A DNA stretch of 64,000 bases from NCBI RefSeq assembly GCF_029531655.1, contig NZ_JANRMI010000001.1, positions 744,001 to 808,000 of the forward strand, in the 5' to 3' direction. Position 1 is the stretch's first letter, and each line of letters begins with the position of its first letter. The position numbers and the translations under genes are program-made. Positions 1-64,000 of the stretch are shown piece by piece. Source of the DNA: Bdellovibrio svalbardensis. Its GTDB lineage: Bacteria > Bdellovibrionota > Bdellovibrionia > Bdellovibrionales > Bdellovibrionaceae. The notes beneath the pieces are model-generated. The model was not told the DNA's origin. It saw only the letters and a list, made by a program, of their open reading frames with translations, and searched no databases.

Positions 1-2
1 CC

Positions 3-452
3 ACACCAGGTCTGACTTATGGATCCTATGACTTCCCGACTTCTATCGGAAGTGGTGGCGCAGATGGAAAACCTGGTTGTGTCGGTGGAATAGGTGGCGG
101 TGCTGTGCGCTTGAAGGTCAACGGACAGTTGTCTTTGAATGGGCAAATTTTGGCGAACGGGCAGAGTGCATCCTCATCAGGATGTGACAGTGGCGGCGGA
201 GGATCTGGCGGCAGTGTCTTTATTGAAACCAATGTCCTTGCAGGCAATGGAACCACGGGACAGGTGCATAGCGATGGTGGTGGTGCACCGGCTGGCACCA
301 GCAATCACGGTGGCGGCGGAGGCGGCGGTCGTATCGCTATTACAGTAACAACTGCAGGCGGAGTTGTTCCACCGGTAGTGATGGCGAGTGGTGGAACTGC
401 TTATGCAGGTAAGCTTGGTTCTAACGGAACTGTCAAACAAGTGATTCCATAG
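3..452 (+). CDS. C-terminal part of a glycine-rich surface protein (partial)
   Basis: The reading frame is open from the left edge and stops at 450-452, so about 149 C-terminal residues are visible and the real start lies outside. The residues are dominated by Gly runs (GGGGSGG, GGGGGGG) alternating with short beta-prone stretches such as VRLKVNGQLSLNG and RIAITVTTAGG. This composition is typical of large secreted or surface-anchored Gly-rich proteins of predatory and gliding bacteria; I infer an exported structural or adhesin role. No anchor or catalytic motif is visible. The internal GTG at 105 is unlikely to be the true start because the upstream frame continues with the same composition. 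Confidence 0.7.
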   Translation, partial: TPGLTYGSYDFPTSIGSGGADGKPGCVGGIGGGAVRLKVNGQLSLNGQILANGQSASSSGCDSGGGGSGGSVFIETNVLAGNGTTGQVHSDGGGAPAGTSNHGGGGGGGRIAITVTTAGGVVPPVVMASGGTAYAGKLGSNGTVKQVIP

Positions 453-484
453 AGCTGAATCCAGAGCTGAATTGAAGCTCAGTT

Positions 485-1162
485 CTATGGTTTAACTTTT
501 ACAAGTTCTAAATCGTAAATCACCAAAGATTGTGGCGGCACGCCAGTCGTGCCGCGAATTCCGAAGGCATGCTGGGGACCCGAGAAGATAATCACTTTTT
601 GTCCTTCATTCATGAGGGGCAAAACTTTTCTCCAGGCACTGATCATGTCTACGACTTTAAATTCTTTGGGGCTCTCTTTGTCTGAGCTATCAACAAACAC
701 ACTTTCATCAAGCAGGCGACCTTGGTATTTCAGAACGACAGTATCTGAAAGCTTCGGCTGACGTCCGTGCCCTTTGGAAACTATCTTGTACTGTAAGCCA
801 TCGTCCAAAAGCTTAATATCCGGTGCGGACTGGTTCTTGCGCAAATAATCTTCCGCTTCAAGTCCACGTTTCACAAGTTCTGCGTTGTTTTTAGAATTCT
901 GATTTTGCTGATAGTTCATCAAGGTCTGATGAACTTCTTTTATTGAGGGCGAGTCAGAGTTGGGATTGAGTCCTTCCTTGAGTCCTTTAAAAAAGGCTTT
1001 TTCATTCAAGGAAATTTTTTGCTCCCGAATGCCGTAACCCATTTGCAGACCAAGATTGTAACTGTATTCTTCAAGATCATTTTTTTTTGAAAAACAGCCG
1101 GTCAAGCCGATTGATAAAATGAAGCAAATAGAAAGATTTGGTTTGATACGAAATATGTTCAT
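485..1162 (-). CDS. FKBP-type peptidyl-prolyl cis-trans isomerase lipoprotein (Mip/FkpA-like)
   Basis: 225 residues. An N-terminal signal ends in a lipobox LTGC (about residues 20-23), so the mature protein should be a lipoprotein. Residues about 30-110 look like the helical FKBP_N dimerisation segment (YNLGLQMGYGI, FFKGLKEGL). Residues about 115-222 are FKBP_C with LQYKIVSKGHG, VVLKYQGRLLDESVFVDSS, MNEGQKVIIFSGP and the terminal VIYDLELVKV strand. The GYG/IP core is degenerate (FGIRGTTGVPPQSLVIYDLEL). Expected role: proline isomerisation and chaperoning of proteins crossing the periplasm. It is transcribed toward the Gly-rich gene and separated from the FecR gene by about 45 bp, so it may be co-transcribed with it. 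Family assignment is firm; the substrate is unknown. Confidence 0.85.
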   Translation of the reverse strand: MNIFRIKPNLSICFILSIGLTGCFSKKNDLEEYSYNLGLQMGYGIREQKISLNEKAFFKGLKEGLNPNSDSPSIKEVHQTLMNYQQNQNSKNNAELVKRGLEAEDYLRKNQSAPDIKLLDDGLQYKIVSKGHGRQPKLSDTVVLKYQGRLLDESVFVDSSDKESPKEFKVVDMISAWRKVLPLMNEGQKVIIFSGPQHAFGIRGTTGVPPQSLVIYDLELVKVKP

Positions 1163-1205
1163 CAGAACTAGGATCGCAGAATTATTATTGCTGTCAATAG
1201 CTCAG

Positions 1206-3050
1206 CTACTGAACACTGACCTGTGTGGGCCTGCTCCATGCTCCCATGTCGCCCTCTTTCCAGCAGCGGGCTCTTAAGTAAAAGCGTCCTCTTTTAATTT
1301 GTTTTTGTAAATTGGGAGCGGGACTGGTGAGGACAATAGGATTTGAAAATTTATTTGAGCTATCAATCTCAACCTCATAGTTTTCACAGTGCTCATTGCT
1401 CAGTCTAATATCAAGAATGATCGCACCACGTTGAGCGATAAAGTTGCTTGCGGGCAACGGCGACAATACCTTGGGCTTCGGAATGTTTTTGTTAAAACCG
1501 TCTTCCGTCTCTTCAGACTCAGGAGCCGCTGGCGTTGGCGAAGGTTCGATCTTCATCGCCAGAGGTGAAGGCTGCGGAATTTCTTTCGCAGCAATGGGCT
1601 CGACCGGTTTGCTGGCTGGAATCTTCACAATAGCGGGTGGCGCCTTCTCTGTGATTTTCAGAAGAGCAGGGGGACTCCATTCGCCAGGAAGATTGTCTTT
1701 GTTGATCGTACGAACCCGATACGTCGAATTGACTGTGCTTTTGATGGCGCTCGGCCACAGTGCGGTGTTCGTTTTCAAAGTTGTTCCCTGCCATTCGACT
1801 TCATAGGAAGAAGCCTCTGGCACTTGAGGCCACCCCACTTTTAGACCCTCTTTCTTTTCCTGAGGTGATAGTTCTTTGGACACGCGGGATATTTTCGGTG
1901 GAGGAAGCAGAGGGCTCAGTTGTTTCGCAATTTCGAATTCAATCCAAGGTGTTTCGCCGACAGAGTGAAGAAGATGCCAGCGAAAATGTCCAGAAGGTAA
2001 ATCGAAGGTTATGGATTGTATGTTTTGGGCTAAGACTTGAGAGACTGTCTGAGGCGGATTGTCCGTCGGTCCCGGTGTCATTGCTTCGATGACAATTTCA
2101 AGATGTGTGGGATCTGCCCCCTCCCATGAGAAATTCACGGGGAGCTTTTCCTGAGTACTTTCAAGAGTCAATTTGCCTTCAGTTGGCGTGAGCATCTTAA
2201 ATTGCGGAAGTCTTTGAATTTTGAAGCTGCGCTTTTCTGAAACAGCTGTCATCTGCAGATTCTTCCAGGCTGAAACCTGAACTTTATATTTTCCAAAGTC
2301 GGTGAGCTTTACAGCGGATTTTTCCTGTGTCGCAAAATCAGAGTAGATTAATGAAGAATCCTGGAAAATCTGGATTTCATATTTTTCTGTCTCTGGAATG
2401 GGCTCCCAAGATACTTCCACAAGGGGGGTCGTTTGCGGTTGTGTCGCCTCAGGGAGTGGTTGAATCAGTGTGAGTTTGGGAGTGGGCGCACCTTTTACAG
2501 AAAAACGGGTGCTTTCTCCTTTTTTGAGAGGGGTGTTTTCGCCGGGGCCTTGAACTTGAGCCTCTCCCTCAAGAAGTTCAATCTCAGTTCCTTTTGAAGA
2601 TTTGGAATAGCGGATTTTAGAGGTGGGCGAAAGGCTTGTTGTGCTGCGGTTCCCATCGATAATAACGCTTTCCCCGCGGGCAATTGAAGCACTTAAAATG
2701 CCCTCACGGATTTGGATACCGTAGCCATCTTCTTGAAGGTGAAGAACGATGTGACTGAGTGGATCTAACTGCACTTGGGTTTTTTCACCCAATCCCAGAA
2801 GAGCCCCGGAATTCAGGCCGGTCGTGACTTGGTCATTTAGATAAAGGCCGCTTCCTTGCTCGAGCGGAAAATAGAAAAAGTCGTCTGCTGTTTTTCGGTA
2901 AACCTTTTCTTGGGTCGATAAAGTCGTGCCGATTTTTTTTCTGGTGCCCTTGATGGAGGGGCTGAGTTGTCGCGCAGAGAAATAACCAGCCACAAGACTG
3001 GTTAAAAGGAAAAGCACGAGTAGAAAAAGATCAAACCTCTTTAACTTCAT
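1206..3050 (-). CDS. FecR-domain protein with fibronectin-III-like repeats
   Basis: 614 residues from ATG at 3050. A 13-codon upstream extension has no ribosome site and precedes the obvious membrane anchor (FDLFLLVLFLLTSLVAGYFSA). Residues about 75-180 form a FecR-like domain (LGLGEKTQVQLDPLSHIVLHL, EIELLEGEAQVQG). It is followed by several beta-sandwich repeats with Fn3-type signatures (VSWEPIPETEKYEIQIF, VGWPQVPEASSYEVEW, YRVRTINKDNLPGEWS), separated by a Pro-rich linker near residue 480. Single-pass membrane protein with a periplasmic or external part. FecR domains often act as sensors or scaffolds; it is divergent from the SpoIIE phosphatase with only 24 bp between the two start codons, suggesting linked expression. 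Function beyond this is not visible. Confidence 0.75.
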   Translation of the reverse strand: MKLKRFDLFLLVLFLLTSLVAGYFSARQLSPSIKGTRKKIGTTLSTQEKVYRKTADDFFYFPLEQGSGLYLNDQVTTGLNSGALLGLGEKTQVQLDPLSHIVLHLQEDGYGIQIREGILSASIARGESVIIDGNRSTTSLSPTSKIRYSKSSKGTEIELLEGEAQVQGPGENTPLKKGESTRFSVKGAPTPKLTLIQPLPEATQPQTTPLVEVSWEPIPETEKYEIQIFQDSSLIYSDFATQEKSAVKLTDFGKYKVQVSAWKNLQMTAVSEKRSFKIQRLPQFKMLTPTEGKLTLESTQEKLPVNFSWEGADPTHLEIVIEAMTPGPTDNPPQTVSQVLAQNIQSITFDLPSGHFRWHLLHSVGETPWIEFEIAKQLSPLLPPPKISRVSKELSPQEKKEGLKVGWPQVPEASSYEVEWQGTTLKTNTALWPSAIKSTVNSTYRVRTINKDNLPGEWSPPALLKITEKAPPAIVKIPASKPVEPIAAKEIPQPSPLAMKIEPSPTPAAPESEETEDGFNKNIPKPKVLSPLPASNFIAQRGAIILDIRLSNEHCENYEVEIDSSNKFSNPIVLTSPAPNLQKQIKRGRFYLRARCWKEGDMGAWSRPTQVSVQ

Positions 3051-3057
3051 TCGATAA

Positions 3058-3066
3058 CTATATAAT
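3058..3066. promoter_or_regulatory. Shared divergent -10 elements, probably leaderless starts
   Basis: The 24 bp between the divergent ATGs contain TATAAT on the plus strand (3061-3066) and an overlapping TATAGT on the minus strand. Normal spacing puts transcription starts at or within about 2 nt of both ATGs. Neither gene has a Shine-Dalgarno sequence. The -35 regions would lie inside the opposite gene and are weak. Confidence 0.4.
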
Positions 3067-3074
3067 CTTAGTTT

Positions 3075-4877
3075 ATGAATGGGCAGCAAGTTTTGGAAAA
3101 AAATGGTCTTTCGCTTAAATATAAAATTCTACTTCTGCTAATCGGAATTTCAAGTGTGGGACTGGGCTCCTTTTTATGGCTCAGTGTTCGTAACTTTACC
3201 AACGACAAGAGCAACTATGTTCTTGAAAGCACCACACAGTTCACACTTTCTCAGACTGAAATTATCAATCAAGAGATCGAAAAGTCCTTGGACTTTCTAA
3301 GAATGCTGGCCGATCACTACAATGCCGAGGAGTTGCGGTTCAGTACATTTGGTACAGACCTCTTTCAAACACAACGGACTGTTAGCAAGTTGCAGCTTGT
3401 TCGCATCGTGGGGCCGAAAATGGAATTTGGGATTGCCCTGAATAAAAGTTCAGAGCCTTTGCCCTTCAATGAAATTCCGTTCTATCGTCTTTTAAAGGAG
3501 AAACATCTCTATCTGTTGTGCAATCCGAATGATCCCGCGAAGTTTGTGGCGGTGTATCGTCTAAGGTCAAATGACTATACTTATATGGTGGGTGAGATTC
3601 TTGTTCCCCATATTAAGAATTTGGCGGACAACCCTTCCTATGAATTTGCTCTGTACTGTGCTGACGCCGCGAAAGCTATCATTAACATAAGTCCCAAAGT
3701 GCCTGACTTGGATGTGCAGTCGCTAAAGAAGGAATTTGAACAAAGTCGAATTTTCACCAGAAAGATAAATGCGGACAATAAAGAATATCTTTTGGGAGTG
3801 TCTCCGCTGGCGACCTCGGGGATATTTCTTATCGGCTCTGTTGATACCGGAAAAGTCATGGGCGTGATCCGGGATTTGCAAAAGCAGGCTGTTTTATTTT
3901 TTATCAGCTTGCTTGGGGTGATCTGTATCATTGCTCTTTTCTCTGCAAATCACTTAACGATGGCACTTGAACAACTGACGGTGGCGACGCAAAAGATTGC
4001 GGCGGGGGATTTCACCTCTGAAGTCAAAGTGAGCTCCAAGGACGAGCTTTTGACGTTGGCAAATTCCTTCAATTGGATGAAGGGCCGCATTCTTGAGTTG
4101 CTGGAGAAAACCAAACAATCAGCGCGCATGGAAGCAGAACTTGAGACTGCGACCACGGTGCAAAGGACTTTGTTTCCGGCGAAGGTCACTGAGGCGGAAC
4201 TCTATCAGATTCACGGTGAATACCGAACGGCCTCCGAATGTGGTGGGGATTTGTGGCATCACTTTGACAACGGTAAAAAGCTGTTTCTTTTTATCGGGGA
4301 CGTAGTAGGTCATGGAGTGCCCTCGGCATTGATGACCACCGCCGCCAGATCGGTGACGGCCATTGTGAAGCTTCAGGGGGAAGAACGGCCCGCGGAAATT
4401 CTCAAGTTGCTGAACCATTGTATTCATGAAACGTCCAAGGGTGAAATGTGGATGACCTTCTTTGTCGGGGTCTACGATAAAGAATCGGGATGCCTGACCT
4501 ATGCTTCAGCCAGTCAGAACCCACCCTTTTTCTTCCCCAATCAAGAGACAGTCTCCAAGTCCGACATTATGACTTTGATGGAATCGCGTGGACCTTCACT
4601 GGGACGCCAAGAACAATCGGAGTATGAAGAAGCCACTTTTCAAATGGATCCAGGAAGTCTGATTTTCTTCTATACTGATGGTTTGACCGAGTGTGTGAAT
4701 CCAGCCAAAGAGCTCTTAGGGGAAAGTCGCTTGGTGCGCAGCCTGGCCAAGGTTTGGAGTAAGGACAAAAGCTCTGCAGGATTCTGTGCAGCGGTATCCA
4801 ACATTATGGATGACTACCGTAAGGGTCATCCTTTCGAGGATGATGTTACCTTTTTCTGCCTAAAGCGCTTAAGTTGA
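3075..4877 (+). CDS. Membrane sensor PP2C/SpoIIE-type serine phosphatase with HAMP domain
   Basis: 600 residues. TM1 at about 17-38, an extracytoplasmic sensor region at about 39-270, TM2 at about 272-293, a HAMP linker at about 295-347 (EQLTVATQKIAAGDFTSEV), a short coiled coil, then a SpoIIE-type PP2C domain at about 385-600. Metal-binding Asp motifs are present: ECGGDLWHHF, GDVVGHGVPSALM, FYTDGLTE and a terminal EDDVTFFCLK. Family knowledge: such enzymes dephosphorylate STAS anti-sigma-factor antagonists. A STAS/HATPase pair lies immediately downstream in convergent orientation, so I infer it is the input phosphatase of that partner switch. No SD sequence; see the shared -10 element. Confidence 0.88.
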   Translation: MNGQQVLEKNGLSLKYKILLLLIGISSVGLGSFLWLSVRNFTNDKSNYVLESTTQFTLSQTEIINQEIEKSLDFLRMLADHYNAEELRFSTFGTDLFQTQRTVSKLQLVRIVGPKMEFGIALNKSSEPLPFNEIPFYRLLKEKHLYLLCNPNDPAKFVAVYRLRSNDYTYMVGEILVPHIKNLADNPSYEFALYCADAAKAIINISPKVPDLDVQSLKKEFEQSRIFTRKINADNKEYLLGVSPLATSGIFLIGSVDTGKVMGVIRDLQKQAVLFFISLLGVICIIALFSANHLTMALEQLTVATQKIAAGDFTSEVKVSSKDELLTLANSFNWMKGRILELLEKTKQSARMEAELETATTVQRTLFPAKVTEAELYQIHGEYRTASECGGDLWHHFDNGKKLFLFIGDVVGHGVPSALMTTAARSVTAIVKLQGEERPAEILKLLNHCIHETSKGEMWMTFFVGVYDKESGCLTYASASQNPPFFFPNQETVSKSDIMTLMESRGPSLGRQEQSEYEEATFQMDPGSLIFFYTDGLTECVNPAKELLGESRLVRSLAKVWSKDKSSAGFCAAVSNIMDDYRKGHPFEDDVTFFCLKRLS

Positions 4878-4894
4878 CTCTATTGAAGCGCTTT
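4861..4894. terminator. Candidate bidirectional hairpin between convergent genes
   Basis: 10-bp perfect arms TAAAGCGCTT and AAGCGCTTTA separated by 14 nt, spanning the two convergent stop codons. There is no long T-run, so termination strength is uncertain. Confidence 0.4.
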
Positions 4895-5768
4895 AATAAT
4901 TGAGATGAATATTCTTTGATGTAGAGAACATTTTCTTCATGCCTTTATCGGTTGGGATCAGGGTTCCAAACAAAGAATAGGCATCGGGTTTAACAACCAT
5001 ATAAAAGCTTTCGATGCGGTCTAAGACCATCTTCAGACCCAGTCCAGCACCGCCGGTTCCAATTCGGGGAGTGGGGGGCTCATCATGGGAGTAGATATCA
5101 TGAAGACGTTTGAGTATGTCTCGAACAACGACCGACCCGTAAGGATCCTGCACTAACACCAGCATGTGGCTTTTTGCCACGCCGATTTTGATCTTAATCT
5201 TCTGTCCTTCGGGCAGCGTGAAGTCATCACTGCGATTACGAACCTTGAACAGCGGCTTCTTATTCCGATCGACAGGAGCATTGAAAAAGGCGTTGGTGAC
5301 CAATTCATCAATAACAGACCTTATCTCTGTGACCTGAGATTCGCTGGTTGTGGAAGGCAGTAAGCCCTTTAAAGCTTCCAAAACTGCCCATTTTTCCGTG
5401 GTTTCTGTAAGAGTGAACTCGTGTTCTGTGACTTCACCGGAAAATTGCAGTCGGAAAAACCTCATCATAAATGCCGCAGGGTTATTGCAGAACACTTCAT
5501 GCTCTAAGTTCATAAGGCCGGATAAGATTATTTCAAGTCTAAAGAGTGATGCTGACGTCTGAATGATTTGTCGTGCCTGTTTGGTGGTCAAAGCTCCGAT
5601 CACATTCTTAATAGGAGCAGATTCGACAATCAGAATGTCTTTCCCGAGGTCATCTTTTTTATCAGTCTCGATGGGGTGCTCTAGGACGGAAAGGTCACCA
5701 AATAGTTCGAACAGGCGCGGAAATTCATCAGCAGGAATGAGGTCGGCATACTTGTCTTTGAGTTTCAT
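4893..5768 (-). CDS. GHKL/HATPase_c-type anti-sigma-factor-kinase-like protein
   Basis: 291 residues. The C-terminal half has an HATPase fold in the RsbW/SpoIIAB style: N-box IDELVTNAFFNAP (about 158-170), a G1-like VQDPYGSVVVRD, and a glycine lid GTGGAGLGLKMVLDRI (about 245-260). There is no H-box or dimerisation domain, which argues against a classical histidine kinase. The N-terminal about 130 residues are of unknown fold. It overlaps the upstream STAS-like gene by 4 bp (ATGA), implying translational coupling. Expected role: Ser/Thr kinase that binds or phosphorylates the STAS partner and sequesters a target; the target is not encoded nearby as far as I can see. Confidence 0.75.
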   Translation of the reverse strand: MKLKDKYADLIPADEFPRLFELFGDLSVLEHPIETDKKDDLGKDILIVESAPIKNVIGALTTKQARQIIQTSASLFRLEIILSGLMNLEHEVFCNNPAAFMMRFFRLQFSGEVTEHEFTLTETTEKWAVLEALKGLLPSTTSESQVTEIRSVIDELVTNAFFNAPVDRNKKPLFKVRNRSDDFTLPEGQKIKIKIGVAKSHMLVLVQDPYGSVVVRDILKRLHDIYSHDEPPTPRIGTGGAGLGLKMVLDRIESFYMVVKPDAYSLFGTLIPTDKGMKKMFSTSKNIHLNY

Positions 5769-6238
5769 CGGTTTTTGCCCAGGAATGAAAAATATTGGCT
5801 TTCAACGACATCGACTTCCATATCGTTTCCCAGGGAGTCTTTCACCGGCGGCCAGATTATTTTGCCATCCTCGGAGTACTCTGTTCCTTTTCTGAAAAGA
5901 ACACTTTTCGTTTCATCAGTTCTTTCAGAAATATATGGAACCCAGAAAGACCCTACGCTCATGTTGGAGGTGAAAAAACCAGCAACCTGATTCAGTTGAA
6001 TCATGAGGCAAGGGGGGCAGTTTTCCAGAAAGATTTTCGATTGGCGCAGGGATGAAACCCAGTGGACCCATACTTTGATACCAATGGAGTTGATCGACTG
6101 AAGGGAAAGGCAATCGATAATAATATTTTTGGCATGAGCAAGGTCGGGGAATTGGACGATCTCGCAGAGATGACCATTCAATTGAATCATGCACATTCCT
6201 TCATTTTTTTTAGTTTGGATCTGAAAATGTTCGCTCAT
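5765..6238 (-). CDS. STAS-like anti-sigma-factor antagonist
   Basis: 157 residues. Residues about 8-80 resemble a STAS domain: strand MCMIQLNGHL, then IIIDCLSLQSINSIGIKVWV, which matches the core strand and helix that carry the DSSG/DSTG phosphosite in SpoIIAA and RsbV. Here the motif is degenerate (N-S-I-G), retaining one serine. The C-terminal half is an extension of unknown function. It is the first gene of a two-gene operon with the HATPase protein (4-bp overlap). Expected role: phospho-switched partner whose state is set by the kinase and the SpoIIE phosphatase. The STAS call rests on pattern, so moderate confidence. Confidence 0.6.
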   Translation of the reverse strand: MSEHFQIQTKKNEGMCMIQLNGHLCEIVQFPDLAHAKNIIIDCLSLQSINSIGIKVWVHWVSSLRQSKIFLENCPPCLMIQLNQVAGFFTSNMSVGSFWVPYISERTDETKSVLFRKGTEYSEDGKIIWPPVKDSLGNDMEVDVVESQYFSFLGKNR

Positions 6239-6316
6239 AGTCTTGTTTTCAACTCTGTAGTCCCGACCTTTGCTTTACTATTTGTGAGTGTCTTTCCACA
6301 ATGTTAACCTATTTTT

Positions 6317-7666
6317 ATGACAAATATTCATCTCTTTATAATTTCAATTTCTTTGTCCTGTTTGATGTTTGGTCAGACTGCCAACGCCGAAGAGAGTTCT
6401 CCGGCGACTCCTGAAAAGGTCGAGGTGGCTTCGAAAGCAGAACCGCCGACAGCATCTACGACAGATGCGACGACTCCGACCTCTACGGAGGGAACGGATA
6501 AAGACAGCAATATTTTGATCGTCAATAAAAGTGAAAAACTCAGTGATAAAGTGCGCAGTATCCGCGACGCCATCGAAGTGGTTTGGTTTAAGCCGGAATC
6601 AGTGGCCGATGAAAAAGCCGGGACCGTGCGTATTAGTTTCGCAGGAACTACAAAGCCAGGCACGCGTGTTTATTTGCTTTCAAATGAAATTGAAACAGTG
6701 AAGGGTGATAAAAAAGAGAAGATGGTTTTGAAACCCACGGAGCTCAAGTATCTTCCGGGACTTGCAGATCCACGGGGAGTTTTTCTATTTGAGATGACCT
6801 TGCCTCCGGGGAACTATGAGATTCCAGTTTCATTTGTCGATCCTGCCGCGCAATCTATCAACGCCGCGAAGTCTTTCATTCTTCTTTTGAATGTGAGTTA
6901 TAAAGAAGTTGTCTTTGGCTTCCGCGAGATGGATGGACGTGATCCTTTCACACCAGAGTCCGACTATTATGCCTTCGGTGGTGGTTTGAACTATGCAGTT
7001 TATAACAAATCGTCACCCGAAGTTCCTGCAGAAGTCAGGTTCAGTTCCTTCAAGATTCCATCGTTGCGTTTTGGCTATGCAAAAACATTGGATCCAAAGT
7101 GGCGATTTAATGCCTCGTTGTTATTTGCTCCTGGAGAAACTCAAAATGGCTCCCGAGTGCCCGTTAAAGGGGGATCTTATATTTGGACCAACTTAAATGC
7201 CGACGGTATTTACTCCAAAGAAACCTGGAAGAAAACTTATGGAAGGTATCGTGTGCGCTATGGTGTTCGGACTGGCTTGCAGTTGAACAGCATTCCATTC
7301 TTAGCTTCTACGACTAAAGACGATAACACTCAGTCCGTGCAAAATGTTTCGATGAATTACCTCTCGGTGGGTGCTCAAGCTGATATCATGACGGATGACG
7401 GCTTTAGCTACGAGGTGTTTATGCGAGCGGCACTGCCAGGTTTGTTGATGTCCTCCATTGACGCCAAAGACCTGATGTCCATTGATGGTTCTATCGGTGG
7501 AATGTACTTTAAAAAGAAAAGTGCCTGGGGTTACGGGTTGTATTGGTACGGGAACTGGATGAAGTTCAGCTTCAGTGAAAAAGACGCGTACTCGGATAAA
7601 AATGTTTCCGGTACATCTGATATTCTGTTTTCTAATTTAGAGTTCCGGGTTCTTTACAAGTATTAA
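6317..7666 (+). CDS. Secreted envelope protein, probable outer-membrane beta-barrel
   Basis: 449 residues with a clear signal peptide ending TANA-EE (about residue 24), then a Thr/Pro/Ala-rich low-complexity linker (25-65). A globular segment (about 75-190) follows with VRISFAGTTKPGTRVYLL and FEMTLPPGNYEIPVSF, then a C-terminal half rich in alternating aromatic strands (YYAFGGGLNYAVY, WGYGLYWYGNWMKFSF) ending EFRVLYKY. The C-terminal half looks like an outer-membrane barrel of about 10-12 strands. I do not recognise the family. It is convergent with a similar protein and shares its terminator. Confidence 0.65.
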   Translation: MTNIHLFIISISLSCLMFGQTANAEESSPATPEKVEVASKAEPPTASTTDATTPTSTEGTDKDSNILIVNKSEKLSDKVRSIRDAIEVVWFKPESVADEKAGTVRISFAGTTKPGTRVYLLSNEIETVKGDKKEKMVLKPTELKYLPGLADPRGVFLFEMTLPPGNYEIPVSFVDPAAQSINAAKSFILLLNVSYKEVVFGFREMDGRDPFTPESDYYAFGGGLNYAVYNKSSPEVPAEVRFSSFKIPSLRFGYAKTLDPKWRFNASLLFAPGETQNGSRVPVKGGSYIWTNLNADGIYSKETWKKTYGRYRVRYGVRTGLQLNSIPFLASTTKDDNTQSVQNVSMNYLSVGAQADIMTDDGFSYEVFMRAALPGLLMSSIDAKDLMSIDGSIGGMYFKKKSAWGYGLYWYGNWMKFSFSEKDAYSDKNVSGTSDILFSNLEFRVLYKY

Positions 7667-7681
7667 AAAATTAGATGAAAC

Positions 7682-7726
7682 AACAAAAAACCAGAGGGTA
7701 ATTCCTTCTGGTTTTTTGTTTTTTAT
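7682..7726. terminator. Bidirectional Rho-independent terminator
   Basis: 17-bp arms (7682-7698 and 7704-7720, one G-T wobble) with a 5-nt loop, A-run on the left and T-run on the right. It sits between two convergent stop codons, so it serves both genes. Confidence 0.9.
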
Positions 7727-8775
7727 TAGAAAGAAAAGCGGATAAAAAGTCCTACTTGCGTATCGTTTTCGGTGGAACGCCCGCGAGTGTTCCCGGAACC
7801 TGCCGACCATTCAAAGGTTTTTGCTTTGGATTCATATCCTAATTTAAAACCCACTTTGGTGCTCTGATCAAGTTGGTAGCCGGGCTGCAAAAGAACGCTC
7901 CAGCCATTTTCAGTATAAGAGGAAAATCCATCGGGCTTTAAGAGAGGCTGTCGAAATAGCAATTGGATATCCAAAGCCCATAATGAATTCAGCGGCTGAA
8001 TCCAGGTTGCCCCTCCGTAAAGGTTCAGGGTTGTATATTCTCGGTATGCAGGTGGTGAATCGCTGTCGTTCAGGCTGGCCTCTAAAGATCTTTCAAGTCC
8101 GCCTTGAAATTTAACTCGGCTGGCGGTGAAGAAAGTTTTCTGAGGTATATATGAAAGACCTGCGGTAAGGCGGTTCATTGGAAAACGGTCTGTGGAATTG
8201 GTCGTCTCTTGCAGGCCTTGGCGCCAGGATGCTTCAACTGCGCAGGATCTGCTGACGGCCCAACTAAATGCAAGCAGGATCGAAAGTGGATTCAGATGAG
8301 TCTTCGAAGTTTCAAAGTTTTGCGAATGAGTTTGCGAGGCATAGCGAGTGGCAGCTTCAAATTCGACCCAGTCCAATTCATTGCTGATGTCGGACCTATT
8401 TTGCTCGGCCTGCTCTATGGGGGCCGTCATTGATGGGGGAGGGGGTGGCGTATTGGTGGCCACAGTCTGCACAGGCTCGCCCGTGAGGAAAGGTGAGTTG
8501 GGAAGTTGTTCTGCCGGCGCTTGCGAAGAAGCTTTTCTTTTAATGGAAACTGGGGCGGCGATTTGCGGTTTTGGTTGTTCGAGAACCTCGGTGGCAGGAG
8601 TTGAGGCCGCTAAGGGTTCGGCCAACTCAGAAGTGGACGTTGATAGTGGTTCCTGAGCCGGCATCGGGGAAGCTTCGGCGGTTGCATTGGCAGTGGAACG
8701 ACGGTCCCAGATGCTGTAGGCCAGTGCGGAAAAAATCAGGATGGCTGCTAAGACGAAGGAAGAACGTTTGCTCAT
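7726..8775 (-). CDS. Envelope protein with N-terminal anchor and C-terminal beta-barrel
   Basis: 349 residues. An uncleaved or signal-type hydrophobic segment at about 6-22 (FVLAAILIFSALAYSIW) is followed by a Pro/Ala/Ser-rich disordered stretch (about 28-130). The C-terminal about 215 residues have barrel-like strands (TRVKFQGGLERSLEASL, VSLLQPGYQL-type stretches, YESKAKTFEWSAGSG) ending in VGLFIRFSF. The final Phe is the usual BAM recognition residue. A long disordered linker between a TM helix and a barrel is unusual; it may bridge inner and outer membranes. No named family recognised. Confidence 0.65.
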   Translation of the reverse strand: MSKRSSFVLAAILIFSALAYSIWDRRSTANATAEASPMPAQEPLSTSTSELAEPLAASTPATEVLEQPKPQIAAPVSIKRKASSQAPAEQLPNSPFLTGEPVQTVATNTPPPPPSMTAPIEQAEQNRSDISNELDWVEFEAATRYASQTHSQNFETSKTHLNPLSILLAFSWAVSRSCAVEASWRQGLQETTNSTDRFPMNRLTAGLSYIPQKTFFTASRVKFQGGLERSLEASLNDSDSPPAYREYTTLNLYGGATWIQPLNSLWALDIQLLFRQPLLKPDGFSSYTENGWSVLLQPGYQLDQSTKVGFKLGYESKAKTFEWSAGSGNTRGRSTENDTQVGLFIRFSF

Positions 8776-8977
8776 ATTAAAATTCTTACTGAGACAAATC
8801 TGTAAGTAAACATTTTACGCTGTATTAATGAATGAAATGGACTCCTCTGAGGACAACTTTGAAGATGGCAACGACCGGATTTCGGGATGACTCAAGCCCA
8901 GCTCATAAAATCATCTCAAGTTGAGAACTGAGTCGAAATATCTCAGTTTTAACAGAAGCTTGGCCGATGAGTCTTGC

Positions 8978-9958
8978 ATGCTCAGATCGTACTTGTTGCT
9001 CATGCTCATTATTCCAACTTTGTTTCTTTGCTGCGTTCTTGAAGCCAAGGAAACAGACAATATCACGGGTCGCTACAAGCGCATTGAAGATAGCACGGAG
9101 ATTTTAGATCAAGAGATGAATCGTCGTTTGAAAGAGCTCGAGGAAGAAGCGAATTCTGACGGCATTCCTTGCGACAAACCTCGGGACATGCGTGTGCTGT
9201 TTCACGATTTGAATGGATCAAGATTTTTTATCGGTTCTATGGAAAGCTGGGCTGAGGACAATGAGAAGATCGCCAAAAGAAGTATGCCTGCTCATGACTC
9301 TGTCTATGAAGGTGTGCTTGAAAATGGCTGGATCTTCAATCGCCTGAAACTGGCATCAACAATCAAGGTCAATGGTCAGTTAATTGGAACAGACAAGCTG
9401 GGCCATTTTATTGATCAAGGATTTGAATTCTATACTCCCTATCGCCAAAGTGGATACCGTATGTCGGTGGCTTTGGATGGCAGTCTGGGATCGGAAAAAG
9501 GTTATTCGGGCGGCGGCTCTACGGGGGCTGTTTCCTATGCCGATGCGACCGCCAACTATCATGGTATTCGCTTCTATCATAATTTAACTGAAGGGCAGAG
9601 TCCTTATTTCCGTTGTTCCCAAGGCAAGTGGAAACAAGTGCGGGCTTTTTCATTTTCAGAATACGTCGATGCGGGATGGGATGAAGGCATTAACTGTAGC
9701 GGCATTCCTTCTAAAGAGGGACGCGCGCAGTTTGATAAAAATATTCAAAAGCTTGAAGTCGAGGCGCAAAGAGCAGGCAAAGGCGAGCGTTATAAATGCC
9801 CTGCCGATCCTCAAGCCTGTGTCGAGATTCAAGCTCGCTACATGAGTGTCGATCGCTATGTGGTTTCACCAGAGTGTCGCAAAGCTGCGGCGACAACGAC
9901 TCCAGTTTCTAAAACAGGAACGGGCACCGGTCGGAAAAACACTTCGGGGGTGAAGTGA
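8978..9958 (+). CDS. Secreted hypothetical protein with GTDKLGHF motif
   Basis: 326 residues from the ATG at 8978; the frame is open from a TTG at 8921, but the signal peptide (LRSYLLLMLIIPTLFLCC) begins at the later Met. The body contains VNGQLIGTDKLGHFIDQGFEFYT, reminiscent of the DKxxH core of DUF2279/YfiM-type periplasmic proteins, and a Gly-rich GGGSTGAVSYADATANYHG. Six or more Cys are present in the mature part. The C-terminus is Thr/Gly-rich. The stop overlaps the start of the next gene (TGATG), so the two are co-translated. No catalytic assignment is possible. Confidence 0.65.
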   Translation: MLRSYLLLMLIIPTLFLCCVLEAKETDNITGRYKRIEDSTEILDQEMNRRLKELEEEANSDGIPCDKPRDMRVLFHDLNGSRFFIGSMESWAEDNEKIAKRSMPAHDSVYEGVLENGWIFNRLKLASTIKVNGQLIGTDKLGHFIDQGFEFYTPYRQSGYRMSVALDGSLGSEKGYSGGGSTGAVSYADATANYHGIRFYHNLTEGQSPYFRCSQGKWKQVRAFSFSEYVDAGWDEGINCSGIPSKEGRAQFDKNIQKLEVEAQRAGKGERYKCPADPQACVEIQARYMSVDRYVVSPECRKAAATTTPVSKTGTGTGRKNTSGVK

Positions 9959-10278
9959 TGGATCCATGGTCTATTCAACAAGCGCAAAAATCCCTGGAAC
10001 AGTTGGAGCAATGCCAGGGGCTTCGCTGTGTGTATGACTTCTTTGCCAAAGATCTTTCGAAGAATTCGCGCGAAGAAATTTATATCTTCATCAAGGATAA
10101 CGGTCCCGCAAAAGTTTCCAAAGCTTGTGAAGCGAAAGAGAAGCCACGCCGAATGACAGCCAACGAAATCTGCTTTTCGGTGACTTTAAAAAAATTGGGG
10201 GATGTGCAAATTCTTTGGCGCAATGAAGAGGGGCAGTGGAAACTAAGTAATGCCTCCAAGCGAAAAGCGTCAGACTAG
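9958..10278 (+). CDS. Small hypothetical protein
   Basis: 106 residues starting at the ATG that overlaps the upstream TGA by one base. No signal peptide. It has three Cys (two near residues 18-22, QCQGLRC) and ends in a basic tail. A compact helical-then-strand pattern (LGDVQILWRNEEGQWKLSN) is suggestive of a small folded domain. Coupling with the secreted upstream protein suggests a joint role. Family not recognised. Confidence 0.55.
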   Translation: MDPWSIQQAQKSLEQLEQCQGLRCVYDFFAKDLSKNSREEIYIFIKDNGPAKVSKACEAKEKPRRMTANEICFSVTLKKLGDVQILWRNEEGQWKLSNASKRKASD

Positions 10279-10459
10279 AAGTTGGCATTCGACAGCCCTT
10301 TGAAAGTCGAAATAATTTATCCAGCGTAATCTTACTCGGTATCTTTGGCCGGATCATTTTCACCTTTAGATTTTTATTCTGTAAGCTTCTTGAAGTTGGT
10401 CGTGACAGCGGTAAAACGCGAGTGGAGAAGTTTCAGGCCACAGCTCTATGATCAGATAC

Positions 10460-10768
10460 ATGAAAAAGCTAATTCAATTGATCACGGTGGCGATGGGTGT
10501 ATTTATGATTTTAAAAGGCGCATATGCAGCTGACGGAACGTACAGCATGCGGTTTAAAGAAGTCGGGCTGGAGCAGCTTTCTACAGACCTGATTATTCAT
10601 GATCGCGATGGCGAACCGGAATCCAAAGAAGTGAAAGTCGGTTGGACTGAGGACCTCAAGATTGTCAAATCACACTGTAAGGTCTCGGGTCTTCTCGCCA
10701 TGGATGATGTCACAGGACAAATTCAAAAAGATATGCAAGCTCAAGCAAATCTACTTTGGTCATTCTAA
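10460..10768 (+). CDS. Small secreted hypothetical protein
   Basis: 102 residues from ATG at 10460 (an in-frame ATG at 10448 is four codons upstream). The signal peptide MKKLIQLITVAMGVFMILKG ends AYA-AD. The mature part is about 78 residues, mostly strand-like (YSMRFKEVGLEQLS, KEVKVGWTEDLKIVKSHC). The stop codon sits inside a 15-bp tandem duplication. No recognised family. Confidence 0.5.
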   Translation: MKKLIQLITVAMGVFMILKGAYAADGTYSMRFKEVGLEQLSTDLIIHDRDGEPESKEVKVGWTEDLKIVKSHCKVSGLLAMDDVTGQIQKDMQAQANLLWSF

Positions 10769-10786
10769 AGATGGTCCTTCTAAAGA
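10757..10786 (+). repeat. 15-bp tandem duplication over a stop codon
   Basis: Two adjacent copies of TGGTCMTTCTAAAGA (14/15 identical) at 10757-10771 and 10772-10786. Each copy carries the in-frame TAA, so the stop is doubled. Confidence 0.6.
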
Positions 10787-10830
10787 ATTGTGTAATTCAA
10801 ATTTGAGAGTCTAGGACTTCTGGCGCTTTC

Positions 10831-10859
10831 TGCTTGTCCTAGGCGACTCATGCTAGAAT
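10831..10859 (+). promoter_or_regulatory. Extended -10 promoter candidate
   Basis: TGCTAGAAT at 10851-10859 is an extended -10 (TG-n-TAGAAT); the -35 (TGCTTG) is weak. It would start transcription about 16 nt before the ATG at 10882. Confidence 0.4.
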
Positions 10860-10881
10860 GAGGAACAGAACGGAGGCAGTT

Positions 10882-11196
10882 ATGAGATTTGCATTATTGA
10901 TGCTTCTCTGTTTTGCTCCTCAATTAGGTTTTTCTGCCGCTAGCGATGTCCAAAATATGTCAACTTATGATCCGGCGGTGGAACTGCGAAGAGCGCCAGC
11001 ATCGAGCACCCGCAGCCCCAATTTGAAAGCCTGCTCCTATTATGCTGAAGGTTCGAGAGTCACAGATATCACACGTCTGCAAATGCGACGTCTGTCTTGC
11101 GAAGAGAATCAATCTCGAGATATCAAATTGCCCGATCGTCCCGAATCCGATGTGTACAGAGTCGGAGAGCCATTTGATGTGCCAAAACGAAATTAG
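10882..11196 (+). CDS. Small secreted hypothetical protein
   Basis: 104 residues. ATG at 10882 follows a good SD (GGAGG) and opens a signal peptide MRFALLMLLCFAPQLGFSAA; an upstream in-frame ATG at 10858 lacks an SD. The mature part is about 84 residues, basic, with two Cys (ACSYY and LSCEEN) that could form one disulfide. It is convergent with rpoH, with stops only 2 bp apart. Function unknown. Confidence 0.6.
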   Translation: MRFALLMLLCFAPQLGFSAASDVQNMSTYDPAVELRRAPASSTRSPNLKACSYYAEGSRVTDITRLQMRRLSCEENQSRDIKLPDRPESDVYRVGEPFDVPKRN

Positions 11197-11198
11197 TT

Positions 11199-12308
11199 CT
11201 AGCTTTCCATTTTAGTTTTAATTTTTTTAAGAACACGGGCTTCCATCTGACGAACTGCTTCGCGGGTGATGCCGTGTTTTTCGCCAATTTCCTGCAGGGT
11301 CAAAGGCTCATCATTCAGAATTCTTTCATCCAGAATGATTTTCTCTCGCTCAGAAAGTTCCGGGCGGATTTCTTCGAGTTTCTCTTTGAGGATCGCCAGT
11401 TGCTCTTGTCTTGCCAGTTGTTCATCCAAGGGTTGGTCAGAGAAGTCTTTTTGCATTTCGCCAAGGCTGGTGCCGGATTCATCGTCAACGGGACGATCCA
11501 AGCTGACGTCACGGCCTGACATACGCATTGCCATATCGCGAACTTCATCTTCAGGAATTCCCAATCGATCACTGATCAGAGCCAAGCTGGGCTCGATGCC
11601 CATGGCATCAAGAGCTTCTTTTTCTTTTTGCAACTGATAGAAAAGTTTTCTTTGGTTCTGGGTTGTCCCGATGCGAACCATGGAGTACTGACGCATGAGG
11701 TACTCTTGAATATAACCGCGAATCCACCAGACGGCATAGGTGATCAAACGTGCCCCTTTATAGGGGTTGAATTCACGAACGGCATGCATCAAACCGACAT
11801 TTCCTTCTTGAATCAGGTCAATCATCTTGGCGCCGAATTTAGAATACTCCGCTGCAATTTTTACGACGAAGCGCAGGTTGGCCTTCACCATCGCTTGGGC
11901 GGCTTCAGGATCCTTGGTTTCAAAATATTTTTTCGCCAATGCGGTTTCTTCTTCTTTAGTTAAAACCTTGTAGCGGCGGATTTCATTTAAATACATTACC
12001 AGTGGATCGGCAGATGTCAGAGCTTTCGAAGAATCACTGACAACGACATTCTTTGGAATGACGATCTCTTCGGGGATATCTTCTTCCACACTCGGTACGG
12101 CATAAGCTTTATCGGCTTCGACAGGGCTCAGCTCATCATGGACGTCGTGAGTGGCGGTCTCGTCCACAACTTCGGCAACTACCGGCTTTACTTCCACTTT
12201 ATCTTTGGCGCTTTTGGACAAAGGGCGAACACCAGTGGCTTTTGCAGTCACTGTTTTTTTCTTCCCAGAATCAGTTGAAGAGGGGGTCTTCGCCTTTGTT
12301 TTTGCCAT
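11199..12308 (-). CDS. rpoH: RNA polymerase sigma factor RpoH (sigma-32)
   Basis: 369 residues. After an Ala/Lys/Val-rich N-terminal extension of about 95 residues comes a full sigma-70 family core: region 1.2 (LVMYLNEIRRYKVL), region 2 (VKANLRFVVKIAAEY, DLIQEGNVGLMHAVREFNP, ITYAVWWIRGYIQEYL), the diagnostic RpoH box QRKLFYQL, region 3, and region 4.2 HTH (LTLQEIGEKHGITREAVRQM). Directs RNA polymerase to heat-shock promoters. E. coli RpoH is about 284 residues, so the disordered N-terminal extension is unusual. It lies 5 bp downstream of a small protein gene on the same strand and is expected to be co-transcribed with it from the promoter at 12661-12690. Confidence 0.92.
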   Translation of the reverse strand: MAKTKAKTPSSTDSGKKKTVTAKATGVRPLSKSAKDKVEVKPVVAEVVDETATHDVHDELSPVEADKAYAVPSVEEDIPEEIVIPKNVVVSDSSKALTSADPLVMYLNEIRRYKVLTKEEETALAKKYFETKDPEAAQAMVKANLRFVVKIAAEYSKFGAKMIDLIQEGNVGLMHAVREFNPYKGARLITYAVWWIRGYIQEYLMRQYSMVRIGTTQNQRKLFYQLQKEKEALDAMGIEPSLALISDRLGIPEDEVRDMAMRMSGRDVSLDRPVDDESGTSLGEMQKDFSDQPLDEQLARQEQLAILKEKLEEIRPELSEREKIILDERILNDEPLTLQEIGEKHGITREAVRQMEARVLKKIKTKMES

Positions 12309-12313
12309 AAAAA

Positions 12314-12619
12314 TTAAGCTAAGTATTTAGCAAGCTTCTTTTGCAAAGTCTCGGTAACTTTGCCTTTGAAAGGTGCCAGCATGAAGGGGAGGTCCACCGT
12401 GACGCTAACTGTGCTGCCATTGCCCGCAGCGGCAACAAGCACATCAGCTTTAAATTGAGAGCCATTCATTCTGCAACTCATTGCACTATCATTGAAGTCG
12501 CATTGGAGCTTTGGATCAAATTTGCGAATGTCTTGATCATTTGACAGGAACTCTTTGATTTTCGCATAGGCCTCTTGAATGGGCTGAGAGCTTTTATGAT
12601 CAATAGTAAATTTAGGCAT
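12314..12619 (-). CDS. Polyhydroxyalkanoic-acid-system-like small protein (PhaM/PF09650 type)
   Basis: 101 residues from ATG at 12619, preceded by AAAGGACC; a longer frame begins at 12655 but lacks an SD. The pattern MPKFTIDHKSSQPIQEAYAK, followed by FDPKLQCDFNDSAMSCRM and strands with VDLPFMLAPFKGKVTETLQKKL, matches the small PHA-granule-region family and the SRPBCC-like proteins often found beside stress genes. It is the upstream partner of rpoH. Cytoplasmic; role in granule association is inference from the family name only. Confidence 0.65.
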   Translation of the reverse strand: MPKFTIDHKSSQPIQEAYAKIKEFLSNDQDIRKFDPKLQCDFNDSAMSCRMNGSQFKADVLVAAAGNGSTVSVTVDLPFMLAPFKGKVTETLQKKLAKYLA

Positions 12620-12636
12620 GAAGGTCCTTTCGGGCT

Positions 12637-12659
12637 GAGCAACCAAGTCGAGCAACCAA
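12637..12659 (-). repeat. Tandem 13-bp repeat in the rpoH-operon leader
   Basis: GAGCAACCAA occurs twice (12637-12646 and 12650-12659) separated by GTC, within the 5-prime leader between the promoter and the first start codon. A possible regulator or RNA site. Confidence 0.4.
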
Positions 12660-12660
12660 A

Positions 12661-12690
12661 ATTATATCTTTTTAACCATAGCATGGCCAA
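12661..12690 (-). promoter_or_regulatory. Sigma-70-type promoter for the rpoH operon
   Basis: Read on the minus strand: -35 TTGGCC, 18-bp spacer, perfect -10 TATAAT. The start would be near 12654, about 35 nt before the small-protein ATG at 12619. Confidence 0.55.
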
Positions 12691-12862
12691 GGAGATGCTG
12701 ATTTTGGTCTTAGGCCTAGGAAATATGGCTGTCCTGAAATATTGAGTCGGAAAAACAACCTGTCAATGTGGGTGCAGTCGAATATTTTCGGGAAGGTAGG
12801 CCACGCGCATCAGGGGGCGGAAGGTATAAGGCTTAATTTTCAGACACATAAGGAGATGCTTT

Positions 12863-12894
12863 TTGACTGCATGCAGGTGAAATGACAGTATATG
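12863..12894 (+). promoter_or_regulatory. Weak promoter candidate for aspS
   Basis: TTGACT at 12863-12868. A -10 is either CAGTAT (17-bp spacing) or TATATG (20-bp spacing); neither is ideal. The rest of the 12620-12931 gap shows nothing else I can support. Confidence 0.3.
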
Positions 12895-12931
12895 TGCCTG
12901 GTAGTTGTCCCTTCACACAAAAGGTTTTCCA

Positions 12932-14749
12932 ATGAAGTTCGTAAGCCAGTTAAAAAGGTCAGAGTACTGTGGCAAATTAGGCAGTTCTCATGTTGGTCAA
13001 AAAGTAGTTTTAATGGGTTGGGTGGATGTTCGCCGTGACCACGGAAGTCTAGTGTTTATCGATTTGCGCGATCGTGAAGGGATTGTGCAAGTAGTTTTGG
13101 ACCCGAATAAACCCGAAACGGCTGCCTCTAAAAATCTTCGCGGTGAATTCGTTTTGGCCGTGGAAGGTATCGTGCGTGCACGCCCAGACGGTATGAAAAA
13201 TACTAAAATTAAAACGGGTGAAATCGAGATCGAAGCAACTCGTTGCGAAATCTTGAATGAATCCGCAGTGCCGCCATTCCAAGGTGGGGACGAGAACGTT
13301 AACGAGATGTTGCGTTTGAAGTATCGCTATTTGGATTTGCGCACACCGCGTTTGCAAAATCATTTGATGACCCGCCATAAAGTGGCGCAGGTCGTTCGTC
13401 GTTTCCTGTCTGACAATGGCTTCCTGGAAGTGGAAACTCCGATTCTTTATAAATCAACACCGGAAGGCGCCCGCGACTATTTGGTTCCTTCACGCGTGAA
13501 TCCAGGAACTTTCTATGCGTTGCCTCAGTCTCCGCAAACGTTGAAACAGCTTTTGATGATTGGCGGTTATGACCGTTATTTCCAAATTGCTCGTTGCTTC
13601 CGTGATGAAGACTTGCGTGCAGATCGTCAGCCAGAGTTCTCGCAAATCGATATGGAAATGTCTTTCATCGATCAAGAGGACATCATGGCGATGAATGAAA
13701 AACTTTTGCGCACTATTTGGAAAGAAATCAAAGGCATCGACGTGGGTGAAATTCCACGCATGACTTTCCAAGAAGCAATGGATCGTTACGGCAACGATAA
13801 ACCTGATACGCGTTTTGGTTTGGAAATCAAAGACTTGAAATCGGTCGTAACAGGGTCGGGCTTTAAAGTTTTCGACGATGTTATCGCTCGCGGTGGTATC
13901 GTGCGCGGTATTGCTGTGCCTAAGGGCGGCGCTTATTCTCGTGGTCAGTTTGATAAATTGACTGAAGTCGCTAAGCGCGGTGGAGCGAAGGGCTTGGTTT
14001 GGATTAAGGCGGAAGCGGATGGCACATTTGCTTCTCCGGTATCTAAGTTCTTCAGCCAGGAAAAATTGGCAGAGATCTTTAAGACTGTAGGGGCTGGAAC
14101 TGGCGACTGCGCGTTGATCGTTGCAGATGACTACGACATAGCTTGTGCGTCTCTATCGACTTTGCGTATGCACGTGGGCAGAGAATTGAACTTGATCGAC
14201 ACCAGTAAATATAAATTCCTGTGGGTCGTGGACTTCCCATTGCTTGAGTACTCTTCGGATGAAAAACGTTGGGTGGCTCGCCATCATCCGTTTACATCTC
14301 CGAAAGATGAATTCTTCGGCGATCTCTTAGGGAACAACGAAGCTGCTTATGGCAAGATCCTGGCGAAAGCTTATGACCTTGTATGTAACGGTTACGAAAT
14401 GGGTGGCGGAAGTATCCGTATCTATCGCAATGAGATTCAGCAGGCGATGTTCCGTTTGTTGGGTATGAGCGAGGAAGAAACGAAACATAAATTTGGTTTC
14501 TTCTTGGAGGCTTTGAAGTATGGTACTCCTCCTCATGGTGGTATTGCTTGGGGTCTAGATCGCCTTGTGATGCTATTATGTGAAACAGAAGCCATTCGTG
14601 AAGTGATCGCCTTCCCTAAGACGGCGAAAGCTTCTGACTTGATGTCAGATTGCCCAAGCGAAGTGAATCGCGAACAACTGGCTGAAGTGGGTGTGCGCTT
14701 GAGTCCTCTGGCTGAAAAAGCTTTGGAAGATTCTAAAAAGAATTCTTAA
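12932..14749 (+). CDS. aspS: Aspartyl-tRNA synthetase
   Basis: 605 residues, close to the usual bacterial length of about 590. An OB-fold anticodon-binding domain comes first ([30 protein letters not shown]). The class II catalytic core follows with motif 1 ([21 protein letters not shown]), [14 protein letters not shown], motif 2 ([20 protein letters not shown]) and motif 3 ([14 protein letters not shown]). The bacterial GAD insertion is present. Charges tRNA-Asp, and possibly tRNA-Asn as a non-discriminating enzyme; I cannot tell which. The ATG at 12932 is preferred over 12905 because the family starts near [14 protein letters not shown]. Its 3-prime end overlaps the convergent gene by 17 bp. 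Confidence 0.95.
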
Positions 14750-15413
14750 TTGAAATATTCCCAGAGGTGGTCACGATACGAATCTTGCCCACCTCTGCGG
14801 GATTAATTCCTTCGACTACCTTGCTGTCCTCACTCCGACTTCGTCGGAGTAGTTCGTTTTCAATCTTGCCCGTACCGGACTGCAAATCAAATTCATAGAG
14901 TTTATTTTTAGGAACTGTCACCTCGACCGATCCTTCGATGTTTTCTATCGTGATCGGTGCCACGTAATTTTTTGGCAGATAAATTTTGGCAACCAAAGAA
15001 GAGTCAGAAACAGAACTGCTTTCATGACCATTGATATTGATATGAACCCAGTTGCTAGCCAAAGGTTCGTGAATTTCCAGGACTAAGTTTGAAGGATCTC
15101 CACCTTGTGCGATGAAAGGACCTCGCTCGAAGCGGGGGATTTTCCCAGTCATCTCAATTTTCAGGCTGGGCCCGTCATAGGGAAGCACTTGAATATTTGT
15201 TCGACCGGAATTGATCTGCAGACTTTTAATTCCTTGAAGAAAGAATTCGGCTTTTTCCTCATAAGGCTCACCTTGAGTAAGTTTTGATGTTACGGAATTA
15301 AAAGCATCAAAGATTGATTCTGGATGATTGAACACATAGCCCATCATCAAGATTAAAGAGCCAACAAGAACCAGAAAGAGGGCCGCAAAGCCTAGAAGAA
15401 GCTTCTTCAACAT
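14733..15413 (-). CDS. DUF4097/adhesin-like membrane-anchored protein
   Basis: 226 residues. One N-terminal membrane helix ([20 protein letters not shown]), then a repetitive beta-helix-like region ([50 protein letters not shown]) characteristic of DUF4097/DUF2807 putative adhesins. Residues about 190-200 (LLRRSRSED) are encoded by a 19-bp mobile-looking palindrome (14832-14850) that sits in frame inside the gene. The 3-prime end overlaps aspS by 17 bp in antisense. Role unknown; probably periplasmic. Confidence 0.65.
14832..14850. repeat. Interspersed 19-bp palindrome, family A, intragenic copy
   Basis: ACTCCGACTTCGTCGGAGT: perfect 8-bp arms with a TTC loop. Identical to the copy at 57254-57272 and related to those at 28916, 28948, 57226 and 58067. 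This copy lies in frame inside the DUF4097-like gene. Confidence 0.85.
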
Positions 15414-15480
15414 AGACTTCTAATTTAACACATTGAAAATGAGTAGGAAACGTAATTGAATAAAGTAGTTAGGAGAACCT

Positions 15481-16257
15481 GTGCAGCGCGTACTTCCTGA
15501 AACTGACTTAGAAAAGAAATTGATGAGCATGGCCGCGGTTTTTATTGAAGAAAACCATGTTCTGGATGATTTGTATGAAATCATCGGTTCTGATTTGGTC
15601 GAGGGCAAAGAGCTGGCTCCTGACGTCAAAGAACAAGTTCTCGATGAAATCGGGGAGTACTTCTTCCGCCTGGACCTAAACTGGGGGGAAGAGATCAAAG
15701 AAGACTGTCTGGTCATCCTCGAAGACTTTTGGGGAGTGAAAAGCAAAGAAGCCGCTTTGAAAACTCTCGAGGATATCCGCACTCAAGGGCATCGTACGAA
15801 GTTCAATGTTCTTAAGAATATTGCAGTGGCAGATGAAAAAATGTCGGCCGCCTCTTTGGAAAAATTCAAACAGATTTTCAATTTTGATTTTGCCAGCGAA
15901 GAGCAAATGCAGATGACTGATGATGATCACCGTCTGCTGGCGAATTGGATGAAGAAGACAGATCGCTTCATCGGCGAATGCGGAATTTTAGCCTGGGACA
16001 TCGCACGCGCAGTTCATCTGGCGCGCCTGTCCTTCATCGTCGGTTATATCGACGACAACCAAGCTTGGGCAGAAATCCTTAAACTTGCCCCTCTTGCCGA
16101 AGGAAAATTCAAAGACTGGCGCGAATTCGCCTTGAGCTTCATCATCGGTCGCACCTTCTGGGCCGGCGAAGAAGATCCTCAAATTAAAATGGTCTGCGAG
16201 CGCCTCCTCGGCCACCCCGCAAGCCCATGGCAATTCTTCCCCCTCAGCAAAGACTAA
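15481..16257 (+). CDS. DUF1266-domain protein
   Basis: 258 residues starting at GTG 15481, chosen because of AGGAG eight bases upstream. The N-terminal about 140 residues are acidic and helical, with no signal peptide. The C-terminal part has the DUF1266 signature: WDIARAVHLARLSFIVGYI, then AWAEILKLAPLA, DWREFALSFIIGRTFWAG. The family is cytoplasmic and uncharacterised, often linked to contact-dependent or polymorphic toxin loci as an accessory or immunity-like protein; no toxin is nearby here. Its stop codon lies at the edge of an interspersed repeat (16256-16285) and is followed by a terminator. Confidence 0.75.
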   Translation: MQRVLPETDLEKKLMSMAAVFIEENHVLDDLYEIIGSDLVEGKELAPDVKEQVLDEIGEYFFRLDLNWGEEIKEDCLVILEDFWGVKSKEAALKTLEDIRTQGHRTKFNVLKNIAVADEKMSAASLEKFKQIFNFDFASEEQMQMTDDDHRLLANWMKKTDRFIGECGILAWDIARAVHLARLSFIVGYIDDNQAWAEILKLAPLAEGKFKDWREFALSFIIGRTFWAGEEDPQIKMVCERLLGHPASPWQFFPLSKD

Positions 16258-16285
16258 AAAGGTGCCTGCCATCTTTTTGGGTCTA
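16256..16285 (-). repeat. Interspersed repeat, family B (TAGACCC...GGCAGGCACC)
   Basis: On the minus strand this 30-bp block begins TAGACCCAAAAA and ends TGGCAGGCACCTTTTT. It matches 17820-17849 at about 27 of 30 positions in the opposite orientation. It abuts the stop codon of the DUF1266 gene. Confidence 0.75.
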
Positions 16286-16318
16286 CAGTGCGTTAGTTGA
16301 GTATCTTCGTCTGATAAA

Positions 16319-16350
16319 AAAGCCCACAAAAGTTGTGGGCTTTCTCTTAG
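16319..16350 (+). terminator. Rho-independent terminator
   Basis: 11-bp perfect arms AAAGCCCACAA and TTGTGGGCTTT with a 3-nt loop, then a short pyrimidine tail. Follows the DUF1266 gene and precedes the small secreted gene at 16371. Confidence 0.75.
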
Positions 16351-16370
16351 AAAATCGATTTAATTAAAGT

Positions 16371-16715
16371 ATGAAAAGTTCTTTAATTTTAAATGCCTTA
16401 GTTTTTCTTTGTCTTTCATCCTCTACTGCTTTTGCTATAGAAAGTGGACTGTATGAATGCACCAACGGCAACAATGCCAGCATCTGTCCTCAAAAGGTGA
16501 TTGTAAAACGCCAAGAGGGCAGACTCGCCAGTCTGAAAGTTTATTATTCAGGCTACTGCAACGATCAAGGACCTTACTACTATTCCTGCAACGAGACTGT
16601 ATGCGGTGATGGAGTCATCGAGTTTTCCAAGATCGAAGACTCCGGCTATCACTGGGAAAATCGCGGCTACAAATTCACCTGCGACTTTCAGAAAAGCTCA
16701 GCAGCAGGACGCTAG
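16371..16715 (+). CDS. Small secreted cysteine-rich protein
   Basis: 114 residues. Signal peptide MKSSLILNALVFLCLSSSTAFA, then a mature domain of about 92 residues with six Cys (YECTNG, SICPQK, GYCNDQ, YSCNE, TVCGDG, FTCDF), suggesting three disulfides. No recognised family. The 3-prime end overlaps the convergent lysR-type gene by 4 bp. Confidence 0.6.
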   Translation: MKSSLILNALVFLCLSSSTAFAIESGLYECTNGNNASICPQKVIVKRQEGRLASLKVYYSGYCNDQGPYYYSCNETVCGDGVIEFSKIEDSGYHWENRGYKFTCDFQKSSAAGR

Positions 16716-17596
16716 AGTTTTTTTGCCTTGTTAAGGATTTCCTCCAGGAACTCCTTGAACCAAGTCAGTCGACTGAGGTCTCTGCGGTAATAGATATAGA
16801 ATTCCGTGCGAACGGATTTATTTCTGATTCGATGCGATTGATGAAGATAACTGGCCTGTGGGCGAACATAGCTGGAAGGAATGACCGACCAGCTTTTTCC
16901 AGCGTGCACTCGCTCCTCGAGGGTGAGCCAATCGCGAACTCGGAAATCAACTTTGACCTGTCCCTGCAGTTCCTGGAAAAAATCCAGCTCTTCGGAGTAA
17001 AGGCTCATAGGGTATTCAGTTCTTTTTTCTAGCCACCAAGATTGCAGGTCTTTGCTTCCTTTTAGAAAACTTTTCGGTACCACCAAGGTGGGTTCATCTT
17101 CAAAAAGTTTTTTGCAGACATACAGTTCAGTATCGTGAAGATCGCGAGTGAGAATGACATCATAGTTGCCCTCTTTCAGATGTCTTTTCAATTCCGCAGA
17201 GCTGGCTTCGAACAAATTCAGACGACCATCAAATGTGACCGCAGTCAAAACGCGTCTTAAAACTTCAATATGACCAGCCACCGAAATAGCAACATTCTTG
17301 GCGGATGCAAAATTTTGCACAGAATGTCTGATGTCGACGGGGAGGTCGCCCAGGCGTTTCTTAATCTTTTCATAGAGATCTAAAGCAAAGACTGTGGGTT
17401 CTTTTTTGCGGCCCCGCAATTCAAAAAGAGCCAGCGGAAGCCCGTCTTCGAGTTGAGCAAGATGGCGGGTGATCGTTGGTTGAGTGGTTTTTATCTTCTC
17501 AGCAGCCCGCTGAAGAGTTCCCTCTTCTATGACGGCGATAAAGCTTTCCCATAAATACAGTGGAATGTCGGTTTGAATACTGGAGTGAAGTTTCAT
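16712..17596 (-). CDS. LysR-family transcriptional regulator
   Basis: 294 residues from ATG at 17596, the usual LTTR length; a 19-codon extension to 17653 would cover an operator-like dyad and is unlikely. N-terminal winged HTH (SFIAVIEEGTLQRAAEKI, then TTQPTITRHLAQLE) followed by a periplasmic-binding-type effector domain (LNLFEASSAELKRHLKEGNYDVIL, EPTLVVPKSF). Regulates unknown target genes; the nested dyad over its start codon suggests autoregulation. The divergent side (17631-17800) carries no clear ORF but has a terminator, so the target may be a small RNA or an eroded gene. Confidence 0.88.
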   Translation of the reverse strand: MKLHSSIQTDIPLYLWESFIAVIEEGTLQRAAEKIKTTQPTITRHLAQLEDGLPLALFELRGRKKEPTVFALDLYEKIKKRLGDLPVDIRHSVQNFASAKNVAISVAGHIEVLRRVLTAVTFDGRLNLFEASSAELKRHLKEGNYDVILTRDLHDTELYVCKKLFEDEPTLVVPKSFLKGSKDLQSWWLEKRTEYPMSLYSEELDFFQELQGQVKVDFRVRDWLTLEERVHAGKSWSVIPSSYVRPQASYLHQSHRIRNKSVRTEFYIYYRRDLSRLTWFKEFLEEILNKAKKL

Positions 17597-17630
17597 AACT
17601 GAAAGCATACATAATTGTATGATAGTTATG
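17594..17630. promoter_or_regulatory. Nested dyad over the lysR-type start codon
   Basis: Outer arms CATAACT (17594-17600) and AGTTATG (17624-17630) enclose inner arms CATACA (17606-17611) and TGTATG (17616-17621) with a TAAT centre. AT-rich, T-N11-A-like; a plausible autoregulatory operator. Confidence 0.5.
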
Positions 17631-17770
17631 GAAGGATATCGATGGTGCGGCATCTAGCGCTCCGGCAAGAACTCAAGATGGCCAAACTTTGACTACACAC
17701 GGAACAACTTCAACCCCTCCGTCACAGTTCAATAGTTGATGGTCGTAGTAAAGACTAAAGACACAAAAAG

Positions 17771-17798
17771 GCAGAGCCCTCTCCGGCTCTGCTTTTTT
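17771..17798 (+). terminator. Rho-independent terminator with no obvious upstream gene
   Basis: 8-bp arms GCAGAGCC and GGCTCTGC, 6-nt loop, followed by TTTTTT and flanked on the left by AAAAAG. The closest plus-strand gene upstream ends at 16715 on the other side of lysR. Confidence 0.85.
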
Positions 17799-17819
17799 AT
17801 GCCCCTAGCAACAGCATCA

Positions 17820-17879
17820 TAGACCCAAAAAAGTGGCAGGCACCTTTTCCGAAAGGATGGCAGGCACCCCAAAGGTCTA
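17820..17879. repeat. Interspersed repeat, family B, composite copy with inverted ends
   Basis: Begins TAGACC and ends GGTCTA (inverted 6-bp ends). Inside are two direct copies of TGGCAGGCACC (one in 17834-17844, one in 17858-17868). The first half is nearly identical to the minus strand of 16256-16285. Confidence 0.75.
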
Positions 17880-17974
17880 GTTATTGGAGGAGTGTCTCAA
17901 GTTTGGGCGTTTCATACCGATACGTAGATTGTGAAGGCTAGGATGGCTTTTACGAAGTACACACGGAGGTGTGA

Positions 17975-18415
17975 ATGGAAAAGATCAGCAGTATTCTTCC
18001 GGCAAGTCCGCGCATGAAAGTGGCTGAGTTATCAGCATCACAACCGGCGCGACCTGGGGCTCCTTTGATGGGCAGACCCGAAGGTAAGAACTCAATGGGT
18101 GATCGCATTACTCTGAGCAAAGAGTTGGAGCGCATGCGAGAGTCTGGGGATCTTCCAGGGCTTGAACCAGCACCGACTTACAAAAACACCGCTGAGAACA
18201 GCAAGATGAAAACGATTGAGGACTTGAACAAGAAGTTCTTCCAAAATCCGAAAGATATCGCTCGCGATAACGGTGGATTGACTCGATCTGAAGAAGTCTT
18301 GAAGAGTGTTGAAGACAGTGAGTCCGTCGAGCGAGGCGAGCCTAAAGTGGTAGCTCCACGGGTTCAATCAGAAACCCCTGGTCTTCAAGCGAGCATAGTC
18401 GATAAGCCCCTTTAA
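17975..18415 (+). CDS. Hypothetical hydrophilic protein
   Basis: 146 residues with a strong SD (GGAGGTGTGA) before ATG 17975. No signal peptide or membrane helix; rich in Glu, Lys, Pro and Ser, predicted mostly disordered with a short helical centre (TLSKELERMRES, TIEDLNKKFFQNP). The last 74 bp overlap the 3-prime end of the cpaF gene in antisense. Function unknown. A real gene by virtue of its SD and steady frame; the overlap is unusual. Confidence 0.55.
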   Translation: MEKISSILPASPRMKVAELSASQPARPGAPLMGRPEGKNSMGDRITLSKELERMRESGDLPGLEPAPTYKNTAENSKMKTIEDLNKKFFQNPKDIARDNGGLTRSEEVLKSVEDSESVERGEPKVVAPRVQSETPGLQASIVDKPL

Positions 18416-19460
18416 ATTTTCTTTCACCTGAAGCAACTCTCTCTGTCACGACCACATAGTCGAGAGAGAGTTGTATCAAACGTCGAATGGCCGAAAGACT
18501 CCATTGCGGAGCGCCCATTTGAATCAACATCTCCAAGCGAATTAAAGCCTGGCTGGCATCTTGAGCATGCAAGGTCCCAAAACTTCCCGAATGTCCCGTT
18601 GCTAAAGCCATCAAAAAATCCTTGGCCTCTGCGCCACGTACTTCACCCATTGCAATTCGATCCGGTCTTAATCGCAAAGCTCTTTTCACAAGTTGAGTTT
18701 GATCAACGGTCGGCAAGAGTCCGTGCGGATCTTCCCGAGTCAGCAGCTTCATACAAGCGGTATTCGGCAAAGCAATCTCTGGAGTATCCTCGATGACAAC
18801 CACCCGCTCATTCGATGGCAAGAGATTCAAAAATGAATTTAAAACAGAAGTCTTCCCAGATCCCGTAGATCCCACTACCAAAAAACTTTTTCGTTGATCC
18901 ACCAACTTTTGAAAAAAGGGAAGCCACTGAGGATCGCACCATCCCTTGTCGGCGAGCTTCGCAAAGGTCCAAGGATTCTTGGGGTGCCGACGCAAAGCCA
19001 GATGCGGAGCTGATTTGGTCAAGTCGGTTCCAATGAGACTCAAACGAAACTCCAAGAATTGCCCATCAGCGCAAGGATGTTCCACAGAGATATGAGTTTT
19101 CGCCTGCTGACAAATACGCTCTAGGCAATTGCGAAAGCTCAATTCTGAAAAAAAAGAGTCTTCGTGGGGAAAAAGCCGTCCTTCTTTTTCAAACCAAATA
19201 TGCGAAGGCCCATTGATCAGAATTTCAGTGATGTTTTCATCCGCAAGCAACGAATCCAAAGGCCCCCACGATTCAAACTCCGCACAGACGCGTGCTTTCA
19301 CTTCGCTGGCGAGCCGCTGGGTTTTATCATTAATAATCGAATCTATTCTGTTGGAACGAAGGACACTCTCATCGTCGGAAGAGAGCATGTATTCGTTGAT
19401 CTTCAACAGGCCAATTTCATTTTGTATAAGGTTGTAGGTCTTCTTTGCTTCTTGAATCAT
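18342..19460 (-). CDS. cpaF: CpaF/TadA-type secretion ATPase
   Basis: 372 residues. An N-terminal helical domain precedes the CpaF start motif (LLADENITEILINGPSHIW). The RecA-like core has Walker A GSTGSGKT (about 197-204), an Asp box (VVVIEDTPEI), a His-box region (LRPDRIAMGEVRGAEA) and ATGHSGSFGTLHA. Hexameric cytoplasmic ATPase that powers Tad/Flp pilus assembly. It lies 9 bp downstream of the secretin, same strand, clearly one operon. The C-terminus overlaps a small convergent gene by 74 bp. No TadB/TadC platform genes follow, so they must lie elsewhere. Confidence 0.9.
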   Translation of the reverse strand: MIQEAKKTYNLIQNEIGLLKINEYMLSSDDESVLRSNRIDSIINDKTQRLASEVKARVCAEFESWGPLDSLLADENITEILINGPSHIWFEKEGRLFPHEDSFFSELSFRNCLERICQQAKTHISVEHPCADGQFLEFRLSLIGTDLTKSAPHLALRRHPKNPWTFAKLADKGWCDPQWLPFFQKLVDQRKSFLVVGSTGSGKTSVLNSFLNLLPSNERVVVIEDTPEIALPNTACMKLLTREDPHGLLPTVDQTQLVKRALRLRPDRIAMGEVRGAEAKDFLMALATGHSGSFGTLHAQDASQALIRLEMLIQMGAPQWSLSAIRRLIQLSLDYVVVTERVASGERKFKGAYRLCSLEDQGFLIEPVELPL

Positions 19461-19469
19461 AAAATCCTC

Positions 19470-20783
19470 TTAGAGGTCGCCAATGTGTTCATTCGATGGA
19501 CCTTCTTCGCCTTCTTTCAAAATCGAGGGCTTAACAAAGATCACCAGTTCCGTGCGATTCTCCTTAAACTCTTTACTGCCAAAGAGGGCACCAATAACGG
19601 GGACGCTGGACAGGCCGGGCAATCCTTGGCTGCCGCGAGAATCTTCGCTTTTCAGCAGACCTGACAAGGCGATGGTTTGAGTTCCCGTTAGATCAAAGTG
19701 ACTTGAAACCCGATTGGTCATGATTCCCGGGACATCATCCACTTTGAGGGCGTATTCCACCCGCGAGATTTCCGTCTCAATAGAAATACTCATCCGTCCC
19801 GAGGCATCGGCCTTGGGTTTCACTTTGAGTAAAATCCCGAAACGCTTCCACAAAATATCATGGACTTCATAGTTCATGACTTTGATCGGAAATTCGCCTC
19901 CGGCTAAAAACTCCGCCTCTTTGCCACTGCGACAAATCAGGTTTGGACTGGCTAAGATCTTTGCTTGCCCGCGGGTCTCCATGGCTTGCAAGGCCAGTTC
20001 AAGATCGCTGAAAAGAGTTCCGCCAGAAGCCAGTAAAGTGGCCTTATACTGACTCGGCCACGAGATCCCATGCTTCACCATAAATTCCCTGGAAACTTCA
20101 GCAACGGTGATTTGCACTTTGATCGTCGGAGCGATATCCAAGCTTTGCTCGTCGCGAATAATTTGAATTCCAAATGGTCTGAGCAATTGTTGATACTTCT
20201 TATAAGTGATCTCACTGCCCACGATCCGCACTTCAGGAGCCGGTTCAAAGATGATTGTTTGCGGCGGAATCTTGGCCTTCTCAAACAAGTCATTAAAATA
20301 GCTTTGTGTCTCTTTTTGCAAAGACGAACTCATTTGCGCGCGCATTTGATAGAAGACCGTCGTTTCCCGAATCGTCTCTGCCAAGCGAAGCCAGTCGGCA
20401 AAGCGATACAGGCGACCGCTGACGAAAAGATTTCCTTCTGCCAAAGCCGGCGTAAGACCGACAATTTTTTGCAGGCTTTCCTTGAGAGTTTTATAAATGT
20501 CTCGTTTGTCGGGATGAAGCACTTGCGCTTTATAGATCTCGGATCCGATTCGCAAAGTGGTCATACCTTCCTTGCGGGCTTTTAGCAGGACACGGCCGCC
20601 AGCTCCTTCGGCCTGAATGATTTGCCCATCTTGAATCCAAATGCGCGGAGCCCCTTTGGGAAGGGCTAAGCTTTGAGTCTCACCCAGTGACAGGGTGAGA
20701 TCTTTTGCTGAGGCCAATTGAGAGAAAGCTGGAATAAGAAAAATTAGCAGGAATGATTTCATGGAAAGGACCCAAGCAAGCAT
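19470..20783 (-). CDS. cpaC: CpaC/RcpA-type outer-membrane secretin
   Basis: 437 residues from ATG 20783; ATG 20762 (MKSFLLIFL) is an alternative seven codons in. Signal peptide ends QLASA-KD. The N-domain (LGETQSLALPKGAPRIWI; GMTTLRIGSEIYKAQV) is typical of pilus-assembly CpaC, followed by a secretin core: VQITVAEVSREFMVKHGISW, ALQAMETRGQAKILASPNLICRSGKEAEFLAGGEFPI, and SVPVIGALFGSKEFKENRTELVIFVKP. Forms the outer-membrane channel of the Tad system. Operon with cpaF. A Rec-kinase hybrid lies 77 bp upstream on the same strand and may regulate it. Confidence 0.9.
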   Translation of the reverse strand: MLAWVLSMKSFLLIFLIPAFSQLASAKDLTLSLGETQSLALPKGAPRIWIQDGQIIQAEGAGGRVLLKARKEGMTTLRIGSEIYKAQVLHPDKRDIYKTLKESLQKIVGLTPALAEGNLFVSGRLYRFADWLRLAETIRETTVFYQMRAQMSSSLQKETQSYFNDLFEKAKIPPQTIIFEPAPEVRIVGSEITYKKYQQLLRPFGIQIIRDEQSLDIAPTIKVQITVAEVSREFMVKHGISWPSQYKATLLASGGTLFSDLELALQAMETRGQAKILASPNLICRSGKEAEFLAGGEFPIKVMNYEVHDILWKRFGILLKVKPKADASGRMSISIETEISRVEYALKVDDVPGIMTNRVSSHFDLTGTQTIALSGLLKSEDSRGSQGLPGLSSVPVIGALFGSKEFKENRTELVIFVKPSILKEGEEGPSNEHIGDL

Positions 20784-20860
20784 TGGGCCCTTTATTCAAA
20801 AGACGGGGTGAGAGTCAGATGCGGACACCGGACAAATGAAGCGAGGGCTGCAAAAGTCGG

Positions 20861-21964
20861 CTAAGCCAAAGGCAACTCAAAGTAAACCATCACGCCCTTG
20901 TCGGTGTTCTTAAACTGCAAAGTCGAGTGATGCGATTTCAAAATAGACTGACAGATGGTAAGACCCAAACCCGTTCCCGTAGAGTGGTGCATGACATCTT
21001 CATCAATATAGAAAGGCTTCATGATCTTATCGATAATCTTCAAAGGAACATGAGGTCCCTTGTTGTGGACGATAAAGCGCAGATTGTTGCCACTTTTCAT
21101 GCTCTCTACATGGATCTCGCTGTTGTCCGTTCCAAATTTCGCGGCATTGTGAATCAAGCGCTGCATGACTTGTTTGATCAGGCGAACATCTGCTTTGATA
21201 TTCAAAGGTTCGAGCTTGGTCACAACGGTCTGATGTTTTTGTGCCAGAAGGTTTTGGACTTCTTTGGGCTGCTCGTCGAATTGAGTGAAGGCGATGTTCT
21301 GAGTATCGATCTTCAATTGATTTGTTTCAGCGCGAACGATTAACAAAACATCTTCGACCAGATTTTTTAAACGCTCGGCGCTTTTGCCGATGCGATTGAC
21401 CATCAACTTGTCTTCCTCGTTAAGAGGGGATTCCGCCAATAAAGAAGAAAAACTAAGAATCGAAGTCAAAGGTGTTTTCAATTCATGGTTGATCAAAATC
21501 ATGAAGTTGGATTTGGCAACATCAAGACTTTTGAGTTCTTCCAAGGCTTTGGCAAGTTCAGCATTTTTTTGTTTGAGCTCCTGGCCAATAGTAAAACGCT
21601 CAATCGCGTGATCAACCGTGTTCGACAAATCCACTGGATCCCAGGGTTTTGTGAGGTAGCGGAAGATCTGTCCTTTATTAACAGCTGTGATCACAGACTC
21701 AAGATCTGTGTAACCTGTCAGAAGAATGCGAATTGTCTCAGGATGAGATTCCAGAGTTTTTTCTAGAAACTCCACACCAGTCATCTCAGGCATTCTTTGG
21801 TCAGTAATAATAAGAGCAACCGGTCCTGGATTTTGGTCGAGAACCTCCAGCGCCTGTTTTCCAGACGTAGCCTTTAGTACAGTGTACTTACGACGAAAGA
21901 GCCGTTCTAGAGCGTCTACGTTGTCTATTTCATCATCTACACAAAGAAGTGTGTGCTTAGTCAT
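20861..21964 (-). CDS. Receiver-histidine-kinase hybrid
   Basis: 367 residues from ATG 21964 (the frame is open to 22012 but the receiver fold starts at MTKHTLLCVDDE). Receiver domain 4-120 with acidic pair D10/D11, phospho-acceptor D55 (LIITDQRMPEM) and K106. A coiled linker follows, then HisKA with H160 (ILINHELKTPLTS) and HATPase_c with N-box (VMQRLIHNAAKF) and G-box (STGTGLGLTIC). Soluble, no sensor domain: a Rec-HK that probably relays a signal from another kinase. Located directly upstream of the Tad secretin, so it could control pilus function; this is inference from position. Confidence 0.88.
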   Translation of the reverse strand: MTKHTLLCVDDEIDNVDALERLFRRKYTVLKATSGKQALEVLDQNPGPVALIITDQRMPEMTGVEFLEKTLESHPETIRILLTGYTDLESVITAVNKGQIFRYLTKPWDPVDLSNTVDHAIERFTIGQELKQKNAELAKALEELKSLDVAKSNFMILINHELKTPLTSILSFSSLLAESPLNEEDKLMVNRIGKSAERLKNLVEDVLLIVRAETNQLKIDTQNIAFTQFDEQPKEVQNLLAQKHQTVVTKLEPLNIKADVRLIKQVMQRLIHNAAKFGTDNSEIHVESMKSGNNLRFIVHNKGPHVPLKIIDKIMKPFYIDEDVMHHSTGTGLGLTICQSILKSHHSTLQFKNTDKGVMVYFELPLA

Positions 21965-22184
21965 ATTTGGTAGTGTAGGATTTCGGAAAGGGCAGTGCAA
22001 AGAAATTTGCAAGAGGTCCTCTTGTTGTCATGGATGACGACGGAAAACTTTAGGAACATTTGCTGAACTACAGTCTAGTTTCCATGGGTTTTCCACAGAT
22101 TTGCCTGATTTTGAGTCAAGTCTAAGTCCGATCCTGACGATGAGAAGAACTATAGAAGAGTTTTATCCTATCAGGAGATCATTT

Positions 22185-24368
22185 ATGAAATTATGGATTC
22201 GCATAGCAACTCCATTCACGATCGTGATGAGTCTTGCGGCTGGTGCTCAAGCACAATCCTACGGATACGGTATGTGGGGCGGAATGCAATCATGTCCTTA
22301 TCCATACTCAGCAGCACCTGGTGCTTCCAGTGAATTGGATGAAGTCAGAGAAATCCAGCAAACCATTAGTGAACTCCAAAAACAGCAAAAAGCGAAAAGC
22401 AGTGAATTAAAACGACTCACAGCTCGTGATATGCGCGACTCCAGAAATGCTATCAACGGTGTTTTGGGTGCCGAGTACGCTGAATTCGTGATGGGACACA
22501 TCGACACGGGTCGCAGCTGTACAGAGTACAAAGGCATTGGCCAAGAAGGCGACACTATTGCTTCGGGTGAAGAAGGTGGCACGGCAGTTCAATCTCCTGG
22601 AACTGAAGAGACTTCTCCATTTGAAATTCAAGAGTGGGCTCAACTTTGCGATAAATCAAAAGTAGGTTCTGTATCGGGTTCGGTTTGTACGATCAGAAAG
22701 TTCAGAGCTGAAGACAAAGGAGCTTACACTGTTGAAGATTGTAAGAAGTCCCTTGTTGAATACAGAAAACAAAAACTCCAACAAGATAAATTGAAACGTG
22801 AAGTTGCGGGCCTCGATCGAATGATCAAAAATGAAAAAGATCGTTTGAAAGATGCAAGACAAGACGCGATCGACGCTCAACGTGAAGCTCAACAAGCTCG
22901 CCTTGAGGGTGGTATCTGTGAAGGTTGCGCGATGACTGGCAATGGTTACACTTATCAAAAACCAGAAACAGACTTGGGCAGTGTGATCGGTAACGTCTTT
23001 CTAGGTGGCGCGGCTACTTACCTGGGTTACAAAACAAATGAAATGACAGTCGATGCAAATGCAAGTCTTGGCTATCCTTCAAATCCATATCCTGCATGGG
23101 GTTACGGATTAGGATACTTCGGTCAAGCAATTCAACAAGCCATCGGTGGTGGTAGCGGTATTTACGGCGCTATCGGCGGTGGTATTGGTCAAGGTGCTTT
23201 CGGTTGCGCAGGCAACAACGGTGGTCCTTACGGTATGCAAGGTCCATTCGGCAGTGCGATGGGTAACGGCATGTGGGGCAACCCTTATGCAATGATGGGA
23301 ATGAACCCTAACTTCGGTATGGGTGGAATTTTCAACGGCGGTATGGGTCCTTGGGGCGCAGCTGGTCCGTGGGGCATGGGCGGTCCTTACCCTGGAGCCA
23401 TGGGTTATCCTATGATGGGTGGCATGATGGGTATGCCGATGGGTAATATGATTGGTGGAGTTGCTGGCGGCATCATGGGTATGCCGATGGGAGCAATGGC
23501 TGGCGGAATGGCTGGCGGTATGATGGGCATGCCTATGGGCGCAATGGCTGGCGGATATCCAATGGGCGGAATGGCCGGTGGTATGATGGGAATGCCGATG
23601 GGTTCTATGATTGGCGGCATGGCCGGTGGTATGATGGGAATGCCAATGGGTTCAATGGCTGGCGGTATGATGGGAATGCCAATGGGCTCTATGGCCGGTG
23701 GTATGATGGGAATGCCGATGGGCTCTATGATCGGCGGCATGGGCGGCGGAGTCATGGGAATGCCAATGGGCGGAATGGCTGGCGGCATGATGGGAATGCC
23801 AATGGGCTCTATGGCCGGTGGTCTCATGGGAATGCCAATGGGCGCGATGGCTGGAATGCCGATGGGTGCAATGGTCGGCGGAATGGCCGGCGGCATGATG
23901 GGTATGCCGATGGGCGGAATGGCCGGTGGTATGGCTGGCGGTATGATGGGTATGCCAATGGGTGGAGCCGCAGGCAGCTTGGGCATGATTCAAATGCAAC
24001 AGCAGATGATGCAAATGCAAATGCAGCAGTATCAGTCTTACATGCAACAGCAACAAACTTATATGCAACAGCAAATGCAACGTCAGCAAGTGGTTGCTAG
24101 CTTGCAAACAGAACTTTACGGTTTGATCTCTAGAATCCAACAAGTGCAGTATGGTTACGGCACAAGCATGGGTGGATCTATTGGTGGTTCATTCGGTGGC
24201 GGAGGCTACCTTGGTGGCGGCACAGGAACTTACCCAATGGGTGGTTTGACAAGCTTCGGCGGTGCAACTGCAGTCACTCCAATTGGTGGTGGCGGCGCGA
24301 CGGTGACTCCAATGCCAGTTCCTGGTGGAGGCGCAACAGCTGTGACTCCAATCGGTACAGGACGCTAA
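22185..24368 (+). CDS. Secreted Gly/Met-rich repeat protein (MGMPMG repeats)
   Basis: 727 residues from ATG 22185 behind AGGAG. Signal peptide ends AGAQA-QS. Residues about 45-95 and 200-240 are charged coiled-coil-like helices (ISELQKQQKAKSSELKRL; LDRMIKNEKDRLKDARQDA) with several Cys. A glycine-rich stretch follows, then about 405-602 a tandem array with 12 copies of MGMPMG in units of 12-19 residues (AGGMMGMPMGSM). After that a Gln/Met-rich helix (QMQQQMMQMQMQQYQS) and a Gly/Thr-rich tail ending AVTPIGTGR. No known family recognised. Met density suggests soft-metal (Cu(I)) binding or a hydrophobic structural matrix; both are speculation. Confidence 0.75.
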   Translation: MKLWIRIATPFTIVMSLAAGAQAQSYGYGMWGGMQSCPYPYSAAPGASSELDEVREIQQTISELQKQQKAKSSELKRLTARDMRDSRNAINGVLGAEYAEFVMGHIDTGRSCTEYKGIGQEGDTIASGEEGGTAVQSPGTEETSPFEIQEWAQLCDKSKVGSVSGSVCTIRKFRAEDKGAYTVEDCKKSLVEYRKQKLQQDKLKREVAGLDRMIKNEKDRLKDARQDAIDAQREAQQARLEGGICEGCAMTGNGYTYQKPETDLGSVIGNVFLGGAATYLGYKTNEMTVDANASLGYPSNPYPAWGYGLGYFGQAIQQAIGGGSGIYGAIGGGIGQGAFGCAGNNGGPYGMQGPFGSAMGNGMWGNPYAMMGMNPNFGMGGIFNGGMGPWGAAGPWGMGGPYPGAMGYPMMGGMMGMPMGNMIGGVAGGIMGMPMGAMAGGMAGGMMGMPMGAMAGGYPMGGMAGGMMGMPMGSMIGGMAGGMMGMPMGSMAGGMMGMPMGSMAGGMMGMPMGSMIGGMGGGVMGMPMGGMAGGMMGMPMGSMAGGLMGMPMGAMAGMPMGAMVGGMAGGMMGMPMGGMAGGMAGGMMGMPMGGAAGSLGMIQMQQQMMQMQMQQYQSYMQQQQTYMQQQMQRQQVVASLQTELYGLISRIQQVQYGYGTSMGGSIGGSFGGGGYLGGGTGTYPMGGLTSFGGATAVTPIGGGGATVTPMPVPGGGATAVTPIGTGR
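23395..23990 (+). repeat. Coding tandem repeat array (MGMPMG units)
   Basis: Imperfect units, mostly 36-57 bp, around the core ATGGGNATGCCNATGGG, 12 copies of the core. Third-base differences between copies show it is not freshly amplified, but the similarity should permit slippage in multiples of three. Confidence 0.8.
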
Positions 24369-24393
24369 TTTAAAATTTAAAACTTAAACAATG

Positions 24394-24430
24394 TAAGGCT
24401 CTCTGATAAAACAGAGGGCCTTATGCTTTT
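24394..24430 (+). terminator. Hairpin ending on the next start codon
   Basis: 12-bp arms (24394-24405 and 24412-24423, one G-T wobble) with a 6-nt loop, then TGCTTTTT. It can end transcription of the repeat-protein gene. The right arm also holds the SD (GAGGG) and the A of the ATG for the amidohydrolase, so it may control that start. Confidence 0.6.
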
Positions 24431-25685
24431 TAAGATCCCACGTCTTTATGACAGCCATACTCATTTTATTGCCACCGGGGAGTTTGCCTCGGGTTTGTAT
24501 TTGACGGCCTTGAAAAATGCCGAAGAGATCGCGCAGTGGGATCTCTCCAAGCCCTCTTATCATCGTGGTGATTGGCTGTTGGGCTTTGGATGGAATGACA
24601 AGGACTGGAGTGTTAAACCCAGCAAAGAAATTCTCGATCGTCTTTTTCCGCACAAGCCCGTTTATTTTGCCAAAGGAGATGGTCATTCTTCTTGGGTCAA
24701 CACGGCGGCATTACAAGCTTTGGGGTTGCGGTCTGAAACGGGTATTCTGACGGAAGCTGAACATCTTCAATCCTGGGATCGCCTTCCGGCTTTTTCAAAC
24801 GAGCAGCAAAAAAATAATATTCTGGCGGCTTGCCAAGTTTATAACTCCGCAGGTTTTACGCATGTGCGTGATATGACGGGGACGGAGTCCTTGTGGAATT
24901 CCTTGTGTGAATTGGAAAGTGAAAATCTGCTGACGGTGGCTTTGGAAGAAAACTTCACTTGTTATGATCTCAAAGGTTTCGAAGATTCTTTGAAGTCAGC
25001 ACAATACACACGCAAGCATGAGACAGCTTTGTTGCGCTCCAAAGGCGTTAAGTTTTTCTATGATGGTTCATTGGGATCTGAGACTGCTTATTTGTCGAAG
25101 CCTTACCGGGGAATCCCCAATGGCAATCGCGGTCGTACCTTGTGGAGCTTGCCTGACGTGGAAGTGATGATCAAGCGCACTTGGGAAGCGGGACTCGAGA
25201 TCTCCGTTCACGCGATTGGAGATCAGGCGGCTCACGAGATGGTCGAAGTCGCGCGCAAAGTTTCCGCGCAAGGTTTTGTGGGAAGATTGAATCTGGAGCA
25301 TGCCCAGGTGCTTCGCCCTGAAACTATTTTGATGATGAAGCCTTTGCATGTGCGCTGTCATATGCAGCCGTGTCATTGGCTGAGTGACCGCGTGTGGTTG
25401 CAAGAAAAGCTGCGCGATCTGTATCGCTATGCTTTCCCTTGGGAAGCTTTAAGAGCCGCACAAATTCCGATGTCCTTCGGTTGTGACAGCCCCGTTGAAC
25501 CACCGTCTTTTGTTCGCAATCAAAAAGCTTTGGTGGAAAGCGTGGAAGCGCGAATCAAAAAGTTCACTGGCTCCATTGAAGAAGTTCATGCTCATCCTGA
25601 TTCGCAATACGCGCCGAACTCTTACTCAATCATTGAGGATGATGTCGTTAAGGAAGTTGTGTTTTGCGGCAAGCGACTTGTGTAA
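24423..25685 (+). CDS. Amidohydrolase, YtcJ-like (amidohydrolase_3)
   Basis: 420 residues; the start at ATG 24423 is the only one giving the metal site DSHTHF (about 10-15). The pattern is that of the amidohydrolase superfamily YtcJ branch: GWNDKDW, KGDGHSSWVNTAALQALG, a carboxylated-Lys region VKFFYDGSLGSETAYLS, HAIGDQAAHEMV, LEHAQV, and catalytic Asp in FGCDSPVEPPSF. The usual family length is about 530; this is a shorter form lacking most of the small beta-sandwich domain. Metal-dependent hydrolase of amide or related bonds; substrate unknown. Cytoplasmic. Stands alone between two Tad blocks and has its own terminator. Confidence 0.85.
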   Translation: MLFKIPRLYDSHTHFIATGEFASGLYLTALKNAEEIAQWDLSKPSYHRGDWLLGFGWNDKDWSVKPSKEILDRLFPHKPVYFAKGDGHSSWVNTAALQALGLRSETGILTEAEHLQSWDRLPAFSNEQQKNNILAACQVYNSAGFTHVRDMTGTESLWNSLCELESENLLTVALEENFTCYDLKGFEDSLKSAQYTRKHETALLRSKGVKFFYDGSLGSETAYLSKPYRGIPNGNRGRTLWSLPDVEVMIKRTWEAGLEISVHAIGDQAAHEMVEVARKVSAQGFVGRLNLEHAQVLRPETILMMKPLHVRCHMQPCHWLSDRVWLQEKLRDLYRYAFPWEALRAAQIPMSFGCDSPVEPPSFVRNQKALVESVEARIKKFTGSIEEVHAHPDSQYAPNSYSIIEDDVVKEVVFCGKRLV

Positions 25686-25710
25686 GGACTCAAGGTTCAT
25701 CAGAAGTCTG

Positions 25711-25740
25711 AAAAACTTTATGAATAAAGTTTTTCTTTTC
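25711..25740 (+). terminator. Rho-independent terminator
   Basis: 11-bp perfect arms AAAAACTTTAT and ATAAAGTTTTT with a 2-nt centre, then TTTTC-type tail (CTTTTC). Ends the amidohydrolase transcript. Confidence 0.75.
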
Positions 25741-25779
25741 AATAAAATCAAAATGAAACCGTGATTTGTTTCTTTGGGA

Positions 25780-25813
25780 GCGATGCAACACCGGCGCCGA
25801 AAGTGCGAGTTGA
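25780..25813 (+). repeat. Interspersed repeat, family C (GCGATGC-ACACCGGCGCCGA)
   Basis: Matches 59891-59922 over its whole length apart from one substitution and two 1-bp indels. Holds the palindrome CGGCGCCG. Intergenic in both places. Confidence 0.7.
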
Positions 25814-25919
25814 CCTTACCCCGTTTTTTAGGTCCATCAAGTTAAGGTTATGGTTAGTTGTTTTTGACCCTTGCGCAGTTTTTATTACCAACACTTAGTA
25901 TGGTGGGTATTGCAATTTC

Positions 25920-26828
25920 TTAAGGCTTATCAATCACCAGAGTCTTTCCTTGGGCGGCAAAGATCGCTCCACCAACAAGAAGGCCGCTTAAGGGATAGAC
26001 CCACTTTTGGTTGTTCTCCATCCAGTTTGCAAATTGGGTTTTCTGGATAGGACGATGAACGCGCTTCGTGCAATCCTTTGAGAAAAAAATCAAGGCTTTG
26101 CTGTTCAATTGGAAATCATCAATTCTCGTCGAGAATCCTTCGCATGTACCCTCGATAAAATTTTCCATCACCAATCTTTGCTGCAGGAATTGGTCGTAAG
26201 TTCCATAAAAGGAAATACTTTGGGCCGAGTTAGCCAGAAGAGTCCAATGGTAAGATCTTTCTGGAAGAACCTCCGGCGAAAGATTCTGTTCGTTCAGATA
26301 TAGCAACTGACTTTCGATGAGCAATGCCTGGGCTTGAGGCCATTGTCTGCGAATTGTCGGCAGATCGACTTTCAAAGTTTTGCATGGAGCATTGGTAACT
26401 TCTTCCGTCAAAAACTGGCTTTGGCATGACAGGTCCTTAAAAAAAGATGCTTCAGGTTTCTTAAGAGAAGTTGTCAGAACCTTTTCACTGAGATCGGCCA
26501 GAAAACTTAAGCTGACTTGAGTCAGTGGCGCACTTCTATGAAGGATTTCAATCTCTTGAATTAGCTCAGAAGCGGGGCGACCGAGTTGTTCTCCCAGAGT
26601 GAAAAGCTTCTCTTCTTGGGAGGCATTGGTTTGGATTTTTTCGATCTGCAAATCCACGATGGTTCGCACACCCTTGGTGTTTTTTGCAGTTTCGATAAAA
26701 TCAATAGGGCTGGCCCCGGGAGCTTGAATGAGAATGAACTCTTGAGCTTCAGAAATTGCGGAAATGAACAGAATAAGTATTGCGATGAACTTCGATAGCA
26801 AGGTTTTAGATAGCATTTTCGATGTCAT
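25920..26828 (-). CDS. Secreted hypothetical protein with C-terminal helix, in the Tad locus
   Basis: 302 residues with good SD (GGGAG). Signal peptide ends ISEAQ-EF. The body is helical with Cys pairs (SCQSQFL, NAPCKTL; EGTCEGF, SKDCTKR). Near the C-terminus a hydrophobic segment (VYPLSGLLVGGAIFAAQG) could be a TM anchor. It is 20 bp downstream of cpaB on the same strand and is the last gene of that block; its place suggests a lineage-specific Tad accessory protein. Family not recognised. Confidence 0.6.
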   Translation of the reverse strand: MTSKMLSKTLLSKFIAILILFISAISEAQEFILIQAPGASPIDFIETAKNTKGVRTIVDLQIEKIQTNASQEEKLFTLGEQLGRPASELIQEIEILHRSAPLTQVSLSFLADLSEKVLTTSLKKPEASFFKDLSCQSQFLTEEVTNAPCKTLKVDLPTIRRQWPQAQALLIESQLLYLNEQNLSPEVLPERSYHWTLLANSAQSISFYGTYDQFLQQRLVMENFIEGTCEGFSTRIDDFQLNSKALIFFSKDCTKRVHRPIQKTQFANWMENNQKWVYPLSGLLVGGAIFAAQGKTLVIDKP

Positions 26829-26848
26829 AACGGCTCCCAGTTTTGCCT

Positions 26849-27325
26849 CTAATTTTGATAGTCAATTCGGACAGATGATTTCTTACTTTCCGCGATCTCA
26901 GTGCCCTTAGAATCAGGATTTTGCACAACTGCGATAAAGGGCCCGGTCACACTGAGCAGTCGCGAGCTGTCGCTTTCCTTAATCAAAACCGCATACTGAT
27001 TAGGATTAAGGGGAGCACGCAGCAGCTTGATTCTGGCGGCGACCTTCACATTTCTTTTTTTCTCAGCACCCGGCAAATAAAGATCGACCACACCACCCAG
27101 GTCTCCGACCAGGGAACTCAACGACTCTGCATTGGCGAGCTCAATCGGCACCAAAACAAAACCACGTGGAATGAATGTGTCGACAGAATTGGGAACATCT
27201 GGAGCCTGCGGAGCGGGGTTCTCTTCTTTCTTCTGAAGACTCATCATCATTGAGATCACGCCAAGCAGGAGAAAGGCCGCAAGATAGATTTTAGTATCGA
27301 GTTTGAGTTGGCGGATTTTTTCCAT
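26849..27325 (-). CDS. cpaB: CpaB/RcpC-like pilus assembly protein (short form)
   Basis: 158 residues. One N-terminal membrane helix (IYLAAFLLLGVISMMMS), a Pro-rich linker, then a SAF-like and CpaB-type core: DTFIPRGFVLVPIELANAESL, VVDLYLPGAEKKRNVKVAARIKLL, NQYAVLIKESDSSRLL. Family members are usually 250-300 residues; this is about half that, lacking much of the C-terminal domain. Periplasmic, thought to stabilise the secretin. Its start lies inside the preceding small TadE-like gene (35-bp overlap), so expression is coupled. Confidence 0.7.
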   Translation of the reverse strand: MEKIRQLKLDTKIYLAAFLLLGVISMMMSLQKKEENPAPQAPDVPNSVDTFIPRGFVLVPIELANAESLSSLVGDLGGVVDLYLPGAEKKRNVKVAARIKLLRAPLNPNQYAVLIKESDSSRLLSVTGPFIAVVQNPDSKGTEIAESKKSSVRIDYQN

Positions 27326-27473
27326 GGGCTTTCTCCTGTGTGAATTGATATTTCTGATGGCGAGCTTTACTTTGGCTGAGGTGGCTTAAGGCCGCAAAAA
27401 AGATAAGAACCACTAAAAGTAAAACTAATGAGACTTCGATAAGGATCTGTCCCTTTTCATTTGCGGAAACCAT
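27291..27473 (-). CDS. Small TadE/TadF-like pseudopilin
   Basis: 60 residues. Begins NEKGQILIEVSLVLLLVVLIFFAALSHL-like: a short basic leader ending in Gly, Glu at position +5 and a hydrophobic helix, the layout of TadE/TadF pseudopilins. The C-terminus is short and basic, without a globular domain. It overlaps the TadG-like gene by 49 bp upstream and cpaB by 35 bp downstream, which is tight even for this locus. Its frame and N-terminal motif make it likely real. Confidence 0.6.
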   Translation of the reverse strand: MVSANEKGQILIEVSLVLLLVVLIFFAALSHLSQSKARHQKYQFTQEKAHGKNPPTQTRY

Positions 27474-28144
27474 TTTGAATTCTCCTCTTTCAAAGTGACC
27501 GCACAGCTCTTTTCAAAAACATAGTTGCCGGTCAGGAAAGGCTGCAGCGGTTTAGTGATGCTCAACCGATACTGCCATCTTTGTTCCAAGGCTTGGCGGT
27601 TTGAAAAGTTCTCGGCAGGACTGTAAGTCGGAGGCCTGTCTATCGAGTCCGGACGGACCGCGAGTGTGGGTACTTTGCTTGAAAGTACTTGGAGCTCCGA
27701 CTTAAAGAGCGGAATCGTGCGAAGTGTCTGATCTTTCTCGTTCCATAATTTTATCTGGTTGGAAGTGTGAGCTTTTAGCAGTAGCAAATTGCTTTGCTTA
27801 ATCAGCTGCTGTTGTTGAGTGATCAGCTTCAAAACTTTGGCTTCTACTTGGGCCAATCGCGCGAGGGCGGCAGGATTCCCAGAAACAGCTTGAGCCTTCG
27901 CTTGAATGAGTTCCAGTTTAAGTTTGAGGGCAAGGGGATTGAGTGCCAGAAGACTTTTCAGTAGCGGAGCGACCGCCTCCTGTCCCTTGAGGCTTTCGCT
28001 GCGACAGATTTGATGTAGTTTTAAATCAATTTGCACAAACGAAACTATGGCAAAGGTAACCAAAATCAGGCCAATCAGTATTGGCAAAAGAGCCATCATC
28101 AAGGCCAGGGCAAAGCCTTTTTCATTTTTTAAAATGGTTTCCAT
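27425..28144 (-). CDS. TadG-like pilus protein
   Basis: 239 residues. N-terminus KNEKGFALALMMALLPILIGLILV resembles TadG/Flp-operon proteins (G-F-A-L-A-L then a TM helix). A long helical region (about 60-135) with LALKLKLELIQAKAQA is followed by a smaller mixed region. No vWA domain, which full TadG has, so this is a short relative. It overlaps the neighbouring TadE-like genes on both sides (16 bp with 28129-28518). Membrane-anchored, periplasmic body. Confidence 0.6.
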   Translation of the reverse strand: METILKNEKGFALALMMALLPILIGLILVTFAIVSFVQIDLKLHQICRSESLKGQEAVAPLLKSLLALNPLALKLKLELIQAKAQAVSGNPAALARLAQVEAKVLKLITQQQQLIKQSNLLLLKAHTSNQIKLWNEKDQTLRTIPLFKSELQVLSSKVPTLAVRPDSIDRPPTYSPAENFSNRQALEQRWQYRLSITKPLQPFLTGNYVFEKSCAVTLKEENSKWFPQMKRDRSLSKSH

Positions 28145-28518
28145 GAAGAACCCGATCGCAAGGGTAGACGGAGTTGTTTTTCAATAACCAGAGGTGGGCC
28201 GAAGTTTTTGGCAATAAACGGGAAACGAATTTCAAGACGACCCTGAACCTTATTTCCCGAACGAGAGACAGAAATATTCTTTTCATTCTGGGTGAGCAAA
28301 ATCTTGGAAATCTGCTGGTGCAAAATACTTTCGCAATCGCCAATTTTGCCGTCATCAGCGCAAAGCAAAGCTTCGTGAAGATAGAAGTCCGCGCAGTAAT
28401 AAACCACCGAGCGATAGCACAAGAACAAAATAGATGAGAATGCTAAGATCACCAGCGGGAGCGCGAGCAGGCTTTCGACGACTCCCTGGCCGTTTTGATT
28501 TTTCCAAGCGGCAACCAT
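28129..28518 (-). CDS. tadE: TadE-like pseudopilin
   Basis: 129 residues. N-terminus NQNGQGVVESLLALPLVILAF fits TadE: Gly before the cleavage point, Glu at +5 position of the mature chain, then a single helix. The C-terminal domain (about 50-129) has a Cys pair (LLCADDGKIGDCE) and strands. Located 2 bp after the Flp pilin stop codon in the same operon. Minor pilin role for the Tad pilus, inferred from family. Confidence 0.72.
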   Translation of the reverse strand: MVAAWKNQNGQGVVESLLALPLVILAFSSILFLCYRSVVYYCADFYLHEALLCADDGKIGDCESILHQQISKILLTQNEKNISVSRSGNKVQGRLEIRFPFIAKNFGPPLVIEKQLRLPLRSGSSWKPF

Positions 28519-28520
28519 AA

Positions 28521-28802
28521 CTATTTCTGTTTGCCGCTGGAATTGACGGAGTCTTCAAAGAAGTTGCTGAAGTCGCGTTTCTTGTAAAGACTTTCGGTGA
28601 CAGCATGCGCTTCTTTTTTCTTCGAGTCGGTGCCACCCAGAGCTTGTGCCACATTGGCAAACTGCACATCGATATTGGCTCCGACGACTTTGATAACTGC
28701 AATACTTCCGACTGCGACAATGGCGACGATGATGAGATATTCGATCAGGCCTTGGCCCTTATTGTTTAGTTTAATTTTTGTTTGAGGTGAATTGGTTTGC
28801 AT
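28521..28802 (-). CDS. flp: Flp-family prepilin
   Basis: 93 residues. Leader MQTNSPQTKIKLNNKGQ, then GLIEYLIIVAIVAVGSIAVI: the Flp prepilin signature with cleavage after Gly, Glu at +5 and Tyr at +6. SD is CAGGAG. Flp pilins are usually 50-70 residues; this one carries an extra Lys/Ser-rich charged C-terminal tail (about 55-93). Major pilus subunit. First gene of the pilin-side Tad operon. No prepilin peptidase gene (tadV) is seen in the window. Confidence 0.82.
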   Translation of the reverse strand: MQTNSPQTKIKLNNKGQGLIEYLIIVAIVAVGSIAVIKVVGANIDVQFANVAQALGGTDSKKKEAHAVTESLYKKRDFSNFFEDSVNSSGKQK

Positions 28803-28884
28803 GGCGTTCTCCTGTGGAAGAAGGCCTTGAGCAAAAAGTGGAGAGAGGTGAGGGTGGAGTTATGAAGAGACTGGATCCGAGCAA

Positions 28885-28913
28885 AAAAAAGTCCGGATTG
28901 ACCGGACTTTTTT
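28885..28913. terminator. Bidirectional Rho-independent terminator
   Basis: 12-bp arms AAAAAAGTCCGG and CCGGACTTTTTT with a 5-nt loop. Downstream of the gene at 28985-29275 on the minus strand and between it and the pilin operon. Confidence 0.85.
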
Positions 28914-28915
28914 GC

Positions 28916-28934
28916 ACTCCGGCTTCACCGGAGT
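28916..28934. repeat. Interspersed 19-bp palindrome, family A
   Basis: ACTCCGGCTTCACCGGAGT, variant of the family A palindrome with the same TTC centre. Starts 2 bp after the terminator. Confidence 0.75.
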
Positions 28935-28947
28935 AGGGCTTTTCTGC

Positions 28948-28966
28948 ACTCCGTCTTCGCCGGAGT
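28948..28966. repeat. Interspersed 19-bp palindrome, family A
   Basis: ACTCCGTCTTCGCCGGAGT, one mismatched pair in the stem. Direct tandem of the copy at 28916 with a 13-bp spacer. Confidence 0.75.
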
Positions 28967-28984
28967 ATATCCAACAGAGTCGGA

Positions 28985-29275
28985 CTATTTCTTTTTAGCA
29001 GTTTTAACTGCTTCAGCTTTTTTCGCGGCTGCTTTTTCTTCTTTGGCAGCAGCTTGAGCTTCTTTCTTCGCGTCGGCTTTTTTCGACTTACGAAGCATGA
29101 TAATTCTGTCTAGGATCTCGTAAGATTCTTTTTGAAGATCATTTTCGAACACAAAGCGGTAGAAACCTTCAATTTCCGGGCTTTGGCGGAACTTTTTAAG
29201 GGATGTAGGAAGGCTGTCTGACTGAACGAAGTCGATGGAACTGCCATCTTTGGAAAGCTTAACTTTTTCTGCCAT
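28985..29275 (-). CDS. Small hypothetical protein with Lys/Ala-rich tail
   Basis: 96 residues; starts with MAEKVKLSKDGSSIDFVQSD. Residues 1-65 look folded (SLPTSLKKFRQS, FYRFVFENDLQKESYEI), and 66-96 are an Ala/Lys helix (KKEAQAAAKEEKAAAKKAEA), like histone H1-type or PAKKA tails. Such tails bind nucleic acids, so a small DNA- or RNA-binding role is possible. Divergent from folD. SD AGGGGATT is present. Confidence 0.6.
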   Translation of the reverse strand: MAEKVKLSKDGSSIDFVQSDSLPTSLKKFRQSPEIEGFYRFVFENDLQKESYEILDRIIMLRKSKKADAKKEAQAAAKEEKAAAKKAEAVKTAKKK

Positions 29276-29483
29276 TTTTAAATCCCCTGTCTTTTTAAGA
29301 ACTTGTACAAAAAGGGCGGCACCGAAGCAAGGAAAAAGCTTGGCTCCTTGGCGGGGACGAAGGGTTTAGGATTGGACTATTCCTGACTAAATCATTGAAT
29401 TTCTTTAGAAAATGCTGGAAATTGAGGTCTCATTAATCAGGCCCAAGAAATGGACCAATACTGAATCGACAGGCGGAGGGACG

Positions 29484-30344
29484 ATGCTTATTTTAGATGG
29501 CAAAGAAGTGTCTAACAAAGTGCGTGCGTCTCTTTTGCCTCGAATTCAAAAGTTCGTTGAAAAAACGGGTCGTGCCCCGCAATTGACCGTGGTCATTGTG
29601 GGAGATGATAAAGCCAGTCACATTTATGTGCGCAATAAGAAGATTGCTTGTGAAAAGTTAGGAATGAGTTCGACCATCCTGGCTTTGCCCGTGACGACGA
29701 CTCAAAGTCAGCTGAATCAGACACTTCACCAGTTAAATCAAGACCCTACAGTTGACGGCATTTTGGTTCAGTTTCCATTGCCAGCCCACCTGAGCAGCCA
29801 TGAGGTCCTGGAAATTGTTTCCCCGGATAAAGATGCGGACGGTTTGACTTACAAATCCATAGGCTACTTTTTTGCGGGACAACCGATTGTCAGACCTTGC
29901 ACGCCAGCAGGGATCATGACGATTTTGAAGCATTACAACATTTCAGTTGAAGGTCTTCGCGCTGTTGTTGTTGGACGTAGTAATATTGTCGGCAAACCGA
30001 TGGCGCAGATGCTGACCGAGGCCAATGCCACCGTGACAGTTTGTCACTCCAAAACCAAAAACTTAGCGCAATTCACTCGTGAAGCCGATCTTGTTGTCGT
30101 GGCCGCTGGTAGAGCGGGTTTGCTGGGTAAAGATGATTTTAAAAAAGATGCCATTGTGATTGATGTAGGAATGCACGGCTCGGGAATGGGTGGGAAACTC
30201 TGTGGAGATGTGCGTTTCGAGGAACTTCATGGTTGGGTCGCGGCAGCGACGCCCGTCCCCGGTGGAGTTGGGCCTATGACGATCACAACTCTTTTACAAA
30301 ATACTTGCCTCCTAGCAGAGAAAAGGGCACGTCTTTCCGTCTAG
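29484..30344 (+). CDS. folD: Bifunctional methylenetetrahydrofolate dehydrogenase/cyclohydrolase
   Basis: 286 residues, family length. ATG 29484 follows GGAGGGACG; the open frame upstream to 29412 is ignored. Signatures: VIVGDDKASHIYVRNKKIAC with the catalytic Lys region, DGILVQFPLPAHL, PDKDADGLT, RPCTPAGIM, VVVGRSNIVGKPMAQML (NADP-binding), and PVPGGVGPMTITTLLQNT. Makes 10-formyl-THF from 5,10-methylene-THF. Followed at 19 bp by the Rieske gene on the same strand. Confidence 0.95.
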   Translation: MLILDGKEVSNKVRASLLPRIQKFVEKTGRAPQLTVVIVGDDKASHIYVRNKKIACEKLGMSSTILALPVTTTQSQLNQTLHQLNQDPTVDGILVQFPLPAHLSSHEVLEIVSPDKDADGLTYKSIGYFFAGQPIVRPCTPAGIMTILKHYNISVEGLRAVVVGRSNIVGKPMAQMLTEANATVTVCHSKTKNLAQFTREADLVVVAAGRAGLLGKDDFKKDAIVIDVGMHGSGMGGKLCGDVRFEELHGWVAAATPVPGGVGPMTITTLLQNTCLLAEKRARLSV

Positions 30345-30363
30345 ACAAGCGTAGGAATATTCA

Positions 30364-31404
30364 ATGTATACAGGTTTTTTAAAGAACGTATGGTACGTCG
30401 CTTTGCCAAGTCATGAAGTGGCTGTTGGTAAAGCAGTGGCTCGCAAAATTATGAAAGAGCCGATTGTGTTTTATCGCGATTCAAAAGGCAAAGTCGCAGC
30501 AATGCGAGACATCTGCCCTCATCGCGGAATTCCTTTGAGCTACGGTCGTGTTGTCAACGATCAACTTGAGTGCCCTTATCACGGGTGGAAGTTTGATTGC
30601 ACCGGCACTTGCACAGAAATTCCTTCTTTGTTGCCGGATCAAGATTTGAATCCCAATAAAATCAAAGTGCGTTCTTATCAAGTGCATGAAGCTCAAGGCA
30701 TCATCTGGGTTTTCATCGGTGATAAAAACTTTGATATGAGCAAGGCTCCTCAGCCTCCAGTGATGAAGGCCTTTGGTGCGGATGTGAAGCCAAAGTTGGA
30801 TTTCGTTGTGAACTTCCCATGTCACGTCGATCACGCGGTGATCGGTTTGATGGATCCAGCGCATGGTCCTTATGTCCATAAAAGCTGGTTCTGGCGTTCT
30901 GAAAAATCCATGTTGGAAAAGAAAAAGAAATTTGCTCCGGTGGATTTTGGTTTCTCGATGGTTCGCCATCAGCCATCTAAAAACTCCAAAGCTTATAAAC
31001 TTCTGGGGGGCGTACCAACCACAGAGATCACATTCACTCTTCCTTGCGTTCGTATCGAACACATTGAGGTGGGCGCTCGCAATTTCTATTCTTTCACGGC
31101 ATTGACTCCGGTGGATGAAATGAATACGCGAATCACTCAATTGGTGTATTGGGACATTCCTTGGTTGAGCCTTTTGAAACCGGCGGTGAAAAAGTTCGGT
31201 CATGTTTTCTTGGGACAGGATATGGATGCTGTCACTAAGCAACAAGAAGGTCTTCGCTATGACCCTAGCTTGATGTTGATCAAAGACGCCGACACTCAGG
31301 CAAAATGGTACTATGCTTTGAAGACAGAATATCATGAGCATCTTGAGCAAAATCGCGAGTTCCAACATCCTGTGAAAGAAACTGAGCTTCGTTGGAGAAG
31401 TTAA
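30364..31404 (+). CDS. Rieske [2Fe-2S] aromatic-ring-hydroxylating-type oxygenase
   Basis: 346 residues. Rieske ligands C51-x-H53 (DICPHRGIPLSYG) and C70-x2-H73 (ECPYHGW). The catalytic domain holds the mononuclear iron motif (HVDHAVIGLMDPAHGPYVH) in the position used by PaO/CMO-like and RHO alpha enzymes. Non-heme iron monooxygenase or demethylase acting on an unknown, probably hydrophobic, substrate; a ferredoxin reductase partner is not seen. Begins 19 bp after folD. The long minus-strand frame opposite it is a shadow. Confidence 0.88.
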   Translation: MYTGFLKNVWYVALPSHEVAVGKAVARKIMKEPIVFYRDSKGKVAAMRDICPHRGIPLSYGRVVNDQLECPYHGWKFDCTGTCTEIPSLLPDQDLNPNKIKVRSYQVHEAQGIIWVFIGDKNFDMSKAPQPPVMKAFGADVKPKLDFVVNFPCHVDHAVIGLMDPAHGPYVHKSWFWRSEKSMLEKKKKFAPVDFGFSMVRHQPSKNSKAYKLLGGVPTTEITFTLPCVRIEHIEVGARNFYSFTALTPVDEMNTRITQLVYWDIPWLSLLKPAVKKFGHVFLGQDMDAVTKQQEGLRYDPSLMLIKDADTQAKWYYALKTEYHEHLEQNREFQHPVKETELRWRS

Positions 31405-31454
31405 CAGAGAACTTGATAGCGAAGCTAACTGAGAAGTTAAGGGTGAAGTTAAGA
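31395..31454 (+). repeat. Five tandem 12-bp repeats ending at a start codon
   Basis: Units GAGAAGTTAACA, GAGAACTTGATA, GCGAAGCTAACT, GAGAAGTTAAGG, GTGAAGTTAAGA run without gap to the ATG at 31455; consensus GAGAAGTTAANN. The first unit overlaps the stop of the Rieske gene. In frame with the downstream gene they encode EKLT-type tetrapeptides. Confidence 0.7.
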
Positions 31455-32597
31455 ATGAAAACGGTTTTATTGTCAGTTGCCTTGGTTCTAGCAAGTACTT
31501 CCGCGCACGCTTTGCGTTTGGAGTATTTTGGCGAGACTTCGATTCCAACAGGAACGAAATACGAAAAGACCACGATTGGTGGTTTGTCTGCAATCACATG
31601 GCAGAACAACACTTTGTATGCCTTGTCTGATGATAAAGGTCGCGCGGGTGACCCTCGCTTTTATGAATTTGATTTGAAGTTGGGCCAGCAAACTGAGACC
31701 GCGAAGGCGGGCATTAAAACCGACGGTAAAAAAACTGTAGTATTAACTCCAAAGGCTGTTCATTTTGTTACGAATCTTCCTAAGGAAGGTGAGCGCAAAG
31801 CTTTGCTGGATCCTGAAGGATTGGTTCGTCTTCCCGATGGGGACCTTCTTATTTCCTCTGAAGGCAGCAACGATGCGAAGCCTCGCGCGATGCCTAGAAT
31901 CTTTAGAGTTACCGCAACGGGCGAGTGGAAATCTGACTTCCCAATTCCCGATAAATATCTTCCAGAAACCATAGGTCAGCAGACGAAAGGCATTCAAAAC
32001 AATTTGGCTTTTGAAAGTCTCACGTCCATTGCTGATGGCAAGTTTGTCTTTACCAGCACAGAATCTTGCCTGGCTCAAGATATCGTCAGTGGCAAAGAGG
32101 CTGAAGGCGATACCATTCGTATTTTGAAATTCGAAGACAAAGGCCCTCTGGGGTACAAACCGGTCGCCGAGTTCGCTTATCATGTGGACGCTTTCAAAGA
32201 TAACCAGAAGGGCCCTGAAGTATTCCGTGGGGTTTCTGAGATCCTTGCTCTTTCTGAAACCAAACTGTTGGTGATGGAAAGAGGCGTGCGCATGGTGGGT
32301 AAGAGCTGGGCGCAGACCATCGGAATTTACCTGGTGGATTTGTCGAAGGCCACCAACACCCTAGAGATCAATAAACTGGAAGGCGCTAAATACCAAGTCG
32401 CAGACAAAGTGAAGTTGATCGATTTTGAAACTGATTTAAATAAGGAACGTTCTGGAAAAACAATTCAGAACTTTGAAGGCCTCGCTTGGGGTCCGACTTT
32501 GCCAGATGGACGTCGCAGTCTTTTGGTGATGGTCGATAATAATTTTTCTAAATACGAACTGACTGAGTTCGTCGTGTTTGCAGTTGAGGGCGAATAA
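31455..32597 (+). CDS. Phytase-like esterase domain secreted protein
   Basis: 380 residues from ATG 31455, whose signal peptide KTVLLSVALVLASTSAHA fits; the frame is open to a TTG at 31392 through a tandem repeat. The pattern (GGLSAITWQNNTLYALSDDKG, LDPEGLVRLPDGDLLISSEG, NLAFESLTSI, FEGLAWGPTLPDGRRSLLVMVDNN) matches the esterase-like-activity-of-phytase family (PF13449), a beta-propeller fold with acidic metal sites. Periplasmic or secreted. Hydrolyses phosphate or ester substrates by family analogy. It stands 2 bp before the RlmI-like gene, so is co-transcribed with it. Confidence 0.8.
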   Translation: MKTVLLSVALVLASTSAHALRLEYFGETSIPTGTKYEKTTIGGLSAITWQNNTLYALSDDKGRAGDPRFYEFDLKLGQQTETAKAGIKTDGKKTVVLTPKAVHFVTNLPKEGERKALLDPEGLVRLPDGDLLISSEGSNDAKPRAMPRIFRVTATGEWKSDFPIPDKYLPETIGQQTKGIQNNLAFESLTSIADGKFVFTSTESCLAQDIVSGKEAEGDTIRILKFEDKGPLGYKPVAEFAYHVDAFKDNQKGPEVFRGVSEILALSETKLLVMERGVRMVGKSWAQTIGIYLVDLSKATNTLEINKLEGAKYQVADKVKLIDFETDLNKERSGKTIQNFEGLAWGPTLPDGRRSLLVMVDNNFSKYELTEFVVFAVEGE

Positions 32598-32599
32598 TT

Positions 32600-33904
32600 A
32601 TGATGACAGTGTGGAGACTTCGTACCGGAGCTGATAAACGTATTCGCAGTGGACATCCTTGGGTGTTCTCAAATGAGTTGTCGGTGTCACCAAAAGGCCA
32701 TGTGCCAGGGGCACCGGTGGAATTGCAAGATGCCAAAGGCCAATTTGTAGCGCGCGGTTACGGCAATCCTCATTCGTTGATTGCTTTCCGGGCTTTGACC
32801 TTCAATAGCCAAGATGCTCAACCGACCGGTTTTGATTTCCTCCACCAGAAAGTCTTGGGAGCATGGCGCGTGCGTAAAGCCGCGGGTTTCCGTGGCAGCT
32901 TCCGTCTTTGCTTCGGTGAATCTGATTATATTCCAGGTTTGGTTTTGGACTATTACCTCGTTGATCAAAATGGCAAAAAGGCGCAGGTCTTTGTTGCTCA
33001 GCTTGTGACGGCGGGCATGGATACAGCTTTGCAAAATGCGGAAGAGTTCTTCAAAGGTTTGGTTGAAAAGGCCAAGGCCCAAGGATTCTCTGACTTCACT
33101 TGGGAGCAAACAGCAGTCGTTATTCGTAACGACGTCGGCATTCGTAAATTGGAAGGCATGACAGTCAATGAGCCGAAAACGATCAAAGATCTTGAAGGCT
33201 TTAATCTGGAACATATCGAGATTCTTTTGAACGCGGCCGGTGATGATGGCGTTATCAAGATGAGCTGTGACCTGAAGGAAGGCCAGAAGACGGGTTTCTT
33301 CCTGGATCAGACTCATAATATTTATTTGGCTGTGAATTTATTTAAAAGCTGGGCGAAGCAGCAGAATGTCAAATCTGTACGTGTCTTAGATCTTTGTTGC
33401 TACGTCGGTCACTGGGCGACTCAAATCACTCGTGCATTGAAGGCCCAAGGTCTTGAGGTGGAAGTGCACTTGGTCGACGTTTCTAAAACGGCTTTGGCTT
33501 TTGCCAAAGAAAATGCCGAACGCGAAGGTGCAAAAGTTGTCGTTCATCAAATGGATGTTTTGGAAGGCCTGCAAAACCTTCCAAGTCAGCACTATGATAT
33601 CGTCATTGCCGATCCGCCTGCGTTTATTAAAGCGAAGAAGGACATTCCAACCGGAAAAGCCGCGTACATTAAGATGAACACTCACGCCTTTCGTCTTGGA
33701 AAAAAGAACGGCTTCGTCGCATCTTGTTCTTGTTCGGGATTGTTGGAAGAAGAAGAGTTCCGCGATGCTATTCGCAAAGCTTCATTAAGAAACTATTCCG
33801 AAGTGCGCAGCGTTCTGCGCGGTGGCCATGCTGCCGATCATCCGACATTGATGCAGTTCCCAGAAGGTTTCTACCTGAAGATGTACGTTCACTACGTCAT
33901 GTAA
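32600..33904 (+). CDS. RlmI/RlmK-type 23S rRNA cytosine methyltransferase
   Basis: 434 residues (ATG at 32600 or 32603). N-terminal PUA-like domain (RIRSGHPWVFSNELSV; FVARGYGNPHSLIAFRAL), then a class I SAM-dependent fold: DLKEGQKTGFFLDQTHN, motif I VLDLCCYVGHWATQI, VHLVDVSKTALAFAKENAE, motif IV IADPPAFIKAKKD, and a Cys in VASCSCSGLL. This is the RlmI family that makes m5C in 23S rRNA (C1962 in E. coli). Cytoplasmic. Its 3-prime end is followed by a 75-nt hairpin. Confidence 0.88.
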   Translation: MMTVWRLRTGADKRIRSGHPWVFSNELSVSPKGHVPGAPVELQDAKGQFVARGYGNPHSLIAFRALTFNSQDAQPTGFDFLHQKVLGAWRVRKAAGFRGSFRLCFGESDYIPGLVLDYYLVDQNGKKAQVFVAQLVTAGMDTALQNAEEFFKGLVEKAKAQGFSDFTWEQTAVVIRNDVGIRKLEGMTVNEPKTIKDLEGFNLEHIEILLNAAGDDGVIKMSCDLKEGQKTGFFLDQTHNIYLAVNLFKSWAKQQNVKSVRVLDLCCYVGHWATQITRALKAQGLEVEVHLVDVSKTALAFAKENAEREGAKVVVHQMDVLEGLQNLPSQHYDIVIADPPAFIKAKKDIPTGKAAYIKMNTHAFRLGKKNGFVASCSCSGLLEEEEFRDAIRKASLRNYSEVRSVLRGGHAADHPTLMQFPEGFYLKMYVHYVM

Positions 33905-33911
33905 TCGAAGG

Positions 33912-33986
33912 GGTACGGACACACTTATGGTGTCGCAATCGCGTCATTTCATAACGCAACTGCGACACCATAAGTGTGTCCGTACC
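33912..33986. repeat. Long hairpin: 26-bp perfect inverted repeat
   Basis: Left arm 33912-33937 and right arm 33961-33986 are perfect reverse complements (ends GGTACGGACACACTT and AAGTGTGTCCGTACC). The 23-nt spacer itself contains GCGT/ACGC. Between two convergent genes; no T-run, so it is not an ordinary terminator. Confidence 0.85.
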
Positions 33987-33992
33987 TAAGCT

Positions 33993-34427
33993 CTAGTGTT
34001 TGTGGGCGGTTTTTTTAGCGTAGTCGACCATTCCTTGGAAGTCGACGATGACGGCGGGCTCATTGCCAATCACCCAAGCGTCATGGCCCGGAGGAACGAG
34101 TGAGATGTCGCCTGGTTTGCAGTCGATCTCCGTTCCATCATCCATTTTAATTCTGAGAGTACCAGAGACATGATATTGAAAATGGGGAGCTTCGCAGCTT
34201 TCTGTTTGGGCGAATTCTTTTACAGACTTCGACCATCGCCAGCCAGGTTGCAGAGTGGCTCTTCCTACGACCGCGTCTCCGAATTTCACCAATTCCAGTT
34301 TACCCAGAGGGAAGTCCCGAACTTCCTCGGCTTTACCGAAGTTTTTTGCCGCTAGAGCTCCCATCACTTTTCCGAACTCTTTGGAGCCTGTTTCTTTTTG
34401 GGTAGCACCCGTTGTTTGCATTGCCAT
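33993..34427 (-). CDS. Cupin-domain protein
   Basis: 144 residues from ATG 34427, which has AGGAGG at a good distance; the frame extends to 34502 but without a start of equal quality. Cupin barrel: GDAVVGRATLQPGWRWS, APHFQYHVSGTLRIKMDDGTEI, PGDISLVPPGHDAWVIGNEPA. Motif 1 is H-x-Q-Y-H, motif 2 is P-P-G-H-D-A-W. Small metal-binding cytoplasmic protein; substrate unknown. It is convergent with the RlmI-like gene and divergent from the ABC operon. Confidence 0.8.
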   Translation of the reverse strand: MAMQTTGATQKETGSKEFGKVMGALAAKNFGKAEEVRDFPLGKLELVKFGDAVVGRATLQPGWRWSKSVKEFAQTESCEAPHFQYHVSGTLRIKMDDGTEIDCKPGDISLVPPGHDAWVIGNEPAVIVDFQGMVDYAKKTAHKH

Positions 34428-34560
34428 AAAAGCCTCCTGAGAAAATCTTACTCTCAATAGCCAGGGACAGCGAGAAGGCTCAAGTCTGGTCACCACATCC
34501 AAGGTCGGGCTGCAACACTAAGTTCTGCCTTTCTTGCTAAAAGAAATTCATGATTGAGGG

Positions 34561-35247
34561 ATGAATTCACAACCTATTGTAAAAGTGCAGCAAGTCGTAA
34601 AAACCTATCAACTTGGTGAAACAGAAGTGAAGGCTTTGCGAGGTTTGAACTTAACCTTGTTCAAAGGCGAATTCACCGCGCTGATTGGGGCTTCCGGTTC
34701 CGGAAAAAGTACTCTTCTAAATTTGATTGGCTGTCTTGATGAACCAGATCAAGGCGTTGTGGAAATTGAAGGCCATGATATCTCCAAAATGTCTGAGCAA
34801 GAGAAAAGCCATCTGCGCAACCGTCGCGTGGGCTTTATTTTTCAGTCCTTCAATTTGATTCCGGTACTATCGATTTTTGAAAATATTGAGCTTCCATTGA
34901 TTGTTCAGCATGAGCTTTCTGCGGAAGAAAGAAAACGCAGAGTCGAGCAGGCGATTCAGGACGTGGGTTTGGAGAAGTTCCGTGACTACTTCCCCAATAA
35001 GCTTTCCGGAGGACAACGCCAAAGAGTGGCGATTGCCCGCGCGCTTGTGACAGAGCCGGCTTTGATTTTGGCTGATGAACCCACCGCAAATCTGGATTCA
35101 GACACCGCTCATAAAATTATCGATCTACTCAAAGAGATCAATCAACGTCGTCATGTGACCTTCTTCTTCTGCACCCACGACGAAAAATTGATGGGGCGTG
35201 TAGGCCGCGTGGTGCGAATCTCTGACGGACAGATTGAGACGGAATAA
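34561..35247 (+). CDS. ABC transporter ATPase, LolD/MacB type
   Basis: 228 residues. Walker [10 protein letters not shown] (43-51), Q-loop [12 protein letters not shown], signature [15 protein letters not shown], Walker [13 protein letters not shown], then H-loop CTHD. The sequence sits in the MacB/LolD/FtsE subfamily that works with FtsX-type permeases and moves substrates from inner membrane outward rather than across it. First gene of an eight-gene run to 42850; the next start is 2 bp beyond its stop. It faces the cupin gene, with the probable promoter in 34428-34560. Confidence 0.93.
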
Positions 35248-35249
35248 TA

Positions 35250-36557
35250 ATGGAATCATTAAGCTGGAAACTGGCCTTCCGGAATCTTTTGCGCAACAAG
35301 CGTCGCAGTCTTGCGACGGGCATTGCTATTTTGACTGGATATGTTGGTTTGGTTCTTCTGGGCGCTTACTTGGTCCGCGCGCAAAATGGTTTGCGAGCCT
35401 CCAGTGTTTATTTAAATCACAAAGGTCATATCGCCATTGTGAAGAATGACTCGTTAACGTCTTATTTTTCTAAGCCGAAAAAGTATGTGATGAATGCCGA
35501 AGAAGTCACTTCTTTGGAGAACGTCCTCAAAGGCAAAGCGGATGAGATCGAGTTTACGGGTAAGTATCTGACCGGTACGGGACTTATTTCGAATGGGCAT
35601 AAATCGGTGCCATTTTTAGCTTTGGGATTTGAACCTGCAGTCTATCAGAAAACCAATCTTCACCCGGAACCTTTGAAGTGGGCCAGTGACTGGGTTTTGC
35701 GCAAAGAGGGCGACAAGTTTGATGATTTCGTAAAGAACCCTCTGCAAATATCGATCACTCACCGCATGGCGGAATTGTTGGGATTGCCCCAGGATCTGTC
35801 GAATTTGCCGGAAGCCACTCGCACAGTGCAACTGGCCGGGAAAAGTTTTTACAACGATTTGAATGCGGTGAATGCGGATCTGGGCTCCGTGCATACGACG
35901 GGCTTGTCTTTATCTGAAGATACTAGTTTGCGGGCTCCCTTGGCGCTGTTGCAGCAGCTATATGCAACGGATGGCATTGAGTATCTTGCGGTCTATTTGA
36001 AAAATGTCGGGGATACGGCATCGTTTAAGAAGTGGTTGCAAAAGGAAGTGAAAGCCCAAGGTCTTTCTTTGGAAGTCTATGCTTACAATGACGACGCCTG
36101 GAATTCCTACTTCGTGGGATCGATGGGATTTCTGTACGTGATGATCACCTTCTTTATTTTCCTGATCTGTGGGGCGATTATTTTGTCGATTGTGAACTCA
36201 ACCACGATGGGGCTTTTGGAGCGTCTTAAAGAGATCGGAACTTTAAGAGCGATTGGGTTTTCACCGGGTAAAGTTTCAAGTCTGTTTGTTCAGGAAGTCT
36301 TCTTGTTGGGCTCCATCAGTGTGGTGTCGGGCTTGATCATTTCATTGATCATCGCTTCAGCGGTGAATTCTGCCAACATTCAGTTCAGTCCTCCGGGAAC
36401 TCAAGGATCGATTCAGTTTCTATTAATTTTAAATGTCAGTCTTTGCTTGGGGGCGGCACTTTTCCTGATCACTCTCACCACGGGCAGCGCTGCCATTGTA
36501 AGCTATATTAAAAACAAATCTAAAATTGTCGAACTACTAGCAGATACGGGAGCTTAA
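35250..36557 (+). CDS. FtsX-like permease (LolC/MacB type), first copy
   Basis: 435 residues. N-terminal TM1 (SLATGIAILTGYVGLVLLGAYL), a large periplasmic MacB-type domain, then three C-terminal helices: FLYVMITFFIFLICGAIILSI, LLGSISVVSGLIISLIIASA and FLLILNVSLCLGAALFLITL. The FtsX coupling motif LKEIGTLRAIGFSPGKVSSLF is present. With the ATPase it forms a mechanotransmission-type ABC complex. It and the second permease (37309-38631) are paralogues flanking a LolA-like gene, so the complex is likely a heterodimer. Confidence 0.9.
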   Translation: MESLSWKLAFRNLLRNKRRSLATGIAILTGYVGLVLLGAYLVRAQNGLRASSVYLNHKGHIAIVKNDSLTSYFSKPKKYVMNAEEVTSLENVLKGKADEIEFTGKYLTGTGLISNGHKSVPFLALGFEPAVYQKTNLHPEPLKWASDWVLRKEGDKFDDFVKNPLQISITHRMAELLGLPQDLSNLPEATRTVQLAGKSFYNDLNAVNADLGSVHTTGLSLSEDTSLRAPLALLQQLYATDGIEYLAVYLKNVGDTASFKKWLQKEVKAQGLSLEVYAYNDDAWNSYFVGSMGFLYVMITFFIFLICGAIILSIVNSTTMGLLERLKEIGTLRAIGFSPGKVSSLFVQEVFLLGSISVVSGLIISLIIASAVNSANIQFSPPGTQGSIQFLLILNVSLCLGAALFLITLTTGSAAIVSYIKNKSKIVELLADTGA

Positions 36558-37298
36558 ATGAAAACACTTTTCTTCGCTGTTCTTATGGCAGCAAGTCTTT
36601 CTGGCACTAAAATGGCTTACGCCGATATGGCCTCTGATCTTTTAAAAGCCTCAGACGGAGCACGCGGTGGCGTTGCCGGTGGTTTGACTTGGAAAACGAA
36701 GATTGAGACGACAGAAGATGGGGAATCTTCAGAGCGTGAGTTTATCATTAAAGCAAAGGATCACGATGCTTTGGTCGAAGCAACCAGCCCAGCTCGCACG
36801 AAGGGTGAAATCTATCTGTTCAACGATCGCAACATGTGGTTTTTCAAGCCAAGTCTTAAAAAGCCAGTGTCGATTTCTCCTCGTCAAAAATTGAGCGGCC
36901 AAGCGGCTAACGGGGATATCGCGAGTACTCACTATGCTCGTGATTACACAGCGACCTTGGAAAAAACTGAGACTCGCGGCGCGGATAAAATCTATGTCCT
37001 GATGTTAAAAGCAAAGTCTCCGAATCTGACTTACGATCAGATTCGTTACTATATTAATGGAAAAACCAAACTTGCAGAAAAAGCTGAATTTCTGACTTTG
37101 CAAGGTCAGGTCTTTAAAGTGGGCGAGATGGAGTACAATAACTTCATCACTATCGGCGGTAAGAAATCTCCGTTCGTAAGTAAAATGAGCATCGTGGATG
37201 CGAAATTCAAAGAAAATAAAAGTGTCATCAATTACGAAGAGCCAAAGACTGAAAATCACGCGGCGGCTTTGTTCAATATCAATAATTTGAGCCGTTAG
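36558..37298 (+). CDS. Periplasmic LolA-like outer-membrane lipoprotein-sorting protein
   Basis: 246 residues starting one base after the previous stop. Signal peptide ends AYADM (about residue 23). The mature part has the unclosed-barrel pattern of the LolA/LppX fold in the long PF17131 version: LTWKTKIETTEDG, REFIIKAKDHDALVEA, EIYLFNDRNMWFFKPSLKKPVS, YTATLEKTETRGADKIYVLML, RYYINGKTKLAEKAEFL, KSPFVSKMSIVD. Carries acyl or lipid-bearing molecules across the periplasm by family analogy. Placed between two FtsX permeases, exactly where a shuttle from an ABC extraction complex is expected. Confidence 0.85.
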   Translation: MKTLFFAVLMAASLSGTKMAYADMASDLLKASDGARGGVAGGLTWKTKIETTEDGESSEREFIIKAKDHDALVEATSPARTKGEIYLFNDRNMWFFKPSLKKPVSISPRQKLSGQAANGDIASTHYARDYTATLEKTETRGADKIYVLMLKAKSPNLTYDQIRYYINGKTKLAEKAEFLTLQGQVFKVGEMEYNNFITIGGKKSPFVSKMSIVDAKFKENKSVINYEEPKTENHAAALFNINNLSR

Positions 37299-37308
37299 GA
37301 AGAGATCC

Positions 37309-38631
37309 ATGCAGCAGCGACTGATTTCCTTAGCATTCAGGAACGTTCGGGTGAATTGGCGCCACTCTTTGTCGGCGTTGCTTTCGGTCGTTGCGGCTTT
37401 CTATTCAATCGTCTTTTTTGAAGGCTATATTCGCGATGTCGCGGATCTGTATTACGACGGTTATCATTCGCGAAATATGTTCGGGGACTTTGTCGTGGAA
37501 AACGCCAAGGCGCAGACTCCGGAAGGCCGGGCTGAACCCTTTATGTTTGCGGTGACCAGCCCTGAGCAAAAAGCTCTTAAAGATTTTGCAAACAAGCACT
37601 CTGATATCGTCGATGCTTCAGCTCGTTTTTTAAATCTTCAGGGCATGGTGACCAACGGGAAAACCTCTGTGATTTTCTTCGGTAAGTCTATGGACATCGA
37701 AGAAGGAAAAAAGATGCGCCAGCCTGATTGGGTTTGGAATGCACTCTATGGCAAGCCACTGCATATGGTTGCAAATCCGAATTCATTACTTGTGGGGCAA
37801 ATTTTGGGACGCTCGTTAAGCTGTCACACCAAGCCCACACAAATTATGAGCCCTGATAAGGGCTATATCGCGGAAGAGCGTCCTTTTGATTGTGACTCTC
37901 CTCAAGTGCAGCTCAGTGTGACGACGGAATCAGGACAGCTCAATGCCATGGATTTTGATGTCGCAGGTTTTGTCGATGGTGGTTATCAGGAAATCGACAA
38001 CCGCTATATCATGATGCCATTGCCGGCGGCGCAACAGCTTATGAACACCGACAAAGTGTCCTATGTCACCTTCTTGATGAAAGATCAAAAGTACGGTTCG
38101 CAATTTATTAAGTTGTTCAATGAAGAGATCGGATCCACATTCAAAGACTTGCGTTTGACTCGCTGGCAAGATCATCCCGTGGGGGAGTTGTACCGAAAGT
38201 CGATTGATTTGCTTTCTGTATTTAGAAATTTTGTCGTGATCATCATTATTTCGATTACGACTTTGTCTGTGGCAAATACCAAGATTAAATCTATCAAGGA
38301 AAGAACGAAAGAGATCGGCACGTTGCGCAGCCTTGGTTTCTCACCCGGTTCGATTCGCAGCATCTTCATGTGGGAATCTTTTTTCTTGTCAGCCTTTGGG
38401 GTGTTCATTGGCGCGGTGGCGGCTTTGGTCACAAGCTTTATGGTCAATCATGCAGGTATCTATTATAAAGCGGGCCTTCTTTCGATGCCGGTTCCTTTTC
38501 ATATTAAGGCGGAGTTGTCAGTTTATCTCATTGCAGCCGCTGCTTTGATTTCGATTGGTGTTGTCGTCACAGCGGTCGTTTGCCGAGGCACTTTGCGCAA
38601 AAAGATCGTGGAGAATCTGGGGCATGTTTAA
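37309..38631 (+). CDS. FtsX-like permease, second copy
   Basis: 440 residues. TM1 (SALLSVVAAFYSIVFFEGYI), a periplasmic domain with a Cys pair (SLSCHTKP, PFDCDSP), then FVVIIIISITTLSVANTKI, FLSAFGVFIGAVAALVTSFMV and VYLIAAAALISIGVVVTAVV. FtsX motif TKEIGTLRSLGFSPGSIRSIF. Paralogue of 35250-36557 and presumably its heterodimer partner. The last codons overlap the ATG of the next gene (8 bp), so translation is coupled. Confidence 0.9.
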   Translation: MQQRLISLAFRNVRVNWRHSLSALLSVVAAFYSIVFFEGYIRDVADLYYDGYHSRNMFGDFVVENAKAQTPEGRAEPFMFAVTSPEQKALKDFANKHSDIVDASARFLNLQGMVTNGKTSVIFFGKSMDIEEGKKMRQPDWVWNALYGKPLHMVANPNSLLVGQILGRSLSCHTKPTQIMSPDKGYIAEERPFDCDSPQVQLSVTTESGQLNAMDFDVAGFVDGGYQEIDNRYIMMPLPAAQQLMNTDKVSYVTFLMKDQKYGSQFIKLFNEEIGSTFKDLRLTRWQDHPVGELYRKSIDLLSVFRNFVVIIIISITTLSVANTKIKSIKERTKEIGTLRSLGFSPGSIRSIFMWESFFLSAFGVFIGAVAALVTSFMVNHAGIYYKAGLLSMPVPFHIKAELSVYLIAAAALISIGVVVTAVVCRGTLRKKIVENLGHV

Positions 38632-39892
38632 AGCCTGCGTGAGGCTTTGGCCAGTTCTTCTTCTTTTCAGTTCTTTGACGGCGCAAGCCGCGAAGAAGTG
38701 GGACTATCGCAATACTTTCGAGAGCTATCTCTACTATACAAATTCAAGTCCTTTGGATAACGGTGTGAATCCCGGCAATCAGATCCTGGGATTGCCTGGT
38801 CATACGGGTGTTGTGGATCTGCGCGATGATTTCAACATTCTGACGTCGAAAACCAAATGGGTGGTTCGCCCTCGTTGGACTTTGACATCCACCAAGACAG
38901 AAAAGCAAAATCCGTCTTCAAGCTATACAACCTCCCAAGGCAAGCTGGATCTGACCAGCGGTTATTTGGACTGGGATCTGTCGGAAAAGTGGAAGGCCGT
39001 CGTAGGTCTTCAGGTTTATCAATGGGGCCCTGGTGAATTCATCAATCCTTCGAATGTGTTTTTCCATTTTAGTAACGATCAAAGAAGTTTTTTCTATGTT
39101 CAAAAAGGTTTGGTATTGGCGCGGTTGAATTGGACTCCGTCACCGAATTGGAGTTTGGTGCTGATTGATGAACCGATTAGCAATAACGAGCAGCCTTTTC
39201 AGGTGGAAAAAGATTTCCAGCCGAAGTCGACCTTGAAAATTGACTATCACACCGATGGAAGTTCCTCGTTGGGTGCAGTGGTAGGAACAGAAGGCTATGG
39301 CCGTCCGTTCTTTGGTGAGTACTTTACCTGGTATTTGACTGATGCTGTCTCTTTCTATGCAGATCTTCGCCATCTGGTTGGCAGCTACACCTATGATCCT
39401 TCCATGGACTCCAACGGATTTATTCAGTTGGTAGAAACAGATCCCAATTCAGGGCAGATGTTCACGATTGCAGACTGGGGACTTCGCTATGAAGGTCGCG
39501 TCGATTTCCGCATGGAGTGGTTTTACAATGGGGTCGGCTGGGATAAAGAGGCGTTGAAGTACGCCATACAAGGCATTACTTATCCCAACCCTTATCTGGT
39601 CAATAATCTAAAGCGCTACTCTCATTCCGGTCTGGAGCTTCCAGGCCAGAACTACTTCTATCTGTCTTTGCGAATCCCTGACCTCGGGAAAAAGAAAGAT
39701 GCCAGTCTTTACATGAGAAATATTTTATCGGCTCAAGATCAATCCGGAGTGTTTCAAGTCAGCGCAGATAAAGCGCTGAGTGACAGCTGGACAGGGTATC
39801 TTGAAGTCTTAAGCTCTTACGGTGCTGATATGACTGAATTCCGTCTTCTTTACGGAGTTCAAGGTAGTGTCGGACTTCGTTGGGCTTTATAG
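38624..39892 (+). CDS. Outer-membrane protein of the export operon
   Basis: 422 residues from ATG 38624, inside the end of the permease gene; upstream frame to 38555 is the permease shadow. Signal peptide MFKACVRLWPVLLLFSSLTAQA. Mature region has the alternating aromatic strand pattern of a barrel: LDLTSGYLDWDLSEKWKAVV, QVYQWGPGEFINPSN, GRVDFRMEWFYNGVGW, and near the end VGLRWAL. Position after two permeases and a LolA-like shuttle makes it the likely outer-membrane exit or acceptor. Family name not recognised; it resembles alginate-export/LptD-like porin types only in style. Confidence 0.7.
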   Translation: MFKACVRLWPVLLLFSSLTAQAAKKWDYRNTFESYLYYTNSSPLDNGVNPGNQILGLPGHTGVVDLRDDFNILTSKTKWVVRPRWTLTSTKTEKQNPSSSYTTSQGKLDLTSGYLDWDLSEKWKAVVGLQVYQWGPGEFINPSNVFFHFSNDQRSFFYVQKGLVLARLNWTPSPNWSLVLIDEPISNNEQPFQVEKDFQPKSTLKIDYHTDGSSSLGAVVGTEGYGRPFFGEYFTWYLTDAVSFYADLRHLVGSYTYDPSMDSNGFIQLVETDPNSGQMFTIADWGLRYEGRVDFRMEWFYNGVGWDKEALKYAIQGITYPNPYLVNNLKRYSHSGLELPGQNYFYLSLRIPDLGKKKDASLYMRNILSAQDQSGVFQVSADKALSDSWTGYLEVLSSYGADMTEFRLLYGVQGSVGLRWAL

Positions 39893-39906
39893 AAAGGTCT
39901 GCACAC

Positions 39907-41013
39907 ATGGTTGAAATCAAAGAGAAAGACTTCGAAAGTTTCTTTAGAACTCCCTTCGAAGTGTATCCCAAGGACTTTCCTTTTGTCTCTCAGTTGAAAT
40001 CAGATCTGAAACGCTTTTTAAGCATGGAGAATCCTTTATTTAGAACAGAAAAGGATTTTTCCTATTTCACTGCGTTCAAAGACGGCAAGCTGGCAGGCAG
40101 AATCCTGACTCATATTCATCATGCTTCCAATGAAAAGTATAATTGGAATAGATCCTATTATGGCTTTTTTGACTGCATTGATGATGTGGAAGTGGCTCGT
40201 GCCTTGTTGGAAAAAGCCGAAGCTTTTGGTAAAAGCCATGGCTGCAATGAAGTGATTGGTAACTTCAATATGACAGCGATGCAGATGATTGGCGTCGTTA
40301 AGAAAATTCATAAAAACTATCACTATACGGATCAGGTCTTCGCGCCGGTTTATATCTCGAACTTATTGGAAAAGTGCGGCTATCAAGAAACCTTCCCCAT
40401 GGTGACTCATGAGGTGAATGTTGAGGCCTTCAATCCTGAAACTTTGCTGGGACCAAAACAAAAAGAGATCATGAACAATCCGGCCTACACGTTTGAGAAA
40501 CTCAAGGGTGATAATCTGGATCACGTGATGGAAGCGATGAGACAATGTTTGAATCATGGCTTCTCTGAGAATCCCATGTTTGTACCTTTGACGAAGGAAG
40601 AGATTTACTTCCAAGCCAAGGACATGATGATGATCATCGATAAAGAAACGTCTGTGATCGCAAATTATGAAGGGAAACCGGTTGGGGTTTTGATTTGTAT
40701 TCCGAACTTGAATCCCTTCTTGAAGGGAATCAAATCCAAGTTCGGCATCACGACTCCGTGGCATTTCTTATTGCATAAATTACGTCGCGAATCGGCGACG
40801 ATCATTTTCTATTCTGTGTATAAGGAATTTCAATCTCGCGGTCTGAACGGCGTGATGTTGTACGATATTATGTCGGCCCTGAAACGCAGGGGTTATAAGC
40901 GCTTTGGCGGTACTTGGATTTCATTGGATAATCACGCCTCTCTTCGCCAGGCAGACAAGTTGAATGCGGAAGTCATGCATGAGTTGTGTTTATACAGAAA
41001 GTCCTTGGTATGA
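39907..41013 (+). CDS. GNAT-fold acyltransferase-like protein
   Basis: 368 residues from ATG 39907 (the frame opens at 39880 but the N-terminus MVEIKEKDFESFFRTPFEVY fits this family of GNAT-like enzymes). It reads as a tandem GNAT: an N-terminal acyl-CoA-binding half (SYFTAFKDGKLAGRILTHI, ALLEKAEAFGKSHGCNEVIG) and a C-terminal half (VIANYEGKPVGVLICIPNLNPFL, FYSVYKEFQSRGLNGVMLYDI). Close in style to N-acyl amino acid synthase/peptidogalycan-like GNATs. Acts in the cytoplasm to acylate an amine; substrate unknown. Its stop overlaps the nitroreductase start (ATGA). Confidence 0.75.
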   Translation: MVEIKEKDFESFFRTPFEVYPKDFPFVSQLKSDLKRFLSMENPLFRTEKDFSYFTAFKDGKLAGRILTHIHHASNEKYNWNRSYYGFFDCIDDVEVARALLEKAEAFGKSHGCNEVIGNFNMTAMQMIGVVKKIHKNYHYTDQVFAPVYISNLLEKCGYQETFPMVTHEVNVEAFNPETLLGPKQKEIMNNPAYTFEKLKGDNLDHVMEAMRQCLNHGFSENPMFVPLTKEEIYFQAKDMMMIIDKETSVIANYEGKPVGVLICIPNLNPFLKGIKSKFGITTPWHFLLHKLRRESATIIFYSVYKEFQSRGLNGVMLYDIMSALKRRGYKRFGGTWISLDNHASLRQADKLNAEVMHELCLYRKSLV

Positions 41014-41984
41014 TTCAAAAAGAACAGATTCTAAAGGCCGCAAGCCTCAGCATTAGTGCCCACAATGTTCAGCCATTTCGTTTGGCCTTTCCCTCACAGG
41101 AACTCATTGAGATCTATGTCGATTCGACGCGATTGTTGCCAATCGGGGATCCGCACTTTAAAGATCTTCGTCAGTCACTTGGGGCCTTTGTTGAAACTTT
41201 GCATATCGCTCTTTCCGTGCGAGGCTTTGACATGGAAGCCGTGGAGATTCACGAAAAGCCTTCCGACAGGCAGCCGATTGCCAAACTTAAGCTGCAATCA
41301 AGCGCCTCGGTGGATTCTCTGCATTCGCAGTTGAGCGAGCGCTTCAGCTATCGCGGGAAGTTTGCACAAAAGGCTTCAATCTCACAAAAGGTTGTGACTG
41401 GCGAACGTTTCACCTTGGAGTTTCTAACAGATACTCAAGACATCAAAGACATTGCAAAGCTATTTGATGATGTGAATTATCAATTCCTGACCTTGCCTGG
41501 ATATATCGAAGAACTCTATTCCTGGATGCGCTTCAGTCCCTCTCATCCTCGTTGGGCCACAGATGGTCTAAATACCGAGTCGATGAGTCTGGCGGGAGTG
41601 GAGGCTTGGGGCGCTTCCGTAGTTTTGAAGGCTGCGGTCTTCAAATTCCTGGCGAAGTTGGGATTGGCGAAAGCATTGGTGAGTGAAGCCGGGCAAATTC
41701 AATCTGCTTCGGGTTTGGCGGTTATATTGTCTGATTCAGACAAAGACTTCGACAAGGGCCGTGCCTTTATGCGCGGATGGTTGACGTTGACCCAACAAGG
41801 TCTTTACGGAGCTCCGCTGTCTTTGCTGACTGATGATAAAAAAGCCTTGGAGGTAGTTGCAGGCAAGCTTGCAACTAAAGGAAAATATATCGTCAACGTT
41901 CTTAGAGTGGGTCCGTTGCCAAAGGGCTATAAGCGACCAGCCAGTGCTCGTCTTTCATGGCAACAATTGGAATGGGGCAAATAA
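41010..41984 (+). CDS. Nitroreductase-like (Acg-type) flavoprotein
   Basis: 324 residues, ATG 41010 overlapping the upstream TGA. N-terminus ILKAASLSISAHNVQPFRLAF is the AxxAPSxxNxQPW-type FMN site of nitroreductases; DPHFKDLRQSLGAFVETLHIAL and SERFSYRGKF also match the Acg/dehydrogenase branch. The C-terminal half has GWLTLTQQGLYGAPLSLLTD. Enzymes of this branch oxidise azoline rings in RiPPs or have lost catalysis and only bind flavin; which applies here is open. Its stop overlaps the ThiF-like start (TAATG). Confidence 0.75.
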   Translation: MIQKEQILKAASLSISAHNVQPFRLAFPSQELIEIYVDSTRLLPIGDPHFKDLRQSLGAFVETLHIALSVRGFDMEAVEIHEKPSDRQPIAKLKLQSSASVDSLHSQLSERFSYRGKFAQKASISQKVVTGERFTLEFLTDTQDIKDIAKLFDDVNYQFLTLPGYIEELYSWMRFSPSHPRWATDGLNTESMSLAGVEAWGASVVLKAAVFKFLAKLGLAKALVSEAGQIQSASGLAVILSDSDKDFDKGRAFMRGWLTLTQQGLYGAPLSLLTDDKKALEVVAGKLATKGKYIVNVLRVGPLPKGYKRPASARLSWQQLEWGK

Positions 41985-42850
41985 TGTTTAGCTACGACGA
42001 ATTTGTCACCCGCAATTTGGGTTTCATCACAGAAGAAGAACAAGCGAAGCTTCGCCAAAGCACCATTTTCATTCCTGGGGTGGGTGGAATGGGCGGCGCT
42101 GCCTTGGCCTGCCTTGCCCGTTGTGGCGTGGGCAAATTTATTATTGCCGATATTGACACATTCGAGGTCAGTAATTTCAATCGTCAGATTTTTTCAAACC
42201 TGGATACTGTGGGTGAATCCAAAGCGGAAGTTTCCAGACAGGCTCTTTTGAAAATCAATCCAGAACTGCAATTGGAAGTATTGGGCGGCGAATGGCCCGA
42301 CCGACTTTCTGAGATCCTTCCCAAAGTGGATTTGGTTATCAATGGCTGTGATGATGTCAGAGCAACTTTGCTGTTGATGCGTGCCGGTCGCGATCATGGA
42401 AAGACTGTGATCGATGCTTTTGCTTCGACCTTGCCGAATGTCTATGTGGTGAGGCCTTCTGATCCGCGTCCTGAGGAGTTTTTGAGATTTCCATCCGTAG
42501 GACTTCGTCCTGAAGGTTTGACCGATGCGATGGTGAAAGAATGCTCGGGCTTAGAGATGGAATATGTTCTGACTCACTCTTCGACCTCTGAAAATGTGGT
42601 TCTTAAGTACGCGGCAGAGATGATCACTGGAAAAAGAAAACGTATTTCCCTGGCGCCGATGGTGTGGGGAACTGGAATTATGATGAGCTATGAAGCTCTT
42701 AAGATTTTGCTCAACAAGAAAACCTCCGCAAGTCACAAAGGAATCTTCTGGAATCCATGGAAGATGCGTGTGGAGAAGCCTTTGAGGTTCCCACTTTCTG
42801 TGATCAAGCGAAGCTTCGTTCGCAAATTCCTGCAAAGTCTGGCGGGCTAG
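41984..42850 (+). CDS. ThiF/E1-like adenylyltransferase
   Basis: 288 residues, ATG 41984 overlapping the previous stop. Rossmann ATP site PGVGGMGGAALACLARCGVG (about 31-50), ADIDTFEVSNFNRQIF with the conserved N and R, GESKAEVSRQAL with Lys, and LVINGCDDVRATLLL with the DD pair: full adenylation set of MoeB/ThiF/E1. I see no CxxC zinc pairs, which many MoeB and ThiF have, and no partner ubiquitin-like ThiS/MoaD gene. So the substrate is probably the C-terminal carboxylate of another peptide or protein, or a small acid. Last gene of the eight-gene run. Confidence 0.85.
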   Translation: MFSYDEFVTRNLGFITEEEQAKLRQSTIFIPGVGGMGGAALACLARCGVGKFIIADIDTFEVSNFNRQIFSNLDTVGESKAEVSRQALLKINPELQLEVLGGEWPDRLSEILPKVDLVINGCDDVRATLLLMRAGRDHGKTVIDAFASTLPNVYVVRPSDPRPEEFLRFPSVGLRPEGLTDAMVKECSGLEMEYVLTHSSTSENVVLKYAAEMITGKRKRISLAPMVWGTGIMMSYEALKILLNKKTSASHKGIFWNPWKMRVEKPLRFPLSVIKRSFVRKFLQSLAG

Positions 42851-43055
42851 AACTCCGTTAGCACTGTCTCATTTTAAGACTTAAAGATCGATATTCTGGC
42901 GCCCTCCTTGCTCTTGATAAAAGGCAGTGAGGGCGGCGCGACTGTAGTGGCCCTTTATTGATTCTGAAGAAAAATTCATGTCTATGATTTTACTAGATGT
43001 GATCATTTTTTGGATTTGGGTGTTTGCACAGTTATAACTTCAAGTTGGAGGCCTG
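42851..43055. other. Intergenic region with imperfect hairpin and promoter
   Basis: A GC-rich imperfect inverted repeat lies at about 42899-42941 (arms GCGCCCTC and GAGGGCGGCGC). Its T-tail is poor, so it may be an RNA structure rather than a terminator. The promoter candidate at 43010-43038 follows. Confidence 0.35.
43010..43038 (+). promoter_or_regulatory. Sigma-70-type promoter candidate
   Basis: TTGGAT (43010-43015), 17-bp spacer, TATAAC (43033-43038). Transcription would begin about 43045, just before the GGAGG of the protease gene at 43056. Confidence 0.45.
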
Positions 43056-43820
43056 ATGTCGTTCAAGAAGCATTTTCTCGCGAAAGTTCTTTGTGCCTTT
43101 CTGTTAGGTTCTCAAGCTCAAGCTTCTGCTTTGCAATATGCAATGCCCGATTTTTACCTTGGAAAAGCTGTTCGAGGTATTTTGAAGGTGGCTAGCGAAG
43201 TAGGATACCACCAATATGATGTTCTCGATGCACCCACTCAATACGCTAAAGCCCAAAGTGCTTTGGATAATATTTATCGCTATCCAGCTTTCAAATATAC
43301 TTACAACAAAGCGACGATTCTTATCATCAGAGGCGTGGAGGGAGAACCAAACGGTTTCTCTTTTGGTTCTTATATGTTTCTTACCAAGAGTATTGTGGAT
43401 TTGTTAACGACCGAACAGTTAACGGCGGTTATCGCACATGAACTTGCTCACTCTGAAAAGGCTCATAACCTTCAAAAAACACCTTTGCCATTGGAAGCCA
43501 CTGCCTATCAAATGAAGACGATCTATGATGCGGTAAAAGAGGGGCGTTGGCCTAAAGGAAAAGAACTGGTGACCTCAATCCAGGAGATCATTCAAACCAG
43601 CGGTCTTGCGTTGGAGATTCAGGCTGATTGTATTGCGGCTCAACAGTTGGAGCATATGAAAAGCCAGGGTCTTTCCAACCGAGCCACTGATCTTATTTCC
43701 GCAAGCAATGCGGTGGCCGGCGTGGATCTCACGAAGGACAACTCCGAAGACCCGGCTGCGGTTCGAGTGCGCATTCTGATGAGCCAAGGTTATCTGCAGG
43801 GTTCTTGCGATATCTTCTAA
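43056..43820 (+). CDS. Secreted M48-like metalloprotease
   Basis: 254 residues with a signal peptide ending QAQA-SA. Zinc motif HELAH at 128-132, third-ligand helix E187-x3-D191 (LEIQADCIAAQQ), and the M48 edge strands GFSFGSYMFLTKSIVDLLTTEQL before the HExxH. Short for M48 (LoiP/BepA-like about 250-490), without a TPR domain. Periplasmic protease of misfolded or outer-membrane proteins by analogy. Its SD is GGAGG. Two Cys at the C-terminus and centre (DCIAA, SCDIF). Confidence 0.82.
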   Translation: MSFKKHFLAKVLCAFLLGSQAQASALQYAMPDFYLGKAVRGILKVASEVGYHQYDVLDAPTQYAKAQSALDNIYRYPAFKYTYNKATILIIRGVEGEPNGFSFGSYMFLTKSIVDLLTTEQLTAVIAHELAHSEKAHNLQKTPLPLEATAYQMKTIYDAVKEGRWPKGKELVTSIQEIIQTSGLALEIQADCIAAQQLEHMKSQGLSNRATDLISASNAVAGVDLTKDNSEDPAAVRVRILMSQGYLQGSCDIF

Positions 43821-43903
43821 GAGAGTTCCCATATTTTTTGGTCCTTCCTTTGCTTATTCATTGAGTGAGTTAAGAATTGCTACTTAAAACAAAGGAATGG
43901 CTT

Positions 43904-45604
43904 ATGACTGGTCTAAAACTATCAAAGGTTTTGACGGTGCTGTCAATTTGCGCGGTTTTCACAGGTTGCATAGAAACCCCTTGGGATTCGTTGGAACTCA
44001 ATCGATATCGTGAGAAAAACGGCGAACAAAAGAATATGGGCCAAGTTCGCTTTATCTACGACAGCCTCAACTCCCTGTCTTTGGCGGGATTGATGAGTAC
44101 GAACATTCTTCCTTTGAAGGTCTATGGCACGGCGCTGTTGTTGGCCGATGAGCAGACCTCCCGAGAGAAATTGGATGGCAGCTATCTTCCGAAGGTTATG
44201 CAAAAGTATGGATTCATTCGCGCCGAAAAAATCGTCAACTGGCGTTCGGATCTGGCGGTTGAGCCGCAGTTGGATGGCAGCAAAACCTTGGGCTTTGTTC
44301 GTCAGAATATCGAAGCAAATATCCTGGGAAAAAGATTAGGCCTTGAAGTGGCCAATATCACCTGTGCGGCCTGCCATGGTGGCGTGACTTATGATGCTCA
44401 GGGGATGCCGACTCGCAATGTCTGGTTGGGCGCGCCGAACAGTTCTTTGAATTTCGATGGTTTCTTGGGAAAGATCTATCAAGGTCTGATCATTGCTTTG
44501 AAGGATGAAGCGAAGTTTCTCAAGAAGATGAAAGAAGCTTATCCGCAGATGGATGATCTTGAGTACAAGACAATTTCTAAAGACTTGATGCCGATCATTC
44601 GCAAAGAGATCGGTAAGATGGCTGCGGCCTCTGGAAAAGTCTTGCCGTTCCCGAATGGAGGAGCGGGTATCACCAATGGCGTGAGCGCATTTAAGCGTGA
44701 TGCGAACCTCTTAAGTAAAGAGCAGAAGTACAACTTCAATCCTCATGAAGCGGGCTTTGTTTCGATTCCTGATATTTCCTATCGCGGCTTCCGTTCTTCA
44801 CTCACCTACGATGGAGCTTACGGCATTAAAGGGACGGAGCGTTTCCGCACCGTTGAAAAAGAACAAGCTTACAATCCTGGCTACGGAGCAAAGTTGGCAG
44901 AGTTGGCAAGCTTCTTCACCTTCTCTGCGATGGGTAACACCATGGGCAATGCTGAAAAGGCGATTCCTCGCGTGAAGGAAATTTTCTCAGTACTTCAGCA
45001 AAATCGAGCGCCGAAATATCCTGCGATGATTGATGAAGACAAGGCATTGCGTGGTTCGCAGGTCTTTGCAGAAAGCTGTTCAAAATGTCACGGAACTTAC
45101 AGTGCAGGAATTAACAATCCTGAGCTGTTGAGTTTTCCAAATAAATTCATGCCTTCAGATGTGATCGGTACGGATCCTCTTCGTTGGCAAAAAGTGGATA
45201 AGAGCATTTCTGATTACAGTCAGAAGACGGCCCTTGGCAAACATGTTGATGCCGGACACTCTATGGGCGGCTATGTGGCGCCGATTCTTTCGGGCTTGTG
45301 GTACACAGCTCCGTATCTTCATAACGGTTCTGTTCCAACTTTGTGGCAGTTGATGAACCCGGAACTTAGACCTTCCAAGTTCCAACTCGGTGGTCATGCC
45401 CTGGACATGCAGGATTTGGGAATTCGCGGTGAGATCAATGAGGATGGGAAATATGTTTACCCGCAAGATTATACACCGTGGAGTTTGCCAACGGATTATG
45501 ACACTTCAGAGCCAGGCAGATCCAATAAAGGTCATGAGAAACAGTTCTCGCGCCTCACTCAAGAGCAGAAGCGCGATCTGATCGAATATCTTAAGTTGTT
45601 GTAG
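43904..45604 (+). CDS. Di-heme cytochrome c lipoprotein, MauG/RoxA-like
   Basis: 566 residues from ATG 43904 (AAAGGA SD). Lipobox VFTGC at about residue 23. Heme motif 1 CAACH (about 155), heme motif 2 CSKCH (about 392). The C-terminal motif SGLWYTAPYLHNGSVPTLWQLM is the hallmark of MauG/CCP and RoxA-type di-heme proteins, and FRSSLTYDGAYGIKG lies in the middle. Between is a large domain without more hemes. Outer-membrane or periplasmic, redox role; a peroxidase or oxygenase is possible. 3-prime end overlaps the next gene by 14 bp in antisense. Confidence 0.82.
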   Translation: MTGLKLSKVLTVLSICAVFTGCIETPWDSLELNRYREKNGEQKNMGQVRFIYDSLNSLSLAGLMSTNILPLKVYGTALLLADEQTSREKLDGSYLPKVMQKYGFIRAEKIVNWRSDLAVEPQLDGSKTLGFVRQNIEANILGKRLGLEVANITCAACHGGVTYDAQGMPTRNVWLGAPNSSLNFDGFLGKIYQGLIIALKDEAKFLKKMKEAYPQMDDLEYKTISKDLMPIIRKEIGKMAAASGKVLPFPNGGAGITNGVSAFKRDANLLSKEQKYNFNPHEAGFVSIPDISYRGFRSSLTYDGAYGIKGTERFRTVEKEQAYNPGYGAKLAELASFFTFSAMGNTMGNAEKAIPRVKEIFSVLQQNRAPKYPAMIDEDKALRGSQVFAESCSKCHGTYSAGINNPELLSFPNKFMPSDVIGTDPLRWQKVDKSISDYSQKTALGKHVDAGHSMGGYVAPILSGLWYTAPYLHNGSVPTLWQLMNPELRPSKFQLGGHALDMQDLGIRGEINEDGKYVYPQDYTPWSLPTDYDTSEPGRSNKGHEKQFSRLTQEQKRDLIEYLKLL

Positions 45605-46838
45605 TGCGTTCAAGCAGCTTTGCATAGTCGCGGATCAAGGCAGTCTTGGTCTCGACAATCTGGCTGTAAGCGACGTAAGGAATATGCAACAAGAGCAGAT
45701 CACCACTTTTCGCGGAAAGCAGGCAGGCATAGGTCATGCCATTTTCATCCAGCAAATGCTGGATTTGTTCATAGATCTGCACTTCTTCTCGCGGTAAATT
45801 GGCTTTCTTCGCCTCGTCGGAAAGCAGCTGGCGAATATCTTCCAGATTGAATAGATGAGTCTGGTGGAGGCTGAACAAATTGATAATCTTAGGGATGTCA
45901 TAACCCGTCAGATCCGCCGCTGACAAAATCTTGATATCCGTTTTGGCGAACACTTCAGAAATCTTATTTTTAAGGCTGGCCAGATCAAACTTTTCGGAAT
46001 CGACGAATTGATGCACGTATTTGAAGAAGTCGTCGTCACCATTTAAGAACTTCACCGCAGAATGAATGCGGAAGACTAAAAGCACATCGACCAAGAATAC
46101 ATACATGCGGAAGCCGACATCCCAATTGAAGTCTTCAAAGAGCAAAGAGGCTGGAATTAAAAGAATCGCAGCGAATAAAAGAGTCTTTCCGAGCTTTCTT
46201 AGAATAAAGCTGCGGTCTTTGACCAAGGCTTGGTTAAAGAGCGAGAAGTAGGTGAACAGCAATCCGCCTAAAGCACCCAGCTTGGGAATATGGGGCAGAC
46301 CATAAGTCGTTACGTCCGAAAGGAACAAAGGTCCCAACAGCAGAAGTCCCAGGATGCTGATATCCAAAAGGGTATTCTCGGAGCGACTGTGCTCTCTGCG
46401 GTTTCGCAGCAAGGCCGTCAAGGCGACAAAGATTTGAGCGCCCAACATAAAGATTCCGAAGGCAATCAAATGCGGGCGATTTCCCGACAAATGGTTTGCC
46501 AGAGCATCAACAATAAATATCAAACTGCCCACAGCCATATAAAGTTTTAGCCAAAATGGCATATGCTTTCTAAGGAGTCCTTCAAAGTAAAGGAATACAA
46601 AGAAGGCCAGCCAAATACCGGCAATATAAGTCGCACCACCGAAGGCCCGAATATCGAAGGCAGTTAAAGGGAAGCGCACCACAAACAAAGCCAGCATGGA
46701 GGCCAAGATCCCCCACATGCGAATCTCCAAAGGATTCAACGATTCTTGGCGATAAAGACGGCGAAGCGCGGGCCAAATACCCAAAGCACCTAAGAGTGAC
46801 AAACACGCATCGAAAATCTGCAGGTTTTGATTCATCAT
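45591..46838 (-). CDS. Polytopic membrane protein with cytoplasmic tail
   Basis: 415 residues from ATG 46838 (46835 also possible), overlapping the upstream stop. About eight membrane helices in residues 8-265 (IFDACLSLLGALGIWPALRR, FVVRFPLTAFD..., GILGLLLLGPLFLSDVTTY-type stretches), then a hydrophilic C-terminal domain of about 140 residues with FDLASLKNKISEVFAKTDIK and VQIYEQIQHLLDENGM. It resembles 7TM-DISM receptors in layout but lacks the DISM domain. Encoded in one operon with an acyltransferase-like gene. Function not recognised. Confidence 0.6.
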   Translation of the reverse strand: MMNQNLQIFDACLSLLGALGIWPALRRLYRQESLNPLEIRMWGILASMLALFVVRFPLTAFDIRAFGGATYIAGIWLAFFVFLYFEGLLRKHMPFWLKLYMAVGSLIFIVDALANHLSGNRPHLIAFGIFMLGAQIFVALTALLRNRREHSRSENTLLDISILGLLLLGPLFLSDVTTYGLPHIPKLGALGGLLFTYFSLFNQALVKDRSFILRKLGKTLLFAAILLIPASLLFEDFNWDVGFRMYVFLVDVLLVFRIHSAVKFLNGDDDFFKYVHQFVDSEKFDLASLKNKISEVFAKTDIKILSAADLTGYDIPKIINLFSLHQTHLFNLEDIRQLLSDEAKKANLPREEVQIYEQIQHLLDENGMTYACLLSAKSGDLLLLHIPYVAYSQIVETKTALIRDYAKLLERTTTT

Positions 46839-47773
46839 TTGCGTGGCCTCAAACTTCCCATTTGCTTGCTGGTAGAGAACCACTGGATCACGGGAACCAA
46901 AGAGAATTCAATGCAGCTAAAGAGCACTTTATAGATCAGAACCAAGAAGGAGCCCTTGGGAATTGTGTGAACCATATAGTGGTAATAGGTTTTCACATCC
47001 ATTTGACCGAGCTGAAGAATATCATCCCCGCGGTCATAATCTAAGGCCGCCTTGGTGAAATCATTGTAAATGGGATTGCGATGCTTCGGAGCTTGTTCAA
47101 ATGTTTTCTTCAAGTTGTCGCTTCCGCCGGTGTAAGCATTCTTCAAGACAAAAGCCTCTTCATCAAACTCGGCATCTTCGCCGACTCCGAATACATAGCG
47201 ATAGCGGGTGGTGATTTCCCGAGCCAGCACCAGGTGATCATAGGATCTGCGGGTATTTTGCAGAGGATTTGGATAAACATTCCCGAAGCTTTCAGAGACC
47301 ATTCCAATAATCGCGGGGACTTGCGTGACGTTGCTAATCCAGACCGGCTTGAAACGATTTTTGATAAACAGCAGGAAAGTAGTTAACCCATAAAGGATCC
47401 AGGAAAGACCTTTGGCGCGAGCCGAAGGATCGACGGCAACCAGTCCCAAGTGCACAACTTGCTGGGCATGACCGCGCACAGTGCAATTCATGATCGTCAA
47501 AGCATTGAAGGCAAAAGGTTTTCCCGTCGGCCCATCGTAGATCAGGGTAATCACAGCATTGTCCAGGGCTTGTTTGCTGCCTTGGACGATTCCATAATCC
47601 AGTTCGCCGATATTGAGAGTGCGAACAACAGTTCGTAAATCTTCGACAAGATTTTCAAGTTGCTGAGGCGTCATCCACAAACCCGGGCGCTCAAGCACGC
47701 GGGTGATATGAGATTTTTTAGAGCCCAGGGTCAGATCAAAATAAGGTTTGAATAAATTTAATGGATTGATCAC
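46835..47773 (-). CDS. GNAT-like N-acyltransferase
   Basis: 312 residues. The start is the GTG at 47773, but it sits directly on the SD (GAGGAG) inside a 12-bp hairpin, so the true start is uncertain; the next Met is 34 codons in. GNAT-type core: VITLIYDGPTGKPFAFNALTI, VVHLGLVAVDPSARAKGLSWILYGL (V/IxxxxRGxG-like acyl-CoA loop), NRFKPVWISNVTQVPAI. C-terminal about 110 residues include a hydrophobic stretch (FLVLIYKVLFSCIEFSLVPVI), which suggests membrane association. The stop overlaps the start of the membrane-protein gene (ATGATGA). Role: lipid or amine acylation, inferred. Confidence 0.6.
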   Translation of the reverse strand: MINPLNLFKPYFDLTLGSKKSHITRVLERPGLWMTPQQLENLVEDLRTVVRTLNIGELDYGIVQGSKQALDNAVITLIYDGPTGKPFAFNALTIMNCTVRGHAQQVVHLGLVAVDPSARAKGLSWILYGLTTFLLFIKNRFKPVWISNVTQVPAIIGMVSESFGNVYPNPLQNTRRSYDHLVLAREITTRYRYVFGVGEDAEFDEEAFVLKNAYTGGSDNLKKTFEQAPKHRNPIYNDFTKAALDYDRGDDILQLGQMDVKTYYHYMVHTIPKGSFLVLIYKVLFSCIEFSLVPVIQWFSTSKQMGSLRPRK

Positions 47774-47804
47774 TCCTCTAGTTTAGAAAACCAAACTAGA
47801 GGAG
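47773..47804 (-). promoter_or_regulatory. Hairpin sequestering the start of the acyltransferase gene
   Basis: 12-bp perfect arms 47773-47784 and 47793-47804 with an 8-nt loop. The arm nearest the gene holds GAGGAG and the GTG start. No T-run on either strand, so translation control is more likely than termination. Confidence 0.6.
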
Positions 47805-47812
47805 GACAAGAC

Positions 47813-48811
47813 TTAACCTTGCGAGGTCTGGGTCTGTACGACTTGTTGTGCGGCGGCTTGAGCCATTTGCGCCACAGCCATCTGCGCCTGTTGAGCTTGC
47901 TGATGGTAGTAGTTCAATTTCGCAACATATTCTTTCAAAGCGGTGTTCTCTTGTTTTGAGATACCGGATTGAGTGAGAGCCTGCTGTAAATGACTGTAGT
48001 AGTCCTGAGCTTCCAAAGTCTTCTTATCGAGGGCCATTTTCATCTCGATAATTTTTCCTTCAGCGACTTCCATCAAGTTTTTCAGAACGTCGTTTTGCTG
48101 GGCCGCTGAAGACTCGACCTCGCTGAAGGCCGTGGAGATTTTCTCAATCTCTTGATTCAAAGATTCGATTTTTTCGTCTCTTTGAAGGATTGTTTCTTTC
48201 ATCTCTTCAACAGTCTGTTCCAATTCGTGCTTCGAAGTTTTCAAACTTTGAATTTCGTTTTCGAATTGTTCCTGTTTTTCTTCCCACAAAGCCTGTTCGC
48301 GAGCGAAAGCAGATTTGGCTTTCGCAAGTTCCATCGCGGTCTCTTCTTTCAAAGCCTGATTAAGATCGAGGTCTCTTTGTAGAATTCTTGTTTTGTCGAA
48401 GAGGGCTTGGCTGTACTTCTTTTCTTCGCTTTGCATTTGCATCGCGCGTGCTTTCAAACCTTGAATTTCAAGTTGCAGTTGCAAACTGAGTTCCAAAGAT
48501 TTTGCCAGATCCGCACTGAGTTTTGCGTTGTTGCCGCGTTCAGCACTCAGTTGGTCCGCAAGCAGCTGCATCTGAGCATCCATCGTTGCAGGTCCGTAAG
48601 AAACGTTTTCGAGAGTTTTAATTTTCTCGCGCAGCTCTTCTTGTGAGCCCTTCAAGTCTGAATGAAATTTCTTCATCTGAACTTGCATTTGCTCGTATTT
48701 CGGTTGAGGAGGAACAACTTCTTCCTCGGACTGATTCGTGCTCAGCTCGTTAAGTTTGTTGCAGATTTCATCAAAAAGTTTTTCGTGCTCGGGAACTGAC
48801 GTTGTCATCAT
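47813..48811 (-). CDS. Long coiled-coil protein
   Basis: 332 residues from ATG 48811 (48808 also possible; a GTG at 48829 gives seven more codons). No signal or membrane helix. Residues about 45-290 are nearly continuous heptad coiled coil (ETAMELAKAKSAFAREQAL, EQFENEIQSLKTSKHELEQT, IESLNQEIEKISTAFSE), and the C-terminal about 40 are Gln/Ala-rich (QQAQQAQMAVAQMAQAAAQQ). Cytoplasmic scaffold or polarity/chromosome-linked filament is possible; nothing specific is seen. First gene of the minus-strand set and divergent from the SLBB gene. Confidence 0.65.
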   Translation of the reverse strand: MMTTSVPEHEKLFDEICNKLNELSTNQSEEEVVPPQPKYEQMQVQMKKFHSDLKGSQEELREKIKTLENVSYGPATMDAQMQLLADQLSAERGNNAKLSADLAKSLELSLQLQLEIQGLKARAMQMQSEEKKYSQALFDKTRILQRDLDLNQALKEETAMELAKAKSAFAREQALWEEKQEQFENEIQSLKTSKHELEQTVEEMKETILQRDEKIESLNQEIEKISTAFSEVESSAAQQNDVLKNLMEVAEGKIIEMKMALDKKTLEAQDYYSHLQQALTQSGISKQENTALKEYVAKLNYYHQQAQQAQMAVAQMAQAAAQQVVQTQTSQG

Positions 48812-48856
48812 TTCATAATTGTTATGCACAGACCGAAGTCAAGTCATCGAAATTTA

Positions 48857-48885
48857 TTGACAAGAGTCTAGGGTCTCGATGTAGG
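48857..48885 (+). promoter_or_regulatory. Sigma-70-type promoter candidate for the SLBB gene
   Basis: Perfect -35 TTGACA (48857-48862), 17-bp spacer, weak -10 TGTAGG (48880-48885). It lies in the space divergent from the coiled-coil gene. Confidence 0.4.
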
Positions 48886-48912
48886 TCCAGTGTAGCAGGA
48901 GGAATTTTTTGT

Positions 48913-49467
48913 ATGAATTTGCAGAAAAGCATGTGCCTTGTGACCGCGTTTATTTTTTCTTTGAGTTCCATCGGGTATGCCCGTGCTGAAGAAACGGGAT
49001 TGTTAAACGACATCAAGCCTCCGCAGCAGGCATCGGAATATATTTTCCGTTCCTCACAAAAGGAGTCCTTGATCACCGTTCAGCTGATGGGTGCCGTGAA
49101 TAAGCCTGGGATCTATTATGTCCCTCAGAACACGGACTTGTTGAAGTTGATCACTCTTGCCGGTGGATCAACTACAGCGGGTGACGTCAGTGAGGTTTTG
49201 GTTCGTAAGCAGGAGCCAAAGTCTTGGGATGAGGTGAAGTCGAAGGCGATCAATGAATACCAAGGCGCTTATGAGGTGAATGCTGAAAAGATCATCAAGT
49301 ATGGCGGAGCTCGGCAACTCAAGCTGGCGCAAGATGATTTTGTGTATGTTCCACAGAAATCAACTTGGGTTTCCGGCGAAGCGACCAAGACGATCACGGT
49401 TGTTTCCTTAGTTGCCGGTATTGTCCTGACGGGACTGCTGATTCAAAAAAATTCGGATCATAAGTAA
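48913..49467 (+). CDS. SLBB-domain exopolysaccharide-type protein
   Basis: 184 residues from ATG 48913 (AGGAGG upstream); the open frame to 48802 is not used. Signal peptide ends YARA-EE. SLBB domain: SLITVQLMGAVNKPGIYYVPQNTDLLKLITLAGGSTTAGD, with later KLAQDDFVYVPQKSTW. C-terminal helix TITVVSLVAGIVLTGLLI. Like the SLBB half of Wza but without the Poly_export N-domain, so probably an accessory rather than the channel. Its stop overlaps the ligase-like start (TAATGA). Confidence 0.78.
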   Translation: MNLQKSMCLVTAFIFSLSSIGYARAEETGLLNDIKPPQQASEYIFRSSQKESLITVQLMGAVNKPGIYYVPQNTDLLKLITLAGGSTTAGDVSEVLVRKQEPKSWDEVKSKAINEYQGAYEVNAEKIIKYGGARQLKLAQDDFVYVPQKSTWVSGEATKTITVVSLVAGIVLTGLLIQKNSDHK

Positions 49468-50753
49468 TGATAAGAGCCCGCGACGGACGCATTTTATTTT
49501 TAATAAAAGCCCTCGTGGCCTTGGCATTTCTCGCCAAGGTTTCCTTTGGCGCGTTGTTGCCTATTCCTCGTGAAGTTCCTTATTTGATTTTTCAGCAAGG
49601 CATGCATCCCTATGTGAATGTGCTGTTTTCGGTACTTCTGGGTGGACCTTTGATTCTGCTATGGATGAAGGTTCGCGACCGGCAACACTTGAGTGGTTTT
49701 TATAAACTGTTTGTTTTTGTCTTGATGCTGACCCTGATGGTGCAAACACTTTTGCAAATCCATTATGTCAATTCAGATGAGTCCCCGATGATCCAAGTTG
49801 GTGCGGTGCTGGTGTCCTTGTTCATGGTGGTGGTCTACGGATTGGTCATTCCCAGCTTATGGCCCGTCGAGGAATTTTTGCGGTTTGTGCAGCGTTGGGC
49901 CGGAGCTTTGGTGATCATCTCTCTTTTACTTCTTCCCGTTGCCGGAGGAGTGGTGTTTAAAGGGGGGCGATTCATTGGCGTCTTCAAGCACATTCCTCAC
50001 ATGGTGACCTGTGCCACTGTCGCTTATATTTTTTCATTGGGAACAATCTTAACTGATTGGAAACTGAAACATAAGATTTGGGATGTGGTGGTTTTGGTTG
50101 CAAGCTTCCTTGCCATCATTCTTACGGGAACGCGTTCTTCTGCGGGGGCTGCTGTAATCGCATTTGTGTTAACGATGATTCTGCATCAAACCCAAACCAA
50201 CAAGGGGCGCATCTTTAAGTTTGCGACTATTTGCTTTATCGTCACTTTCACAACTTTTTTTGGTATGCAAACTTATGACTTCGCACATGGCATTGCCACT
50301 GGCGAAAACTCTTTGGGTTCACGTCAAGCGCAGGATGGTATTGCATCGCGGATGGAGGAAGTTCAGCGCGGCACCGAAATTTTCCTGGAGCATCCTTGGC
50401 TTGGGCATGGATTGATGTCCAAGTTTGCAGCCGGTAATGAAGTCGATGTTTCGAACTACAATGCGATGAAAGATCCTCACAATATCTTTGTGTCCGCCGG
50501 GGTTGTGGGGGGCTGGCCTTTGCTTATTTTAGCGGGTGTGGCCTTAATATTTATGCTTTTGGGCTCACTTAAGGCTCTCAAGTCCTTTGATATTGCCAAG
50601 AGGGCTATTGCTATCTATTTGCTTTCCCATATTCCTATCCTCGTGATCTATCACATCCATCTGTCTATTGGCGGGATGGCAGATCGAATGTATTGGTTGG
50701 TCTTTGGAATCCTAGCGGCCTCTGTGACAATTCCGCGCCCTGCGCAGTACTAA
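49467..50753 (+). CDS. O-antigen ligase/polymerase-like membrane protein (Wzy/WaaL)
   Basis: 428 residues, ATG 49467 overlapping the upstream stop. About 11-12 membrane helices and the Wzy_C family signatures: IILTGTRSSAGAAVIAF with the G-T-R-S-S loop, a large periplasmic loop with SLGSRQAQDGIASRMEEV and FLEHPWLGHGLMSKF, and the MKDPHNIFVSAGVVGGWP motif that carries the catalytic His. Either joins polysaccharide repeats or ligates O-antigen or exopolysaccharide to an acceptor. Between an SLBB protein and a Wzz-like protein, so part of a surface-polysaccharide set. Confidence 0.85.
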   Translation: MIRARDGRILFLIKALVALAFLAKVSFGALLPIPREVPYLIFQQGMHPYVNVLFSVLLGGPLILLWMKVRDRQHLSGFYKLFVFVLMLTLMVQTLLQIHYVNSDESPMIQVGAVLVSLFMVVVYGLVIPSLWPVEEFLRFVQRWAGALVIISLLLLPVAGGVVFKGGRFIGVFKHIPHMVTCATVAYIFSLGTILTDWKLKHKIWDVVVLVASFLAIILTGTRSSAGAAVIAFVLTMILHQTQTNKGRIFKFATICFIVTFTTFFGMQTYDFAHGIATGENSLGSRQAQDGIASRMEEVQRGTEIFLEHPWLGHGLMSKFAAGNEVDVSNYNAMKDPHNIFVSAGVVGGWPLLILAGVALIFMLLGSLKALKSFDIAKRAIAIYLLSHIPILVIYHIHLSIGGMADRMYWLVFGILAASVTIPRPAQY

Positions 50754-50808
50754 TTTCAAAGTCTTAATCCTCATTACAGATTAAACACAGGTCAACCTTG
50801 TCAAACAG

Positions 50809-50824
50809 TGGCACAACCAATGCT
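50809..50824 (+). promoter_or_regulatory. Sigma-54-type promoter candidate
   Basis: TGGCACAACCAATGCT: GG at 50810-50811 and GC at 50822-50823 are spaced as in -24/-12 promoters (consensus TGGCACG-N4-TTGCW). Start would be about 50835, ahead of the Wzz-like gene. Confidence 0.5.
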
Positions 50825-50856
50825 TGGACAATTCATTGCGGAAGGTCGGGACAAAT

Positions 50857-52284
50857 ATGGCTGATCAACATATTGAACCAGAACTCACAGTTGGAGAAAT
50901 TATCAAACTGTATCTGTCACACTGGCGCATGTTTGCGGTGTTTACGGTGGTTCTTTTTGCAGTGAGTGCGGTCGTCTATGTCGTAAAGATCCCCTATGTT
51001 GCGACCACGAGCATGGTTTTTAATGACACCCAAAACTCGTCATTGCAGGCGTTCTCAAGTCAGTTCTTTGGTCTTTCGAAATCGCTTCAGGATTCAAAGA
51101 AGGGCAGCAGCGTTCTTTCAAAGCATATCGAGTATTTGAAAACTCGTGAGTTCTTTGAGGCGCTTTTAGTTAAAATCAACGAACGTGGTAACAGCGCCAA
51201 GATCACATTGGAAGAGCGACAAGGGTATGAGCAGCTCAAGGCCGACTACCTGAATAAAATTACTGACAAGCCTGAAAGCAAACTCGAAGTTTTGCAAAAA
51301 CTTGATAAATGGATCAAAGCGACTTTGGATTCTGATTTTGAAATCAAGTTGACGGCAGCGACCCCCAGTCGTGCCTTGTCGCTTTTTCTGGCGAATACAG
51401 TCACAGAGCTTGCTGGTGATTTGCTGAAGAAGCGTGAGTCCGAAGAAATCACCCGTGTTGAAGAATTCATAACCACTCAGAAGAGGATTGCAGACGAAAA
51501 GCTCAATGAGTTGGGGCATCAGCTGGCTGAAGTTCAAAACAAAGATGAAAGTATTTTGCCGCTGGCCTCTAAAGACAAAATGGGAGAGTACGTTTCAGAT
51601 CTGTTAGTTCGAGCCAATGAGATCAAGCTGAAGATGGCCGAAAATAAAAAACTCATTGAATATCTGGGCAAAGACCGGTCGTCGCAAAAAGAGAGCACCC
51701 TGTACGGTGTCGGTGGAAAGATCGAAACTTTGAAGTTCGAAAATAACCTGCTGGCAGGAAAGCTTTCTCAAGTTCAAGGATCGATAGACCGCCTGAAGCA
51801 AGAAGTGAAAGAGCTTCCCTATCAAGCACAAATGGCCGAGGACTTGAAAAAGAAATCTGACATGGAGTTCAATCGTTATAAGGAACTCAATGCTGCATTG
51901 GGAAAGGTGGAGGCTGCAAAGCTTTCTATCGGAACGCGGTTTGAAATTTTGGACAGCGCACGCTGGGAGACGACTCTTCCGCAAATTGGTTTGTTGGCTC
52001 TGGCCCTGTTGTCGATTCTTCTCAGTCAGTTCTTTGGTTCTTTGATTATTTACTTCCGCTACTTGTGGAATCCAGATGTGGTGACGGCACAAGCGTCACG
52101 CAATCTGCTTATTTTTGATAATCACTCCGTTGATCCGCGCGTGATTATCGAAAATTCAAAAATTAAATTTAGTATGAAGAAGCAGGACAGCACTTCAGAA
52201 CATGAGAATCATAAGGACGATGAGAAAAAAGAAATCGCTTGGAATTTACTTAATGTAGGACAGAGTTCAGACCGAACTCAGTAG
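50857..52284 (+). CDS. Wzz/GumC-like polysaccharide chain-length protein
   Basis: 475 residues from ATG 50857. Begins with ELTVGEIIKLYLSHWRMF, then TM1 (FAVFTVVLFAVSAVVYVVKI) with the usual LPYVATTSMVF-like edge. A long periplasmic coiled-coil part (KRESEEITRVEEFITTQKRI; EVKELPYQAQMAEDLKKKSD) follows, then TM2 (IGLLALALLSILLSQFFGSLI). The soluble C-terminus is charged, without a tyrosine-kinase Walker motif, so it is a Wzz/PCP-1-type and not a BY-kinase. Sets polymer length together with the ligase-like neighbour. Follows the sigma-54-type site; the deacetylase starts 6 bp after its stop. Confidence 0.82.
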   Translation: MADQHIEPELTVGEIIKLYLSHWRMFAVFTVVLFAVSAVVYVVKIPYVATTSMVFNDTQNSSLQAFSSQFFGLSKSLQDSKKGSSVLSKHIEYLKTREFFEALLVKINERGNSAKITLEERQGYEQLKADYLNKITDKPESKLEVLQKLDKWIKATLDSDFEIKLTAATPSRALSLFLANTVTELAGDLLKKRESEEITRVEEFITTQKRIADEKLNELGHQLAEVQNKDESILPLASKDKMGEYVSDLLVRANEIKLKMAENKKLIEYLGKDRSSQKESTLYGVGGKIETLKFENNLLAGKLSQVQGSIDRLKQEVKELPYQAQMAEDLKKKSDMEFNRYKELNAALGKVEAAKLSIGTRFEILDSARWETTLPQIGLLALALLSILLSQFFGSLIIYFRYLWNPDVVTAQASRNLLIFDNHSVDPRVIIENSKIKFSMKKQDSTSEHENHKDDEKKEIAWNLLNVGQSSDRTQ

Positions 52285-52290
52285 GTGTTT

Positions 52291-53454
52291 ATGAATAAGA
52301 TACTCGCGTCACTTCTGATGATCCTTGTTTCTGCGGCCTTTATAGGCTGTGGAAATAAAGTTGGCAGTCAGCTTCAGCAATCTGTGCAAGTGAATCAGGA
52401 TGCCAAGTCTTTGGCAGAATGGGAAAGTTCGGAATCAAATCCCGAGGCTTTGTTTGCTGAATGGCGCAAAGACTTGAATAATGACGCTGGTAAAAATGCT
52501 GGTAAAGACTTGGAGCCAGCCAAAAAATTGAAACAGGAGATTTGCCAGGAGCTTCAAGCCCTGGATGGGCAGTCATTGTCCCTTTTTGAAGGCGAGATTC
52601 GCGATGACGCCAACCGCGAATTGCTCGCATCGTGCAAACAAGCTTTGTTGCAGCAGCTGGAGCGCTATTTCGCAGCGGAAAGAAGCACGTTAACAGTGCA
52701 AGTAAATGCCCTGAAACCGAAGGCCACTTCGAACAGTTTCAAGTTTCCTGATAATATTCAGAAACGTGATTTCTCAAATGGCTATTTGGCGGTGACTGGC
52801 GATGTGGCTAAAAAAGAAGTGATTTTGACTTTTGATGATGGTCCAAGCCCTGAGTACACGAAAACAATTCTTCAGTCTTTAAAGGAAGTCGGGGCGAAAG
52901 CTCATTTCTTCCAGCTTGGTAAAAATGTTCGCGTCAATGCGGATATCACAAAGATGGTCGCGGCGGATGGACATATGGTGGGCTCTCACTCTGTGACTCA
53001 TTCTTGTATTGGCAATTTGAAAGAGTGTGGTCATGCAAACGGTGGTCGCCAATTTACTTTTGAGGAAGCCACTAAAGAGATTATAGGCGGGCATCAGGCG
53101 GTTTATGATGTTCTAGGCTGGGTCGATCCCATTTTTCGTTTTCCGTTTGGCGCAGCTTCGCCGGAACTGCGAAAGTTCCTAAATACAGCGTCAACGGCTG
53201 AGTTCTATTGGAATATCGATAGCGAAGATTGGAAGGCGCAAACGAATGAGAACCTTCTTCGCAACACCTTGGCGCAGCTGGATGCCAGGGGGCGCGGAAT
53301 CATTCTTTTCCATGATATTCAAAGAAGAACAGCGGAAATTTTGCCGCAGCTTTTGAGCGAGCTTTACACCCGAGGTTACAGTGTTGTACAACTTCAATCA
53401 GCGGATCCTGCCGCAAGGTACAACAGTAAACTGGTGAAAAAGCATCTTCCTTAA
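52291..53454 (+). CDS. Polysaccharide deacetylase (NodB) lipoprotein
   Basis: 387 residues from ATG 52291 (a GTG two codons earlier at 52285 is less likely). Lipobox FIGC with Cys20. An N-terminal helical region (about 45-150) of unknown role is followed by the NodB domain. Metal and catalytic residues: LTFDDGPSPEYTKTIL (D-D pair), GSHSVTHSC (H-x3-H), FRFPFGAASPEL, YWNIDSEDWK, and GRGIILFHDIQRRT (catalytic His). Removes N- or O-acetyl groups from glycans such as peptidoglycan or exopolysaccharide in the periplasm. Downstream of the Wzz-like gene, same transcript. Confidence 0.88.
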   Translation: MNKILASLLMILVSAAFIGCGNKVGSQLQQSVQVNQDAKSLAEWESSESNPEALFAEWRKDLNNDAGKNAGKDLEPAKKLKQEICQELQALDGQSLSLFEGEIRDDANRELLASCKQALLQQLERYFAAERSTLTVQVNALKPKATSNSFKFPDNIQKRDFSNGYLAVTGDVAKKEVILTFDDGPSPEYTKTILQSLKEVGAKAHFFQLGKNVRVNADITKMVAADGHMVGSHSVTHSCIGNLKECGHANGGRQFTFEEATKEIIGGHQAVYDVLGWVDPIFRFPFGAASPELRKFLNTASTAEFYWNIDSEDWKAQTNENLLRNTLAQLDARGRGIILFHDIQRRTAEILPQLLSELYTRGYSVVQLQSADPAARYNSKLVKKHLP

Positions 53455-53469
53455 TTGCTTTGTTTTTGA

Positions 53470-53859
53470 ATGAGCAAACCCGATATAGATCGTCCCTCAA
53501 CATGGAAAGCTTATCGTTCTGATATGTGCAATGGCTGCTGGGGTGGCTGTTGCACGATGCCGGTAGAAATCAAATCATCTGATTTAGTTCGATTGGGTGT
53601 TGCCACAGAGGACGAGGTCACAGGCTCGGTCAAAAAGCTCGCGAAGCGCTTAAAAAAAGAAGGGATCATTGAATCCTATCGCGCCGGAACCGAGTTCTTT
53701 ATGTTGTCCCAAAAAGCCAATCGCGACTGCCGTTATCTTGATTCAGTCACGCGTCTTTGCACCGTGTATGAAAAACGACCGGACACCTGTCGCCAGTTCC
53801 CCTCCATTGGGCCGCGCCCTGGATTTTGCCCCGGGGGCAAAATAGAAAATAGAAAATAG
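53470..53859 (+). CDS. YkgJ-family cysteine-cluster protein
   Basis: 129 residues. Cys-cluster motif MCNGCWGGCCTMP (C-x2-C-x3-CC), then RDCRYLDSVTRLCTVYEKRPDTCRQFP, fitting YkgJ/UPF0153 (Fe-S or zinc cluster of eight Cys). Cytoplasmic; biochemical role unclear, some relatives serve flagellar Lys methylation or unknown iron chemistry. The last codons and the stop lie in a heptanucleotide repeat (53839-53859). No signal peptide. Confidence 0.82.
   Translation: MSKPDIDRPSTWKAYRSDMCNGCWGGCCTMPVEIKSSDLVRLGVATEDEVTGSVKKLAKRLKKEGIIESYRAGTEFFMLSQKANRDCRYLDSVTRLCTVYEKRPDTCRQFPSIGPRPGFCPGGKIENRK
53839..53859 (+). repeat. Heptanucleotide repeat at a stop codon
   Basis: Three perfect copies of AAAATAG; the last TAG is the stop of the YkgJ gene. 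Gain or loss of a unit shifts the frame and would change the C-terminus. Confidence 0.7.
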
Positions 53860-53938
53860 AGATTGGAAATTGGACTGGAGAAGGAGTGTCTTGTTTTGAG
53901 ACAGAACCTTTTCAGGGTAATGGCGCGGTGAGTGAAGC

Positions 53939-53959
53939 AAAAGGTGCCAGGCACCTTTT
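53939..53959. repeat. Perfect palindrome related to family B
   Basis: 21 bp with perfect 10-bp arms AAAAGGTGCC and GGCACCTTTT around a central A. Shares the GGTGCC/GGCACC core of the elements at 16256 and 17820. Intergenic. Confidence 0.8.
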
Positions 53960-54068
53960 GCGGGATTTGTGGTTGTCGGGTTTTTGGTCAGGTGGGGGCG
54001 CGGAAGTGTCACTGACTTGGCATTGTCTCGCTTTGAAATGCTTAAATACGCGTAAATTCTAGAAGAAA

Positions 54069-54084
54069 TGGCACGGGCACTGCT
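54069..54084 (+). promoter_or_regulatory. Sigma-54-type promoter candidate
   Basis: TGGCACGGGCACTGCT with GG at 54070-54071 and GC at 54082-54083: near-consensus -24/-12. Start would be about 54095, giving a 20-nt leader with GGGAGG before the ATG at 54116. Confidence 0.65.
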
Positions 54085-54115
54085 CTTATATCTAAATAAG
54101 AACAGGGAGGCCCCA

Positions 54116-55180
54116 ATGAGCTTCACAGATAGAAAACTTGAAATCGCAACTTACGCACTTGTGGCAGTAATGATTGGTGGACTTGGATATATATTCAAGA
54201 CGCCAGTACAAGCGGTTCTTGCGAACTCTGATGTGAGCTATGAGATGCCTCGCCCGAAATCATTCTTGGCGGCTTTGTTCGGTTTGGGCCTTGAAGATCG
54301 CGAGATCAATCGTAAATACGTTAATCCATTTGATAAAAAGAAAGCTGACGCTAAAAAAGTAGCTGATGCAAAAGTGGCGGCTCCATCGGCTCCAAAAGCC
54401 GTAGCACAAAAGAAAGCTGACGCAAAGAAGCCCGCGGACGCAGAGAAAAAACCAAATGTTGATGTCAATGTTGTGGGTGCAGAATCAGACTCAGGCCTTG
54501 CGGGAAGCGACATCGCAGCAGGTGGCAATGGTGGCGGTCGTGTTAATTTCGAAAATAACGCAAAAACTGCTGCAGCGGCAAATGATGCTGCTAAAGATGA
54601 AAAAGGCTTGAGTGGCTCTCAATGGATCGCCCTTGTATCTGCTCAGCCAACGAAAGAAAACGTCGCAAAATTGATCAACGCTTACTTCTCTCAGGAAGTT
54701 GACGATGCAACTTTCTACACAATCGTAAATGATTTGCTTCGCAACAATAAATCTGAAACTCAAGCAATGGGTCTGTATGCAGTAAGCTCTGTTTATAACT
54801 CACAAAGCTTCTCGATTGTGGCGACAAGCTATGATCAATTGTCTTCTGAAAACCAGGCTAAGGCACAAGCTTACTTGACGAGCTATGCAAACACAGGTCG
54901 CTCTGGTGTTCTTTTGACAGCTTTGAAAAGTTCGAAAGCCGAAGTTGTTGAGCTAGCAGCGCAAGTCATCATCAAAGGTTATCAAACTGCAAAATCTAAC
55001 ACGACTGTTACAGATCCACGCAACTCTCGCGGCGACGTCGTAACGGCTTCGAACGCGGTTTCTGATTACTCTAAATTTATCCCGGTGTTTCAACAGCTTG
55101 CACAAAGCTCTGACGCAGCAATCGTAGGCCTTGCAAATTCGGCATTGAGCCAAATCCAAACGGGAGTGGCATCTCTTTAG
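54116..55180 (+). CDS. Exported or membrane-anchored hypothetical protein with Ala/Lys/Asp linker
   Basis: 354 residues from ATG 54116; the longer frame to 54068 covers the promoter. One N-terminal membrane helix (IATYALVAVMIGGLGYIF), then a low-complexity linker (about 85-150) with repeats of KKADAK and KKVADAKVAAPSAPKA. The C-terminal domain (about 180-354) is helical with PTKENVAKLINAYFSQEV and VVELAAQVIIKGY, reminiscent of HEAT or TPR-like arrays. No catalytic motif. The strong sigma-54-type promoter suggests conditional expression, perhaps with the attack phase; this is inference. Confidence 0.65.
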   Translation: MSFTDRKLEIATYALVAVMIGGLGYIFKTPVQAVLANSDVSYEMPRPKSFLAALFGLGLEDREINRKYVNPFDKKKADAKKVADAKVAAPSAPKAVAQKKADAKKPADAEKKPNVDVNVVGAESDSGLAGSDIAAGGNGGGRVNFENNAKTAAAANDAAKDEKGLSGSQWIALVSAQPTKENVAKLINAYFSQEVDDATFYTIVNDLLRNNKSETQAMGLYAVSSVYNSQSFSIVATSYDQLSSENQAKAQAYLTSYANTGRSGVLLTALKSSKAEVVELAAQVIIKGYQTAKSNTTVTDPRNSRGDVVTASNAVSDYSKFIPVFQQLAQSSDAAIVGLANSALSQIQTGVASL

Positions 55181-55219
55181 AACTGGACACCAGCCGGATT
55201 ATTCGACGACAATAGCCTC

Positions 55220-55954
55220 ATGAAGCTTTGTCGTCTTTTGCTTTTTATAGGTCTGAGTTTGTCTGTTGTCTTGGCTGAGGCCGCGGCAGATCTACCTAAG
55301 AACCTGACTACTTCTGATCAAATACGGGCGTTGGAAATTCTTGGTTTGGGAACGTCATCGAAGGTTCTCGACAACCCTTATCCTCTCGGTGGGTACACCG
55401 GGTTTGAGGTTGGTTTGACGTCCGAGTTTATTCCGATGGAAGACCTATCGAAGTTGGGAAGTAAAACAAGTGACAGTGGTGAGTTTAATTACTACACCCT
55501 GACCTTGGGCAAAGGCCTTTACTACAATGTCGACACTTTGTTTTACTTCACGCCGGCAATTCAAACACAGAAAGTGCAATCTTTTGGTGGTCAGGTGCGC
55601 TGGGGCTTTTACGAAGCTAGTTTCTTTCCGATTTCATTTTCAGCAATGGCCTATGCTGGCGGCGCGAACTTTTCAAATTTGATCAATGTAACCACGCTTG
55701 GATTCGATCTTATTGCGACAGTGGCCATTGATAACGTGGCTTTATATTTTGGAGAAGGTCGAATTAATGCCCAAGGAACTTTCATCGGCGGTGCTGATGG
55801 AATCACGGCGACGAAAGAGACTGAAAAACAATACGTCACAGAAGCTCACACTCTTGCGGGCCTGAATGTGAACATCGCCAAATTCTTCGTAGCGCTGGAA
55901 ATTGATCGCTACGTCGATTCAGTCTACAGCGGAAAACTGGGTTTTAGATTCTAA
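55220..55954 (+). CDS. Outer-membrane beta-barrel protein
   Basis: 244 residues. Signal peptide [21 protein letters not shown] with cleavage after AEA or AEAAA. The mature part has eight or so amphipathic strands ([60 protein letters not shown]) and ends SGKLGFRF with a C-terminal Phe. Small OmpA/OmpW-size barrel. It follows the sigma-54-controlled gene by 39 bp and is probably in the same transcript. The 3-prime end overlaps rfaE2 by 4 bp. Confidence 0.72.
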
Positions 55955-56421
55955 TCTTTTTGAGATTTTTCGATGATCTTGGTCGTAGATCTTCCATCTA
56001 CGAATTGCAGTGACATGACTTTGCCACCATAGGACATCACAAAGGGGGCGCCGACGATGGAGTCGATTTTCCAATCGCCACCTTTAACCAAAACATCGGG
56101 TTTAACTTTGTGAATAAGATTTTCCGGAGTGTCTTCGCTGAAGATGACCGTGAAATCGACACAGCCTAATGCCGCCAGAATTTCGGCACGATCATTTTCA
56201 TTTTGAATGGGACGGGTTGGGCCTTTAAGGCGTTTCACACTGGCGTCGGCATTGACTCCGATAACCAAGGCATCACCCAAAGAGCGGGCTTCTTGCAAAT
56301 AGCGCACATGACCCACATGAAGGAGATCAAAGACGCCATTTGTGAAAACGATTTTTTTACCTTGAGAACGAAGAGGAGCCAAAGCCGCTTCGATATTATC
56401 AAACGTACGGACTTGGCCCAT
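55951..56421 (-). CDS. rfaE2: D-glycero-beta-D-manno-heptose-1-phosphate adenylyltransferase
   Basis: 156 residues. Nucleotidyltransferase fold: [20 protein letters not shown] (HxGH site), [53 protein letters not shown]. This is the adenylyltransferase half of HldE as a stand-alone protein (RfaE2). Makes ADP-heptose precursor for LPS core. Last gene of the minus-strand set (59758 to 55951), 5 bp from the RDD gene. Confidence 0.9.
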
Positions 56422-56426
56422 GCTGA

Positions 56427-57209
56427 CTATACCTTCTTAAGAAGTTTTGCTCCAGTGATGGAGCCCGCGAAATCAATGCCGGTCAAAGCAGACGCGATCG
56501 GGAAAATAATAAAACCAGTGAGGATAACAAGAGCACTGCGCGCCGCCACTTTCAAGCCGTACATAGCAGTGTTCAATTCTTCAGGCTTGCCAATGCGCTG
56601 ATCAAAAGCCCACTCACCAGGAGTGCAGCCCATGAAAATACGATTCACTGTCAAATAGATGAAAGCCACAGTTGCGAACATCGCCACAGTAGAGATGTAG
56701 ATCATGCCTGATTCATCTGGATGAGTCAGGTTGCCGATCAAATCCACTTTCGTGATAACTAAAAGAATAATCATGCACAGAAGACTTGCCGCGATCACTA
56801 ACATAGAATCTAACATCGCTGAAGAGAAGCTCCAAGTTGTCGCTTTGAACTCTTCTTTGGTTGTTCCAGTGATTTTGTTTTTAGTCTTAGTTTCGTCGAA
56901 GTCGAAGCGACGGCTTTTTTGAAGAGTCTTAAGAATCTCATCCACCGCAGCAGAAGAAGAACCGTCTCCGCCGACTTCAGTCAACGTGCCTGGAGTTGTC
57001 GAAGGCATAGGTGTTTTTTTGCGTGGAAGTGGTGGACGAAGAGGATCTACGGAAGATTCTTCGATCAATTCCAAGCCTTGGTCTTTGATGAATTTTTGGG
57101 AAGTGAAAGTGTCCACTTGTGCATCAGCCTTAGCAGCCGCTGCTTTCTTCTTGTGGAAACCTAGACCATCCGTGAGTGGTTTAAACTCAAACTCTTCAAA
57201 AGGATCCAT
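56427..57209 (-). CDS. RDD-family membrane protein
   Basis: 260 residues. The N-terminal about 120 are hydrophilic and disordered ([20 protein letters not shown]). The C-terminal part has four helices with the RDD layout: [52 protein letters not shown] (a GxxxxG/R-type conserved loop after helix 2) and [22 protein letters not shown] proteins are poorly characterised inner-membrane proteins, some linked to Na+/H+ exchange. The first Met sits 17 bp from a family A palindrome. Confidence 0.75.
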
Positions 57210-57225
57210 TCCTTCTCCTGTCTAC

Positions 57226-57244
57226 CCTTCGACTTCGTCGAAGT
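57226..57244. repeat. Interspersed 19-bp palindrome, family A
   Basis: CCTTCGACTTCGTCGAAGT: same TTC-centred layout with compensating changes in the stem (CTTC/GAAG in place of CTCC/GGAG), which keeps the pairing. First of two in tandem. Confidence 0.75.
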
Positions 57245-57253
57245 AACATCTAC

Positions 57254-57272
57254 ACTCCGACTTCGTCGGAGT
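57254..57272. repeat. Interspersed 19-bp palindrome, family A
   Basis: ACTCCGACTTCGTCGGAGT, identical to the intragenic copy at 14832-14850. Lies between the RDD gene and rsmE. Confidence 0.85.
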
Positions 57273-57289
57273 ACCTTCTCTACCGAAGC

Positions 57290-58051
57290 TCAACACATCA
57301 AATCAAAGTCATACTTTAGGACTGATACCAGAGCCATGCAAGCCGTTTCAACTCGCAAAACCTGCTGGCCTAAAGTCACTGGATGAAGGCCTAGTTCAGT
57401 GAACTTTTGAACCTCAGCGTGAGAGAAGCCGCCTTCGCTGCCCACGATGATCCAAATGTCTTTAATTCCTTGGGGATGGTCCGCTTTAACTTTGGCGCAA
57501 TAGTCCTTGATGCTTAATGTCGAAGACCCCTCGTAAGCAAATAGACCCACTTGTGAGTCGCTGGGGTTAGTGAAAACCGAAAGTTTCTCGATAGATATGA
57601 CGGGAAGGACCTTCATCAGGTCGCCTCGGCCACTTTGTTGGGTTGCTGACTTTACGATCTTGTCCCAGCGGTCGATCTTATTTTCAGAAATCTTGTCGCC
57701 CTTACGAACGAAGCTGAATTCTGAAAAGAAGGGTTGAATGCTGGTCACGCCTAGTTCAACCGCTTTTTCCATCACCGCATCCATCACTGGAAAACGGGAG
57801 ACCGATAAAGCGATATGCACATGGGGAGTCTTCAAAGCGGGGATCACGCGTTCTTCCAGGACTCGAGCAGTGGCATTCTTCTTGGTCACTTGTGTGACTT
57901 CCACGAAGTATGCCTTGCTGTCTTCAGTGAGGACTTCGAATTTAGAGCCCACGTCTTGGCGACACACATCGAAAATGTGATGAAAGACGTCACCTGTGAA
58001 GTTGACTTGATCTGCGAACAGATCTTTTTTCTCAATCCAATATCTTCTCAT
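57290..58051 (-). CDS. rsmE: 16S rRNA (uracil-1498-N3)-methyltransferase
   Basis: 253 residues from ATG 58051 (MRRYWIEKKDLF); the open frame upstream to 58114 runs through a family A palindrome and overlaps prmA, so it is not used. N-terminal PUA-like part (FTGDVFHHIFDVCR) and the SPOUT knot with IWIIVGSEGGFSHAEV, LGQQVLRVETACMALVSVLKY. Methylates U1498 of 16S rRNA. Follows prmA after 11 bp, a common bacterial pairing. Confidence 0.92.
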   Translation of the reverse strand: MRRYWIEKKDLFADQVNFTGDVFHHIFDVCRQDVGSKFEVLTEDSKAYFVEVTQVTKKNATARVLEERVIPALKTPHVHIALSVSRFPVMDAVMEKAVELGVTSIQPFFSEFSFVRKGDKISENKIDRWDKIVKSATQQSGRGDLMKVLPVISIEKLSVFTNPSDSQVGLFAYEGSSTLSIKDYCAKVKADHPQGIKDIWIIVGSEGGFSHAEVQKFTELGLHPVTLGQQVLRVETACMALVSVLKYDFDLMC

Positions 58052-58062
58052 ACCAAGCCTGC

Positions 58063-58983
58063 TTACACTCCGACTTTGTCGGAAGAAGGTGATTGCACCC
58101 AGTAGCCAACCCATTCATCTTTTTCAAGACGGCGAACTACAGTCAGACCAGAGCCTTCGAGGAATTTTTCGAAGAAATGATTGTCACGCTCTTCAAGAAT
58201 TCCTGTCAGTAGCATGTGGCCGCCAGGTTTCAAAACGCGCATCAAATCTTTTTTGATATTGATCAAAACGCCATCGATGATGTTAGCAACGACCACGTCA
58301 TAAGGGCCGCGTACATCTTCCAGAAGTGATTCAGGAATGTCGATGGTTTCAAGTTTGTTGATTTTGACGTTTTCACGAGCCACGCGACGAGCTTCGGGAT
58401 CGATTTCGATGCCAGTGACGGAGCCCACGCCATCCATTTTCGCAAGCATGGCTAAGATCGCAGTACCCGTGCCGACATCTAACAAATTCCATTTGCTGAC
58501 AACACTTTTATTTTTCTCAACCAATTTGTTGATGAAGAATGCCATCATCTGAGTGGTGGCGTGAGTGCCTGTACCGAATGCCATACCTGGATCGATATAA
58601 ATCGCGTGTTTACATTCAGGAGGTGGTTGTAACCAAGAAGGGATCACCCAGAAATCGCCAACAAGTTTGAAAGGTTTAAAGCCTTTTTTCCACTCGGCGA
58701 GCCAGTCTTTGTTTTCTTCTTCGAAGATGCTCCACTTGATCAATGAACTGTATTCCTGAAGGCCTTCAAAGAAACTCTTTTCAGGATTTTCCGGGAAGAA
58801 CACATCCATGTCGTGAGTTGCTACATTGGTGATGCGAGGATCATAGGTCAGATCGGGCTGTGTAAACACCAAAGCCTCTGTCACTCCAGAGGCGCCACTG
58901 CTAAAGCAATGTGTGGTGATGATGTCTTCAAGGTCAGCTGGGACCTGGCTTAGGCGAACGCGGAAATAAGAATTGTCACTCAT
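58063..58983 (-). CDS. prmA: Ribosomal protein L11 methyltransferase
   Basis: 306 residues from ATG 58983; the frame opens at 59019 but the N-terminus MSDNSYFRVRLSQV fits family size. PrmA features: YIDPGMAFGTGTHATTQMMA, motif I LLDVGTGTAILAMLAKM, EIDPEARRVARENVKIN, VVANIIDGVLINIKKDL. Trimethylates L11. The last seven codons and stop (SSDKVGV) come from a degenerate family A palindrome at 58067-58085, an unusual C-terminus. Overlaps the gene above by 8 bp. Confidence 0.92.
   Translation of the reverse strand: MSDNSYFRVRLSQVPADLEDIITTHCFSSGASGVTEALVFTQPDLTYDPRITNVATHDMDVFFPENPEKSFFEGLQEYSSLIKWSIFEEENKDWLAEWKKGFKPFKLVGDFWVIPSWLQPPPECKHAIYIDPGMAFGTGTHATTQMMAFFINKLVEKNKSVVSKWNLLDVGTGTAILAMLAKMDGVGSVTGIEIDPEARRVARENVKINKLETIDIPESLLEDVRGPYDVVVANIIDGVLINIKKDLMRVLKPGGHMLLTGILEERDNHFFEKFLEGSGLTVVRRLEKDEWVGYWVQSPSSDKVGV
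58067..58085. repeat. Interspersed 19-bp palindrome, family A, inside the prmA end
   Basis: ACTCCGACTTTGTCGGAAG: one base changed in the loop and the last two stem bases no longer pair. It forms the end of the prmA coding sequence and the rsmE leader. Confidence 0.7.
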
Positions 58984-59758
58984 GCCCCGAGTTGTTATCA
59001 GAATCGGCGACTTTTTCAAGTGTTTCCGCTGCTTTGTTAGTTTCTTGGGCTACTTCCGAGGCAGCTTTTGAAGCCGCTTCATGGGGAACAGCCTCCGCTT
59101 TCGCTACAGCGGGCTTAAACTCGGTGGCACCTTGTAAAAGCTTCTCTGTGGACGGGAGGGCAGGTGGTTGGACCACAGGGCCTGCCGCCGTGGGAGGCGT
59201 TAGAGGTGAAGGAGAATGAACTCCCGCCGCAGCTGCAACATTAGGGAGGGGCGCTGCCGCGGGAGTTGTAGTTGTTGTCGTTGTGGAAGTTGTGAGGGTG
59301 GTCACAACTGTTGTCGTACCAGCGGCCTTTTCGTCGTCGCTGGCAACTTTACGTTTTTTTGGTTTGGAGTTATCGATGAAAGAGCCCTGCAAATCAATGC
59401 GGTCTCCGGTCATGATTCCAGTTTGTTCAAGCATTGGCAGTTCATCACGGGAAAGCAGATTGAATTCACGCGCCACTGCCACTTTGTCAAAAATGGCGAT
59501 GATTTTAAGTTGTCCTACCGGAATAAGAATTTCACCGAAGGAATTGGCGCCACTGGCATCACGAACATTGATTTTTCGAACCGCCGTAACAACGAGATTC
59601 TTTTTTAGGCCTGAGCCTGCTGAAGCACTGATGTAGAAATCTTTATAGACAGCATCGTCTTCCGACAGCGTGATATTCCTGCGAACATCAATGACGGAGA
59701 TATCGGCAGCTTTTGCATCCTGAAAAAAGCCTAAGATACATAGAAAGATGAGCATCAT
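58976..59758 (-). CDS. Secreted hypothetical protein with Thr/Ala/Pro-rich tail
   Basis: 260 residues from ATG 59758 or 59755 (GGAAGGG SD). Signal peptide ends DAKA-AD. Residues about 20-120 are strand-rich (ITLSEDDAVYKDFYISASAG, EILIPVGQLKIIAIFDKVAVA, LEQTGIMTGDRIDLQG), an SH3-like or YcgJ-like look. Then about 130-260 is low-complexity (TTTVVTTLTTSTTTTTTT, then Ala/Pro/Glu-rich), likely disordered. The stop overlaps the prmA start. No recognised family. First gene of the minus-strand set. Confidence 0.6.
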   Translation of the reverse strand: MMLIFLCILGFFQDAKAADISVIDVRRNITLSEDDAVYKDFYISASAGSGLKKNLVVTAVRKINVRDASGANSFGEILIPVGQLKIIAIFDKVAVAREFNLLSRDELPMLEQTGIMTGDRIDLQGSFIDNSKPKKRKVASDDEKAAGTTTVVTTLTTSTTTTTTTPAAAPLPNVAAAAGVHSPSPLTPPTAAGPVVQPPALPSTEKLLQGATEFKPAVAKAEAVPHEAASKAASEVAQETNKAAETLEKVADSDNNSGHE

Positions 59759-59890
59759 AAAAAACCCTTCCGTGGTTTGTCATAACCTCTATCGGTTGTC
59801 TCTTTTTGAAACTTTAGTGGCCCGGATTTAGGTCTGGGAAGGGGGGCCGTTGCTGATGATTTCAAACCATATTTTGTCGAATGATAAGAG

Positions 59891-59922
59891 GCGATGCGAC
59901 ACCGGCGCCGAAGTGGAGTTGA
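59891..59922 (+). repeat. Interspersed repeat, family C
   Basis: GCGATGCGACACCGGCGCCG followed by AAGTGGAGTTGA; matches 25780-25813. Lies between the secreted gene and the lipoprotein gene, both on the minus strand. Confidence 0.7.
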
Positions 59923-59965
59923 ATGCAGATATCGCAGTAAGGATAAATCGCTGCTGGTTGGCTAG

Positions 59966-60259
59966 TTAGTTGGAAACGATCGCACCCTGAACAGAGCTAT
60001 AAACTTTATAGCTGCCATCAGAAGTGGTCTGTTCAATTCCCGACATGTAGTTACCCACAGAGCTTTGCACATGATAAGTTGCACCACCGCCACCAGAGGC
60101 CGTACCCGTCTGAGTAGAACCCGAAACGAGGCCCGTTGTCTTTGCAGGATCTTGAAATTTAAGAGCAGGAATGTTTTTAGTGAGGCTCTCTAAAGAAGCA
60201 TCCATTGAACAGCCCGCAGTCGTAACGGCCATCAATGCCAAAAATAATAACTTCTTCAT
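59966..60259 (-). CDS. Small lipoprotein beside the fibre gene
   Basis: 97 residues from ATG 60259 with AGGAGG (the frame to 60286 includes the SD itself). Lipobox TTAGC with Cys17. Mature part of about 80 residues with SLTKNIPALKFQDPAKT, a Gly/Ser/Thr-rich centre (TGTASGGGGATYHVQSS) and strands to the end (YKVYSSVQGAIVSN). Its position downstream of the fibre gene and the shared Gly/Ser/Thr style suggest a fibre-associated lipoprotein, not proven. Family not recognised. Confidence 0.6.
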   Translation of the reverse strand: MKKLLFLALMAVTTAGCSMDASLESLTKNIPALKFQDPAKTTGLVSGSTQTGTASGGGGATYHVQSSVGNYMSGIEQTTSDGSYKVYSSVQGAIVSN

Positions 60260-60439
60260 ACCGAAACCCTCCTGGATCAAACCCATTAACGTTCAGATGT
60301 ATTACTTATCGGCAGATGCCGGAATTCTTTGAGCTTTCTCAATCTAGGACTTGAAGGTTTTGTTGGGATTTCATTTTGAGACACTGACGCAGCCATAGCC
60401 CCTAAAACAGCTTTTAACTTGGAGATATGATCTGCGAAG

Positions 60440-63400
60440 CTATTTGCAGATAGGGGCTTTGGGGTCTTTCTGACAGAGATATGTTTTTAGTTCTGCATTC
60501 TGTTCTTTCAGTGTTTCGACTTCTTGTTTTAAGGAAGCCATCTCGCGGTGAGTTTTCTCAGAATCATTACTCCATAGAGCGTAAAACTCTTTAATTGCAT
60601 TGATCAAAGGTGAAACGAGATTGCCATAAGTCACTGACTTATAACCGTCGGCGTCGGTTTTCACAGCCTGTGGGAACACTTTTTCAATGTCTTGGGCAAT
60701 GACCCCAATTTGTTCCGACTTGTCGGGATTTACGGAAGGCTTCCAGTGATAAGTCACCCCTTCTAGCTGCAAAACTTTATTGAGAGCATCCGGAATCACA
60801 TGGATGTCTTTCTTGAAACGGCGATCTGAACCGTTGGAATAAGTTCCGGCGATCCACATATTTCCTGAAGAATTTGTAAAATTCATGCGTGCACCAGCGA
60901 CGCTATCCCACAATCTAAACATTCCCGAACTTGTCTGATAGCCATAGCCAAAATTGCCTCCACCATCGGAGTCAGCATAGGGAACATAAAAATCCAGATT
61001 TGCGGATGATGAAGGTCTTCGAAGTGCAACGATGGCGGCGCTACTTGAGTAATCACCGATCGTGAGTTGGCTTGTTGACCAAGCACTGCCCGTGGAGGAC
61101 CCGATGGCAACCTGTCCGCTGTTGTTGATGTTCATTCTTTGTGTCGGAGTGTAAGCAGTGCCGATCGTCAGGCCATTATTCGAATAGAAGCTAATTCCAC
61201 CAGTGCCGACGTTAATAGCGGATGCAGACGTTGATTCAGGAATCCAAGTTGACCCACTCCATTTTGCGCCACCAGAACCGATGAGGGAGTTACTGGCAGA
61301 GGCGACGGTCAGGTATCCGCCATAAGTACTGTTGGCGATTCGAACCTGAGAAGTTGCTGTGCTTCCGGTCACAGACAATGTGTTGGCTGGGGCGGTGGTG
61401 CCAATCCCGACGTTGCCAGTACTATCAATGCGCATTTTTTCAGTAGCGCTTCCAGCAGTTGTCGTTCTGAACAACAAGACGCCTTTTTCTGCGCCCGGTG
61501 TAACGGTAGTTAATTTTGCTCCAATGTCAGCAGCTAAAACAACACTATTGGCACTGTTTGGTAAGCCTAATTGAATGAAGCTTGCGATCTCATTTGCCGG
61601 AGTGCCCGAAATGGCTTTCCGGTCAAATTGAACGACAGCAGCATCCCCACTCAAGTTATCATCGCCTGCTCGGACCACGTGTAGCATTCTTCCCGGTGTT
61701 GTTGTTCCAATTCCAATGCTGCCATCTGAATCGATTCGCATTTTTTCACTCATGCCAGTCCCATTATTGGTCATAAATTTAATACCACCGGGAGTTGACC
61801 CAGCTGCCCAGTTTCCGTCTGCAAATGGTGCCATGTAGGCAGCTGTGGCTGTGGCGCTGGTCGTGTCAAAAGTAGCTGCACTACCAAAGCTTCCAAGCTC
61901 ATCTCCTTGCAATACCGGAGAGTAAGTTGTTTCGGCAGTGCCTCGATTTTTAAATGTCCAATATCCAGCAGCGACATTGTGATTGCCATATCTAGTAGCG
62001 CTATATGTAGATCCAGCGAAGCTGGTATCTAAAAGGTGAACTTTTGAAATTGGCGAAGTTGTTCCGACTCCCAAGTAACCACTGCTAAGCATAGTGACCT
62101 TGGGGTTGGCACCTCCGCCAGGCCAAAACTGAATTGGAGCGCCAGTATTTGTTAATAAGGTCAGGCCATTTGTGGAAGCAGAGCCTGCCGCCAAAATAGT
62201 TGTTGAAGGTTGAAGTGCGCCAGCGGCGGTATAGTTGGCGCTTAAGTATTGAAGGGATGCAGTTGTTGCGCTGGAGGACCCAATGATGATTCCAGAGCGG
62301 GCGGCCGTGTCGGATGTTTCGTTGGTAATATAAGCGAAGGTGGCAGCATTTTGGTCTTTTGAAATGTGTAGAATATTAGTTGGATTACTTGTGCCAATAC
62401 CGACAGTGCCTCCACTTGGTGCAAGCAGAATGCTTCCTTTAGTCGCATGTGATGTAGAATCCAACGTCAAAGTTCCACTGGCTGCGGAACTACCATATAT
62501 AATTGGAGTGTACATGCTGGTCGTTGCGGAAACACTGCCTGCGGAGCTGATGCTGCCTCCGGCGTTGATAGCACCACTGACTCCGACGCCACCACTAACA
62601 ACAAGAGCTCCATTGTTTGAGGCGGTTGAGGCGGTTGCGTTCGTGATGGTCACAATACTGGGAGATGTTACAACTCCGGTGCCCGAAGATTGCAAAGTCA
62701 CATTTTGATTTGTTCCACCTGCAGCAATCGTAACGGCACCAGAAGAGTTGGTGGTTACATTCGAGCCACCGGCAGAAGTGGTTAGACTGACCCAGGCACC
62801 GTTTTGATAAACTTCCGCAAAGTTTGTTGTTGTATTGTAGCGAAGCATTCCATTACCGGGTGATGCAGGTTGTTGCGCGGTCGTTCCATTCGGCATACGA
62901 AGAGCGTCAGTTTTTGAACCGATATCCAATGAGACTGCTGGAGTGGTCGTGCCTATGCCAATATTTCCCTTAAAGTAAGACTTACCATTTGTATTTGCAT
63001 AAATGGCATATCCAGAGTTAAAGCCTGATGCGATGTCGATGGCCTTCGAAGCCTTTGATGTTCCCGTGTCGGCAAAAAGTCTTAGACCTGATCCAGCAAC
63101 TAAACTGTCATTGATGCCCACATCAATGCCCCGAACATAGGACCCGCCAGCATTGTTAACGGAGGCATAGACATCCACGCCCACGGAGGCTCCATTTGAT
63201 TCTGTTTCAACTAAAACACCCGTCGAGTAATTGGAACCATTTGCATAAGTGTCGAGGCCCGTCGCATTGGCTGCAGTGCTGGAAATATTGGATTTGAATC
63301 CAGTGTAAGAAGCAGTTCCTGATTTGACAATGTCTACAGATGCGTTCGGAAGTCCTGTACCAATACCAACGTTCCCGTTGGTATCGACAGTGACTTGAGT

Positions 63401-64000
63401 GATGTTGTTAGTCTTAATCGCAAAACTATTATTGTCGTTAGTTCCAATCGTAGCTGCAGCTCCGAAAGAGTTGCCGCCATTAAGGAAAAATCCCGCAGAG
63501 TCAAAGGTCGAACAACCTGCAACACCTGAAGCATTAAATGTAATCGTTTGCCCCACGCCGCAGGCGAATGAAGTGTAAGCAGTCCCTGTGCCATTCGCAG
63601 CGACAAGCCCGTTGGCTGTGATAGACGAAGCTCCTGTGCCGCCTTTAGAAACCGGCACAACAGAAGGGAAGTTGGCAGGATCGGCAGAGATAGTTCCAGA
63701 ACTAACAGCGATACCGGCACCTGCTTGCACGACTCCTTTAGTGGAAGTGGTCGCATCATTCACAGAAATCACAGGCGTTGTCGTACCGGTAGCGACGACG
63801 ACTGGAAGTGTTCCGGTCACACTTGTGACAGTCCCATTCGTCGGCGTCACCCATTTCAAGCCACCGGCTTGAGCCGAATCGGCAGAAAGGACCTGTCCGT
63901 CTGTGCCGACAGCAAGGCGAATATTATTGGTGCCATCACGGGTAAGCAGATCACCTTTGGTGGTCAGGGGAGACAGAAGATTGAAGGCCCCCAAAGCTGT
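60440..64000 (-). CDS. Trimeric-fibre-like surface protein with S74 intramolecular chaperone (partial)
   Basis: At least 1187 codons; the N-terminus lies beyond the right edge (the TTG at 63994 is not the start). The body is Gly/Ser/Thr-rich with about seven GIGT-type repeats (NVGIGTTAPANTLSV, SIGIGTTTPGRMLHV) and beta-rich blocks, the layout of phage-type tail fibres and of the chimeric trimeric fibres known in Bdellovibrio. The C-terminal 129 residues are a Peptidase_S74 domain: catalytic Ser/Lys in GSDRRFKKDI (Ser codon 60827-60829), EQIGVIAQDIEKVFPQAV, then a coiled coil (SLKQEVETLKEQNAEL). It would self-cleave before that Ser after trimer folding. Likely host recognition or surface attachment. 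Confidence 0.85.
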   Translation of the reverse strand, partial: TALGAFNLLSPLTTKGDLLTRDGTNNIRLAVGTDGQVLSADSAQAGGLKWVTPTNGTVTSVTGTLPVVVATGTTTPVISVNDATTSTKGVVQAGAGIAVSSGTISADPANFPSVVPVSKGGTGASSITANGLVAANGTGTAYTSFACGVGQTITFNASGVAGCSTFDSAGFFLNGGNSFGAAATIGTNDNNSFAIKTNNITQVTVDTNGNVGIGTGLPNASVDIVKSGTASYTGFKSNISSTAANATGLDTYANGSNYSTGVLVETESNGASVGVDVYASVNNAGGSYVRGIDVGINDSLVAGSGLRLFADTGTSKASKAIDIASGFNSGYAIYANTNGKSYFKGNIGIGTTTPAVSLDIGSKTDALRMPNGTTAQQPASPGNGMLRYNTTTNFAEVYQNGAWVSLTTSAGGSNVTTNSSGAVTIAAGGTNQNVTLQSSGTGVVTSPSIVTITNATASTASNNGALVVSGGVGVSGAINAGGSISSAGSVSATTSMYTPIIYGSSAASGTLTLDSTSHATKGSILLAPSGGTVGIGTSNPTNILHISKDQNAATFAYITNETSDTAARSGIIIGSSSATTASLQYLSANYTAAGALQPSTTILAAGSASTNGLTLLTNTGAPIQFWPGGGANPKVTMLSSGYLGVGTTSPISKVHLLDTSFAGSTYSATRYGNHNVAAGYWTFKNRGTAETTYSPVLQGDELGSFGSAATFDTTSATATAAYMAPFADGNWAAGSTPGGIKFMTNNGTGMSEKMRIDSDGSIGIGTTTPGRMLHVVRAGDDNLSGDAAVVQFDRKAISGTPANEIASFIQLGLPNSANSVVLAADIGAKLTTVTPGAEKGVLLFRTTTAGSATEKMRIDSTGNVGIGTTAPANTLSVTGSTATSQVRIANSTYGGYLTVASASNSLIGSGGAKWSGSTWIPESTSASAINVGTGGISFYSNNGLTIGTAYTPTQRMNINNSGQVAIGSSTGSAWSTSQLTIGDYSSSAAIVALRRPSSSANLDFYVPYADSDGGGNFGYGYQTSSGMFRLWDSVAGARMNFTNSSGNMWIAGTYSNGSDRRFKKDIHVIPDALNKVLQLEGVTYHWKPSVNPDKSEQIGVIAQDIEKVFPQAVKTDADGYKSVTYGNLVSPLINAIKEFYALWSNDSEKTHREMASLKQEVETLKEQNAELKTYLCQKDPKAPICK

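Follow-up and report, generated by a model that had tools for sequence, protein, structure and literature searches.

The question raised by this locus is whether an exporter and a group of biosynthetic enzymes, encoded back to back in Bdellovibrio svalbardensis, serve the same product. Within the window (the whole stretch of 64,000 nucleotides that was analysed, from genome G000), eight genes lie on the + strand between positions 34561 and 42850, five for the exporter and three for enzymes. On recomputation, all coordinates of this run and the gaps of 2, 0, 10, -8, 14, -4 and -1 bp given in the initial annotation were confirmed, and since G068 keeps all eight genes in the same order, with protein identities of 68-92%, the run is more than a chance arrangement. 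The view of the eight genes as one conserved system, by contrast, had to be given up, as the order is not kept beyond G068 and the exporter and the enzymes lie apart in most relatives; apart from G068, the genes largely show the scattering that the initial annotation had named as counting against it. The run is two separate modules joined and not a natural unit. The conserved enzyme cluster also runs on to 47773 and includes three conserved genes that had gone unnoticed, here termed DHCP, U430 and U312.

The enzyme module belongs to a previously unnamed six-gene core cluster comprising U329, ThiF, U430, GNAT, FDO and a di-heme lipoprotein. It recurs with near-zero gaps in 15 loci from three phyla (Bdellovibrionota, Myxococcota and plasmids of Rhizobiaceae); in the loci compared, core genes are separated by a few bases or overlap, +27 bp being the largest gap apart from ThiF-DHCP in the two close relatives. 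In Bdellovibrionota, in one Myxococcota genome and on rhizobial plasmids alike, the cluster is largely labelled “hypothetical protein”. Distant homologues of U329 (270 aa, family f18) lack all the other core genes in their neighbourhood and were not counted as the cluster.

In the window, the core begins with a GNAT acyltransferase of 368 aa (39907..41013, +; PF00583 at residues 238-347), which has orthologues in the core clusters, followed by FDO, an Acg-type FMN-dependent oxidase of the nitroreductase superfamily (41010..41984, +). FDO matches NF047509 (Acg-family FMN oxidoreductase) along its full length, with 134 bits over residues 7-318, below the cut-off of 199, and the Acg structure PDB 2ymv (E 3e-13). 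It overlaps by 1 bp with the adjacent gene for an E1-like adenylating enzyme of the ThiF superfamily (41984..42850, +; PF00899, 130 bits). This E1 is a divergent branch, with 122 bits against the 266-bit cut-off of its best model; its adenylation residues, located by alignment with MoeB (cf. TrzS Asp217), are intact (GVGGMGG, N69-R70-Q71, K83 and D126/D127) and invariant in seven orthologues.

Past the eight-gene run lies DHCP, a RoxA/peroxidase-like di-heme c-type lipoprotein (43877..45604, +) with CxxCH motifs at 154 and 392 and a lipobox-like TGC, which scores 70.5 bits with PF21419 (RoxA-like; cut-off 26.7) and 143 of 150 bits with NF040606, and is linked in G068, G010, G084, G194, G204, a Myxococcales MAG and Rhizobium WL3. 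On the opposite strand, U430 (45591..46883, -) is by hydropathy and homology a polytopic membrane protein with ~7 TM and a soluble C-terminal part, and has a counterpart in the core clusters; the idea that U430 and U436 are unrelated proteins was rejected, their similarity being weak but linked. The last gene, U312/U329 (46835..47773, -), encodes a GNAT-fold protein and candidate N-acyl amino acid synthase, recognised from invariant columns in six orthologues and from a model (pLDDT 69) with GNAT matches at VIA Z ~11, with no match in Pfam. An M48 metallopeptidase gene (43056..43820, +; PF01435) also lies inside the block, and is probably not part of the system because it is absent between ThiF and DHCP in the G068 locus (L035).

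An acyltransferase, an Acg-type flavin oxidase and a ThiF protein together form the defining gene set of the characterised acyl-oxazolone pathways TyzABC, OxzAB and TrzAS (PMC10404671, PMC12856293). As the trio of GNAT, FDO and ThiF matches this set, we read the core as acyl-oxazolone chemistry, in which it probably builds, cyclises and desaturates a fatty-acylated amino acid. In Mycobacterium tuberculosis, N-acyl tyrazolone synthesis by TyzA, TyzC and TyzB (Rv2336, Rv2337c and Rv2338c) likewise relies on an acyltransferase, an Acg-type flavin oxidase and a ThiF-like cyclase that are encoded separately and side by side (PMC10404671). However, TyzA is FeeM-like by structure, no GNAT, U430 or di-heme partners are described for Tyz, an mmpL gene is found nearby instead of ABC-LolA genes, and the Tyz product is known, that of the window being a prediction. 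The same three activities are found in OxzA/OxzB of Pseudoalteromonas rubra and in TrzA/TrzS (Rv1356c/Rv1355c) (PMC10404671, PMC12856293), and NF005901, the family model for the fused Rv1355c/TrzS protein, is matched over the corresponding domains by the oxidase (FDO part, E 1e-15) and the E1 (ThiF part, E 2e-13) of the window. There the ThiF and FDO parts are fused, whereas here they are separate, and the cluster further holds two acyltransferase-like genes as well as a membrane protein. An N-acyl amino acid synthase (NAS), a ThiF protein and a nitroreductase also occur together in the NasY-type clusters for stieleriacines and kyonggic and thalassotalic acids, with an oxazolone not necessarily seen (PMC12479983); these differ in having no described exporter and in a NAS type that was not found in the window genome, where PF21926 (FeeM) gave no match at E 1e-8. 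Neither window acyltransferase (GNAT at 39907, U312 at 46835) could be accepted as a plain FeeM member, no profile match or convincing profile alignment being obtained, and FeeM is absent among the U312 fold matches shown, which is not proof of its absence.

The chemistry could also stop short of a ring. The carboxylate of an N-acyl amino acid would then be activated, with the second GNAT or U312 consuming the acyl-adenylate, and the product would be an acyclic amide, ester or dehydro-N-acyl amino acid. We take this as a tentative but real possibility: the core keeps two acyltransferase-like proteins rather than one, and stieleriacine-type producers have ThiF/NTR genes with no oxazolone seen (PMC12479983), although cyclisation is the experimentally known reaction for a ThiF protein beside an FDO. 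By homology, the product is still best read as oxazolone-like or as a dehydro-N-acyl amino acid, and it would be destined for the outer membrane.

Whether the exporter serves this product is a separate matter. G000 and G068 both carry the whole block (34561-47773), and 15/15 other congeners inspected lack it between the same flanks; the GC content of the block (0.461, against 0.468 and 0.462 in the flanks) gives no signal of recent foreign origin. Two unrelated modules might share an insertion hotspot, with the exporter moving lipoproteins or some other lipid and the enzyme cluster being sufficient on its own, as it is in the majority of its genomes. The exporter is indeed attached to the core in only two of the 15 loci, both from one clade, and is found again in ~20 related loci, of which most lack the enzymes, few close exporter loci having any of them nearby; furthermore, the rlmI-338aa site is occupied by unrelated genes in other congeners. 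We nevertheless hold this explanation to be unlikely, as both modules are kept together in two genomes and missing together from 15, and the gap between the outer-membrane protein and GNAT genes, only 14 bp in the window (with no terminator-like site found) and 11 bp in G068, suggests one transcript. The exporter is also repeatedly and independently paired with FeeM and ThiF genes in other lineages: FeeM N-acyl-amino-acid synthase genes adjoin it at 4 of 21 close loci, against an expected 0.09, in two clades separate from that of the window. Co-inheritance and this recurrence suggest that the exporter is linked to the enzymes, and the earlier proposal that an acylated product is built and delivered to the outer membrane stands on both grounds as the best reading, though not as one eight-gene system.

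The exporter consists of five genes: a LolD/MacB-type ABC ATPase (34561..35247, +; PF00005, 130 bits), a first FtsX-type permease (35250..36557, +; PF02687, E 2e-13), a LolA-like periplasmic carrier with a signal peptide (36558..37298, +; LolA_like PF17131, 105 bits; PDB 3buu of the LolA superfamily, E 3e-23), a second FtsX-type permease (37309..38631, +; PF02687, E 7e-15; FtsX1-family profile match, probability 100) and an outer-membrane beta-barrel (38624..39892, +). The barrel gene had no match in family-profile searches; its AlphaFold2 model (pLDDT 89.5) has a signal helix and a closed barrel of 16-18 strands like OprD/AlgE (VIA Z 21-24). A LolD-like ATPase, FtsX-type permeases and a LolA-fold carrier are shared with LolCDE-LolA, and a Lol-pathway paralogue sorting lipoproteins to the outer membrane, for instance the di-heme lipoprotein with its lipobox-like motif, could be envisaged. 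We regard this as improbable, since every score falls under its Lol equivalog cut-off (LolD TIGR02211 241 of 308 bits, E 8e-72; lolCE 36, for the first permease, and 63 of 362; LolA1 23 of 100), DHCP is also present in core clusters without this exporter, and the module has its own barrel gene; the carrier is of the PF17131 type and the block has no LolB. Our search of the literature on LolA/FtsX exporters found nothing matching.

Weakest is the peptide-modification reading of the initial annotation, as RiPP synthesis or ubiquitin-like conjugation followed by export, which we consider very improbable: E1-like and nitroreductase-like enzymes are also found in peptide modification, but no precursor, ThiS/MoaD partner or other small gene fits in the core clusters (a distal gene is possible), the E1 has no CxxC pairs, and the trio matches acyl-oxazolone synthesis instead.

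We therefore return to the block as a biosynthesis-plus-export cassette, in which an N-acyl amino acid would be made, desaturated, activated or cyclised, and carried to the outer membrane, with a probability of about 0.5. One or both GNAT-type acyltransferases (46835-47773 and 39907-41013) would acylate an amino acid with a fatty acid, the Acg-type oxidase would desaturate the amino acid part, and the E1-like enzyme would adenylate the carboxylate for cyclisation to an oxazolone or other activation, while the periplasmic di-heme lipoprotein may further oxidise the product. The ATPase and two permeases would pull the lipophilic product out of the inner membrane, the LolA-like protein would ferry it across the periplasm, and the barrel would put it in, or pass it across, the outer membrane. 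We infer the substrate, reaction order, product and transport direction; what the data show is which genes are there, that the enzyme cluster is conserved, that the block as a whole is either in place at one site or missing from it, and that the exporter turns up repeatedly next to N-acyl-amino-acid synthase genes. Counting against the proposal are the missing FeeM gene in the window genome, the poor fit of both acyltransferases to FeeM, the divergence of the E1, and the fact that exporter and core adjoin at no more than two of 15 loci, with most close exporter loci free of such enzymes.

For the exit of acyl-oxazolones and other N-acyl amino acids from cells, the only pointer in the M. tuberculosis papers is the nearby mmpL gene, and in Mycobacterium and Rhodococcus oxazolones were found mainly in cells, not supernatants, which also counts against the proposal. 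The block hints at a path by which oily molecules of this sort might get to the surface of the cell: a defined and testable exporter lies directly beside genes for them and, in other lineages, has independently come to adjoin FeeM/ThiF genes. Speaking more broadly and only tentatively, Gram-negative bacteria may possess an envelope-spanning route dedicated to acyl-oxazolones or further lipids of the N-acyl amino acid kind, formed by the ATPase, the two FtsX permeases, the LolA-like protein and the barrel, and coupled to the six-gene synthesis cluster of Bdellovibrionota, Myxococcota and Rhizobiaceae, itself a concrete target for product discovery.

In line with such a coupling, plasmids of Enterobacter, E. 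coli and Aliiroseovarius also carry ABC-FtsX-LolA modules, inside ketosynthase-type clusters and followed by a hypothetical protein of 400-480 aa. A search of genome contigs gave only two close loci, and the plasmid search with the first FtsX permease as query gave no match at 1e-20. In the plasmid modules a single FtsX permease is annotated, against two in the window, and the hypothetical protein shows weak similarity at best (E 3e-7 in E. coli, no match in the others), but the three families are the same, and the FtsX proteins of Enterobacter and E. coli and the LolA of Enterobacter were matched by profiles.

The eight genes at 34561-42850 on the forward strand lie exactly where the initial annotation placed them, and the recomputed gaps of 2, 0, 10, -8, 14, -4 and -1 bp agree with it to the base. 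Pfam and NCBIfam matches were obtained for a LolD-like ABC ATPase, two FtsX permeases, a LolA-like protein (PF17131 LolA_like), a GNAT, an Acg/Rv3131-type FMN oxidoreductase and a ThiF-superfamily E1. The fifth gene had no family match in Pfam or NCBIfam; its predicted model (14 sequences, pLDDT 89.5) begins with a signal helix and continues as a closed beta-barrel, nearest to OprD-type porins and AlgE (VIA Z 21-24, identity about 5-11%), and such model-based matches show a predicted barrel, not a function.

The natural enzyme unit exceeds this run. Orthologues of the window ThiF sit in a compact core cluster with the GNAT, the flavin-dependent oxidase (FDO), U329 (U312 in the window) and a polytopic membrane protein U430/U436, usually joined by DHCP, a di-heme RoxA/peroxidase-like lipoprotein. 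In the window the additional genes lie just outside the run, namely DHCP at 43877-45604, U430 at 45591-46883 (-) and U312 at 46835-47773 (-), and they are arranged alike in the close relative G068. The cluster is whole or nearly whole in six further Bdellovibrionota (G010, G084, G048, G194, G181, G204), partial in a Bdellovibrionales MAG (L033), and present in a Myxococcales MAG (L034) with a ThiF-GNAT fusion, where a separate oxidase gene was not identified, and on five Rhizobiaceae plasmids of Rhizobium WL3 (with DHCP), Ensifer, Shinella and Rhizobium 32-5/1. This makes 15 loci, including the window's genome, G068 and the partial L033. G181 lacks DHCP, with no di-heme gene found near the cluster (L096); in G048 and at four of the five plasmid loci none was identified. 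Searches with U329 found core clusters in 8 of 291 genomes sampled from the window's phylum and in 1 of 195 from that of the Myxococcales MAG. Neighbouring genes of a cluster mostly overlap or stand a few bases apart, and a comparison of these gaps left no room for a precursor peptide or ThiS/MoaD-like gene.

Minor features accompany some of these loci. The plasmid clusters (L129-L133) read U329-ThiF-U430-GNAT-FDO on large plasmids, with three of the five genes labelled hypothetical; after two of the clusters comes, on the opposite strand, a gene for an acyl-[ACP]-phospholipid O-acyltransferase. At the cluster end in G181, the oxidase has a SAM methyltransferase gene (L096 4683-5513) directly after it.

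A related chemistry is known from Mycobacterium tuberculosis, where TyzA acylates Tyr/Phe, the Acg-type FDO TyzC desaturates, and the ThiF homologue TyzB cyclises with ATP into an N-acyl tyrazolone; OxzAB and TrzAS perform the same steps with ThiF and FDO fused, and the published bioinformatic signature is a ThiF that adjoins an FDO or is fused with one, plus an adjacent acyltransferase (PMC10404671, PMC12856293). The window holds this combination. The Rv1355c (TrzS) family model recognises the window's FDO (E 1e-15) and its E1 (E 2e-13), each through the corresponding part of the model, and the FDO also matches the solved Acg structure 2ymv. Catalytic positions of the E1 are intact, and the CxxC pairs carried by ThiF and MoeB are absent. 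C190 (alignment A3), in the C-terminal half of the window ThiF (41984-42850), is invariant in seven orthologues and could be catalytic or structural. The N-acyltransferase may be either U312, which lacks any Pfam family and has a predicted GNAT fold (pLDDT 69, VIA Z about 11), or the 368-aa GNAT. DHCP scores above cut-off for a RoxA-like domain and has a lipobox-like motif, and our guess is that it would act in a late oxidation in the periplasm.

The exporter is a module separate from this cluster. In 119 genomes of the order there are 21 close LolA loci, most of which keep the gene order ABC-FtsX-LolA-FtsX-barrel, usually without such enzymes alongside; the exporter adjoins the core cluster in the window's genome and G068 only. 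A gene of the N-acyl amino acid synthase family FeeM (PF21926) lies within 5 kb of the exporter at 4 of these 21 loci, where gene densities would predict 0.09 (nominal P 1e-6, taking the loci as independent), and three of the four also have ThiF and a methyltransferase. Since the four fall into two clades of the ABC+LolA tree, each distinct from the window's own, the honest count is two or three independent associations. FeeM and ThiF also adjoin two more distant LolA loci (G034, G033), and on plasmids of Enterobacter, E. coli and Aliiroseovarius, ketosynthase-type clusters contain ABC-FtsX-LolA modules, consistent with export of a lipid product.

An rlmI-like gene (32600) and a gene encoding 338 aa (47813) form flanks that are syntenic in about 20 genomes of the genus, and the interval between them (33904-47813 in the window) is variable. 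It measures 13.9 kb here and 13.1 kb in G068. Fifteen other congeners have unrelated genes between these flanks, spanning from 1.0 kb in G025 to 18.6 kb in G015 (partly read), and neither exporter nor core genes occur in the intervals examined. Exporter and enzymes were therefore gained or lost together, and this co-inheritance, the FeeM adjacency and the plasmid modules make them look functionally joined.

The link is not universal: 13 of the 15 core loci lack this exporter, and their clusters must work without it, perhaps with other exporters or with a product that is a cell-associated lipid; oxazolones in Mycobacterium and Rhodococcus remain mostly cell-bound. By analogy, the product could also be an acyclic dehydro-N-acyl amino acid, for which stieleriacine-type producers offer a precedent (PMC12479983). 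The proposal of an acylated or peptide-derived product delivered to the outer membrane is partly supported and made more specific: the window is predicted to encode N-acyl amino acid chemistry of the oxazolone type, to which further conserved partners are added, and in one lineage the core genes are joined to an ABC-LolA-barrel exporter recurrently associated with N-acyl amino acid genes.

FeeM genes occur in 42 of the 119 genomes of the order, with a maximum of nine in G086, and some of them adjoin ThiF genes. In Bdellovibrionota, N-acyl amino acid chemistry thus seems both widespread and unexplored. G081 has an N-acyltransferase gene of family PF13444 (Acetyltransf_5) after the exporter (L060 7674-8576), and a relative of this gene is found close to the core cluster of G010 (L036 4217-5062). 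On the Enterobacter bugandensis, Aliiroseovarius and E. coli plasmids (L134, L135, L136), a hypothetical protein of 400-480 aa follows ABC-FtsX-LolA. Divergent from the window's exporter is a cupin-domain gene (33993-34502, -), whose counterpart of similar size and placement is found in G068 and is absent from other congeners at the same site.
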